Of a DNA stretch of 43,538 bases, positions 1 through 43,538 are shown piece after piece. The position numbers and the translations under genes are program-made. This stretch comes from Candidatus Edwardsbacteria bacterium (GTDB taxonomy: Bacteria > Edwardsbacteria > AC1 > EtOH8). Location: NCBI GenBank assembly GCA_018821925.1, contig JAHJLF010000051.1, positions 1-43,538 of the forward strand, in the 5' to 3' direction. The notes under the pieces are model-generated. The model ran no database searches. It worked only from the letters and a program-made list of their open reading frames with translations, and was not told where the DNA came from. The number at the start of each line of letters is the position of its first letter. Position 1 is the stretch's first letter.

Positions 1-588
1 CTGTGCGCCACCGGCTTGGTGAAAGCCACCGCCCTGAAAGGTCCGCTGTCGCTGGACGTTCAGGAGCAGGTGATGGATCCGGTAAAAGCGGGCCTGGAGC
101 TGATCAAGAAAGACCAACTGGAGAAGGCCATTGAGGCATTCTCCGACATCCTGCAGAAGGATCCTGATTCGCCGCTGGCCCATCTCTATCTGGCCGAGGC
201 CTATTTCAAGACCGAATCCTTCGACGAGGCCATCATGGAATACAAGCTGGCCAGTCAGGGGCGGGACGACAATCCGGAGATCAATTACTGCCTGGGATTT
301 GCCTATGCCAAGATCGGGCGGCTGGAGCTGGCGGTGGAGAGATGGGAGAGGTTTCTGTCATTTTCGCATGAGGATAAAAGGGCCGGGAAGATCCGGGAGC
401 TGGTGGACCTGGCGGTGAAATGGGCCGAGGGCCTGGAGGAGAAAGCCGCTATCGCCGACGGACGGCAGACCATGGCCGGCTTCGATAAACCGGCGGAGCC
501 CGCCCCGGAACTGAGCCCCGAGGTGAAAGCCTGGCTGGAGAGGATGAAAAAACTGAAGGAAAGAAGGTTGCCGATAGCCGGGGAATAG
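1..588 (+). CDS. TPR-repeat protein (5' end probably outside window)
   Basis: The reading frame is open from base 1 with the same GC-rich third positions as the rest of the gene, so the true start is probably upstream. Internal candidates are TTG at 16, GTG at 19 and ATG at 73; the last has an AGGAG 6 nt upstream (62-66) and would give a 171-residue protein. The visible part holds about three tetratricopeptide repeats (AGLELIKKDQLEKAIEAF, AHLYLAEAYF, INYCLGFAYAKIGRLELA), then a linker and a charged tail ending in KERRLPIAGE. TPRs are protein-binding scaffolds. With TPR-roadblock, MglA and Che genes downstream, this one probably serves the same polarity/chemosensory apparatus. No enzyme motif is visible. 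Confidence 0.8.
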   Translation: MCATGLVKATALKGPLSLDVQEQVMDPVKAGLELIKKDQLEKAIEAFSDILQKDPDSPLAHLYLAEAYFKTESFDEAIMEYKLASQGRDDNPEINYCLGFAYAKIGRLELAVERWERFLSFSHEDKRAGKIRELVDLAVKWAEGLEEKAAIADGRQTMAGFDKPAEPAPELSPEVKAWLERMKKLKERRLPIAGE

Positions 589-650
589 GCATTGCTATCG
601 GTAATGGTAAAATTGAAGATCCGTAAAAATAATATAAAAGGGGTAAGAAC

Positions 651-1016
651 ATGGATGCTTTGATAAAGTTGATAGGCGGCAATATCAAAAAAATACGCAA
701 GGCCCAGGGGCTCACCCAGGAGAAATTGGGGAAGAAGGCCGGTTACGATTACCGCTATATCGGTTTTTTGGAGCAATCCCGGGTGAATCCCACCGTAAGG
801 ACCTTGGAGAAAGTGGCTGCCGCGCTCAATTTTTCGTTGCGCGATCTGTTTCCTAAAAATTCGGAGATGGAAAGCGGTAAAAAGGGCGCACCGCCCAAGG
901 CCACCGAGCGGGAAATAATAATGGCTCACATAATGAAGGATTTGAACAAAGCGGATGAAAAAACGCTTGGGAGCATCAACCGGATAATAAAGATCACTGT
1001 GAGTAAGAAAAAGTAA
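651..1016 (+). CDS. XRE-family helix-turn-helix regulator
   Basis: A 121-residue protein. Residues about 8-66 form a Cro/C1-type HTH: IKKIRKAQGLTQEKLGKKAG is helix 1-2, YRYIGFLEQSRVNPTVRTLEK the recognition-helix region, and LNFSLRDLF the closing helix. The tail (about 70-121) is lysine-rich with no recognised domain. The start is ATG with an AAGGGG ribosome-binding site 7 nt upstream. It should bind DNA and regulate itself or its neighbours; the target is not evident. With the next gene it forms a pair that separates two TPR genes of the polarity cluster and is less GC-rich than they are, which suggests a separate origin. It is unlikely to be a toxin-antitoxin antitoxin because no partner resembles a known toxin. 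Confidence 0.88.
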   Translation: MDALIKLIGGNIKKIRKAQGLTQEKLGKKAGYDYRYIGFLEQSRVNPTVRTLEKVAAALNFSLRDLFPKNSEMESGKKGAPPKATEREIIMAHIMKDLNKADEKTLGSINRIIKITVSKKK

Positions 1017-1039
1017 AGTGCTTTTAAGCGGAGATTTTT

Positions 1040-1510
1040 ATGAAGCTTGATATCATTTGGGAAAAACCAGTTTACTTAAGGCATGTTACAAACGAAAGTT
1101 TGATATATACGCTTAATTTAGATAAATTGCCGGATAAGCCGGGCATTTATATATTTGCCCGACATTGGGGCAAGTCATATGAGGCCTTATACGTCGGTAA
1201 AACAAATAATTTACAAGGTCGTATCCATGGGCATCTGAATAATTTAAAATTGATGAGGCATCTTGAAAATGCAAAAAACGGCAAGCGAGTTATAATAATT
1301 GGTCAACCGAATTTGCGCCCGGGACAGAAATTGAAAAATGTATTGATTACGCTTGAACGTGCGTTTATCCGTCACTTTTTAGCAGAGGGCCACGACTTAG
1401 TAAACCAACAAGGTGTAAGGATAAGAAGGCACGAAATAAATTCTGAAGGTGTAATTAGAAAATCTTTTATACCAACGATGATGTATTTGGAAAAAGGCAA
1501 AGGTGAATAA
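1040..1510 (+). CDS. GIY-YIG domain protein (stand-alone nuclease-like)
   Basis: A 156-residue protein with a GIY-YIG core: KPGIYIFARH is the GIY strand, EALYVGKTNNLQGRIHGH the YVG strand plus the conserved Arg helix, LERAFIRHF the helix carrying the metal-binding Glu, and DLVNQQ the conserved Asn. All catalytic positions of the family (two Tyr, Arg, Glu, Asn) appear present, so a Mg-dependent endonuclease is plausible, but no DNA-binding domain is attached, unlike UvrC or homing enzymes. It starts 23 nt after the XRE gene. The gene is clearly AT-rich compared with flanking genes and uses codons such as TTA and ATA freely, a sign of transfer. A defence or mobile-DNA role is possible but not shown. 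Confidence 0.8.
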   Translation: MKLDIIWEKPVYLRHVTNESLIYTLNLDKLPDKPGIYIFARHWGKSYEALYVGKTNNLQGRIHGHLNNLKLMRHLENAKNGKRVIIIGQPNLRPGQKLKNVLITLERAFIRHFLAEGHDLVNQQGVRIRRHEINSEGVIRKSFIPTMMYLEKGKGE

Positions 1511-1610
1511 TCAAAGAAAGTTTTTAAATAACGCTTTACCATTAAACAGGGACATCTTGTAAAATAATTGTTGTAAGATTTAATGAGCATGAAAAAATAT
1601 ACGGTGAAAT

Positions 1611-2612
1611 ATGTCATCAGATATGTCTTCGGACAGCGTTAAAAATTTCTCGGATCAGGTGGTCGACGATCCCTCGTCGCTGCTGTTCGGCTCCCTGGCC
1701 GATTTCTATCGCGAGAACGGCCTGTATCAGGAGGCCATCAACATCTGCCTGACCGGACTGGAATCGCATCCCGATAATATCGAGGGCCGGTTGGTGCTGG
1801 CCCAGTGCTACAAGGGGATAAACGATACCGAGAAGGCCCGGACCGAGCTGACCAAGATCCTTTCGGTCCGGCCGGAGAATTCCCTGGCCAAAAAGGTTCT
1901 GGCAGAGCTGGACAAACCCGGCGAATCCGAACCCCCGGAGACCGCGGTTACCCGGACGGAGGAAGCCCCGATCCCACCCGAAAAGATCGAGATAGAAATT
2001 CCCGTGATAGAGGAGCCGAGGGCTCCGGAAAACATTTCGGAAGCGGCCAACCCTGCGGAGCCGGCCCTGGCCGATCCGGCCGATTTTCACAAGGGAGCCC
2101 AGGCTATGATGGCCCTGGCCGCCGAGGCGACCGAAAAACCCAAGATGGAATTCGTGCCGCCGGAACCTGCTGTCGAGATCGGTCCTGAAGAGACTTCGGT
2201 TGAGGCGGCTCCGGATAAAACTGCTAAGCCGCCGGCTGAGGCCGATCCCAAAACCATGAACGCTTACGGGCGGATCCTCAACGAGATAATCCAGACCCCC
2301 CAGGTCTTTGCCAGCCTGCTGGTGGACGAGTCCGGCTATCCGGTGGCCAGCGCCTTCGCTCCGCAGTCCGCCGGGGTCGACGAGGAATCCTCAGGGGCCC
2401 TGTCATCGCTGGTGTTCTCCACCGCCACACAGGTCATGCAGAAGGTAAAACTGGGCGAGCTGGAACGGGTGGTGATAGACACCAGGAACGAAAAGATATT
2501 CCTCAACCGGGTGGGCGGACAGGTGCTGATGGTGACCGCCGAGAGCTCGGCCAAGACCGGCTTGGTGGCGGTGAATGTCAAGCGGGCCATCGAGCGGATA
2601 AAGAATTTATAA
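1611..2612 (+). CDS. TPR - roadblock/LC7 fusion protein
   Basis: 333 residues. Residues about 20-100 contain two to three TPRs (LFGSLADFYRENGLYQEA; GRLVLAQCYKGINDTEKA). A long Pro/Glu/Ala-rich linker (about 105-215) is probably disordered. Residues about 216-333 are a roadblock/LC7 domain (ILNEIIQTPQVFASLLVDES, GLVAVNVKRAIERI). Roadblock proteins act as GTPase-activating or effector partners of small Ras-like GTPases, as MglB does for MglA. An MglA homologue lies 1.7 kb downstream, so this is a candidate regulator or scaffold for it. Start ATG at 1611; a second in-frame ATG lies at 1623 and neither has a strong ribosome-binding site. Composition returns to GC-rich after the AT-rich XRE/GIY-YIG pair. 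Confidence 0.86.
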   Translation: MSSDMSSDSVKNFSDQVVDDPSSLLFGSLADFYRENGLYQEAINICLTGLESHPDNIEGRLVLAQCYKGINDTEKARTELTKILSVRPENSLAKKVLAELDKPGESEPPETAVTRTEEAPIPPEKIEIEIPVIEEPRAPENISEAANPAEPALADPADFHKGAQAMMALAAEATEKPKMEFVPPEPAVEIGPEETSVEAAPDKTAKPPAEADPKTMNAYGRILNEIIQTPQVFASLLVDESGYPVASAFAPQSAGVDEESSGALSSLVFSTATQVMQKVKLGELERVVIDTRNEKIFLNRVGGQVLMVTAESSAKTGLVAVNVKRAIERIKNL

Positions 2613-2616
2613 GGAG
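2611..2616 (+). promoter_or_regulatory. Ribosome-binding site supporting a CTG start
   Basis: AAGGAG overlaps the stop codon of the upstream gene and sits 6 nt before CTG at 2623. No ATG, GTG or TTG lies at normal spacing. The next in-frame ATG (2665) is 48 nt away and would remove the basic end of the signal peptide. Confidence 0.6.
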
Positions 2617-2622
2617 AGACCC

Positions 2623-3231
2623 CTGAAAAAACGATTATGGGGTCAGTGCACAGTATTAAGCATTATGCTTAGTATACCTTTTACGGCCTTTGGGCAAAAG
2701 GTAAACACACTAAGCAATGGGCAATTGTTATGTCAGCAGTATGCCCAAGCCGATACAACACGGGCCAGCGTGGATGATACAAGTATTGTTTTAAATAAAG
2801 AAAGTGCATGCTTCTTTAACAAAGGGGGTGTAAAAACTTCTTCTGTAATTAAAACCACAATCAGCAGTGCTTTATGGGGTACTTGCGGCTTATTGGTCGG
2901 CTATGGTATAGCATCAATACCATTCAGTTCAGGAGCGGCGGATGGTGGTATTAGTGGTTCTCCATCCTTAATGGGGATTTTAATTGGTGGCACTCCAGGG
3001 GCTATAGTCGGCATTAGTGCCGGTTCATATTTTTCTGGCAGGAAATACAGGAAAGGTAAATATATGACCGCTTTGGCAGGTACTATATTGCCTGCATTAA
3101 CAGTAGCTGGTGTAACCGCATTATTTTCAGATAAAAATAAATATGATATGGATGCAACCTTGATTACTTTTGCACTGTCTCCCGTAACATCAACAGCTGC
3201 ATATTATATTTTGTCAGAACCAAAAAATTGA
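2623..3231 (+). CDS. Exported/membrane protein of unknown function, probable CTG start
   Basis: From CTG at 2623 the product has 202 residues and begins MKKRLWGQCTV, followed by a hydrophobic stretch ending in FTAFGQ: a classic signal peptide. The shorter alternative, ATG at 2665, leaves only part of the hydrophobic core. The mature protein has an N-terminal polar segment with two cysteines, then glycine-rich hydrophobic segments (about residues 85-110, 120-145, 150-175 and 180-198) that may cross or sit in a membrane. I recognise no family. The gene is AT-rich compared with its roadblock neighbours and interrupts an otherwise tight TPR-roadblock/roadblock/MglA series, so it may be an insertion. 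Function unknown. Confidence 0.68.
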   Translation: MKKRLWGQCTVLSIMLSIPFTAFGQKVNTLSNGQLLCQQYAQADTTRASVDDTSIVLNKESACFFNKGGVKTSSVIKTTISSALWGTCGLLVGYGIASIPFSSGAADGGISGSPSLMGILIGGTPGAIVGISAGSYFSGRKYRKGKYMTALAGTILPALTVAGVTALFSDKNKYDMDATLITFALSPVTSTAAYYILSEPKN

Positions 3232-3250
3232 AACAGACTTTGATCATAAA

Positions 3251-3592
3251 ATGAAAAACATACTCAACCAGATAAACGATATCCCCGGGGTCAGGGGCAG
3301 CCTGGTGATAGACAAGGAGGGGCTGGTGATAGCCTCCAACATCATGTCCGGCCTGGAGGAGCGGACCATCAGCGCCATGGTGGCCTCCATCTTCAACCAG
3401 GTGGTCAAATCGCTGGCCCAGGGCAAGGAAGAGCAGATCTACGGGGTGCAGCTCCTGGCCAGCGAGGGCAATATCATCTTCCTGTGCGCCCAGCACTGCA
3501 TCCTGATCGTGATCACCGAGGCCGGGGCCAATATCGGCCTGGTGTCCATAAAAATGAAAGCCAGCCTGGAACACTTGATGGATATGCTATGA
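3251..3592 (+). CDS. Roadblock/LC7 protein (MglB-like)
   Basis: A 113-residue single-domain roadblock/LC7 protein: ILNQINDIPGVRGSLVIDKEGL is the first helix and strand, ERTISAMVASIFNQ the central helix, NIIFLCAQHCILIVIT the paired strands, and IKMKASLEHLMDML the final helix. Roadblock proteins dimerise and bind Ras-like GTPases; MglB of Myxococcus, which has this fold, is the GAP of MglA. The stop codon overlaps the start of the next roadblock gene (ATGA at 3589-3592), so the two are probably co-translated and may heterodimerise. The start ATG at 3251 has no clear ribosome-binding site. Domain identity is clear; the GAP role is inferred from the MglA homologue nearby. Confidence 0.88.
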   Translation: MKNILNQINDIPGVRGSLVIDKEGLVIASNIMSGLEERTISAMVASIFNQVVKSLAQGKEEQIYGVQLLASEGNIIFLCAQHCILIVITEAGANIGLVSIKMKASLEHLMDML

Positions 3593-4140
3593 CCAACATT
3601 CAGTACGTCCTGTCGGAGGAGATCAACCAAGCGGTGGAGGTCTCCATGGGCCGCTACATCAAGGACAGCCGGGCCAGCTGCGCCCTGTTGCTGTCCAAGA
3701 GCGGCCATCTGATAAGCCTGGCCGGGTTCACCTCCAATTTTAACGTCCAGTCCATCGCCGCCCTGATCGGCGGGATCTTCACCTCCACCCAGGCCCTGGC
3801 CAAAATAGTGGCCGAGGAAAAGTTCAAGGTAATGTTCCAGGAGGGCAAGACCTGGAACGTGTATTTCTGCCTGATAGCCGACCAGTTCATCCTGGCCACC
3901 ATATTCGATAAATCCACCGTGGTGGGCATGATCCGGCACGCCGCCGGCGAGGCCGAGCGGGAGCTGTCCCCGGTGCTGGCCAGGGCCGTCGTGTCCGATA
4001 CCGACCAGGCGGCCAGGGATCTTTCGGAAAATATGGGGAGGGAGCCTTCAGCCGCCCCGGGCGAGCCCGGTTCCCAGGAGGAGGCTCTGCCAGATTTCAA
4101 CCAGGCGGTGGAGGATGCCCTATCCAAGCTGTTCTCATAG
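3589..4140 (+). CDS. Second roadblock-like protein with acidic tail
   Basis: The start is set at ATG 3589, which overlaps the upstream stop (ATGA); an upstream extension to 3484 exists only as frame overlap inside the previous gene. The protein has 183 residues. Residues about 1-118 fit a divergent roadblock fold (INQAVEVSMGRYIK, CALLLSKSGHLISLAGF, WNVYFCLIADQFILATIF). About 65 polar residues follow, ending in a short helix (FNQAVEDALSKLFS). The pairing with the preceding roadblock protein resembles MglB-type pairs beside MglA-type GTPases. The tail helix could be a docking peptide. The roadblock assignment rests on pattern and context and is less secure than for the previous gene. Confidence 0.78.
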   Translation: MTNIQYVLSEEINQAVEVSMGRYIKDSRASCALLLSKSGHLISLAGFTSNFNVQSIAALIGGIFTSTQALAKIVAEEKFKVMFQEGKTWNVYFCLIADQFILATIFDKSTVVGMIRHAAGEAERELSPVLARAVVSDTDQAARDLSENMGREPSAAPGEPGSQEEALPDFNQAVEDALSKLFS

Positions 4141-4294
4141 TCCGGGATTGCTAACCGCGGAGACGCGGAAAACGAAGAAACTAGGGGAACCAACCGCTCA
4201 AGGCGCCAAACCTGGGAAAACACCGGAAGAAACTTGTCCCGATCTTTACCGTGATCATCATTCTAAAATAAACAAGAAATATTATTCATCCTAA
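4141..4294. other. Non-coding gap before the MglA-type gene, with small GNRA-loop hairpin
   Basis: A 154-bp gap between the second roadblock gene and the GTPase gene. At 4155-4168 there is a perfect 5-bp inverted repeat, CCGCG and CGCGG, around a GAGA tetraloop. No T-tract follows, so it is not a standard terminator. The second half becomes AT-rich, as a promoter region might, but I cannot identify -35/-10 boxes with confidence. Confidence 0.35.
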
Positions 4295-4888
4295 ATGTCG
4301 TTAATAAACTATTCATCAAAAGAGATCACCTGTAAGATCGTCTATTACGGTCCGGGGCGCTGCGGTAAGACCACCAACCTGCAGTACATCTACAGCAAGA
4401 TCCCGGACGTCAAGCGCAGTTCCATGGTCAGCCTGGCCACCGAGAAGGACCGGACATTGTTCTTCGACTTTCTGCCGCTGGAGCTGGGGGACATCGCCGG
4501 GTACAAGACCAGGGTCCAGCTGTACACCGTTCCCGGTCAGGTGTTCTACAATTCCACCCGGAAGCTGGTGCTGCAGGGGGCCGACGGGATAGTGTTCGTG
4601 GCCGACTCCCAGGTGGACCTGTGGCAGGAGAACATGGAAAGCCTGGCCAACCTGCGGGACAACCTGGGCATACTGGGAATGGACATCAATAAAGTGCCCA
4701 TGGTCATGCAGTACAATAAAAGGGATATGCCCAACATAGTTCCGGTGCCCGAAATGGACCACGCCCTGAACTTAAGGAAGGTTCCCCATTACGAAGCGGT
4801 GGCCACCACCGGCGCCGGGGTGTTTGACACCCTCAAGGCCGTCTCCGCCCTGGTGCTGCAGTCGCTCAGCGCCAAATACCGAAGATAA
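4295..4888 (+). CDS. mglA: MglA-type Ras-like GTPase
   Basis: 197 residues, the usual size of MglA. The G1 P-loop GPGRCGKTT is at 19-27. The G3 motif reads TVPGQ with Thr at 78, the MglA hallmark where most Ras-like proteins have Asp. The G4 motif NKRD is at 141-144. VADSQ and ENMESLANLR also match the family. In Myxococcus MglA sets cell polarity and reversal for gliding and type IV pilus motility, is inactivated by the roadblock GAP MglB and is controlled by the Frz chemosensory system. Here roadblock genes lie immediately upstream and Che genes downstream. The start ATG lacks a clear ribosome-binding site. Confidence 0.95.
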   Translation: MSLINYSSKEITCKIVYYGPGRCGKTTNLQYIYSKIPDVKRSSMVSLATEKDRTLFFDFLPLELGDIAGYKTRVQLYTVPGQVFYNSTRKLVLQGADGIVFVADSQVDLWQENMESLANLRDNLGILGMDINKVPMVMQYNKRDMPNIVPVPEMDHALNLRKVPHYEAVATTGAGVFDTLKAVSALVLQSLSAKYRR

Positions 4889-4901
4889 ATAAGGAAACCG
4901 A

Positions 4902-6269
4902 ATGACCGAAGGGACGCCCCACATATTAAAGAGCGTTTATCAGTTCGATAATTTCATTACCGGACCCAGCAACCGGCTGGCCTTTGCCGCCGCCCGCAAA
5001 GTGGCCGAGGATCCCGGCAACGTATATAATCCTCTGCTGATCTACGGCGGGGTGGGGCTGGGCAAGACCCATCTGATGCAGGCCATCGGCAATGCGGTGG
5101 CCCTGGCTCAACCAGACTGGAACCTGGTTTTCCTTAACGGCAGCCAAATGTCGCTGGAGGACCTGGTCGCTGCCGAGAAATCGGACCTGTTGCTTTTTGA
5201 CGATCTTCATCTGGGGCTGGCGGACAGGAAGATGCAGATCCGCCTGCTTCCCCTGTTCGACCGGATGGTGGGCTCCGGCCGCCAGATAATCGCCACCACC
5301 GATATCACGCCCCAGAAGATAGAGAGCATTGATGAGAAACTTCTCTCCCGCCTGCTGGGCGGGCTGATCATCGGGCTGAAAGAAGTGGACGTCAACGAGA
5401 AGAGCCTGATCATCTCCCGCAAGAGTCGCGACCGGGGCGCAGTTCTGTCGGACGAGATCGCCCTGATCATAGCTTCCCGGGTTCCCTCCAACATCAGGGA
5501 GCTGGAGGGGGCCCTCAACAAGGTGCTGTTGTATGCCTCGTTGTCCGAAGGGCCGCTGACCAAGGCGGTGGTGGACGAGGCCCTGCCTCCACTGCAATCC
5601 CCTCCGGCCCAGGCGGAACCCGATTCCTTGGTTCTGCCCCAGCCGCCTGCCGGTGATAACCCGGTCGGCGAGTTCGGCGATTTCATATCCGGACTGGATC
5701 ACAAGGTCACCGCCCTGATCGACGAGCAGCAGGGCGCCGACCAGCTGCGCCAGGGATACAAGGAGAGGCTGTTCATCTGGAAAATGAAGGGTTTCAATAC
5801 CTTCAATATCGAGAAGATATTGGAGCAGGACATATCCATCGTTACCGAAGCTTACCAAGAGTATACCAGCAACATCGAGAAGCTGATCAATCTGCAGCAG
5901 GAATTCGGTCCGCTGTCGGCAAAAGCCACCCCGGAGCAGATGGAGAAGATCGAAAACCTGATGTTCGATCCCGACAAGGCCGACGATCTGGAGATGGCGA
6001 TAAGATCGCTGTCCCAGAAATTAAGCTCCCCAACGACTGCTCCGGAGGCTGCTCCATCCGCTAAAAAACCGGAGCCGCGCCCCGAAGCCGTCCTGCCCCA
6101 GCCTCTGCCGGCTTTGCCGGCCGGGGAGAAGCCGGCCCTTACCAAGGTCGCCTCTCTCAGCCAGGAGGATGAAGGCGAGAAGGGAAAGGCGGAGCCGGTC
6201 CCGGCCCATCTGGGGATCATTGAAGAGACCTGGCCGTTCCTGGTGGAGCGGCTGATGGAAGATATTTAG
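4902..6269 (+). CDS. DnaA-like AAA+ ATPase without the DnaA DNA-binding domain
   Basis: 455 residues, with AAGGA 8 nt upstream of ATG. Residues about 10-228 match DnaA domain III: Walker A GGVGLGKTH (49-57), Walker B LLLFDDLH (96-103), sensor I ATTD (131-134), an arginine-finger region LSRLLGG (148-154) and the sensor II signature RELEGAL (199-205). DnaA domain IV, the duplex-DNA-binding HTH with a DHTT signature, is absent. Instead there is a Pro-rich linker, a helical region at about 255-375 (IWKMKGFNTFNIEKILEQD) and a charged Pro/Ala tail. It lies 13 nt after mglA and before a PATAN gene, so it probably does not initiate replication. A protein-assembly or positioning ATPase role is inference. 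Confidence 0.85.
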   Translation: MTEGTPHILKSVYQFDNFITGPSNRLAFAAARKVAEDPGNVYNPLLIYGGVGLGKTHLMQAIGNAVALAQPDWNLVFLNGSQMSLEDLVAAEKSDLLLFDDLHLGLADRKMQIRLLPLFDRMVGSGRQIIATTDITPQKIESIDEKLLSRLLGGLIIGLKEVDVNEKSLIISRKSRDRGAVLSDEIALIIASRVPSNIRELEGALNKVLLYASLSEGPLTKAVVDEALPPLQSPPAQAEPDSLVLPQPPAGDNPVGEFGDFISGLDHKVTALIDEQQGADQLRQGYKERLFIWKMKGFNTFNIEKILEQDISIVTEAYQEYTSNIEKLINLQQEFGPLSAKATPEQMEKIENLMFDPDKADDLEMAIRSLSQKLSSPTTAPEAAPSAKKPEPRPEAVLPQPLPALPAGEKPALTKVASLSQEDEGEKGKAEPVPAHLGIIEETWPFLVERLMEDI

Positions 6270-6307
6270 CAAATGAATACTGCAATCTATACAAAGCGTC
6301 GTAAGCT

Positions 6308-7927
6308 ATGGCGATAAAAGGATCATTCAAAGAAGTAAGCCTGCCCGACGTCCTGCAGCTACTGGCGGTGGGGCGCAAGACCGGCTGCCTGAAAGTCACC
6401 GACGGCAGCAATTTTGGCAGCGTCTTTTTCAATGAGGGCAAGATCTGTTTTGCCAACCTGCTGAACCGGCCGGACCGTCTGGGCGACAGGCTTTTTTCCC
6501 GGGGCCTGATAACCTCCCGGAACCTGCAAGATGCTTTGGATCTGCAGCAGCAGGAGGGCGGAACCCGGCGGCTGGGCGGTATTCTGCTGGAGATGGGCCT
6601 GATCAAACAGCCGGACATCGAGGCCGACATCTCGGGCCAGATCGAGGACACCATCTTCTACCTGCTGCGGTGGATTGACGGGGAGTTTTTCTTCGAGCCG
6701 GATTCCCTGCCCGAGGGGGAGACTATCCTGGTCTCCCTGGACGCCATAAACCTGCTGCTGGAGGAGGCTAGGCGGGTCGACGAATGGCGGACCCTGGAGA
6801 AGAAACTGCCCACCCCCCAGACCGTGCTGGAGCGGGTGATGATGGACCTGGCCAAACAGGAGGAGCTGAATCTCAACAGCGAGGAGAAGCAGGTACTGTC
6901 GTTGATCGACGGATACCGCTCGCTGGCCGAGATCATGGAAACATCGGCCCTGGGCGAGTTCCTGACCTCCAAGATAGTCTACGGGCTTCTGCTGGCCGGT
7001 CTGGCCAAGCGGGGATCCGAGAAAAGCAAGCAGGCCGCCTCCTGGAATCTTAATATCATCGACGACCACGGCAACCTGGGAATGGCCTTCTACCGTACCC
7101 AGATGTACGACGAGGCCACCAGGGAATACCGCCGGATCATCGAGATCAGGCCGGACCATTACGAGGCCCGGTTCTACCTGGGGCTGATCCATTTCCGGAA
7201 AGCGGAGTACGCCGAAGCGGCCACCGAATTCCTGGAGGCCATAGCGGTGGAGCCTAAAAAAGCTGCGGCCTATAACAACCTGGGTTTGAGCCTGGAAATG
7301 ATGGGTGAGCGGGAGGATGCCGCCAGGCAGTACCGCAAGGCCGTCGAGCTTTCGCCCGAGAAGGCGATGCCCCGGATCAACCTGGCCTGCCTGTTCTGCG
7401 GGGACGATGAAAACGATTCCGCCCAGGAACAGCTGAACCGGATCGATCCGGCAACCGACAAGCCCCTGTTGGCAACTTTCCTGGCGGGGTTGATAGCCCT
7501 GAGGAACCACGACCCCGAACAGGCGTACAAGCTGTGGAGTTCCATAGAAAACAGCAATAAACCCAATCACGTCCTGCAGAACAATCTGGGCGCCCTGATG
7601 CAGGCCAAGGGGCAGGACGAGGAGGCCGAGAGGTACTACAACGCGGCGCTTAAGGCCCGGTCCGATGACCGGAAGATACTGCGCAATCTGCTGGAGCTGT
7701 ATTATAAGAACGGCATGATAGCGCAATCCATCGAAACGCTCAGCCGGATGGCCGAGCTTGACATGTTGGATCCCCAGGATATGGCCCGGCTGGGAAACCT
7801 TTATCTTAAACAGGGCCAGAAGGACCTGGCGGGGAAATGGTGGAGGAAGACCCTGGAGGCGGATCCCGATAACCAGATGGTAAAGCGAAACCTGGCCCTG
7901 ATGGATAAGAATGCTTTCGCCAAGTAA
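6308..7927 (+). CDS. PATAN (DUF4388) - TPR protein
   Basis: 539 residues. The N-terminus is a PATAN/DUF4388 domain (FKEVSLPDVLQLLAVGRKTG, then VFFNEGKICFANLL), running to about residue 160 with an inserted helical segment. A second region at about 175-240 (LSLIDGYRSLAEIMETSALG) resembles the winged-helix-like extension common in PATAN proteins. From about 250 to 535 there are at least seven TPRs (NLGMAFYRTQMYDEATREYR, YNNLGLSLEMMGEREDAARQ). PATAN proteins, such as cyanobacterial PatA-type regulators, occur in motility and phototaxis signalling. The last 17 nt overlap the cheR start, so the two are translationally linked. It is probably a cytoplasmic scaffold of this system. Confidence 0.88.
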   Translation: MAIKGSFKEVSLPDVLQLLAVGRKTGCLKVTDGSNFGSVFFNEGKICFANLLNRPDRLGDRLFSRGLITSRNLQDALDLQQQEGGTRRLGGILLEMGLIKQPDIEADISGQIEDTIFYLLRWIDGEFFFEPDSLPEGETILVSLDAINLLLEEARRVDEWRTLEKKLPTPQTVLERVMMDLAKQEELNLNSEEKQVLSLIDGYRSLAEIMETSALGEFLTSKIVYGLLLAGLAKRGSEKSKQAASWNLNIIDDHGNLGMAFYRTQMYDEATREYRRIIEIRPDHYEARFYLGLIHFRKAEYAEAATEFLEAIAVEPKKAAAYNNLGLSLEMMGEREDAARQYRKAVELSPEKAMPRINLACLFCGDDENDSAQEQLNRIDPATDKPLLATFLAGLIALRNHDPEQAYKLWSSIENSNKPNHVLQNNLGALMQAKGQDEEAERYYNAALKARSDDRKILRNLLELYYKNGMIAQSIETLSRMAELDMLDPQDMARLGNLYLKQGQKDLAGKWWRKTLEADPDNQMVKRNLALMDKNAFAK

Positions 7928-8732
7928 TATAACCGATCCGGAGCTGCTGGCTCTGGCCAATAAAATACTGGCCGACAGCGGGTTCGATATCCGGCAGTAC
8001 AAGGAACGGCCTCTCAAAAGAAGGCTGGCGGTCAGGATGAGGTCCTGCCAGGTGAGCAGCTATGAGGAATATCAGCAGAAACTGAAGGATGATCCCGGCG
8101 AATACACCAAACTGCTGGATACCCTGACCATCAACGTAACCAAATTCTATCGCAATGCCGAGACCTATCTGACGGTCTTTGACAGGGTCCTGCCGATAAT
8201 CCTGGAGGAGAGCAAAAATTGCCCGGTCCAGATATGGAGCGCGGGATGTTCCTCCGGCGAGGAGCCCTATTCGCTGGCCATCATGTGGCGCGAATTCTCC
8301 CAGGCCCGGGGGCTGGTAAAGGATTGTAACATCTACGCCACGGACATCGACCTCCAGATACTGGGAAAGGCTAAGGCCGGGATCTATCCCCGATCCAGCA
8401 TGGATGAGATCCCCCAGAATCTGATCGGAAAATATTTCGAGGCCCGGGACGACAAGTATCATATCTCCTCCCAGATAAAGGATATGGTGCAGTTTGAAAA
8501 ACTGGATCTATTCTCCCGGTATCCCTACAGCGAGTTGGACCTGATATTCTGCCGCAACGTGCTGATATATTTTTCCCGGCAGACCCAGGAGGATATCTTC
8601 TATAAGTTCGCCAAGGCCCTCCGGGCCGACGGTTTTCTGGTGCTGGGCAAGGTGGAGAACATGTTCGGGCAGATGAAGGACACCTTCGTCTCGTTCGATA
8701 TCAAGGAAAGAATATACCGGGCCGTAAAATAA
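7911..8732 (+). CDS. cheR: CheR chemoreceptor methyltransferase
   Basis: 273 residues, the standard size. It has the CheR N-terminal helical domain (LADSGFDIRQYKERPLKRRL), then NVTKFYRN (75-82), the SAM-binding loop AGCSSGEEPYS (111-121), IYATDID and DLIFCRNVLIYF. It transfers methyl groups from SAM to receptor glutamates, which sets receptor sensitivity, and should act on the two receptor proteins encoded at 17600-21374. The start at 7911 lies inside the end of the PATAN-TPR gene. CheB and CheD are encoded further along the same strand, so the adaptation set is complete although interrupted by two secreted-protein genes. Confidence 0.95.
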   Translation: MLSPSNITDPELLALANKILADSGFDIRQYKERPLKRRLAVRMRSCQVSSYEEYQQKLKDDPGEYTKLLDTLTINVTKFYRNAETYLTVFDRVLPIILEESKNCPVQIWSAGCSSGEEPYSLAIMWREFSQARGLVKDCNIYATDIDLQILGKAKAGIYPRSSMDEIPQNLIGKYFEARDDKYHISSQIKDMVQFEKLDLFSRYPYSELDLIFCRNVLIYFSRQTQEDIFYKFAKALRADGFLVLGKVENMFGQMKDTFVSFDIKERIYRAVK

Positions 8733-8973
8733 TTTTCTTACTTACTAATAGGTGCGGATAATAGTAGACATATCATTATCAGCGATAAATGTTTGATAGA
8801 GTGTTTGTGTCATTCCCGCCCCGCATCATGTGCGGGATAAACTCCGGCGGGAATCCATAGGTAACCTCTGGATACCTGCTTTCGCAGGTATGACATCATG
8901 AACCAATGTAATACGTTAGTTAAAAGAAATGTTCACTAATATGTGCTCCGAGTAATATGAAAAGGGGTGAAGT
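8733..8973. other. Intergenic region between cheR and cheD
   Basis: This 241-bp gap holds the palindromic repeat at 8809-8894 flanked by AT-rich DNA. No small gene with a plausible ribosome-binding site was seen. A promoter for cheD may lie in 8895-8960, but no convincing -35/-10 pair could be assigned. Confidence 0.5.
8809..8894 (+). repeat. Palindromic dispersed repeat (GTCATTCCCG family), copy 1
   Basis: An 86-bp element bounded by GTCAT (8809-8813) and ATGAC (8890-8894), which form a terminal inverted repeat. Inside are nested palindromes: ATTCCCGC pairs with GCGGGAAT, enclosing CCCGCA/TGCGGG, and ATACCTGC pairs with GCAGGTAT around a TTTC loop. Its left half recurs in opposite orientation near 35945-35996. 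It would form strong hairpins in RNA or single-stranded DNA, like REP/BIME or MITE-type elements. It encodes nothing. Confidence 0.8.
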
Positions 8974-9468
8974 TTGTCCGACCAGCTGATAGTAAAAATC
9001 GCCGATTACAAGGTAGCCAAGAGCCCGGCGATAATAACCACTCACGGCCTGGGCTCCTGCCTGGCCATCACCATCTACGATCCCCAGATGAAGATAGGCG
9101 GCCTGGCCCATGTGATGCTTCCCGATCCCGATCTGGCCCGCAACCAGAGCAATCCGGCCAAGTTCGTTACCACCGCCCTCAAGGAGCTGATCCTGGCCCT
9201 GGAGGGGATGGGCTGCTCAAGGATACGAATGGTCAGCAAGCTGGTGGGCGGGGCCAATATGTTCTCCAAACTGCTCAACTCGGGGAAGACCAGCTACAGC
9301 AACATCGGGCAGAGGAATACCCTGCAGGCCAAGCAGGAGCTGAACAATTACGGGATCCCCATCGTGGCCGAGGACACCGGGGCCGACTACGGCCGGTCGG
9401 TGGAGTTTCTGACCTCATCGGGCACGGTGGTGGTGCATTCCTTCCGGGCCGGGCTAAAGGAGCTGTAA
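8974..9468 (+). CDS. cheD: CheD chemoreceptor glutamine deamidase
   Basis: 164 residues. The start is TTG at 8974, supported by AAAGGGGTGA just upstream and by alignment of the first residues with the family. Catalytic residues are visible: Cys29 in GLGSC, His46 in AHVMLP and Thr23, with the 17-residue Cys-His spacing typical of CheD. KLVGGANMF is the family's GGA motif. CheD deamidates receptor glutamines to glutamates, creating methylation sites for CheR. No CheC phosphatase, its usual partner, is encoded here. The gene opens a run (8974-16125) in which two secreted-protein genes separate it from cheB. Confidence 0.94.
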   Translation: MSDQLIVKIADYKVAKSPAIITTHGLGSCLAITIYDPQMKIGGLAHVMLPDPDLARNQSNPAKFVTTALKELILALEGMGCSRIRMVSKLVGGANMFSKLLNSGKTSYSNIGQRNTLQAKQELNNYGIPIVAEDTGADYGRSVEFLTSSGTVVVHSFRAGLKEL

Positions 9469-9471
9469 AAA

Positions 9472-11067
9472 ATGAGAAGAGTAATATTTCTCATAAATCT
9501 GGTAACACTGACCTATGGCCTAAGCCCCGCCCAAACCACCTATAACCTTGAGATCATCTTCCAGCGGGGCACGCCGGACACCAGCGTATCATCTTGGGGC
9601 GCGGCCATAGCCGGACTGGGCGATGTTAACGGGGATGGCTATGATGACGCAGGCATTGTTGGTTACAGCAGCACATTGGGGGCAAGGGTGTATTTATTCG
9701 GCGGGAGTCCGGCATTTGATACTATCCCTGAATGGATAACCGGCGATGCGACGGCCGGACCCGGCACCGGTTTGGCTTTATGCGGCGGGGATATAAACGG
9801 CGACGGATGCAGCGACGTGATACTTGAGGCAGCCGGAAAAGTATATGTTTATTATGGAAAGGTAGGCTGGCCAAACACTGCTTACGATCTGCGCTTTTTA
9901 GGGCGGCTCTACGAAGGCGCTACCAGTCTTGCCACCGGCGACCTTAACGGGGACGACACCACCGACCTTATTGTAGGTGATTTTTGGAATATGTCAGGCA
10001 ACGGTCATGTAAACATATACCTTGGCTCTGCGGTTTTTGATACCATACCGTGGTTAGTGATAAGGGGGAAGGATTTGGAACAATTTGGATCAAGCTTGGA
10101 CGCAGGTGGCGATGTCAATGGCGACGGCATACAAGATCTATTAGTAGGCGCTGCAACAAACAATGTAGACAGCCGGGGGCGGATATATCTGTTTCATGGC
10201 GGCCCGGCAATGGATACCATCCCCGATTGGTGGAAAGATGGCGAAGGCTCACAGCAATATTGGGGGGAATTCGCCGGCAGTATAGCAAATGACACTAATG
10301 GGAATGGACGATTATGGTTTGGCAGCTACTACTATCCCGGTGGTTATTTATCAACGCTCCATAATGGGAAAGGGATACTTTTCTACGGAGGGTTGGGCAT
10401 GGATACAATAGCCGATATGACGGTTGTGGGTGCGGATACATTTAGCGGGCTGGGCAGCATGTTCGCTTCAAGTAAAATAGATTCTGGGTTGAGGAGCGAT
10501 TTAATTTGTGGCTCAAGCGAAATAGGGTGGGGAAAAGGATTGGCTTGGACAAGCAAGTTGATTCAGGATACAGTTGTCAGCGGATGGATGAAAGGCAGGT
10601 GGTACGGTGATAAACTTGGGGTAAAAGTTGTCAACGCCGGAGACGTGAACAATGACGGCAGGGAAGAAGTAATGTTTGGCAGCAATGCCGATACAAATAG
10701 GCTGGTGGTTATATGTAAATACACGGGGCCGGAGGGGGTTACCGGCGAGCCGGAATTCAAAATTCAGAATTCAGAATTCAAAATTTATCAGAACGCACCC
10801 AATCCATTCAGCCATCAAACGACTATCAAATATCAAATTGCAAAATCGGGTCAGGTAAATCTTTCGGTTTATAATATTACAGGGCAATTGGTGAAAACAC
10901 TTATCAACGACAACTCTGTCCCTCTCCGCATCGGGGAGGGTAGGGAGGGGTCAATAACCTGGAACGGCAGGGATAACAACAACAATGCGGTTTCCAATGG
11001 AGTATATATCTACAGACTTCGCATAAACGACAAGAGTAAGATAAAGAAGATGACTTTGATCAGGTAA
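9472..11067 (+). CDS. Secreted FG-GAP repeat protein with T9SS-type sorting domain
   Basis: 531 residues. The N-terminus is a signal peptide (MRRVIFLINLVTLTYG, cleavage near SPAQ). At least five FG-GAP/integrin-type blade motifs with Ca-binding-like loops follow (GDVNGDGYDD, GDINGDGCSD, GDLNGDDTTD, GDVNGDGIQD, GDVNNDGREE), suggesting a beta-propeller. Residues about 440-531 form a Por/T9SS-type C-terminal sorting domain (NAPNPF, VYNITGQLV, WNGRD, GVYIYRLR). It is probably exported and anchored on, or released from, the cell surface. It starts 4 nt after cheD. Two short repeat-like DNA segments (10753-10786 and 10918-10952) are translated in frame near and within the sorting domain. Confidence 0.87.
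   Translation: MRRVIFLINLVTLTYGLSPAQTTYNLEIIFQRGTPDTSVSSWGAAIAGLGDVNGDGYDDAGIVGYSSTLGARVYLFGGSPAFDTIPEWITGDATAGPGTGLALCGGDINGDGCSDVILEAAGKVYVYYGKVGWPNTAYDLRFLGRLYEGATSLATGDLNGDDTTDLIVGDFWNMSGNGHVNIYLGSAVFDTIPWLVIRGKDLEQFGSSLDAGGDVNGDGIQDLLVGAATNNVDSRGRIYLFHGGPAMDTIPDWWKDGEGSQQYWGEFAGSIANDTNGNGRLWFGSYYYPGGYLSTLHNGKGILFYGGLGMDTIADMTVVGADTFSGLGSMFASSKIDSGLRSDLICGSSEIGWGKGLAWTSKLIQDTVVSGWMKGRWYGDKLGVKVVNAGDVNNDGREEVMFGSNADTNRLVVICKYTGPEGVTGEPEFKIQNSEFKIYQNAPNPFSHQTTIKYQIAKSGQVNLSVYNITGQLVKTLINDNSVPLRIGEGREGSITWNGRDNNNNAVSNGVYIYRLRINDKSKIKKMTLIR
10753..10786 (+). repeat. In-frame GAATTC/AAAATTC short repeat tract
   Basis: GAATTCAAAATTCAGAATTC followed by a near-repeat, translated as EFKIQNSEFKI just before the sorting domain. 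The simple alternating structure differs from the surrounding coding DNA and sits at a domain linker, where an insertion would be tolerated. Confidence 0.6.
10918..10952 (+). repeat. In-frame CCCTCTCC...GGGGAGGG repeat-like insertion
   Basis: An imperfect inverted repeat, CCCTCTCC (10920-10927) and GGGGAGGG (10933-10940), followed by TAGGGAGGGGTC. It is translated as VPLRIGEGREGS inside the sorting domain, exactly where the paralogue at 14930-14960 has a short PGIYSAS loop. It therefore lengthens a surface loop without breaking the frame. Confidence 0.55.
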
Positions 11068-11107
11068 AATGGCTGTAAATCAAATAAATAAAGAAAGGAC
11101 CCAAACA

Positions 11108-14100
11108 ATGAAAAAGCTGACAATAATATTGGGGTTGTTATTTCTTGTAGGCACAGCATTAGCCGAGCCCATCTGGGTGAAGGATGGAACCAATTTCGGG
11201 GGCACATTCCGGGATGTCCATATGCTTGACGACAGCACCGGCTGGGCGGTGGGCGATGCGGGCAAGGTATACCAAAGAAGCGGCAAACTGTATCCCACCT
11301 CTACCGAGCAGGTATGGTTTACAAAGACTATACCAGCGTTGGATCCACAGGTAAATTGGGACTTTAAGGGGGTGTGCTTTGCCAATGCCGATAACGGCTG
11401 GATAGTGGGGTATAAGAATGGAGACCCGGGGAAATACAAGGGTGTTATTTTAAGAACTACAGATGGTGGCGGTAGCTGGTCAAAAACCACATCCGACTCA
11501 ATACAAGGTTTGCGATATACCCCCAATGCCCTGACGCCGTTTTTGAAGGTGAAGGTTAATCTGTATGGAAGTGATTATCTTGGGTACATCAGTTGCGGTA
11601 ATGGGTATATTCTTAAATGGAATCCAATAACAGAACAATGGGCGCCCACGCGTCCTTCAACAGGCACCTCCGATTCGCTTACCATATGGTATAACAGCCT
11701 GTGGATGAACGAATCGGACCCTAATTCACTCTGGGTTGCCGGCGACCAGAGCTGTTCGTTCTTACAGTCCGGCGACGGGGGCGCAAGTTGGTCTGATCGT
11801 AATTCCGGGGTTTTCAGCCAAAGCTACGACTGGCCGCCTAGCACCAACACTCCGCTGGGGACTACGGTGGCAAACCTGTCAATGGCCGGTAGCGGTGGCG
11901 GCATCTATACCGGCATGGGTGGTGGCCTGGCCGGTTATTATAGCGGGGTGTGGAGTTTATTGCCGCCTTTGGGCGAAGACAACTGGAACTATGGCATGAC
12001 AGTAGGGCCCAGCAATGAAATTTTCACCTGCGGCAATACATACCGTAACGTAGGCGCTTTGCGTAAAATACAAAACGATACTGTTATATTTGAAAAGGTT
12101 TCTGCATCACTCACCTCTCTTTCACTGAAGTCTTTGGATTTTCCGCCAAATTCTGATCATGGTCGCGCAGTGGGGGCAAACCAAATTTTACACAGATACG
12201 AACCCGCGATAGTAACGGGTATAAATTCCTACAGAACTGGCACTAATGGCGATACCATTTGTGTGACTTGGACAACCACAAAAGAAAACAACATCAGTAA
12301 ATGGGAGGTATGTACATCAGGATTAATTGCACAAGATATAGGTAGGCCTACAAGTGTTGATCTTGAGTCACACCCTGCTGGTTATACATACACTTTGGGC
12401 TTCCATAGTTGGCATGTTCTAGTTGATTCTTTGGTGCGTGTATTTTATATTACTGTACGAGCCACCTGCAAAGACGGGACTGTTTTAAATTTTGGTCCGA
12501 TACTTGCGACAGAGAGATTCGGTTCCACAAGTCTTGAACCAGTTGTGATTGATAATGTTGTGGATGTATCAATTGTGACACGACCACAATTAAAAATAAA
12601 ATGGTATCCAGCGACAACAGAAGCTTCTATTCTGCGCTCTTTGACGCCTGATGGACCCTGGGTGCCTTGTGGACGCGCTGTGGGTATTGCTTGTACAACA
12701 TATGTAGATACAACAGTGCCATTATTTGATAAGCCCATTTTTTATATTGTGCAAAGAAATAGTAGTGATGGCAATACTTCCTGCCCAAGCAATGTTATGT
12801 CCGGTATAGCCAAAGACAATCTTGCTCCTGACACACTTGCCGCGCCAACCGGGGGTTTCAACATAGGCGACAGCATATTTACCCTTAATTGGAATAAATC
12901 CATCGCTGCCGATTTCGGCGGCTACTGGGTATGTCCGGAACCGGTGGGCGTGTTTGGTGCAAAGCTCAGCGGCATAGACCCCGGCAGTTACGAGCCGGAT
13001 GCCTACTATGTTTCCCACTCCTCGCCCATAGAACGCAACCAGTGGAAATGGCGGGTGCCGGATAATTTGGTTGGTGAGCAACTTATATTCTCGGTAACTG
13101 CAATGGATCGTTCGGGCAACATTGCCCCCTGGAGCGGCCAGGTGACCATCAATACCAAAGCTCTTACCAATTCAAATACCGCACTATCAACCGCATATAA
13201 TAACGGCAAGCACCTGCTTTACGACAGTAAGGGTTATTTGAATTTGGTTTACTCCTCCGGCGATTCGGTTATATATCAGCAAAGCTGGGACGACGGCCTG
13301 ACCTGGACGCCTTCTTCGGGCTTTGCCTCGGGTGGTACTAAGCCGGTGCCGGTTGTCGGTTATTACGGAACAGACACCACCATGACCTGGAAGGCCGAAA
13401 CACCAGGTGCAGGATGGGTTCTTAAATCCGCCAAGAGAGTGAACAACGGCTGGGGACCGGAAGCGACCATTTTGGAGGCTATCGGAGCCTGGGAACAGAC
13501 GCATTATGTCAGCCCGCCATCAATGGCAATCAACATCGCCGGAACGCACCTGGCCATAGAGCGGGTGGATGCGCAATATGCCATCGGCGGCCAGAGCGGG
13601 GTATGGTACTGGAAGCTTTTGTATGGATTCAAGGCTGCCGGCCAGACAGACTATGCCTGGACAGTTTTGGACAGCACTTCAGGCAGCTGGGGCGGGCAGG
13701 ATCCAAATCTGGCCAGCCCGACCATCTGCCTGGATTCCAAGGGCGGGGTTCATATCGCCTGGGATTACGAGGGAGAGATTTATTGGCGGGGATATGACCC
13801 GTATCTTGGCGCATGGAAGAACAAGATTAACCTGACCAACAGCCCGGAGGTGTTTTCCGCCGAGCCTTCTCTGTCTTTCTACGGAGACGTGCATATAGTC
13901 TGGCAGGAAGGCAACGATATTCAACACCGCAAAGGCAACTGGGGTTATCCCAGGTTGGAAAATACCATTGATGCAATCACTAAAAGTTTCTACTGGCAGG
14001 GTGTCGAGAATGTCAACAACAGCCCGGCCACCGCTTCGTTGAATCCGGTATTCGATGGCAATTATGTGGCCTGGAGCGAGCAGAGTGCTGTTAATCCCGA

Positions 14101-15070
14101 TCAATATAATGCTTATTTTGCCAATTACAGCGATTATGTTTGGACTTCCAGCATTGATTACAGCAAGAACCCCAGCCAACCGGCGGTTTACCCCCAGATA
14201 GCCTACCGCCAGAATGTTGACGGCAACAAGATGACCACCATCTGGACCGAGGGAACCGGGCCGCTGTATTCGCTGATAGCCCGCGATGCGGCCGGTCAGG
14301 TAACAGCGCAGGCCGCGACCGATGTGGGCGGCGAAGAAGCATCCATATATCTGATAGAACGGGACGGTTATATTGTTTACGGGGCTACCGATGCAATCGC
14401 TTCCACTGGCATTATAACGGTTGATTACGACAGCACGGCATTGGAGTATTATCTGCCGACCCTGGACCGCGACCAGAAACAGACCATGAAGTTCACCTTC
14501 TACCAGGAATATCCTGGGAAGATAGATTACATCTATCAGGTATGGGTGGATAACGTGTCCCTGGGGTCGGTAAAGGTTCCCAGCGGCAAGTCGGTTGTCT
14601 TCGAGAAGGACCTGCCCAATGCGGTAACCCACGACGGCGAGGGTATAATCAAGATAGTCAACCTGAAAAAAGACAAGATTGTTACCTGCGACAAGTGGGA
14701 GCTTTATGCTTACGATAAGGCTACAGGAAGGGGCGGCACCAAGAAGTCCGGCGGAGCGCAGTTAGCGGAAGAGGGCGGTAAGCCGCTTGCCTATGTCTAC
14801 GCTATGGCACAGAACGCACCCAATCCGTTCAACGGCCAGACTAGGATCAGCTACCAGTTGGCCAAACCCGGCAACGTCAGCTTGAAGGTCTACAATACGC
14901 TGGGGCAGTTGGTAAACACCCTGATTGACGGCCAGCAACAGCCTGGTATCTATTCCGCCAGCTGGAACGGCAAGGATAATTCGGGAAGGACAGCCGCCAA
15001 TGGTGTTTATATCTACCGCTTGGAATCCGGTGATTTCAAGGCAACCAAAAAGATGGTGGTGATCAAGTAG
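11108..15070 (+). CDS. Large secreted BNR/Ycf48-like protein with T9SS-type sorting domain
   Basis: The chosen start is ATG 11108 (1320 residues): it has AAAGGA upstream and begins the signal peptide MKKLTIILGLLFLVGTALA. ATG 11069 would add 13 residues ahead of it. Residues about 25-140 carry Asp-box/Ycf48-like repeats (STGWAVGDAGKVY, DNGWIVGYKNG, LRTTDGGGSW); another (SGDGGASW) lies near 220. A fibronectin-like middle region follows, and further sialidase-type motifs (SWDDGLTWTP) occur after residue 700. The last 85 residues form a Por/T9SS-type sorting domain (NAPNPF, VYNTLGQLV, GVYIYRLE). It is probably a surface or extracellular protein. The central part (about 12060-12840) is more AT-rich. 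It ends 8 nt before cheB. No catalytic site was identified. Confidence 0.86.
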   Translation: MKKLTIILGLLFLVGTALAEPIWVKDGTNFGGTFRDVHMLDDSTGWAVGDAGKVYQRSGKLYPTSTEQVWFTKTIPALDPQVNWDFKGVCFANADNGWIVGYKNGDPGKYKGVILRTTDGGGSWSKTTSDSIQGLRYTPNALTPFLKVKVNLYGSDYLGYISCGNGYILKWNPITEQWAPTRPSTGTSDSLTIWYNSLWMNESDPNSLWVAGDQSCSFLQSGDGGASWSDRNSGVFSQSYDWPPSTNTPLGTTVANLSMAGSGGGIYTGMGGGLAGYYSGVWSLLPPLGEDNWNYGMTVGPSNEIFTCGNTYRNVGALRKIQNDTVIFEKVSASLTSLSLKSLDFPPNSDHGRAVGANQILHRYEPAIVTGINSYRTGTNGDTICVTWTTTKENNISKWEVCTSGLIAQDIGRPTSVDLESHPAGYTYTLGFHSWHVLVDSLVRVFYITVRATCKDGTVLNFGPILATERFGSTSLEPVVIDNVVDVSIVTRPQLKIKWYPATTEASILRSLTPDGPWVPCGRAVGIACTTYVDTTVPLFDKPIFYIVQRNSSDGNTSCPSNVMSGIAKDNLAPDTLAAPTGGFNIGDSIFTLNWNKSIAADFGGYWVCPEPVGVFGAKLSGIDPGSYEPDAYYVSHSSPIERNQWKWRVPDNLVGEQLIFSVTAMDRSGNIAPWSGQVTINTKALTNSNTALSTAYNNGKHLLYDSKGYLNLVYSSGDSVIYQQSWDDGLTWTPSSGFASGGTKPVPVVGYYGTDTTMTWKAETPGAGWVLKSAKRVNNGWGPEATILEAIGAWEQTHYVSPPSMAINIAGTHLAIERVDAQYAIGGQSGVWYWKLLYGFKAAGQTDYAWTVLDSTSGSWGGQDPNLASPTICLDSKGGVHIAWDYEGEIYWRGYDPYLGAWKNKINLTNSPEVFSAEPSLSFYGDVHIVWQEGNDIQHRKGNWGYPRLENTIDAITKSFYWQGVENVNNSPATASLNPVFDGNYVAWSEQSAVNPDQYNAYFANYSDYVWTSSIDYSKNPSQPAVYPQIAYRQNVDGNKMTTIWTEGTGPLYSLIARDAAGQVTAQAATDVGGEEASIYLIERDGYIVYGATDAIASTGIITVDYDSTALEYYLPTLDRDQKQTMKFTFYQEYPGKIDYIYQVWVDNVSLGSVKVPSGKSVVFEKDLPNAVTHDGEGIIKIVNLKKDKIVTCDKWELYAYDKATGRGGTKKSGGAQLAEEGGKPLAYVYAMAQNAPNPFNGQTRISYQLAKPGNVSLKVYNTLGQLVNTLIDGQQQPGIYSASWNGKDNSGRTAANGVYIYRLESGDFKATKKMVVIK

Positions 15071-15078
15071 AGATTTTT

Positions 15079-16125
15079 ATGACTGACATCCGCACCATAA
15101 AAGTTCTGGTGGTTGACGACTCCGCCCTGATGCGCAACATGGTGGGCGATATTGTCAAGGCTACGCCGGGGCTTAAGCTGGTGGGTTCCGCCAAGAACGG
15201 GCTGGAGGCCATCGAGCAGGTCCGCCAATTGTCCCCCGATGTGGTTACCATGGACATCGAGATGCCCAAGATGGACGGCCTGCAGGCGCTGGCCCGGCTG
15301 ATGACCGAATCCCCGGTGGCCACGGTGATGCTCTCGGCCCATGCCAAGGAGGGAGCCGAGTCCACCCTGCTGGCTCTGGAGTTGGGAGCGGTGGACTTCG
15401 TGACCAAACCGTCCGGCTCCATCTCCTTAGACATAGACAAGGTCCGGGAGGAGCTGGTGGAGAAGATCAGGATGGCCGCCGGGGTTGACCTGGCCAAGCT
15501 GAGGCCCGGCAACAGCCATCGCCTGGCTCCGGCGGCGCTCGAGAGCAAAGCTCCAACCGGAATCATGAGAACCCTGGCCATCGGCTCGTCCACCGGCGGC
15601 ACCCGGGCCCTGGCCGAGATACTGCCCAAGCTGCCCCGGGAGATAAACGCCGCCCTATTGCTGGTGCAGCACATGCCGGTGGGCTTTACCAAATCCCTGG
15701 CCGAGCGGCTGGACAACCGCAGCAAGATCAGGGTAAGGGAGGCCCAGGAGGGCGATCGGCTGGAAAGGGGGCTGGCGCTACTGGCCCCGGCCGGGTATCA
15801 CATGGAGCTGTCCTCCTCCGGGGACCGGATAAAATTAAATCAGAACCCTCCCAAGTTCGGGGTCCGTCCATCGGTGGATGTGATGATGGAGTCGGTGGCG
15901 CTTTATTCACCGGCGGAAACGGTGGGCGTGATACTGACCGGGATGGGTCACGACGGGGCCAACGGGGTGGCCGGAATGAAGAAGAAGGGCGGGCACATTA
16001 TAGCGGAGGACCGCTCCACCTGCGTGGTCTATGGCATGCCCAAGGCGGCGGTGGAGACCGGAGCGGTGGACGAGGTGCTGCCGCTGGACCAGATCCCGGG
16101 GGCCATCGTCAGGGCCTGCCGCTAA
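15079..16125 (+). CDS. cheB: CheB protein-glutamate methylesterase
   Basis: 348 residues. The receiver domain (about 7-125) has the acidic pair Asp13-Asp14, phosphoacceptor Asp59 in MDIEMP and Lys110. The C-terminal methylesterase domain has the triad Ser171 (SSTGG), His198 (QHMP) and Asp292 (GMGHDG). It removes methyl groups added by CheR and may deamidate receptor glutamines. Phosphorylation normally comes from CheA, which is not encoded in the window. ATG start 8 nt after the secreted BNR-type gene. Confidence 0.96.
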   Translation: MTDIRTIKVLVVDDSALMRNMVGDIVKATPGLKLVGSAKNGLEAIEQVRQLSPDVVTMDIEMPKMDGLQALARLMTESPVATVMLSAHAKEGAESTLLALELGAVDFVTKPSGSISLDIDKVREELVEKIRMAAGVDLAKLRPGNSHRLAPAALESKAPTGIMRTLAIGSSTGGTRALAEILPKLPREINAALLLVQHMPVGFTKSLAERLDNRSKIRVREAQEGDRLERGLALLAPAGYHMELSSSGDRIKLNQNPPKFGVRPSVDVMMESVALYSPAETVGVILTGMGHDGANGVAGMKKKGGHIIAEDRSTCVVYGMPKAAVETGAVDEVLPLDQIPGAIVRACR

Positions 16126-16176
16126 AAAATCCTTAAAAACGAATCTGTCAGTAATATAAAAACGAGGCGGTGCATT

Positions 16177-17031
16177 ATGGCCACATTGTCGGAGCTGGTT
16201 AATGACTTTCAGGGCAAGATAGCATCCATCCAGCAGGCGCTTAAAAGCCCCGATGCCAAGACCCAGTCGGCCAGGCTGGAACAGGAGATCCGGTCGCTGT
16301 ACAGGGAGATAGCGGTGGGCCTCAAGCATCTGAATGCCCTGCACGATTCGGTCAAGTCCCTGATCGACCAGTACAAGTCGACCGCGGTCAGCGACGACGA
16401 GTCCAAGGTGATGATCAGATCCTTCGTGGAGACCATGCGCACCGATTCCCTGGGCAGCTCCACCTATGTGGCAGAGGGCTGGAACCAGATATGCTCCGGG
16501 GAGTTCGAAAAGGCCATCAGCTCATTGTCCAACGCCGTCAAGCTGAACCCCAACGACACCAGGGCCCTGGGCCTGCTGGGCTGGGCCTACAGTTACCAGG
16601 GGATGTACGACGATGGCCTAGCGGTATGCTTGAAGGTGCTGCAGCTGGAGCCCAACAACGATGCGGTGCGCAATAACCTGGGCTTCATCTCCTTTAAAAA
16701 GGGGATCTTCGGCGAGGCCATCGAGCACCTGAGCCGGGTGATCAAATCCGGCAAGGACCGCCCGGCGGTGCTGTATGCCCATTATTATCTGGGCCTGGTC
16801 TATCTGGAACGGCAGATGTTGGATGACGCCATGTTCTTCTTCTCCAAGGCCACGGTGCTGGGGCCGAACCTGATCGAAGCATACTACCACCTGGGGCAGG
16901 TCTATTATCATAAAAAAATGTACGGGGCGGCCCTTAAGGAATGGGAGAAGTGTTTGAAACTTTCGCCCCACAATTGGTGGGCCAAGAAGGCCGCCGAGCA
17001 GATAGAACTGCTGAAGAACGACGAGGTGTAA
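16177..17031 (+). CDS. TPR protein between cheB and cheW-like gene
   Basis: 284 residues, with GAGG upstream of ATG. An N-terminal helical segment (about 1-85; LSELVNDFQGKIASIQQ, LHDSVKSLIDQYK) is probably coiled coil. Residues about 95-280 hold five TPRs (AEGWNQICSGEFEKAISSLS, LGLLGWAYSYQGMYDDGLAV, YYHLGQVYYHKKMYGAALKE). The stop codon directly abuts the start of the CheW-like gene, whose ribosome-binding site lies inside the end of this gene, so the two are co-translated. It is probably a scaffold linking the receptor array to other components. CheR-associated TPRs are known in other chemosensory systems, but this protein has no methyltransferase part. Confidence 0.87.
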   Translation: MATLSELVNDFQGKIASIQQALKSPDAKTQSARLEQEIRSLYREIAVGLKHLNALHDSVKSLIDQYKSTAVSDDESKVMIRSFVETMRTDSLGSSTYVAEGWNQICSGEFEKAISSLSNAVKLNPNDTRALGLLGWAYSYQGMYDDGLAVCLKVLQLEPNNDAVRNNLGFISFKKGIFGEAIEHLSRVIKSGKDRPAVLYAHYYLGLVYLERQMLDDAMFFFSKATVLGPNLIEAYYHLGQVYYHKKMYGAALKEWEKCLKLSPHNWWAKKAAEQIELLKNDEV

Positions 17032-17541
17032 ATGGACCAGAACGGCAAATGGCTGTTATGCCGGCTGGGTAATGTCTGGTATGGCCTGGACCTGTCCCTG
17101 GTGCAGGAGATAGTCTATAACCCGGCGCTGACCAGTCTGCCGGCCCTGGGCAGATCGGTGGCCGGGATCATGGACTGGATGGGCCGCCAGATAACAGTGG
17201 TGGATATTGCCGTCGCCGGCAGGGAAGGGCGGCCAGCCCCCGATATAGCCCAAGGGCAAATGCCGGTGGTCGTTTTGAAGGCCGGGCTTGCGCCAGCCGA
17301 CCTGTCCGCCCCCGTTCACATCAACGGGGCAGGCTCCGCAACAGCGAAGGCAGGCGGGGATGCGCTCATCGGGCTGCTGGTCGATGAGGTCGGGGAGATC
17401 ATTTCCCGGCAGGCGGGCGATAAAATTGAGATCGATGCCGTGCTGGCGGTAACCCTTAAATCCGTCAACCAGGCATTTGAATATAATGATGAAATCATTT
17501 TTACCCTGAATTGCCAGGAATTATACCGGGCCATTGCCTAA
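17032..17541 (+). CDS. CheW-like coupling protein
   Basis: 169 residues. It has CheW-fold features: WLLCRLGNVWYGLDLSLVQEIVYNPALTSLP, the AGIMDWMGRQITVVDIA segment equivalent to GL.NLRG.i.pviDl, and LIGLLVDEVGEIIS near the end. An inserted Ala/Pro-rich loop lies at about residues 63-105. CheW couples chemoreceptors to the kinase CheA. The canonical NLRG turn reads MDWMG, so it is a divergent member. It abuts the TPR gene (TAA then ATG) and precedes two receptor genes. With no CheA in view, it may instead couple receptors to another output. Confidence 0.85.
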   Translation: MDQNGKWLLCRLGNVWYGLDLSLVQEIVYNPALTSLPALGRSVAGIMDWMGRQITVVDIAVAGREGRPAPDIAQGQMPVVVLKAGLAPADLSAPVHINGAGSATAKAGGDALIGLLVDEVGEIISRQAGDKIEIDAVLAVTLKSVNQAFEYNDEIIFTLNCQELYRAIA

Positions 17542-17599
17542 GCAATAATGAGATCAACCTTAAATAAGGCCGAAAATATATTTATATGGAGATAGAAAA

Positions 17600-19624
17600 G
17601 TGCTGAGCAGAATAAATTTACGCAATCTGTTCGCCTGGACGGTGGCGGCGGCCGGAGCGGCCATCCTGATCGTTCAACTGGGCGAACTGAATATTCAATG
17701 GTGGGTAATGCTGCTGCTGATGCTGACCGTGACCGTCTGCCAGTGGTTCACCGTGGCCCTGCCCGGCGGGGTATTCGTCTCCCTGGATCTGGTGGTGGTC
17801 TATTTTACCTTTCTGGTATTCGGCCCGGTCCCGGCGATCCTAGCCATATACCTGCCCTCTTTCTTTCACCAGATAAAAAGGAAGAAGCCCTGGCCGAGGG
17901 TGTTCTTCATTCCCGGCCAGTTCGTATTCGCAGTCCTGGCCATGTCCTGGGTATTTACCGCCATGGGAGGGCAGAGCGGGGCCGACATTTTAAGCTGGGC
18001 CAACCTGCCTAAATTGCTGGCCGCCCTGCTGATCTATGTCTTGGTGAACGATCTCCTGGTCAGTTCCTATCACCTTATCGAGGGCACTTTCACCGCCCGG
18101 GATGTTTTCGGCCTAACCTGGTCGGACCTGAAACTCAATCTGGTATTGGCCCCCATCTCCATTATCGGGGTCTATCTGTTCTCCAAACTGGGCATCATCG
18201 GGCTGCTGACTATGGTGGTGCCGGCCGGCATCATCGGTTGGGCCCTGGTCACATTGTTCAAGGCCATGCAGAAGGACCGGGAGGTGAGCCTGGAATCCAA
18301 GATCACCAGCGGCTTCGTGATCGTCCTGTTCTCGGCCCTGACCCTGTCCATGGGAGCGATCCTGGTGATCATTCTGCAGGTGATGACCAAACAGGCGGCC
18401 CAGCTTAACCTGGACGCCATGGTAATAACCCAACTGTTCCAGAGGCTGCTGAGCAATGTGGTGCTGGTCCTGCTGGTGACGTTCATCGTGGCGCTGCTGC
18501 TGGTCCGCTATATCATCCGGAGGATGGTGGTCAAGCCGGTCGGCATGATCAGCCGGATGATCGGTGACATGGCCAGCGGTTCGGCCGACCTGACCTCCAA
18601 GATAGAACAGCATTCCAATGACGATATCGGGATACTGACCAAGCACTTCAACACTTTTGTGGAGAAGCTGGAGAACTTGGTCAAGACCATTATCAATACC
18701 GCCAATGGTGTGGCCACCACCTCCGAGGAGTTGGCGGCCTCCACCCAGGAGATGAACGCCTCCCAACAGGAGATATCGGCCACCGTCCAGAGGATATCGC
18801 AGGGCATCGGGACCCAGGTGGCATCGGTCCGGGTCACCAAGGAGGCCATCGACGAAATCTCCTCATCGGTGGAGCAGGTCAGCAACAACGCCCAGGACTC
18901 GGCCCAATCGGCCAGCCAGGCGGTGGAGGTGGCCTCCCAGGGGGGAGCCACCATGATGAGCATAGTCGAGCAGATGGGCAAGATAGACCAGACCATGTCC
19001 CATCTGACCAATGTGGTCAGCGACCTGGAGAAGCGCACCGGGGAGATCGGCCGGATCACCGAATTGATATCATCGGTGGCTAGGCGCACCAACCTGCTGG
19101 CCCTCAACGCGGCCATCGAGGCCGCCCGGGCCGGGGACGCCGGCAAAGGGTTTGCAGTGGTGGCCGGGGAGGTCAAAAAACTGGCCGAGAGGACGGCTGG
19201 CGCCACCAAGGAGATCGAGGATCTGATCAAAGAAATCCAGGGCGAGACCGAACAGACGGTGCTGGCCATGAACCAGGTTGACGAGCAGGTGGCCGAGGGC
19301 AAGGATTTTGCCGCCAAGGGCAACCAGGCCTTCTCCCAGATCATCCAGGCGGTAAAGCTATCGGCCGACCGTGCCTCCCAGATATCCCAGGCCACCGGCA
19401 GCCAGGTGGAGGGGGTTAAGAAAATAGCCAAGGCTATTGAACAGGTGGCGGTGGTGGCCGAGGAAGCGGCCTCGGGCATGGAGCAGACCGCTGCCGCCCA
19501 GCAGGAACAGATGGCTTCCATGCAGGAGATGACCGCCTCGGCCCAGGAGCTGGCCCATCTGGCCGAGGAGCTCAAACGCCAGGTGGACAGCTTCCAGATA
19601 AAGGGGGCGGAAAATGAAAGTTAA
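17600..19624 (+). CDS. Methyl-accepting chemotaxis protein with multi-pass membrane N-terminus
   Basis: 674 residues, GTG start with GGAGATAG upstream. About eight transmembrane segments occupy residues 8-310 ([36 protein letters not shown]), with no large periplasmic domain; the longest loop is about 30 residues. A HAMP domain follows ([18 protein letters not shown]), then a cytoplasmic coiled coil whose hairpin tip reads [21 protein letters not shown]. Gln/Glu pairs suited to CheR/CheB/CheD lie in both helices. No C-terminal NWETF-type tether is present. Sensing probably happens within the membrane or through partners. The last 11 nt overlap the next receptor gene. Confidence 0.93.
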
Positions 19625-21374
19625 CAAATTCAATTTGATCCTGGTCATCCCGGACGTGATCGCCATTTTCCTGGGGGTTCCCTTATTGCTGATATTCGTG
19701 GGCCATTCAGTGGGCCTGCCGCCGGCCGCTCTTAAATTCCTGATCTTCTTCGGCCCGGTCTGGGCCCTGCTGCTGGCCGTGGAATTGCAGATCATCAACC
19801 GGAAAAGGCTGCAGCCGGTGATGGGATATTTTAACCAGAGCCCATCCGAAAAAAATGATAGCGACCAAGCCTTCAACATCGCCCTGAATTTTCCGCTGGT
19901 CACCTCGCTGCACATGCTGGGGCATTTCACCGTCGGGGTCCCGGCCTGCGCATTGCTGATGATATTCATGGGCACCGGGGTCACCCTGACCCATACCCTG
20001 CAGATAATCCTGCCGGGATTTTTGACCGGCATAGTGGTCGGCTCGCTGATATTCCTCCTTGAGGAGGCTCTGCTGTCCCCCTATATCGCCAAGCTGGCGG
20101 CCGGCTCAACCGATACCGAAAAAATATACCGTAATTCCTACCGCCTCAGCATTCTTTGGAGGCTGATAATCCTGTTTACCGTGATAATGATCCTGGCCTT
20201 CGCTTTCGGGGTACTCATCGCCAAATACCCCGGCATCTGGTATGTGGCCATCCTGGGAATAGCGGCCACCTTGGCCATAGCCTATCTTACCGCCAAAGGG
20301 ATAAACCGCACCGTGGTCCTGCTGACTGCCACTCTGCAAAATATTTCGGAGGGCAAGGGCGGCCTGTCCCGGAAACTTCCGGTGCTGGGCAACAACGAAT
20401 TGGGGGACCTCTGCCAGGCTTATAACAGTTTTGTTGGGCAGATCCGCCTGATGGTCAGGGAGATAACCAACGTGGCCTCCGGCCTGGCGGCCAGCTCCCA
20501 GCAATTGGCGGCCTCCTCCCAGGAGATGAGCGCCTCCAGCCAGGAGATCTCCTCCACCGTTCAGCAGATATCCCGGGGCAGCACCGTCCAGTCGGAGAGG
20601 CTGACCCAGATGGCCAAGGAGGTGGAGAAGCTTTCCACCTCCATCAAGTTGATAGAATCCCAGGGCCGGATGACTATGATCTCCTCCCAGAAGGCCATCG
20701 ACGCCTCGCAGTCCGGAGCCGAGAAGACCTTCGAGGCTGTTTCCAAGATGGCCGAGATATACCAGTCGGCTGCCCTGACCAACCAGAAGGTGCAGGACCT
20801 GCAGAAGAAATCGGCCGAGATCGGGGTGGTGGTCAGCCTGATCTCCAACCTTTCCCAGCAGACGGATTTTCTGGCCCTTAATGCGGCCATCGAGGCGGCC
20901 CGGGCCGGAGAGGCCGGCAAGGGCTTTTCGGTGGTGGCCGACGAGATCCGGGTGCTGGCGGTGGAGGCCGGAAACTCGGCCCTTAAGGTGGCCACCCTGA
21001 TCGGCGAAGTGGAGAAGGAGATAACCAAGACCGTGGAGGTCATCGATAAGAGCCGGAGCACCATCGATGCCAGCAAGGCCACGGTGGACCAGACCGAGCA
21101 ATCCCTTAAGGTGATCAACAGCACGGTGGCGGTGGCCGGGACCATGGTCAAGCAGATAGCCGAGGCCACCCGAAACCAGAGCAAGAGCGCCACCGAAGTG
21201 GTCAAACTGGCCTCGGACGTCTCCAATGTGGCCATCGATACCGCCGCCTCCACCCAGGAGGTGGCTGCTGCGGTGCAGCAGCTGACGGCCTCGATGGAGG
21301 AGCTAACCGCGGTGGCCCAGACCCTGTCGCTGTCGGCCGATAAACTGAACACCCTGGTTTCGGAGTTCGATTAG
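19614..21374 (+). CDS. Second methyl-accepting chemotaxis protein, multi-pass membrane N-terminus
   Basis: 586 residues, ATG start 11 nt inside the end of the preceding receptor gene. About six transmembrane segments span residues 8-225 ([56 protein letters not shown]). A HAMP-like segment follows ([20 protein letters not shown]) and then the signalling domain with tip [21 protein letters not shown]. No periplasmic ligand domain is visible. Its membrane part is organised differently from that of its neighbour, so the two are not a recent duplication. Overlapping genes suggest equal synthesis and perhaps mixed arrays. Confidence 0.92.
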
Positions 21375-21378
21375 CAAA

Positions 21379-21753
21379 ATGAGGATTCTGGCTTTTACCA
21401 TAGGGCCGCACCATCTGGGCCTGCCGGCCGAGTATATAAACTCGGTGGGCCGGAGGGAGGCCGCCCCGGCAGGGACTGAACGCGCCGGGGTAAAGGAGTA
21501 CGACCTGCCGCAGGCTTTCGGGGTCAAGGACGGGCAGGCCGACCGGGTGATCAACTGTGCCTGGAACGGCAGGGATATCCGGCTGCTGGTGAACCAGATC
21601 GTGGGGTTGGTGGATCTGGACGACCAGACCCTGGGGGTGTGGCCGGCCATCCTTAAGGAGATTCCCCAGTTCTACGCCCTGGGCACGACCGACTCGCAGA
21701 TGTACCTGCTGCTGGACCTGTCACAGATAGAAACCCTGGGGGCTGCCGGGTGA
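21379..21753 (+). CDS. Minimal divergent CheW-like protein
   Basis: 124 residues. ILAFTIGPHHLGLPAEYINSVG resembles the first CheW strands, and IRLLVNQIVGLVDLDDQTLGVWP resembles the domain-2 strands with the DEV-type turn changed to NQI. The protein is shorter than the usual CheW (about 150-170), and the NLRG segment is replaced by a loop (INCAWNGRD). It follows the receptor genes by 4 nt and its stop overlaps the kinase start (GTGA at 21750-21753). The CheW call rests on pattern plus context. It might act as a cap or competitor for array coupling, which is inference. Confidence 0.68.
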   Translation: MRILAFTIGPHHLGLPAEYINSVGRREAAPAGTERAGVKEYDLPQAFGVKDGQADRVINCAWNGRDIRLLVNQIVGLVDLDDQTLGVWPAILKEIPQFYALGTTDSQMYLLLDLSQIETLGAAG

Positions 21754-23462
21754 ACCAAGCTATTGGGAAATATCAGGCCGTTGAATTGCTTTCCACCGGG
21801 GGCATGGCCACCATCTACCTGGGAACCCACCGGGAGATGGGGCGGCAGGTGGTGATCAAGCAGCTGCATCCGCACCTGTCCCAGGATTCCGAATTTGTCA
21901 AGCGGTTCGAGCGGGAGGCCAACATCCTGGGCGGACTGCATCATCAGAATATTGTCGATATCATCGATTATTTCGTCTTCGAGGGTTCGTATTACATAGT
22001 GCTGGAGTATATAGACGGCGGCTCTTTGAAACAACTGCTGGACAAGGTGAAAACCGCACCCCTGACGGTGGCGGTATTCATAATCAGGCAGGTGATAAGC
22101 GGGCTGGGATATGCCCACGAAAAGGGCATTGTCCACCGGGACATCAAACCGGCCAATATAATGATAACCAAATCCGGGATCGTCAAGATAACCGACTTCG
22201 GTCTGGCCTATGCCAAGGAGGCCCTGACCATTACCGATCCCGGCACCTTCGTGGGAACCCTGGCCTACCTGGCCCCGGAGCAGATAAAGGGGCAGAAGGG
22301 CGATGAGGCCTCCGACCTCTATGCTGCCGGAGTAATGCTGTACCAGATGCTGACCGGCGACAACCCCTTTGCCGGAGAAACCCACTCCCAGAGCATCGAT
22401 AGGACCCTAAGGCTGTCGCCCCGGAGGCTGGCCAAGCTTAACCCGGAGATACCTATCGGGGTAGACCACCTGGTTTTCAAACTGCTGGAGAAGGATAAGC
22501 ACCGCCGGTATTCCCGATCAGCCCAGGTATTCTCCGACCTGGAGCCGTATACTCTGATTCGGAACGAAGCCCTGTCGCGTTATATGGCTGATCCCGACAG
22601 TTACCAGCCGCGGCAGGATGACCAGGAACTGATCGTAAAACTGGCCAGACAGGAACGATGGGATTACTTCCTTAAGCGCCTGATTATATATTTTGTGGCT
22701 ACGGCCATGGCCCTCAGTGCGGCCTTTTACGGGATAAAATATCTAAGCCGATTCTTTAAAAGGAACCTGCCGGTCGCCGTTATGCCGGCCGATACCTCAT
22801 CCCCATCGCCGATCGCGGCGCCGGAAGCGCGGCAATTGCTGAATATTTCCGGCACCACCGGAGCCAGGGTTTATATCGATGACCGCTATCAGGGCAAGAT
22901 ACCGCTGGCCATCAACACCCTGGACACCGGCCAGCACCGGCTTATGGTCAAACAAACCGGGTATCAGGACCAGGCCTCCGATTTTGTCCTTAAAGAAAAC
23001 CAGAAACTGGCAATTATCGTGGATCTCCTTCCGGTGGTTCTGACTCCGGGATATCTCAGATTTTCCGTTAAGCCCTGGGCTGAAGTATATGTTGACGGTA
23101 ATTATATCGACCGGACGCCCATCAAGGCTCCGTTAAAATTGGATGCCGGCCGCCATGCCCTGATATTGCGCCACCCCAACCGCCGGGAACACCGGCAGGA
23201 TATAGAAATAAACCCGGGCGACACCGCCCTGATCTCGCTTGATCTGCCCGAAGCGTTCGGCTATCTTAAACTCAGCGTCCTGCCCTGGGCCAAAGTATTG
23301 ATCGATGGAGCCGAACACGGCACCACCCCCTTGGGCCAGCCGTTAAAGGTCTCCATCGGCGAGCATGAACTGAAGCTGATAGGCCCGGAGGGCAAGGAAT
23401 GGAAAGAGACCATCCGGATCGCCGAAGACATTGTCACCGAAAGACAGATCGTTCTGCAATGA
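21750..23462 (+). CDS. Ser/Thr protein kinase with transmembrane segment and PEGA domains
   Basis: 570 residues, GTG start overlapping the previous stop. The kinase domain (about 6-270) is complete: Gly-rich STGGMATIY, Lys37 in VVIK, Asp131 in HRDIKPAN, DFG at Asp149 and the APEQ segment. One transmembrane helix lies at about 310-332. Three PEGA-type repeats follow (about 365-425, 432-500, 503-570), each with a VYIDD/VYVDG/VLIDG core; these are extracytoplasmic beta domains thought to bind wall or surface ligands. It should be an inner-membrane Hanks-type kinase. Overlap with the CheW-like gene suggests that it works with the chemosensory system. Its substrates are unknown. Confidence 0.93.
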   Translation: MNQAIGKYQAVELLSTGGMATIYLGTHREMGRQVVIKQLHPHLSQDSEFVKRFEREANILGGLHHQNIVDIIDYFVFEGSYYIVLEYIDGGSLKQLLDKVKTAPLTVAVFIIRQVISGLGYAHEKGIVHRDIKPANIMITKSGIVKITDFGLAYAKEALTITDPGTFVGTLAYLAPEQIKGQKGDEASDLYAAGVMLYQMLTGDNPFAGETHSQSIDRTLRLSPRRLAKLNPEIPIGVDHLVFKLLEKDKHRRYSRSAQVFSDLEPYTLIRNEALSRYMADPDSYQPRQDDQELIVKLARQERWDYFLKRLIIYFVATAMALSAAFYGIKYLSRFFKRNLPVAVMPADTSSPSPIAAPEARQLLNISGTTGARVYIDDRYQGKIPLAINTLDTGQHRLMVKQTGYQDQASDFVLKENQKLAIIVDLLPVVLTPGYLRFSVKPWAEVYVDGNYIDRTPIKAPLKLDAGRHALILRHPNRREHRQDIEINPGDTALISLDLPEAFGYLKLSVLPWAKVLIDGAEHGTTPLGQPLKVSIGEHELKLIGPEGKEWKETIRIAEDIVTERQIVLQ

Positions 23463-24172
23463 TGAATAAAAATATTCTATATATTGGGGTTATGATCTCG
23501 CTGCTTTCCACTGTGGCGTTTGGCCAGCGTGACAACCCGATGAACGCCGTCATCAAATCCTATGAGCAGGGTTATTTCCAGGAGGTGATCTTGATCGCGG
23601 AAAAATCCCTGGAGGATACGGCGGGGTTTACCCCAGAGGAGATCATCTACTTCCGGACCTACCTGGCCTTCTCCCTGGTGGCCATGGGGCAGGAGGGCGG
23701 GGCCATTGAAAGGTTCCGGCAGATACTGTCCGTAAAACCAAAGCTGGAGCTCAACCCGGAGTTCGTCTCCCCCAAGATCATAGAGGTGTTCAAAAAGGCC
23801 CAGGCAGAGTTTTTCCGGGCCACCTCCAATGGCGGCCAGAGGCCAAACCTGCTGTTCGAAAAGGGGCGGCCCGGTAAATTCCAGGGGCTTTGGCGGTCAT
23901 CCCTCTGGCCGGGATGGGGCCAGTCGCTGCGGGGGGATGCCCGGAAAGGGAAGATCCTTAAATGGGGGGCGGCCGGGGTCGCCGCCGGGACCGGGCTGGC
24001 GGTGCTGGGAAGCTATGTCAGCCATCAGCGGTATCTGGACGCCACCGATCCCGGGGACATCGAAGCCAAATATAAAACGTATAACAACTGGTACAAGGCC
24101 CGGAATTTTACCGTCAACCTGGCAGTATCCTTTTGGGTATACAATCTGGTAGATATTATCATCTCAAAGTGA
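23459..24172 (+). CDS. Secreted/membrane protein, DUF5683-like C-terminus
   Basis: The start is ATG 23459, overlapping the kinase stop (ATGA); ATG 23462 follows at once. About 237 residues. Signal peptide NKNILYIGVMISLLSTVAFG. Residues about 30-110 are helical and TPR-like (AVIKSYEQGYFQEVILIAEK, FRTYLAFSLVAMG), as in lipoproteins that read out accumulated repeats. The C-terminal part has SSLWPGWGQSLRGDARKG followed by two hydrophobic helices, the pattern of DUF5683 envelope proteins. It is probably inner-membrane or periplasmic. Translational coupling to the PEGA kinase suggests a functional link. Function unknown. Confidence 0.78.
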   Translation: MMNKNILYIGVMISLLSTVAFGQRDNPMNAVIKSYEQGYFQEVILIAEKSLEDTAGFTPEEIIYFRTYLAFSLVAMGQEGGAIERFRQILSVKPKLELNPEFVSPKIIEVFKKAQAEFFRATSNGGQRPNLLFEKGRPGKFQGLWRSSLWPGWGQSLRGDARKGKILKWGAAGVAAGTGLAVLGSYVSHQRYLDATDPGDIEAKYKTYNNWYKARNFTVNLAVSFWVYNLVDIIISK

Positions 24173-24174
24173 AA

Positions 24175-25107
24175 ATGCACAACAGACTTATCATAGCCTT
24201 TTGCCTACTGGCGGTTTTAACGCTGGGCTGCGGGCCGGACGCCAAGCGGGATAACCCGCTGGACCCGGTGAACGGCAGCGGCGTTAGCGGCATAGTATCA
24301 GGCTGGGGCGGAGGCGCGGTCAGTAATGCGGTGATAAGCGCCGTGCCTGCCAACCTCTCGGTCCGCACCAACAGCAGCGGCCAGTACAACATCGAGCTGG
24401 AGGGCGGAAGGACCTATTTTCTAACTGCGGAACATCCCTATTATTATACCCAGGTGGACACTATCAATGTCCCCTCCGACGGCCGTTTGAAGAAAAACTT
24501 TATTCTCCGTGGCAAACCTAAAATAGTTGACCCCAAGGTTACCACCGAGTACCGTGTCACCACTGATGGTCAAATTCTATGGGAAATTATTCCTACTTGC
24601 CTGGTAATACATCCAGTCAACGAAGCATATTTGAATAATTTCCAATATAAAGCGACATATCTTCCCGACAGTGCTTATATTTATAAAAGCTATTCAATAA
24701 TAAATTCTACTACACGAAATTACCGCTGGAGATTTAAGTGGAATTACAATGATGAGTCAATAGCCGGGAAACTAATAACTTTTACAATTGACAGCTTGGA
24801 TTCAATTATTCAGACCGGTCAGGCGGAGGTTCCCCAGAGAATGACACTTCCTTCGGCTCTATCTCCTAATAATACCAGTTTCCCGCTACCGGGGATGCTC
24901 CGCTGGGTTAACGGGACGCCAGTCTGCTCAGTAAGGGTTGAGGTATGGAAGGATATCACAGTAGCCTGGAGCCGGGACCTGTCCAACGTAAATAGTGTCT
25001 ATTGCGATGCCGTCTTGGAGCACGAGCGCGATTATCTATGGCAGGTCATCAATATAGACACACTTGGCAATAGAGCTATAGCCGAAGCTTTATTTTATAA
25101 TCCATAA
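24175..25107 (+). CDS. Lipoprotein with carboxypeptidase-regulatory-like domain
   Basis: The start is ATG 24175; GTG 24169, which overlaps the previous stop, would add two residues. About 310 residues. The signal sequence ends in a lipobox LTLGC, so the mature protein is lipid-anchored at Cys. DNPLDPVN follows, a short motif common at the N-terminus of lipoproteins in this group. Residues about 38-115 form a carboxypeptidase-D regulatory-like/CNA-B-type beta domain (VSGIVSGWGGGAVSNAVISA, VRTNSSGQYNIELEGGRTYF). The rest is beta-rich and unassigned, encoded by somewhat more AT-rich DNA (about 24520-24830). It is probably exposed in the periplasm or on the surface. Confidence 0.8.
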   Translation: MHNRLIIAFCLLAVLTLGCGPDAKRDNPLDPVNGSGVSGIVSGWGGGAVSNAVISAVPANLSVRTNSSGQYNIELEGGRTYFLTAEHPYYYTQVDTINVPSDGRLKKNFILRGKPKIVDPKVTTEYRVTTDGQILWEIIPTCLVIHPVNEAYLNNFQYKATYLPDSAYIYKSYSIINSTTRNYRWRFKWNYNDESIAGKLITFTIDSLDSIIQTGQAEVPQRMTLPSALSPNNTSFPLPGMLRWVNGTPVCSVRVEVWKDITVAWSRDLSNVNSVYCDAVLEHERDYLWQVINIDTLGNRAIAEALFYNP

Positions 25108-25125
25108 TTAATATTACATCATATT

Positions 25126-26622
25126 ATGACCGATAGAAAAGAGATACTGGCCCTCTACGACATCAGCCAGATCATCAACTCCATCCCCGATTTCGAGGAG
25201 CTGCTCAGCAAGGTGATGGATCTGGTGATATCCACCACCAGGGCCGAGCGGGGTTTTATAATGCTGCGGGACACCCCCGGGGAGGAGATGTCGGTCAAGG
25301 TGGCCAGGAACCTGGAGCAGAAGGATATCGAGAAACCCGGAGAGATATCTCACACTACCTTGAACCAGGTGATGGAAACGGGGGAGCCTCTGCTGACCTC
25401 GGATGCCAAGACAGACCCGCGTTTTACCGGCTCCGAAAGCGTGATGCTGTATAATATCCGCTCGGTGCTGTGCACCCCCCTCAAAAAGCAAAACGAGATA
25501 ATCGGGCTGATCTACATCGACAGCCGCACCACCTCTAACGTCTTTACTGACGATGACAAGGCATTCCTGGCGGCCTTCGCAAACATGGCGGCCATATCCA
25601 TAGAGAATGCCAGACTGCAGGCCCGGCTGCGCCAAGAGAACCTGATCCTTAAAAAAGAGATCCGGCACCACTACCAGTTCGATAATATCGTCGGGAAGTC
25701 GGCCAAATTCATGGCGGCCCTTTCCCTGGTGGAGAGGGTGCTGGACAGTTCGGTGCCGGTGCTGATCCAGGGAGAATCCGGGACCGGCAAGGAGCTGATA
25801 GCCCGGGCCATCCATTACAACGGGCCGCGCCGCGAAGCCATGTTCCTGGCCCAGTACTGCGGGGCGCTGCCGGAGACCCTGTTGGAATCCGAGCTTTTCG
25901 GTTATAAAAAAGGTTCCTTCACCGGGGCCATCGCCAACAAGATAGGGCTTTTCGAGGAGGCCGACGGGGGCACCTTCTTCCTGGACGAGATCGGCGACAT
26001 CTCGCCCACCATTCAGGCCAAACTGCTGCGGGTGTTGCAGGACGGTGAGATGAGGAGGATCGGCGAGAACAAGAGCATCAGGGTGGATGTCCGGATCATT
26101 TCGGCCACCAACCGTAACCTTAAACAGGAGGTGGCCGAGGGCCGGTTCCGGGAGGATCTGTATTACCGGCTGAATGTGGTTACCATAGACCTGCCGCCGC
26201 TGCGCGAGAGAAGGGACGATATCCCCCTGCTGATCCATCATTTCCTGGAGAATTCCCAGCAGGCGGCGGCCAAGAAGATTTCGGATATCACCAGAGAGGC
26301 CAAAGATGCCATGACCGCCTATTACTGGCCGGGGAATATTCGGGAATTGGAGAACGTGATATCTTACGCCATAGTGATGGCCAAGGGCAGCATCATCGGA
26401 GTGGAGGACCTGCCTGGTTCGGTGCTGTCCCAAAAACCTGAGGCCGAGCCGGTGATTACCGGAAAAACCATGCATCAGATGGAGCTGGATTATCTTCTGT
26501 CAACGTTGAAGGCCTGCCAGGGGGACCGCAAGAGGACCGCCAACCAGCTGGGAATAAGCCTGCGGACCCTGCAGTATAAATTGAAAGAGCTGAAACAGGA
26601 CGGCCATGCGCTGGAAAAGTGA
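25126..26622 (+). CDS. GAF - sigma-54-dependent transcriptional activator
   Basis: 498 residues. An N-terminal GAF sensor (about 20-165) takes the place of a receiver. The sigma-54 AAA+ domain (about 185-415) has Walker A GESGTGKE (216-223), the sigma-54 contact loop GSFTGA (263-268; consensus GAFTGA) and Walker B GGTFFLDEIG (281-290). A C-terminal Fis-type HTH has RKRTANQLGISLRTLQ. It drives transcription from -24/-12 promoters in response to a ligand or partner bound by GAF. No -24/-12 site was recognised nearby. The 3' end overlaps the GT9 gene by 17 nt, tying the signalling and glycan blocks together. Confidence 0.94.
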   Translation: MTDRKEILALYDISQIINSIPDFEELLSKVMDLVISTTRAERGFIMLRDTPGEEMSVKVARNLEQKDIEKPGEISHTTLNQVMETGEPLLTSDAKTDPRFTGSESVMLYNIRSVLCTPLKKQNEIIGLIYIDSRTTSNVFTDDDKAFLAAFANMAAISIENARLQARLRQENLILKKEIRHHYQFDNIVGKSAKFMAALSLVERVLDSSVPVLIQGESGTGKELIARAIHYNGPRREAMFLAQYCGALPETLLESELFGYKKGSFTGAIANKIGLFEEADGGTFFLDEIGDISPTIQAKLLRVLQDGEMRRIGENKSIRVDVRIISATNRNLKQEVAEGRFREDLYYRLNVVTIDLPPLRERRDDIPLLIHHFLENSQQAAAKKISDITREAKDAMTAYYWPGNIRELENVISYAIVMAKGSIIGVEDLPGSVLSQKPEAEPVITGKTMHQMELDYLLSTLKACQGDRKRTANQLGISLRTLQYKLKELKQDGHALEK

Positions 26623-27703
26623 CTGCCGCTATTTTGCCGGGACCAGGCCCTGCAAACGTTCCCGGGAATGCTCCGGTTGCCAGAACTATCAGCCCTGGAA
26701 AGAAAGTTGCCTGATCATAAAACTGGCCGCCAAGGGGGATGTGCTAAGAACCACTCCGCTGGCCTCGGCCCTGAAGCAGCACAACCCAAATATGAAGATC
26801 ACCTGGCTGACCGATCACGATGCCGTCCCCTTGCTGTATAACAATCCGACGATCGATGAACTGCTTTGTTTTGATGCGGCATCCCTTACCCAGCTGTCGG
26901 CCCAGAGCTTCAAATGGATAATATGTCTGGATAAGGAGCCCAGGGCTGCGGCCCTGGCTTCGATCCTGGAAGCTGATAAAAAGACCGGTTTCGGCTGGGA
27001 TCTCAAGGGATACCTTATCCCGTTGGATAAAAAGTCAGGATATCTTTATGACCTGGGACTATCGGACCAGCTTAAGTTTCTGATCAACCGGAAAAGCTAC
27101 CAACAGTTGGTCATCGAAACGGCCGGGCTGAAATATATACACCAAAAATACCAGTATATCCCGACCGCAGAGGAAATACTCTGGGCGGGCGAATATCTGT
27201 CAAGATTGATAAAAAACAAACACCAGCTTCCCCTGATCGGTTTGAATACCGGAGTGGGCCGGGCTTTTCCCACCAAGGCCTGGGCCGATGAAAATTATAC
27301 CCGTCTGGCAAAGATGATCAAAAAGGAAAAGATCGGCCAGACTGTTTTGCTGGGCGGCCCGGACGAAAGGACGCTGGTTAAAAAGATTGCCAAACAGGTC
27401 CCCGGAACCATTGTCATACCGGCCGATCTTGATATCAGGCAGTTTGCGGCCCTGATATCGTTGCTGGAGGTGCTGGTCAGCGCCGACAGCCTGGCCATGC
27501 ATCTGGGGATCGCCCTGGAAAGAAAAGTGATCGCTTTATTCGGCCCTACCTGCCAGCAGGAGATCGATCTGTACGGAAGAGGGGAAAAGCTGTCGGCCGG
27601 CGTAGAATGCTCTCCCTGTTATCGGCAGTCCTGTCAGGATATTAAATGTATGGCCGGCATTTCTCCGGGGACCGTGCTGGCTGCGGTAAAGAGAAACTTA
27701 TAA
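26606..27703 (+). CDS. Glycosyltransferase family 9 (heptosyltransferase-like)
   Basis: 365 residues. It starts inside the end of the activator gene, with AGGA just upstream. After a cysteine-rich N-terminal tag (Cys7, Cys16, Cys22, Cys25), the GT9 core begins with SCLIIKLAAKGDVLRTTPLA, the counterpart of the I.k...iGD.i.t.P motif. The C-terminal nucleotide-sugar domain has PLIGLNTGVGRAFPTKAW, TVLLGGPDE and ISLLEVLVSADSLAMHLGIA followed by ALFGPT. GT9 enzymes add heptose or related sugars to LPS core or other lipid-linked glycans at the inner membrane. It opens the envelope-biosynthesis block. The acceptor is unknown. Confidence 0.9.
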   Translation: MRWKSDCRYFAGTRPCKRSRECSGCQNYQPWKESCLIIKLAAKGDVLRTTPLASALKQHNPNMKITWLTDHDAVPLLYNNPTIDELLCFDAASLTQLSAQSFKWIICLDKEPRAAALASILEADKKTGFGWDLKGYLIPLDKKSGYLYDLGLSDQLKFLINRKSYQQLVIETAGLKYIHQKYQYIPTAEEILWAGEYLSRLIKNKHQLPLIGLNTGVGRAFPTKAWADENYTRLAKMIKKEKIGQTVLLGGPDERTLVKKIAKQVPGTIVIPADLDIRQFAALISLLEVLVSADSLAMHLGIALERKVIALFGPTCQQEIDLYGRGEKLSAGVECSPCYRQSCQDIKCMAGISPGTVLAAVKRNL

Positions 27704-27705
27704 TT

Positions 27706-28599
27706 ATGAATTTTAGCGTAGGCATTGCAGCTTATAACGAGGCGGCCAATATCGGCAGATTACTGGACCGCCTCTTAGTATATCAAATGGATGTTTCCGG
27801 GCTGGCCGAGGTGGTGGTAGTGGCCTCCGGCTGCACCGACGGCACCGAATCCATCGTCCGATCATATGCCGCCAAAGACTGCAGGGTCCGACTGATCACC
27901 GAGTCCCATCGGAAAGGGAAGGCCACAGCCGTCAACCTTTTCATTGAGAATTCCGCCAATGATCTGCTGGTGTTGATGAGTGCCGACATCCTGCCGGACG
28001 AAGGGGCCTTAGAACTATTGGTCGGGCCTTTTGCCGATGCCCTGGTAGGGGTTACTGCCGGCAGGATCATCCCCCAGAACGAACGGACCAGCTTCATGGG
28101 CTTTTATGTGAACCTTTTTTGGTCACTTCATCATCGTATTGCGCTGAAGAGTTTCAAGGCCGGCGAAGCAGTGGCTTTTCGCAAGGTATTTGATGCTATT
28201 CCGGCCGATACTGCTACTGACGAGACCTGGATAGTCCAATTGGTGCAGGAGAGAGGATATTTCCCCAAATACATACCTCAAGCGGTTTTCAGAAATAGGG
28301 GGCCGGACAATATCCGCGATTTCCTCAAAGTACGCCGAAGGCATCTTGTCGGTTATCACCATCTGCTTAAATTGCGGCCCGACTGGAAGCTTCCCGACAC
28401 CATGGACAATTTCAAGGTATTGAAGCTTTTAAAAAATGAGGTATCGTTCAGCCCCAGGAACGTGATTTATCTGATTGGCTCCCTGTTCTTGGAATTATGG
28501 GCCAGGGCGATGGCTCGGTATGATTTTTATCTGGCCAAGAGAAACCCCTTTGTGTGGGATATGGCTGCCTCCACCAAAGATCCGAAGGGCAAAAAATGA
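27706..28599 (+). CDS. Glycosyltransferase family 2
   Basis: 297 residues. The start is ATG 27706, 2 nt after the GT9 stop; an in-frame ATG at 27646 lies inside GT9. GT-A fold: SVGIAAYNEAANIGRLLDRL, VVVASGCTDGTESIV, then the nucleotide/metal region VLMSADILPDEGAL, in which the usual DxD reads SAD followed by Ile-Leu-Pro-Asp. The catalytic-loop region has ATDETWIVQLVQERG. A hydrophobic segment near 255-275 may associate with the membrane. Its 3' end overlaps the radical SAM gene (ATGA at 28596-28599). Substrates are unknown. Confidence 0.88.
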   Translation: MNFSVGIAAYNEAANIGRLLDRLLVYQMDVSGLAEVVVVASGCTDGTESIVRSYAAKDCRVRLITESHRKGKATAVNLFIENSANDLLVLMSADILPDEGALELLVGPFADALVGVTAGRIIPQNERTSFMGFYVNLFWSLHHRIALKSFKAGEAVAFRKVFDAIPADTATDETWIVQLVQERGYFPKYIPQAVFRNRGPDNIRDFLKVRRRHLVGYHHLLKLRPDWKLPDTMDNFKVLKLLKNEVSFSPRNVIYLIGSLFLELWARAMARYDFYLAKRNPFVWDMAASTKDPKGKK

Positions 28600-29660
28600 A
28601 CCCCATCGTCGGACAGATACCCTACCGGATGTTCAGGGCCTGGGGCTGGCCGGTGGTCATGCCGCTGAACTACACCATTAGCCTGACTACCCGGTGCAAT
28701 TATCGCTGTGCCACCTGCCGGATATATCAATCAAATCTTCCGGAGATGGCGATTGAAGATTACCGAAAACTTTTTACATCACTGGGACGGTCGCCTTACT
28801 GGGTCACCTTCTCGGGCGGCGAGCCTTTCTTAAGAGATGATTTCGAAGATATTGTTGACCTGTGCTGCGGCATCTGTCGTCCCAAATTAGTAAATATCCC
28901 CACCAACGGAAGTATGCCCGATAGAACGTCAGTGGTCGTCAGGGACCTGGCCAACCGACACCCTAAGATAAATTTCATCATTAATGTTTCATTGGATTCC
29001 GTCGGAGAGGAACAGAACAGCATCCGAGGTAACAGGGATGCCTGGCGGAACGCCGTCTCTACCATCAAGGCCCTGAAGAAGGATCAGCCGGCCAATCTTC
29101 TGATAGGCATAGGTACGGTCATTTCGAAAAATAACCTGACTGGTTTTGAGAAACAGCGCTCGGAACTGGCAAAGCTGGGAGCCGATTCCATGGTGGCTGA
29201 GGTGGCCGAAAAGAGGGCGGAGTTATTAAACCAGGACCTGGATATCACCCCCTCCCCGGAAGAATATGAGCCAATAGCCGATCATCTGATCAAAGAGATC
29301 GACTTGAGCAAGAAGAAGGGTTGGGCCGGGATCGCCCAGTCATTTCGCCGGCAGTACTACGGTTATGTATACAGGATACTGCAGGGCAAAAGCGGCCTGC
29401 CCTGCTATGCTGGGTTTGCCTCAGTCCAGATAATGCCGGATGGGGCGGTCTGGGGCTGCTGCATCAGGGGTGACGGGATGGGCCGGCTGTCCGATCACGG
29501 CTATAATTTCAAAAAGCTGTGGCATGCGCCCCAGGCCCGCCAGACCAGGAAAATGATCAAGGCCAGACAGTGCGCCTGTCCCCTGGCCAATGCTTCATAC
29601 ACCAATATGGTGTTCGATCTTCCGACCTCTCTGAAAGTAATCCGGGATCTGATATTCTAA
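28596..29660 (+). CDS. Radical SAM protein with SPASM-like cysteine tail
   Basis: The start is ATG 28596, overlapping the GT2 stop, with GAAGGG upstream. 354 residues. The radical SAM cluster motif is Cys34-x3-Cys38-x2-Cys41 (CNYRCATC). WVTFSGGEPFLRDD supplies the GGE SAM-binding motif. The C-terminus has Cys270, Cys288-Cys289, Cys326 and Cys328, a SPASM/Twitch-like set that would hold an auxiliary Fe-S cluster. Such proteins modify peptides, sugars or lipids by radical chemistry. Surrounded by glycosyltransferase and methyltransferase genes and with no precursor peptide seen, a sugar or lipid substrate is more likely. The exact reaction is unknown. Confidence 0.9.
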   Translation: MNPIVGQIPYRMFRAWGWPVVMPLNYTISLTTRCNYRCATCRIYQSNLPEMAIEDYRKLFTSLGRSPYWVTFSGGEPFLRDDFEDIVDLCCGICRPKLVNIPTNGSMPDRTSVVVRDLANRHPKINFIINVSLDSVGEEQNSIRGNRDAWRNAVSTIKALKKDQPANLLIGIGTVISKNNLTGFEKQRSELAKLGADSMVAEVAEKRAELLNQDLDITPSPEEYEPIADHLIKEIDLSKKKGWAGIAQSFRRQYYGYVYRILQGKSGLPCYAGFASVQIMPDGAVWGCCIRGDGMGRLSDHGYNFKKLWHAPQARQTRKMIKARQCACPLANASYTNMVFDLPTSLKVIRDLIF

Positions 29661-29694
29661 CAATATTGATGCATCCACAATATTTCGTTTTATA

Positions 29695-30678
29695 ATGTCC
29701 CTGATCAAACAAACGGCCGCCATTATTCTGTGGCTATTGATAAATATTCCGCTGAATATTTTCATCTTTCTGGTATTTGTCCGGCAGACACTAGCGGTCC
29801 GCAAATCTAACGAGATAAAACCGGTGCCCGACGATTCCGATGCCCGGATCAGGCTTTTTGTGGAGAATAATCTTAGATATATGTCGCCCCGCGGGGGGGA
29901 CGAAGGCCTGGGTACGAAATACGAAAGGATTATGGTGGACGGCCTGCTGAGCCGGATAGCCGGGCAGTACGGAATAAAATCAGCCCTGGAATCTCCGGCC
30001 GACGGCATAACCGGAATTCCGGGTGCCAACAGCCTGGTGCTGGCCGGACATTTGTCCCGGCCGATGTGTCTGACCAATCCCTCCCTGCTGTTATTGCGGG
30101 AGGCCGAGGCCACCTGGCAGGGCAAGGGCTTGGGCGACAAGGTCTGTTTGTTTCAAAGCGGTGCGGTGGCATTGCCATTTTCTAATGGGAGCCATGAGCT
30201 GTCCTGGAGCTTCTGCATGCTGGAAAAGATGAATGATCCGGTGATATATCTAAAAGAGCTGTCCCGGGTGAGCTCCAAGATCGTTCTGATGGTGACCATC
30301 AACAATAACAACCTGGGAAATGCCCTGCATCGGTGGTATCACGCGATAAAAAAAGCTCCCTGGGACCACGGGAATATCGCTATGACCCAAATGGCCGGGA
30401 TGATAAAAGCCTTTACCAGGGCCGGGCTGGAGGTTCTGGAGGCCGGAGCGGTTGACGTTCCGCCCTCGATGGACACCCAGGACATGCCCCTGAAGGATGA
30501 TATCGACAGGATCGTCAGGCTGTTCGGCAGAAAATGGGAATGGGGATTGCAGAATAAGGCGGAAAATAAATCCGGCCTGCTGAATTTATTTTGCTGGCTG
30601 GAGGACAATCTGCCGCCCTGGTTCAAGAGGCTCAATTCCCATCATATATATGTCATCGGAAAAGTAAAGGACTGCTGA
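29695..30678 (+). CDS. Membrane-anchored SAM-dependent methyltransferase-like protein (degenerate)
   Basis: 327 residues. One N-terminal transmembrane helix (about 8-30, AAIILWLLINIPLNIFIFLV). The rest resembles class I methyltransferases: VALPFSNGSHELSWSFCMLEKMNDPVIYL matches the LPF.d.sFD.v......h..dp motif, followed by the final strands IVLMVTINNNN. The glycine-rich SAM loop (usually DxGxGxG) cannot be recognised around residues 85-105, so SAM binding is uncertain. It sits between two radical SAM genes. It could be an active divergent enzyme or a non-catalytic relative. Confidence 0.66.
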   Translation: MSLIKQTAAIILWLLINIPLNIFIFLVFVRQTLAVRKSNEIKPVPDDSDARIRLFVENNLRYMSPRGGDEGLGTKYERIMVDGLLSRIAGQYGIKSALESPADGITGIPGANSLVLAGHLSRPMCLTNPSLLLLREAEATWQGKGLGDKVCLFQSGAVALPFSNGSHELSWSFCMLEKMNDPVIYLKELSRVSSKIVLMVTINNNNLGNALHRWYHAIKKAPWDHGNIAMTQMAGMIKAFTRAGLEVLEAGAVDVPPSMDTQDMPLKDDIDRIVRLFGRKWEWGLQNKAENKSGLLNLFCWLEDNLPPWFKRLNSHHIYVIGKVKDC

Positions 30679-30687
30679 TAGATCATT

Positions 30688-31758
30688 ATGCCCAAAACGA
30701 AGGTTTCCTATCCCTGGGAAAATAATTATACTGTAGATCTGCTGAAGCGGTTTATATTTACACGGTATTTCAGCTGGCGAAAATTCTATAATCTGATGCT
30801 GGGGTTGGCCCAGAATTTTTTGCTTCTTGATAGGGCCTTGGCCCGGCCGGTAAAGATGATCATCGAACCATCCGACCGGTGCAATCTGAATTGCCCGCTC
30901 TGTCCCACCGGCCGGAGGTTGGCCGGCAGAAAAGAAACCAATCTCCGGCTCGAGACTTTTAAGAAAGCGGTCGATCCGCTGGCGCCTTATTTATACGAGA
31001 CATATTTATACAATTGGGGCGAGCCCCTGTTGAACCCCGAATTGTTCAACCTGGTCAAATACTGTTCCCATAGACGCATCAGGACGGTGGTCTCCACCAA
31101 TCTAACACTTTTTGAAAGCCGGATGATGAATTCCCTGATGGACTCGGGGCTGGATACCATGATAGTATCCCTTGACGGGGCATCGGCCGGCAGCTATTCA
31201 CAATACCGCCGGGGCGGGGATTTTGAGAAGGTCATAGCAAACCTGAAGGCCATCGCTGCCGAGAAGACAAGGCGGGGGGCCAAATACCCCCGCCTTGTCT
31301 GGCAGTTCATCGTGTTCCGGCACAATGAGACCGAGATCCCCCAGGCCATTGCCATGGCGAAACAGATGGGGATTGATGAGATCAAATTTATCGCATCTTT
31401 TGCTAAAATGGAGACCCTGGCTTATAATGCCGCCGATAAAAAACAAGAGGAATTGGAAGATTACCTGCCCCAGGACCACCGTTATCACTTGTACAACTCC
31501 AATAAAGGAGCCTCTCGAAAAGTTGCTCAATGCCCATTTCTGTGGAACCAGATAGCGGTGCGGACCGACGGAGGTATTGCTCCCTGCTGCGGTAGCTATC
31601 ATAAGGATGATGATTTCGGCTCTTTGTCCGACAGCGACATCATGGCCGTATGGAACAATGAAAAATATCAACAGGCCCGAAAAACATTGAGGACCAGGGG
31701 TTGGTTTAAAAGCCATACTATTTGTGACCAATGTATTATAAATGATCCCTACAAATAA
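30688..31758 (+). CDS. Radical SAM/SPASM domain protein
   Basis: 356 residues. Cluster motif Cys65-x3-Cys69-x2-Cys72 (CNLNCPLC), with YLYNWGEPLLNPE as the GGE-equivalent (here GEP). The C-terminal SPASM region has Cys282, Cys300-Cys301, Cys346 and Cys349. It is related to enzymes such as the AstB/MftC-like and sugar-modifying SPASM proteins. An AT-rich start region precedes the core. The next gene follows 1 nt after the stop. The second radical SAM in this block has similar architecture to the one at 28596 but low visible similarity, so they probably catalyse different steps. Confidence 0.9.
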   Translation: MPKTKVSYPWENNYTVDLLKRFIFTRYFSWRKFYNLMLGLAQNFLLLDRALARPVKMIIEPSDRCNLNCPLCPTGRRLAGRKETNLRLETFKKAVDPLAPYLYETYLYNWGEPLLNPELFNLVKYCSHRRIRTVVSTNLTLFESRMMNSLMDSGLDTMIVSLDGASAGSYSQYRRGGDFEKVIANLKAIAAEKTRRGAKYPRLVWQFIVFRHNETEIPQAIAMAKQMGIDEIKFIASFAKMETLAYNAADKKQEELEDYLPQDHRYHLYNSNKGASRKVAQCPFLWNQIAVRTDGGIAPCCGSYHKDDDFGSLSDSDIMAVWNNEKYQQARKTLRTRGWFKSHTICDQCIINDPYK

Positions 31759-31759
31759 A

Positions 31760-32896
31760 ATGCCCGATATATATCTAAAAAAAATCAAGCACATTTCGCA
31801 GTTCTCCGATTGGCTAAAAGAACTGCCTCTGTCAATTCCCAAAGACCGTCCGGTGGTGCTGAAGCCCAACCTGGTCTATCCCATCAGTTGGAAAAGCGGG
31901 GTGGTCAGCGATGTCCGCCAGGCGGGGATGCTGATCGAGCATCTCAGGCGGCTGGGTGTCAGTGACATTACCATCGCCGAAGGGCCGGGGCTGGGGGTTG
32001 ATCCGGTGGAGGCCTTTGAAAAAACCGGTTTTGGCGAACTGTCCCGCAAACAGAACGTTTCGCTGCTGGACCTGAACCAGGCCCCTCGCTATCAGGTGAA
32101 ATGGTATGACGGAGAGCTGTCGCTGCCGCTGATCTTCAAAGACGCTTACTACATCAACCTGCCCAAACTTAAAACCCATATCAATACTTTGGTAACTTTG
32201 GGCTTGAAGAATCAGAAAGGGCTTTTATCCTATTCCGACAAGAAGCGGTTCCACAAGAATGGACTGCACCGCCCGGTGGCCGAACTCTATAAACTGATCC
32301 GGCCCGATTTTACCATTTTGGACGGGTTCACTGCCATCGAAGGCGATGGGCCGCTGTTTGCCGGGAAAAAGGTCGGCCTCAAGGTCCTGATGGCCGGAGC
32401 CGACTCCCTGGCGGTGGATGCCGCCGGCTGCCGGCTGATGGGCATTGACCCGCTGGAGGTGGAACATCTGAAGCTGGCTTACGAAATGGGTCTGGGCAGC
32501 ATCGAGCCCGGTATTGTCGGAGATCAGTTAAAAGACTGTGCCAGAAAATTCAAGAGGCCCGAGATGGAGATGCTGAAAATGCTAGGCCTGCACAATCAAA
32601 GGACGCCCCTGGCCTGCAGTATGTGCGGGGGGGCGGCCCGCGAGGGGTTGATCTCCTCGGCAAAAAATCCCGGCAAGTGGGCCAGGAGCCTGATGCCGGT
32701 GCTGTGGCAGATGGCATTCGGCCGGATAAATTTCGTTTACGGCCAAGAGGCAGCCCTGCCCAAAAATCGCAAGAAAGTGATCGCAGTGGGGGACTGCACC
32801 CGGCATCTTAAGAATGATCCCAGCGTAATATGGGTGGAGGGCTGCCCGCCCTCGCCGGAGATGCTGGTGGAAGCCTTTGCTAAACTGAGGAAATGA
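31760..32896 (+). CDS. DUF362 family protein with cysteine tail
   Basis: 378 residues from ATG 31760, directly after the previous stop; ATG 31742 overlaps that gene and would add six residues. The DUF362 core shows VVLKPNLVYP, SGVVSDVRQAGMLIEHLRRLG, TIAEGPG, YINLPKLKTHINTLVTLGLKN and FTILDGFTAIEGDGPLF. The C-terminus has Cys286-x2-Cys289, Cys346 and Cys362, which could bind an Fe-S cluster or zinc. DUF362 proteins are often encoded beside radical SAM and redox enzymes; their reaction is not established. Here it lies between two radical SAM genes, so a role as electron donor or maturation factor for them is plausible but inferred. Confidence 0.87.
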   Translation: MPDIYLKKIKHISQFSDWLKELPLSIPKDRPVVLKPNLVYPISWKSGVVSDVRQAGMLIEHLRRLGVSDITIAEGPGLGVDPVEAFEKTGFGELSRKQNVSLLDLNQAPRYQVKWYDGELSLPLIFKDAYYINLPKLKTHINTLVTLGLKNQKGLLSYSDKKRFHKNGLHRPVAELYKLIRPDFTILDGFTAIEGDGPLFAGKKVGLKVLMAGADSLAVDAAGCRLMGIDPLEVEHLKLAYEMGLGSIEPGIVGDQLKDCARKFKRPEMEMLKMLGLHNQRTPLACSMCGGAAREGLISSAKNPGKWARSLMPVLWQMAFGRINFVYGQEAALPKNRKKVIAVGDCTRHLKNDPSVIWVEGCPPSPEMLVEAFAKLRK

Positions 32897-32906
32897 TTGT
32901 ATTGCC

Positions 32907-34280
32907 ATGGCCAAAGTAATGCTCTTGAATCCCCCGGGAGACCGGATCTATTTGAGGGACAGCTACTGCAGCAAGGTCTCCAAGGCGGCCTACCTGACTC
33001 CGCCCATCGACCTGCTGGTGATCAGCGGCTATCTGGGCGATCGGCATGATATTGTTGCTCTTGACGCCATGGCCGACAGGCTTACATTTGATTCTGCCCT
33101 GGATAAAATAATTGGAAGCCGTCCGGATTTTATTGTCTCGCTTTTCGGACTGGCCTCCTTTGTCAACGACATGGTTTTTTTTAAACTGATCAAGCAGGCC
33201 CTGCCAAGCGTCAAACTCATTGTTAGCGGAGACGCCGGGTTCGATGATACCGAAAAAGTCTTGAGGGAAAATCCTGCCATCGATGCTGTTCTGCTGGACT
33301 ATGCCACGACCGGGTGGCTTTCCTACCTGATTGGCGATGAGAAAAATTCTGTTGATATTGCCTTTTTATCCCAGGGAATGTATTGCTGCCGGCGCAGCCC
33401 TCGGGCAGAAGAGTATTCCGCGGGCATCCCCAGGCATGAGATCTTCCCTTATAAAAAATACCGGATGCCGTTTGCTCGCAAACTGCCATATGCCGGGGTG
33501 GTCAGCGATTTCGGCTGCCCTTTTAAATGCGACTTCTGCCTGATCGGCCAGCTACCCTATAAACTGAGGCCGGTGGAAGAAGTGTTGGAGGAGCTGGAAT
33601 ATCTCAAAGATTTGGGCATTAAATATTTTTCCTTTGGAGACCAGACCTTCGGGGTTGACCGGAAAAGGACAGCGCTTTTGCTGGAAGGGATGAATAAAAG
33701 AAAGATTGGCCTGCCCTGGGGATGTTTCTCCCGGGCCGATCTGCTGGATGACGAATACCTGAAGATTTTTAAGTCGGCTGGTTGCGACTTGATCATGATC
33801 GGAGTGGAATCCGGCAGTCAGGATATCCTGGACCGGCATCATAAAGGGATAAGGTTGGAGGATCTCCGGCAGGCTTTTAGGGATTGCCGCAGGATGGACA
33901 TCCGCACCCTGGCCACTTTCATTATCGGGCTGCCGGGTGAGACTAGCCGGACTTTTGAGCAGACCCTGAAACTTGTCCTGGAGCTTGATCCAGATTTCGC
34001 CTCATTCAATCTGCCGGTGGCCAAACCGCTGACGCCCCTAAAATCCCTGGCCGAAAAGGAGGGCTGGGATATTTCCAGCCAGGGCGATCAGTCAACCGAG
34101 GCCGGGGTGTTTTCAGGGGAACTGTCCCGAGAGATAATGAAACAGTGGCAGAAAGTGGCTATCCGGAAATTTTATCTGAGGCCGGGATATTTTCTTAAAA
34201 GAGCTTTATCTATGAGGTCTTTAACCGAATTAAGAATCAATCTCCAGGAAGCAGCCGGATTATTTTTAGGGGGCAGCTGA
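32907..34280 (+). CDS. B12-binding-type radical SAM protein
   Basis: 457 residues. The N-terminal part (about 1-135) has a cobalamin-binding-like Rossmann fold (KVMLLNPPGDR, DLLVISGYLG, FIVSLFGLASFV), but no clear DxHxxG is visible. The radical SAM motif is Cys204-x3-Cys208-x2-Cys211 (CPFKCDFC), with FSFGDQTFGVD, IMIGVESGSQDIL and TFIIGLPGET following as in the MiaB/B12 Elp3-like core. Class B members of this type methylate or rearrange unactivated carbons. The substrate may be a lipid or sugar from the surrounding pathway. It is followed after 1 nt by the Dpm1-like gene. Confidence 0.9.
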   Translation: MAKVMLLNPPGDRIYLRDSYCSKVSKAAYLTPPIDLLVISGYLGDRHDIVALDAMADRLTFDSALDKIIGSRPDFIVSLFGLASFVNDMVFFKLIKQALPSVKLIVSGDAGFDDTEKVLRENPAIDAVLLDYATTGWLSYLIGDEKNSVDIAFLSQGMYCCRRSPRAEEYSAGIPRHEIFPYKKYRMPFARKLPYAGVVSDFGCPFKCDFCLIGQLPYKLRPVEEVLEELEYLKDLGIKYFSFGDQTFGVDRKRTALLLEGMNKRKIGLPWGCFSRADLLDDEYLKIFKSAGCDLIMIGVESGSQDILDRHHKGIRLEDLRQAFRDCRRMDIRTLATFIIGLPGETSRTFEQTLKLVLELDPDFASFNLPVAKPLTPLKSLAEKEGWDISSQGDQSTEAGVFSGELSREIMKQWQKVAIRKFYLRPGYFLKRALSMRSLTELRINLQEAAGLFLGGS

Positions 34281-34281
34281 C

Positions 34282-35007
34282 ATGAGAACCATGATAATGA
34301 TCCCTACCTACAATGAATCAAAAAACATCGAAAGACTTATAGGTCAGATATTCGGCTATACCTCCCAGGTCGATATCCTAGTGGTGGATGATAATTCCCC
34401 GGACGGCACCGGACAGATAATTGATAAACTATCAGCCGAGAATCCGCGGGTTCACATTCTGCATCGTAAAAAATTGAGGGGAAGGGGACTGGCCGGGATA
34501 GCCGGGCTGCGTTACGCTCTGAACTGGGGGGCGGAGGCCATTGTGGAGATGGATGCCGATTTCTCCCACGATCCCAAGCATCTGCCGACCTTGTTGGAGG
34601 GCTTAAACGAAGCCGATGTGGTCCTGGGCTCCAGGTTCGTCAAAGGGGGGGCCGATGTGGGCCGGGGTTGGCTGCGCCATGCCATTACCATTTTTGCCAA
34701 CTGGTATATCAGACTGGTGCTTAAGATAAAGATAAAGGACTGCACTTCCGGCTATCGGGTCTTCAAACGAGAGGTGCTGGAGACCATTGATGTTGATTCT
34801 CTGATCTCACGCGGCCCGGCTATCGTGCAGGAGATACTCTACAGCAGCATCCTGTCCGGGTTCCGGGTCAAGGAGGTGCCGATAGTGTTCATCGACCGGC
34901 AACGGGGCAATTCCAGCTTCAACTTTAAGATCATGTTTGAGGGATTCATGATGATCCCCATCCTGCGCTACCTGGCCAAGACTGAAAAGTGGGGACAATT
35001 GCGTTGA
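34282..35007 (+). CDS. Polyprenyl-phosphate glycosyltransferase (Dpm1-like GT2)
   Basis: 241 residues. GT2 fold with MIMIPTYNESKNIERLI, ILVVDDNSPDGTG, the metal motif VEMDADFSHDP (DAD) and VLGSRFVKGG, closely matching dolichol/polyprenol-phosphate mannose synthases. CTSGYRVFKREVL and FIDRQRGNSSF are also family signatures. It loads a sugar from a nucleotide donor onto a polyprenyl phosphate, giving a donor for GT-C enzymes outside the membrane. The GT-C-like membrane protein at 41376 could use that donor. It has no C-terminal transmembrane domain. The stop overlaps the next gene's TTG start. Confidence 0.9.
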   Translation: MRTMIMIPTYNESKNIERLIGQIFGYTSQVDILVVDDNSPDGTGQIIDKLSAENPRVHILHRKKLRGRGLAGIAGLRYALNWGAEAIVEMDADFSHDPKHLPTLLEGLNEADVVLGSRFVKGGADVGRGWLRHAITIFANWYIRLVLKIKIKDCTSGYRVFKREVLETIDVDSLISRGPAIVQEILYSSILSGFRVKEVPIVFIDRQRGNSSFNFKIMFEGFMMIPILRYLAKTEKWGQLR

Positions 35008-35801
35008 ACAGCGATAAAACAAACACTTCCGGCAATGCCTATTGGGATGATGTGGCAGATAAAGTCGGCGACTATTATCTTATCCCCAAACTGGCCGAAT
35101 ATAAAAACCGGGAATACACCGATCTTCTGGAGAAATGGGAGATCGGCCCTGACAAAACGATTTTAATCACCGACCTCTACGAAGCCGCCTTTGGCAATAC
35201 CGGGATCTATGGCTATCTTAGCGGCCTATCCAATAATGTCTTGGGAACGGATATATCTCGTAAATTTTGTCTCAAGGCCAGGGATAATTTTAAGCAGCAA
35301 AATATTGATATCGGAATCATAGCGGGCGATGTCACAATTGCTCCTCTGGCAAACGATAGCGTGGATGTTATAATTTCTCCGTCAACCTTCGACCACTTCC
35401 CGCAGATAGATCAAGCCCTAAAGGAATGTTGTCGCATCTTGCGGCCTGGCGGAAAATTAGTGCTGGCGCTGAACTCCTCCGACAATCCCTTCTTTAATCT
35501 GGGTGTTCGGCTGGCCGAGAAATTCAAAAAACACGAATATCAGACCGATTATTTCTATTCCGTAAGACAGACAACAATGCTGTTGAAACGGGCTGGGTTT
35601 GCCGTCGGGCGATCAACGGCCATTATGCATGTGCCCATCGGGCTTACCACCCTGATCGAGTTTTTTGACAGGATCAATAATCCGATTACCGACCGGATAA
35701 ATGGCATGATGATCGGCGCCTGCCGCAAATGGGGCCGGTTGGATACCAGGATGAAGTTATTTACCGGTTGGTGGATAGTTTTAGAGGGAATCAAAAAATA
35801 G
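35004..35801 (+). CDS. SAM-dependent methyltransferase (class I)
   Basis: 265 residues from TTG 35004, which overlaps the previous stop (TTGA) and has GGGG upstream; GTG 34989 is an alternative. After an N-terminal region typical of sugar or lipid methyltransferases (YWDDVADKVGDYYLIPKL), the SAM-fold shows LITDLYEAAFGN as motif I, VLGTDISRKFCLKARDN, IIAGDVTIAPLANDSVDVIIS and the post-motif CRILRPGGKLVLAL. Motif I lacks the usual GxGxG, but the rest is well kept. It may methylate a sugar or lipid intermediate. The gene is AT-richer than those upstream, and an intergenic repeat follows. Confidence 0.85.
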   Translation: MNSDKTNTSGNAYWDDVADKVGDYYLIPKLAEYKNREYTDLLEKWEIGPDKTILITDLYEAAFGNTGIYGYLSGLSNNVLGTDISRKFCLKARDNFKQQNIDIGIIAGDVTIAPLANDSVDVIISPSTFDHFPQIDQALKECCRILRPGGKLVLALNSSDNPFFNLGVRLAEKFKKHEYQTDYFYSVRQTTMLLKRAGFAVGRSTAIMHVPIGLTTLIEFFDRINNPITDRINGMMIGACRKWGRLDTRMKLFTGWWIVLEGIKK

Positions 35802-35888
35802 AATTTATACACGACGATATAAGTTTTATGCAGCTTGTCATTCGCTCCAAAGGCGCATTTCGTTTCATACTATCACTTACCGATGAGC

Positions 35889-35996
35889 TCAACCGGGCTT
35901 GACCCCGTATCAAGTACGGGGCAGGCTCCGGAATCCAGTGTTTTCCTGGATTCCCGCTGGAGTTTATCCCGCACTGCGATGCGGGACGGGAATGAC
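35889..35996 (-). repeat. Palindromic dispersed repeat (GTCATTCCCG family), copy 2, inverted
   Basis: Read on the minus strand from 35996, this begins GTCATTCCCGTCCCGCATCG and matches copy 1 (8809 onward) over about 50 nt with few differences. On the plus strand it shows CCCCGTA/TACGGGG around TCAAG (35903-35921), GGAATCCAG pairing with CTGGATTCC (about 35930-35955) and CCCGCA.../TGCGGG. The far half differs from copy 1, so the copies share one arm. No coding potential. Confidence 0.75.
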
Positions 35997-36095
35997 GGGT
36001 TATGTTGCGATTTATGACGCTGAGTATAGAACCGTATGTCTGGTATTTTAAAATGGGCAGTGATCAGAGATATTTTCAAAGTAAAATAAACAGCC

Positions 36096-36293
36096 ATGAA
36101 ATATTTCCAAGAAAAAATAAAAGCTGCGGTTGAAAGGGTCGGCACACCTTTACAGATTGCATTTTCAGAGGTTTTGATTGATAATATAACCAAGGCTAAA
36201 AGCGTATTATCTCAATACTGCTGGCAGGAGAACATCTTCTATTCCTACAAGACCAATCCGGTGCCGGAAACACCAATTTTATTTACGGTGTAA
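36096..36293 (+). pseudogene. Truncated N-terminal fragment of a PLP-dependent decarboxylase
   Basis: 65 codons. Residues about 8-57 match the start of the intact decarboxylase at 37165 (GTPLQIAF, ENIFYSYKTNPVPE, including the PLP-lysine motif YSYKTN), after which the frame runs into TPILFTV and stops. The first two thirds are diverged and AT-rich compared with the intact gene, but the last 38 nt before the break (36231-36268) are identical to 37345-37382. Probably a remnant left by recombination or insertion, not a working protein. A lysine-bearing stub alone lacks the rest of the barrel. Confidence 0.8.
36231..36268 (+). repeat. 38-bp perfect direct repeat, copy A
   Basis: Starts AACATCTTCTATTCC, ends AATCCGGTGCCGGA and encodes the NIFYSYKTNPVP motif. 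Identical to 37345-37382. The two copies bracket the methyltransferase gene at 36300-37175. Confidence 0.9.
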
Positions 36294-36299
36294 TGCCAA

Positions 36300-37175
36300 A
36301 TGAACTCGCCAAAAACATATTTAATGGCGCCCAAAGAGCATCATCAAATTGTTGCCGGATTAATCCGGGCAAAGTGCGGGAAAAACGCGCGGATATTAGA
36401 GATTGATGCGGGGGAAGTTGCTCTTTGGGATATCAATTTAAATTTTATTATCGGCGTATTGTCAAAGACCAAGAAACCGGAAACATTTAAGGTTTTGGAT
36501 TTGGGGTGCGGATACGGTTTCCATACCAATGCCGTGGGCAGTCTTAACTGCCATGCCTTGGGTATAGACATAAACGAATCAGCTATAAATTTTGCAAGGG
36601 AGAGTAATACTTTTCCCGGGAAGGTCGCTTTTTTAAATAAAGCTGTTGAGTATCTGCCGGGCCGAGAGGTGTTTGATGCAATAATTGTCAGCGAAGTATT
36701 GGAACATTGTGCCAGCCCTGAAAGTATTGTCGCTCATTGTAAACGGCTGATAAAAAATGAAGGGATTATAATATTTACCGGTCCCAATGGGCACAGCATT
36801 AGAGAGTTTGCGGAGATCGTTTTATTGCCGATACGCAAAACCAAAATGGGCTTGGAAATTATAAGAAAGATAAGAAAACTTGCAACCGGATTAACAAATC
36901 GTCAAATCACGGCATGGGATCTATTTGTCGATGATTATCACAAACAATTTTATTCCATGAATAAGTTGTTATCGTTATTCTCGGAATATGGCTTTAAATT
37001 AAGGGAATATCAAAATCAGGATTTCGCGGCCACTCTACTGGGGACAATATTCCCGTATCTTAAATTTCCGGCGGGCTTATTTAAGTTTGATTATAAAACG
37101 GCTGACCGTTTGCCTTATTATTTGGCCGGAGGATGGATGATGATTTTTGAACAGCGAGGCGAAAATGGCGATTGA
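36300..37175 (+). CDS. SAM-dependent methyltransferase, AT-rich
   Basis: 291 residues, ATG start 7 nt after the fragment's stop. Motif I VLDLGCGYGFH is intact, followed by ALGIDINESAINFA, VFDAIIVSEVLEHCASPE and LIKNEGIIIFTGPNGHS. The UbiE/Coq5-like core suggests O- or C-methylation of a sugar, quinone or lipid. The gene is distinctly AT-rich and lies between a decarboxylase remnant and the intact decarboxylase, flanked by 38-bp direct repeats, so it looks acquired. Its last bases overlap the possible TTG start (37147) of the decarboxylase and pass its ATG at 37165. Confidence 0.9.
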   Translation: MNSPKTYLMAPKEHHQIVAGLIRAKCGKNARILEIDAGEVALWDINLNFIIGVLSKTKKPETFKVLDLGCGYGFHTNAVGSLNCHALGIDINESAINFARESNTFPGKVAFLNKAVEYLPGREVFDAIIVSEVLEHCASPESIVAHCKRLIKNEGIIIFTGPNGHSIREFAEIVLLPIRKTKMGLEIIRKIRKLATGLTNRQITAWDLFVDDYHKQFYSMNKLLSLFSEYGFKLREYQNQDFAATLLGTIFPYLKFPAGLFKFDYKTADRLPYYLAGGWMMIFEQRGENGD

Positions 37176-38409
37176 CAAAACTCAGGCCTGCCTGCCCGTC
37201 GATGGTTCGGCGAAGGCAATGGAGGCAATAGTAAAAGGGGCCGTCGAAGAACACGGCACCCCGTTGCAGATCGCCTTTCGGCAGGTATTGTTGGAAAATA
37301 TTGACCGAGCCAGACAAGTCCTGTCCAAGCATGGTTGGCAGGATAACATCTTCTATTCCTACAAGACCAATCCGGTGCCGGAGGTCTTAAAGCTGTTGCA
37401 CCAAAACGGGGCCGGGGCCGAGGTGATCTCGGAACGCGAACTGAACCTGGCCCTCGGTCTGGGGGTGCCTCCGGACAGAATAGTATTCAACGGCATATAC
37501 AAATCCCCGGCGGCCTTGCGGACTGCGGCAGAGAAAAAGATCAAATGCATAAATATCGATGCCCCGCAGGAGCTGGATATCGTCAATCAGTTGTCAAAGG
37601 AGGTCGAATACAGGATCGGACTGGGACTGCGGGTCCGTCCCTCCGTGGGCTGGCAGGGTCAGTTCGGACATATCATCAAAGACGGTTCGGCCTACGCCAT
37701 GGCCGAAAGGATCACGGCCAATAAAAAACTGGATCTTAAAACCATACATTTTCATCTAGGCAGTAGCAATTTAACAGCTTATCGCCGGGCAATTGATGAA
37801 TCTCTGGCCTTCATCGGAACCGTAAACAGAAAACTGGGAACCGATATCAGGGCGCTGGACATCGGAGGGGGCTTTCCGGGCTCGAATATGCGGATGCTGA
37901 CCATCTGGGAACAGGCTTGGTTGAGGTTTTTTGATCGGCCCTGGCCGGCCCCGGTGGCAGGCCCCGATGATGGATTTCAAATATTGGCGGAAACCGCCGG
38001 GTATTTTCATCGGACCAGAACGAAATATGGTTTGGAGAATCTTGAAATGTGGACCGAACCGGGCCGCATAATAACCGGCGATGCCCAGATACTGGCTGTC
38101 AAGGTGGTCGGTCTCCGGAAGTCCGGCAGGAAACAATATGCCATCGTTGACGGCGGCAGGATGGGGGCGGCCGGGCCGTTAGTAGGCGAGACCCGGAGGG
38201 TCTCAGTTCCGGGAAAGAACGATACAGGAAATAAAAAATCCTATGATATCGTTGGCCCCACCTGCATGCCCTGGGATCGGCTATTTGCCGGGGCCAAACT
38301 GCCGGAGCTGGAGATTGGGGACATCTTGATTGTTGAAGGTGCCGGAGCCTATTTCGTGCCCATGGAGATGGAATTTTCGTTTGATAAACCGAAATTTGTA
38401 ATGCAATAA
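37165..38409 (+). CDS. Fold-III PLP-dependent decarboxylase (LysA/ODC superfamily)
   Basis: 414 residues from ATG 37165 (GAGG upstream); TTG 37147 is an alternative. The N-terminal alanine-racemase-like barrel has the PLP lysine Lys67 in YSYKTN, HFHLGSS, the GGGFPG phosphate-binding loop and EPGR. The second-domain catalytic motif reads GPTCMPWD (Cys367). Diaminopimelate decarboxylases normally have CESGD there, so the substrate is probably not DAP. Similar C-x-P-x-D variants occur in decarboxylases linked to exosortase and other surface-polymer loci. It probably decarboxylates an amino-acid-type intermediate used by the following ATP-grasp enzyme. Copy B of the direct repeat lies inside. Confidence 0.88.
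   Translation: MAIDKTQACLPVDGSAKAMEAIVKGAVEEHGTPLQIAFRQVLLENIDRARQVLSKHGWQDNIFYSYKTNPVPEVLKLLHQNGAGAEVISERELNLALGLGVPPDRIVFNGIYKSPAALRTAAEKKIKCINIDAPQELDIVNQLSKEVEYRIGLGLRVRPSVGWQGQFGHIIKDGSAYAMAERITANKKLDLKTIHFHLGSSNLTAYRRAIDESLAFIGTVNRKLGTDIRALDIGGGFPGSNMRMLTIWEQAWLRFFDRPWPAPVAGPDDGFQILAETAGYFHRTRTKYGLENLEMWTEPGRIITGDAQILAVKVVGLRKSGRKQYAIVDGGRMGAAGPLVGETRRVSVPGKNDTGNKKSYDIVGPTCMPWDRLFAGAKLPELEIGDILIVEGAGAYFVPMEMEFSFDKPKFVMQ
37345..37382 (+). repeat. 38-bp perfect direct repeat, copy B
   Basis: Lies inside the intact decarboxylase gene at the PLP-lysine codons and is identical to 36231-36268. The sequence upstream of each copy is diverged, so the perfect identity is local. Confidence 0.9.
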
Positions 38410-38419
38410 GAGTTTAAAT

Positions 38420-39619
38420 TTGAACAACGGAACGAAGCCTACGGTATTCATATTGGAAGGCAATTTTCTGGGTTTGGAAATGGCCCGCGAACTGCTCGAA
38501 GCGGGGTATAGCGTAGTGGTAGTGGGTCACTTGAAAAGCGACATCGCCCTGTATACCAGGGGTGTAAAAGGCATTGTGCTGCCATTACCCCAGGATGCTC
38601 CGGATGTTTTAATGGCCGGTCTATTGAAGGAAGCCGGCGAGGTTACGGGGGATAAGGTGATAATCGGGGCCAGCGAGGGGTACGGGAAATGGCTGTCTCA
38701 GAATAAAAAAGAATTGTCCCCGCAGTACAAAATGCTAGATTGCCAGGTTGAAGAGATCACCGCGCTGTTGGACAAATGGAACCAATTGCAAATGGCCGTG
38801 TCTGCCGGGATAGCCATACCCCAAAGCTCGATATTGGACGAAAATAATGAGCCGGCAAAAAATATCAAATTCCCGGTGGTGGTGAAGGCCAGATATTCCA
38901 CCAAATCCATGCTGTTCAGGGATTCTCTGGGGGAAAAGGTTATTTTAGCCAACAATGACCGGGAGTTGAATAACGCCTGTGATAAAACAACCGATCTTGG
39001 TTTCAAGCCGTTGATACAGGAAGTGATACCCGGGGTTGATTACAACCAATTCCTATTCGGTGCGGCGGTAAAGGATGGAACGCCCTATGCCGTCTGCCTG
39101 GCCCAGAAACTCAAGGCCAATCCCCAACCCTACGGAAGCGGAGTGGTGATCAGGACCATATATCATCAGGAGATTTATGACGCCGGGGTAAAATTTTTGA
39201 AACAAATAAATTATTCCGGCATTTGCGATATCGAATTCATGCGCAACTGGAACACTGGGGAGTTCCAGTTCATAGAGTTTAATCCCCGCTACGGACTGGG
39301 ACAGAGGGTGTCGCAAATGGCCGGGGTCAGCCTGGCCGAAATTGCCGTTGAAATGGCTATGGGATCCCGACCCTCAGATATCAAGATTGCTGAGCCGGGC
39401 TTCTACTGGGTCTATTTTGATGAATGGATCAAGGAACGATTGATGCCTTGGCGAAATTCGTTTACAAGGTCATTGCGCACCCCAAGCAATACGGCAAAAA
39501 TATTCGATATCAGGGATTGCCAGCCGGAGTTGCGGCATGTAAGGAACCTACTCTTGTTAAAAATTAAACGCAGGGGGAATATTTTCCCCGGTTTTTCAGG
39601 AAAACTGCAAAATAATTAA
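38420..39619 (+). CDS. ATP-grasp ligase (CarB-like)
   Basis: 399 residues, TTG start 10 nt after the decarboxylase gene. An N-terminal Rossmann-like domain (VFILEGNFLGLEMARELLEA), then the ATP-grasp region: FPVVVKARYSTKS (ATP lysine), PLIQEVIPGVDYNQ, and the metal-binding end GICDIEFM and FIEFNPRYGLGQ. ATP-grasp enzymes join a carboxylate to an amine or thiol through an acyl-phosphate. Next to an amino-acid decarboxylase, it may attach the resulting amine to a carboxylate on the surface molecule. It resembles the predicted ATP-grasp family common in sugar and peptide modification loci. Substrates are unknown. Confidence 0.9.
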   Translation: MNNGTKPTVFILEGNFLGLEMARELLEAGYSVVVVGHLKSDIALYTRGVKGIVLPLPQDAPDVLMAGLLKEAGEVTGDKVIIGASEGYGKWLSQNKKELSPQYKMLDCQVEEITALLDKWNQLQMAVSAGIAIPQSSILDENNEPAKNIKFPVVVKARYSTKSMLFRDSLGEKVILANNDRELNNACDKTTDLGFKPLIQEVIPGVDYNQFLFGAAVKDGTPYAVCLAQKLKANPQPYGSGVVIRTIYHQEIYDAGVKFLKQINYSGICDIEFMRNWNTGEFQFIEFNPRYGLGQRVSQMAGVSLAEIAVEMAMGSRPSDIKIAEPGFYWVYFDEWIKERLMPWRNSFTRSLRTPSNTAKIFDIRDCQPELRHVRNLLLLKIKRRGNIFPGFSGKLQNN

Positions 39620-39627
39620 GGTGGGTT

Positions 39628-40383
39628 TTGAATAGTTTGGAAAAATACTGGCATAATAGATTTGACCGGCTGGCAACTGAGAATATTCCGGATTGGCAAA
39701 AGGCAAGCTGGTGGTACGAGTATATTATTGAAAACCAAAAAAGATTTATCGAATCCGGCCTAAGGAAATATTCTGCTGGTAAAAAACTGTTGATAGCAGA
39801 TATCGGATGCGGGCCGGGCATAAATATTGAGCAACTGACCAAACTAAGGCATCGAATAATGGGGCTTGACTTCTCTATTAACGAACTTAGGTCAGTAAAA
39901 ACACGGGGACATTATGCTGATTGCCAGCTGATTGGCGGTGATGCATCGCTGTTGCCGCTAAAGCCAAATATTTTTGACGCAGCTCTATTTTTAGGCGTTA
40001 TGCAGACGGCTGACGATCCCGAACGTCAGATCCATCAGCTTGCCGGGGTTTTAAAACCCGGAGGTATGCTACTGCTGTCCGCCTTGCGCCAGCACTCGCT
40101 TTGGGAACTGCCCTTTTGGCCGATTTATATACTATCCCGGCAGGGTTATTATCCCTGGCTGGCAAGCCGAAATACAGGTATCATTAAAAGCAGAAAATAT
40201 CTGTTGCCCCGGCCCGGTGATGATCAGAACCAAAGATTAAGAAGGTATCCCCAGGGGAATATAAAATCCTGGCTCGCCAATGCCGGTTTTCATAAAATAT
40301 CTTTTAAATATGACGGACCGGTGGAATATATACCGCATCTATCCAACTCAATAATGATATATGTCAGCGCTTTTAAAAAATAA
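39628..40383 (+). CDS. SAM-dependent methyltransferase (class I)
   Basis: 251 residues. TTG start with AAGGTGGG 4-5 nt upstream. Motif I LIADIGCGPGINIEQL is clear, followed by IMGLDFSINEL, LIGGDASLLPLKPNIFDAALFLGVMQ and AGVLKPGGMLLLSAL: the standard UbiE-like order. The C-terminal part (YILSRQGYYPW) is typical of methyltransferases in polysaccharide loci. The last 23 nt overlap the FemAB-like gene. Probably methylates a sugar or amino group of the cluster product. Confidence 0.9.
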   Translation: MNSLEKYWHNRFDRLATENIPDWQKASWWYEYIIENQKRFIESGLRKYSAGKKLLIADIGCGPGINIEQLTKLRHRIMGLDFSINELRSVKTRGHYADCQLIGGDASLLPLKPNIFDAALFLGVMQTADDPERQIHQLAGVLKPGGMLLLSALRQHSLWELPFWPIYILSRQGYYPWLASRNTGIIKSRKYLLPRPGDDQNQRLRRYPQGNIKSWLANAGFHKISFKYDGPVEYIPHLSNSIMIYVSAFKK

Positions 40384-41386
40384 CGGCGGGATAAAAATAT
40401 ATAATTGCCCGGATGATCTTCCCCAAGAGTGGGATCAGGCCTATCCAGAACAGGATGTTTTTAGCAAGAGGTGCATTCTTCAGCATCTGTTTTTGAGCAG
40501 CCCCCTTAAACAAAATTATTTTTGGCTGGAAAAACCCGGAGAAAAACCGCTGGCTGGACCCGTGTGCCAACCAATGCTTCCTTTTACCTTGGGGCCAATT
40601 ACCGTACATAGACCAGCGACAGTCTGTTCCCTGCCAATTCCGTTCAGCACCATGCCGGGGTTCTCTGATGCCGGCCGGGTAAAAGATGTTGCTGAGGCAA
40701 TGAATTGTTTCCGCGGAGGTTTCCAGTTGATAAGCGGGCTTCGAGAACGGGGGCCGGAAGTCAAGGGCTGGTCATGGCGAAGACACTTTCCTACGGTTGA
40801 TTTCGACATCCGGTGGAGTTCTTTTGCCCAATACCTAGAGAGCTTCCGTTCAGATTATAAATCCAGAATAGCGGATAGTCTGAGAATGGGAAGTAATTTA
40901 AGGCCTTCCATCATCCCGCCCGACAGGCTTGATGAAAAAACATATTCTTTATATGTAGATGTTGCCCGGAGATATCGCTCAATTGTTTTGCCCCGGCAAT
41001 TTTTTACAAAATTTCCTGGCAAAAATTATATTTTAGGCCTGGAATTAGATAACTCTGTCTTAGCCTGGGCCTTCTTGGTCCCCCAAGGGCGGTATCTGTA
41101 TTTTCTTTTTGGCGGATTTAACGATCAATCGAATGAAGAGTACAGCATATACAATAATCTTTTGCTGGCGATAATAAGGTTTTCCATCGAAAATAAATTT
41201 GACAAAGTAAATTTGGGCCAGACCGCAGAGTTGAGCAAAATGAGGATCGGGGGCTATCCGCGCGAAAGGTTCCTTCTGGTCAGGCATACTAATTGCCTGA
41301 TAAATCAAATAATTAAAAAAACCGATATATTCAGTTATCGAAAAAAATATCCGACGCCGAATGTGTTTAAAAACAATGAAAAATAA
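40361..41386 (+). CDS. FemAB/GNAT-like acyltransferase
   Basis: 341 residues, starting 23 nt inside the preceding gene. The C-terminal half has GNAT/FemAB-type features: SDYKSRIADSLRMGSN, FFTKFPGKNYILGLELDN, VLAWAFLVPQGRYLYFLFGG and NNLLLAIIRFSIENKFDKVNLGQT with GGYPRERF near the end. FemAB-like enzymes attach amino acids from aminoacyl-tRNA to peptidoglycan or to glycans; related versions occur in exosortase and capsule loci. No clear acetyl-CoA pyrophosphate loop is visible, so the donor is undetermined. Here it may add the amine- or amino-acid-derived unit made by the decarboxylase and ATP-grasp pair. Confidence 0.75.
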   Translation: MSALLKNNGGIKIYNCPDDLPQEWDQAYPEQDVFSKRCILQHLFLSSPLKQNYFWLEKPGEKPLAGPVCQPMLPFTLGPITVHRPATVCSLPIPFSTMPGFSDAGRVKDVAEAMNCFRGGFQLISGLRERGPEVKGWSWRRHFPTVDFDIRWSSFAQYLESFRSDYKSRIADSLRMGSNLRPSIIPPDRLDEKTYSLYVDVARRYRSIVLPRQFFTKFPGKNYILGLELDNSVLAWAFLVPQGRYLYFLFGGFNDQSNEEYSIYNNLLLAIIRFSIENKFDKVNLGQTAELSKMRIGGYPRERFLLVRHTNCLINQIIKKTDIFSYRKKYPTPNVFKNNEK

Positions 41387-43484
41387 AACTGAAATAAAGG
41401 TACCTATAATAAGTCGCACTTGGCAATGGATGGCTGTATTTGCTGTTGTCATTGGCTTGGTCCTGGCCGCCGCCATCTACCCGGCCTCGGACCCCGACCT
41501 GTACATCATGCTGGCTACCGGTCGTTATGTGGCCCAGACCGGACATGCTCCAACGGTTGATATCTGGAGCCACACTGCCTACGGTCAGCCCTGGCCATTC
41601 CACGAATGGCTTTCCAGCCTGTTGTTCTACGGCCTGTACCTGCTGTGGGGCATTGGTGGCATTGTTTTATTCAAGGCGCTGGCCCTGGCCCTGGCCTTTT
41701 TCCTCGGCCTGCAGATCATGAGGTTGAGGGGGGCATCGCCTTTTACTGCCCTGTTGACTTCTGCACTGGCTCTGCTGGTTTTAAACCATGCTTTTGCCGA
41801 GAGAATACAGGTGATCAGTTTTGCATTCTTTCTTTTATCGCTTTACCTGCTGGAGCTTTTCCGTTCCGGCCGGATAAAAAAATGGATATTCCTTGTAAGC
41901 ACGGCGGGTATGTTCGTGGTTTGGGCCAATATGCATCTGGGCTATATCATCGGCCTGGGGCTATACGGGTTAACCCTGATAGACGGATTACATGCCGGAA
42001 TTAAAAATAAAGAGTGGGGTTTTCTAAAATGGTCGGCGGCCGCATTCCTGCTGGCTTTATTGGCCACGGGGCTTACCCCTTACGGGTTCGGGTTAACCAC
42101 AGACGTCTTAAAGCTCTTTACCGATCCGGCTACCAAGGAGTTTGACATATTCATCTGGAAATCCGTGTTGGAATACCAGCCGCTTTTATCCCCGGGCTTC
42201 TCCCGCGAACCGTTCGTCATTTACGGCCTTATCTGGATAGCTTTTTCGGGCCTGGGCCTGCTTCTTAACATAAAAAAGACCCGGCTCTCCGAATGGCTGC
42301 TGTACACCGTTTTTGTTTATCAGACCTTTTGGGTCACCAGATACCTGTGGTTTTTGGTCTGGCTGTCTTTTCCCTTTACCGCAGTAAATTGGCAGGGGGC
42401 GGTGGACACAATAAGTTCAAAGTTTAAAGTTCAAAGTTTAAAGTTCAAAGTGTCGGACAATGTAATATTAGCATTGTTGATTCTAGTGATTTTGATTGGC
42501 GCGGGACTGTTTCAGCGCAGCGGGCAGCATCTGTGGCAGAGGTTCAAGTTGGACTGGCGGCCCCGGATGAACTCCGAGCGGGGAGTGGAGTTCCTCAAAC
42601 AGCACCGGGGCGAATCCCGGGTCTTCAATGATTTTGATATCGGCGGGTACCTTTTATGGAAGGAGGTTCCGGTTTTTGTAGACGGCAGGATTACCCCCTA
42701 TATGAACACCCAGGTGATGCAGGACCAGTTCAGGATCTTCGGGGGACAGCTACAGCTTCTGGACAAGTATCAGATAGACTGGATATTCCTGCCCTACAGC
42801 CTGAGCGGCCAGGTGGCCCAGTTCGAGGCCTTCAACCGCTATCTGATAGACAGCCGGAACTGGGCGCTGGTCTTCTGGGACGACGCCTGCCTGATCTATG
42901 TTCGGAAAAGCGAAAAATATAAGGATTTGATCCAGGCCTATATTTCCCCGATCAACCCGGCCCTGCCCGATCTGAACCTGCCGCCGGAGATATTCTTAAA
43001 GGAAATGGAGGCCAAGCTCAGGGAGGATCCCCTGGCCAGGATGCCCTACGTTCTGGCCGGAAACTATTTCTTCAACCGGAATATGCCGGAGCAGGCCGAG
43101 AAACAGTTCAAGGCAGCCCTGCGCAACGATCCCCAAAACGGCATATTGTATAACAACCTGGGCAATGTGTATCTGCGGCAGGGAAAAATTGACCAAGCCA
43201 TTGCAGCCTATAAGCAAGCGGTCAAATATGACGTCAACCTGGGGCTGACCTACTGCAACTGGGGCTATGTGCTGGAGACCCAGGGTAAGATTAAAGAAGC
43301 CGAAAAGCTTTACATCACGGCCACCAAGGTATCCCTCGGCGACGCCTGGCCCTACAACCGGCTGGGGATAATCGAGATGAAACGGGGAAATCGGGAGAAG
43401 GCAGTAGGCTATTGGAGGAAGGGCGCGGCCATAGATCCATCCTCGGAGGCGGCTAAAAATTTGCGGGAATATTTTAAAAGATAG
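41376..43484 (+). CDS. Multi-pass membrane protein (GT-C-like) with C-terminal TPRs
   Basis: About 702 residues from ATG 41376; ATG 41361 is an alternative, and both overlap the previous gene. About ten transmembrane helices cover residues 15-400. The first loop has DPDLYIMLATGRYV and WPFHEWLSSLLFYGLY, a DPD-plus-HEWL pattern seen in GT-C-type glycosyltransferase-like proteins. A soluble domain follows (RVFNDFDIGGYLLW, VFVDGRITPY), then three to four TPRs at about 555-700 (LYNNLGNVYLRQGKIDQAI, YCNWGYVLETQGKIKEAEK). It could transfer a polyprenyl-linked sugar supplied by the Dpm1-like enzyme, while the TPR tail recruits partners. A short repeat insertion occurs at about 42414-42451. Confidence 0.8.
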   Translation: MKNKTEIKVPIISRTWQWMAVFAVVIGLVLAAAIYPASDPDLYIMLATGRYVAQTGHAPTVDIWSHTAYGQPWPFHEWLSSLLFYGLYLLWGIGGIVLFKALALALAFFLGLQIMRLRGASPFTALLTSALALLVLNHAFAERIQVISFAFFLLSLYLLELFRSGRIKKWIFLVSTAGMFVVWANMHLGYIIGLGLYGLTLIDGLHAGIKNKEWGFLKWSAAAFLLALLATGLTPYGFGLTTDVLKLFTDPATKEFDIFIWKSVLEYQPLLSPGFSREPFVIYGLIWIAFSGLGLLLNIKKTRLSEWLLYTVFVYQTFWVTRYLWFLVWLSFPFTAVNWQGAVDTISSKFKVQSLKFKVSDNVILALLILVILIGAGLFQRSGQHLWQRFKLDWRPRMNSERGVEFLKQHRGESRVFNDFDIGGYLLWKEVPVFVDGRITPYMNTQVMQDQFRIFGGQLQLLDKYQIDWIFLPYSLSGQVAQFEAFNRYLIDSRNWALVFWDDACLIYVRKSEKYKDLIQAYISPINPALPDLNLPPEIFLKEMEAKLREDPLARMPYVLAGNYFFNRNMPEQAEKQFKAALRNDPQNGILYNNLGNVYLRQGKIDQAIAAYKQAVKYDVNLGLTYCNWGYVLETQGKIKEAEKLYITATKVSLGDAWPYNRLGIIEMKRGNREKAVGYWRKGAAIDPSSEAAKNLREYFKR
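42414..42451 (+). repeat. In-frame AAGTTCAAAGTTTA tandem repeat
   Basis: Alternating AAGTTCAAAG and TTTAAAG units translated as SSKFKVQSLKFKVS, at the junction between a loop and a transmembrane helix of the GT-C-like protein. It looks like a low-complexity insertion that keeps the frame. Boundaries are approximate to within a few bases. Confidence 0.65.
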
Positions 43485-43501
43485 GCAGAGAAATAAATCG
43501 A

Positions 43502-43526
43502 AAAGCAGAAAGCAGAAAGCAGAAAG
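43502..43526 (+). repeat. Heptameric tandem repeat (AAAGCAG)
   Basis: Three perfect copies of AAAGCAG plus AAAG, just after the last gene. Non-coding and cut off by the window edge shortly downstream, so its full length cannot be judged. Too short and too regular, without spacers, to be a CRISPR array. Confidence 0.75.
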
Positions 43527-43538
43527 AAAAAATAAAAA

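Follow-up and report, generated by a model that had tools for sequence, protein, structure and literature searches.

What is a replication-type ATPase doing in the middle of a chemosensory gene cluster? In the window, by which we mean the whole stretch of 43,538 nucleotides of Candidatus Edwardsbacteria DNA that was analysed, the gene for a DnaA-type AAA+ protein, named DnaAL here, comes 13 nt after the end of mglA (4888) and is followed, after another 38 nt, by the start of a gene for a PATAN-TPR protein, a neighbourhood that the first-pass annotation had described correctly. That annotation saw in DnaAL a replication-type ATPase moved into protein positioning: the recruitment to the cluster is upheld by synteny and co-occurrence, whereas the positioning job is our inference. 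The reading that we favour, at a probability of about 0.45, is that DnaAL is an AAA+ ATPase which belongs to the DnaA clade and has no part in replication, and that it stands at the core of a chemosensory and MglA polarity module, acting by the mechanism proposed below. The genes concerned are as follows:

16..588 (+): upstream PATAN-TPR gene, C-terminal part, truncated by the end of the contig (in G001, a relative, it has 421 aa)
1611..2612 (+): TPR-roadblock protein
3251..3592 (+): roadblock/LC7 protein 1
3574..4140 (+): roadblock/LC7 protein 2 (Robl_LC7, E=8.5e-4, below cut-off)
4295..4888 (+): MglA-type small GTPase, by domain match and gene order
4902..6269 (+): DnaAL, DnaA-type AAA+ protein, 455 aa
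6308..7927 (+): PATAN (DUF4388)-TPR protein, of all neighbours the one that accompanies DnaAL most constantly
7911..8732 (+): CheR
8974..9468 (+): CheD
15079..16125 (+): CheB
17032..17541 (+): CheW
17600..19624 (+): MCP chemoreceptor 1
19614..21374 (+): MCP chemoreceptor 2

The GTPase encoded at 4295..4888 we take to be MglA partly from what is known of M. xanthus MglA. Several other genes are scattered through the region. An HTH gene and a gene with a GIY-YIG nuclease domain (651-1510) separate the upstream PATAN-TPR gene from that of the TPR-roadblock protein; a gene search recovered the HTH gene alone in G002 and neither gene in the remaining relatives that were read. Between CheD and CheB the Che cluster is split by two large proteins (9472-15070), predicted to be secreted, which carry sorting domains of the T9SS type, and the two MCP genes are followed by the gene for a PEGA-domain Ser/Thr protein kinase (21750-23462).

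The arrangement is not peculiar to this contig. The order TPR-roadblock, roadblock, roadblock, MglA, DnaAL, PATAN-TPR, CheR, CheD is kept in nine other Edwardsbacteria, as far as contigs reach, and on the longer contigs CheW and CheA are present upstream, with CheY in G001 and CheC in G007. The same gene order is met in loci of Gemmatimonadota, a label given to this large group through G462, which matches Gemmatirosa kalamazoonensis plasmids at 100% identity. In that phylum mglA is present in 115/115 DnaAL-positive genomes as against 34/85 DnaAL-negative ones (Fisher p 4.6e-25, relatedness ignored), and it lies directly upstream of the DnaAL gene in at least 81 of the 115, so that the association with mglA, which the first-pass annotation had proposed to look for in other genomes, does recur. 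The PATAN-TPR gene is found directly downstream of DnaAL in all 23 Gemmatimonadota loci inspected. It still adjoins DnaAL in the Gemmatimonadota family f258 (L107, L109, L123, L124), where neither MglA nor the majority of the Che genes was found adjacent, while in the phylum of G114 and G250 the DnaAL gene is accompanied by PATAN, and in G250 by CheA/CheC too, with no MglA seen near the DnaAL gene in either genome. Because MglA is not nearby in G114 and G250 and not adjacent in f258, it may not be a direct partner of DnaAL; the likeliest direct partner would be PATAN-TPR, since it is adjacent in 23/23 loci, even in f258 without a neighbouring MglA. Synteny in two phyla, together with co-occurrence, gives strong support to the view that DnaAL is a member of an MglA/chemosensory cluster.

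To understand what this protein may do, we need its parts:

4923..5597 (+): AAA+ core and lid, residues 8-232, corresponding to DnaA domain III (TIGR00362, AF2, Foldseek)
5046..5072 (+): Walker A GGVGLGKTH, residues 49-57 (K55 invariant, 10/10)
5139..5183 (+): shortened initiator-specific motif, 20 aa against 32 in DnaA (10/10 Edwardsbacteria)
5187..5204 (+): Walker B LLLFDD, residues 96-101 (D100 and D101 invariant, 10/10)
5301..5303 (+): sensor I D134 (10/10)
5349..5351 (+): box VII arginine finger R150, E. coli R285 (10/10)
5496..5498 (+): sensor II R199 in NIRELEGAL, E. coli R334 (10/10)
5667..6029 (+): coiled-coil region, residues 256-376, motif IWKMKGFNT (alignment, AF2)
6030..6212 (+): variable Pro/Ala-rich linker, pairwise identity 0.32 (10 orthologues)
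6213..6266 (+): conserved C-terminal peptide GIIEETWPFLVERLMEDI ('WP...RLxED')

The N-terminal half is an ATPase of the DnaA type. Pfam Bac_DnaA (PF00308) matches residues 9-157 (E=4.8e-37) and the TIGR00362 DnaA profile matches residues 8-232 (E=5.7e-59) with 200 bits, below its cut-off of 343.9 bits. Walker A, Walker B, sensor I and the RELEGAL sensor II, noticed at first reading, are indeed all present and conserved in 10/10 orthologues; with the box VII arginine they make up the domain III that DnaAL shares with DnaA (TIGR00362, PF00308 plus PF08299). The sole exception to the invariance of the ATPase motifs across the 10 orthologues is one T-to-S change in Walker A. The AF2 model used, made from a 47-sequence alignment (mean 78.7), replaced one made from the 10 orthologues (mean pLDDT 53): it has a confident AAA+ core and lid, confident helices within 257-375 and a disordered linker. 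When this model was submitted to Foldseek the AAA+ part alone was placed, the best match being domain III of B. subtilis DnaA (8bv3, TMt 0.88, 2.1 A). Mean pairwise identity among the 10 orthologues is 0.71 in the AAA+ part, 0.61 in the coil and 0.62 in the last 18 residues, and 0.26 and 0.32 in the two linkers. Purifying selection is apparent in dN/dS values of 0.07-0.18 in AAA+ and 0.07-0.12 in the coil, and the latter values show the coil to be under selection as a domain; the C-terminal tail is too short to give useful dN/dS.

What sets DnaAL apart from DnaA is both what it has lost and what it has gained. The absence of domain IV, reported at the outset, is borne out by PF08299, which in the window's genome (99.4% complete) matches only a separate dnaA on contig C30, apart from one sub-threshold match on C93, and finds nothing in DnaAL. 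Domains I and II are missing as well, the AAA+ part beginning at residue 8, and Pfam searches and the Pfam and PDB searches with the coil detected no DNA-binding domain in the C-terminal part of the protein. The dnaA of contig C30 is full length and carries domain IV. Neither of the two results named beforehand as fatal to the first reading, a genome without its own dnaA or a DNA-binding domain in the C-terminal part, was obtained. The initiator-specific motif is 20 aa long in all 10 Edwardsbacteria, as compared with 32-33 aa in 34 DnaA sequences and 23 aa in E. coli Hda. At the ssDNA-contact positions of DnaA (E. coli V211, R227, K243, R245), Edwardsbacteria DnaAL has a conservative L or I for V211, a deletion of R227, and substitutions of K243 and R245. 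Unlike DnaA, then, DnaAL is devoid of domains I, II and IV and of the ssDNA residues, its initiator-specific motif is shortened, a coiled coil and a W-peptide have been added, and its gene sits in an MglA/Che cluster. We infer that DnaAL is non-replicative and no longer opens DNA.

The coiled-coil region is made of helices 257-295, 311-341, 344-353 and 357-375. A profile search with it, as first suggested, retrieved no credible relative in Pfam or PDB, and the coil recurs in other phyla. Weak coiled-coil matches, of which the best was PBC (E=3.6e-4, below the PBC cut-off), were rejected. It had been supposed that a helical region had replaced domain IV: the helical region stands, as a conserved domain, while the replacement history does not, the tandem relatives described below suggesting loss of a second AAA+ instead. 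The Pro/Ala tail proves to be a variable linker followed by the conserved C-terminal peptide, the W of which is kept in 36/36 relatives compared, tandem forms included. A role for this peptide as a CheR-docking pentapeptide was considered and dropped, as it is kept in L107, L109 and L124, where CheR was not found adjacent. The lack of domains I and II, the conserved helical domain, the conserved C-terminal peptide, an initiator-specific motif 12 residues shorter and the tandem relatives had all been missed in the first-pass annotation.

These relatives came from a profile search of 290 genomes, which recovered proteins of about 650-700 aa in other phyla. They are tandems, with the layout AAA+, coil, AAA+, and the same W peptide at the C-terminus. 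The DnaAL gene is present in 10/10 Edwardsbacteria genomes examined, and the coil domain/DnaAL gene in 115 of 200 Gemmatimonadota genomes, where the tandem is the usual form. In a sample of 386 bacterial genomes the coil was limited to Edwardsbacteria, Gemmatimonadota, the phylum of G114 and G250, the lineage of G124 and G261, which carries it in a different architecture, and one match in G016, taken as chance after inspection by eye, to an SbcC/Rad50-like coiled-coil protein. At least three phyla of bacteria contain members of the family. Within Gemmatimonadota some loci (L112, L125, L113, L121) encode a single AAA+ together with the W peptide of the tandems, and for this reason the second AAA+ has probably been lost several times, as judged from tree and architecture rather than from a reconstruction. 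The DnaAL of the window looks like such a reduced form, with the second AAA+ lost and the peptide kept.

The two domains of the tandems seem to have parted company. The first, like that of the window, is without the ssDNA residues (R245 is E in 16/22). In the second, DnaA-like ssDNA residues are kept (R245 in 20/22, K243 in 14/22), the Walker A lysine is gone in 6/22 and Walker B residues in several, and in several lineages the domain is absent altogether. Thus the second AAA+ (e.g. residues 377-613 of L069) has retained DnaA-like residues at ssDNA positions and in some members lost catalytic ones, the first being the reverse. The initiator-specific motif is 17-26 aa long, against 32, in Edwardsbacteria and, beyond that phylum, in three of the four loci with a single AAA+; its being shortened in most single-AAA+ forms suggests that in tandems it would pack against the second AAA+.

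In a tree of AAA+ domains Edwardsbacteria DnaAL, both tandem domains and MshEN-DnaA fusion proteins form one group (SH-aLRT 95), containing just one sequence counted as genuine DnaA (L139), and the Edwardsbacteria's own DnaA groups with other DnaA (support 99). This tree does not favour DnaAL as a recent duplicate of the organism's own dnaA. The comparison with genuine DnaA that had been called for thus yields a separate group, while the AU test leaves an own-dnaA duplication unrejected (p=0.34); nor does that test separate the first from the second tandem domain as kin of the Edwardsbacteria AAA+. The AU test being undecided, the kinship of DnaAL with the tandems rests on the shared coil, C-terminal peptide and synteny, and the tree, with alternatives left by the AU test, may be taken as supporting evidence only.

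If PATAN-TPR is the partner, the nature of its PATAN domain matters:

6476..6640 (+): MshEN-type double motif in the PATAN domain, PATAN-TPR residues 57-80 and 88-111, candidate c-di-GMP site

NCBIfam NF053729 scores 42.9 bits on the window protein, over a 38-bit cut-off, and is above cut-off also in L069 and L066. Two RLGxx..LxxxLxxQ motifs are present in the alignment, of the kind that defines the 24-residue double c-di-GMP motif of MshEN (PMC5013675), with a spacer of 6-7 residues (7 in the window) against 5 in V. cholerae MshE; Pfam MshEN (PF05157) reported no match on the window PATAN-TPR. Binding of c-di-GMP by this protein is plausible. The likeness to MshE/PilB lies in the double motif of 24 residues and in fusions of MshEN with DnaA-type AAA+; the difference is that the motif of the window, whose spacer has 7 residues, is part of a PATAN domain, and in a protein distinct from the ATPase. 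The fusions, L063:691-2214 (+) and L141:1399-2805 (-), join MshEN directly to the ATPase in two genomes of different families, and their AAA+ domains fall in the same tree group as window DnaAL. Another parallel is found in the PATAN-REC regulators of Synechocystis (PixE and others), whose PATAN domain likewise partners a ring ATPase, within a pathway for taxis; in the present module, by contrast, PATAN is fused to TPRs, contains the MshEN-type motif and is accompanied by a DnaA-type AAA+.

We may now propose how the module would work. Its parts would be CheW, CheY, CheA, CheC, PATAN, TPR and roadblock proteins, MglA, DnaAL, PATAN-TPR, CheR, CheD, CheB and the MCPs. DnaAL would bind and hydrolyse ATP, its arginine finger and sensor II switching assembly states, and would be docked to its partners, first of all the PATAN-TPR encoded downstream, by the coiled coil and the C-terminal W-peptide. 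PATAN-TPR may sense c-di-GMP through its MshEN-type motif, and the ATP state of DnaAL would gate or place MglA and, through it, the machinery of type IV pili at a pole. All of these steps, from the cycling of ATP by DnaAL and its contacts with partners to the input of c-di-GMP and the output to pili, are predictions; the cluster probably steers surface movement and DnaAL probably acts on type IV pili, perhaps gated by c-di-GMP. The bolder scenario, according to which an ATPase of replication initiation became an oligomer, gated by c-di-GMP and dependent on ATP, that sites MglA and type IV pili, the ancestral form having two AAA+ domains and the coil between them, is to be regarded as rather doubtful. 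The MglA/MglB/RomR module of M. xanthus shares with the present one an MglA-type GTPase and roadblock proteins tied to a chemosensory system; it differs in that no DnaA-type ATPase was found described there, whereas here MglA is fixed with PATAN and DnaAL.

Other readings of the same facts deserve consideration. The constancy of PATAN-TPR as a neighbour, even where MglA is not adjacent, could mean that DnaAL is a regulator or an assembly ATPase of type IV pilus motors of the PilB/PilT class, working via PATAN-TPR, with MglA merely a co-regulated neighbour. This is possible, if well short of an even bet: PATAN regulators of Synechocystis bind the pilus motor PilB1 (PMC7690835, PMC9090330), and the genome of the window encodes four PilB/GspE-like and several PilT-like ATPases; yet not one DnaAL without mglA was met among the 200 Gemmatimonadota genomes, and no pilus genes adjoin DnaAL in the loci read. 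It is also conceivable that DnaAL serves passively as a scaffold, with an AAA+ fold retained for oligomerisation or docking without ATP turnover, as the loss of catalytic residues from the second AAA+ of some tandems and the outright disappearance of that domain in several lineages would allow. This is unlikely for the form found in the window, where the AAA+ domain has kept all its catalytic residues in 10/10 orthologues under strong purifying selection.

A connection with the chromosome could take two forms. Like Hda/HdaA, DnaAL is a stand-alone DnaA-type AAA+ without domains I and IV, hence without a DNA-binding domain, and with a short initiator-specific motif (20 as against 23 aa), so that it might regulate DnaA and couple chemosensory or polarity signals to replication initiation. 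We hold this to be very unlikely: no Hda-type clamp-binding motif is visible by eye at the N terminus of DnaAL, which scores 86 bits against a curated Hda cut-off of 194.8; Walker B is intact, with DD where E. coli Hda has DN; and the genomic setting is one of Che, MglA and PATAN, not of replication genes. An intact Walker A, the extra coil and the C-terminal peptide are further differences from Hda. The ssDNA residues kept in the second AAA+ of tandems might, for their part, indicate that the family still acts on DNA, for example by coordinating chromosome segregation or anchoring with polarity; but the window form has neither that domain nor those residues, and no DNA-binding domain was found, which makes such a role hardly credible.

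In the open-access literature no paper was found in which DnaA occurs together with MglA and roadblock proteins, PATAN or DUF4388, and further literature searches gave no prior description of the DnaAL family. The first-pass annotation had known of no characterised example, and in the literature searched, likewise, no ATPase of the DnaA type was found that is described as taking part in cell polarity or chemosensing. If the reading proposed here is true, an AAA+ switch would work alongside the GTPase MglA in bacterial polarity modules, and its link to c-di-GMP would be open to testing. For genome annotation the family has a practical consequence. The Gemmatimonadota tandem L069:7643-9598 (-) reaches 521 bits on TIGR00362 DnaA, over the cut-off of 343.9, because the scores of its two AAA+ domains add up; annotation based on this profile would name it 'chromosomal replication initiator DnaA', and can mislead origin prediction. 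Such scores may explain why the family was overlooked. Cultured hosts, e.g. Gemmatirosa kalamazoonensis, carry a DnaAL gene.

Two further architectures were seen. In L091:7665-10010 (-) and L092:7662-9968 (+), proteins of 768-781 aa run from an N-terminal domain that by eye looks STAS-like, through the same coil and a DnaA-type AAA+, to a long acidic tail, with no MglA cluster nearby. Finally, L057, L136, L137 and L140 make up a further set of AAA+ proteins of the DnaA type on which Bac_DnaA_C gives no match, in which the N-terminal extensions vary and the C-terminal region, with ends such as LNLVLDIVLVSHKK, is common to the group.
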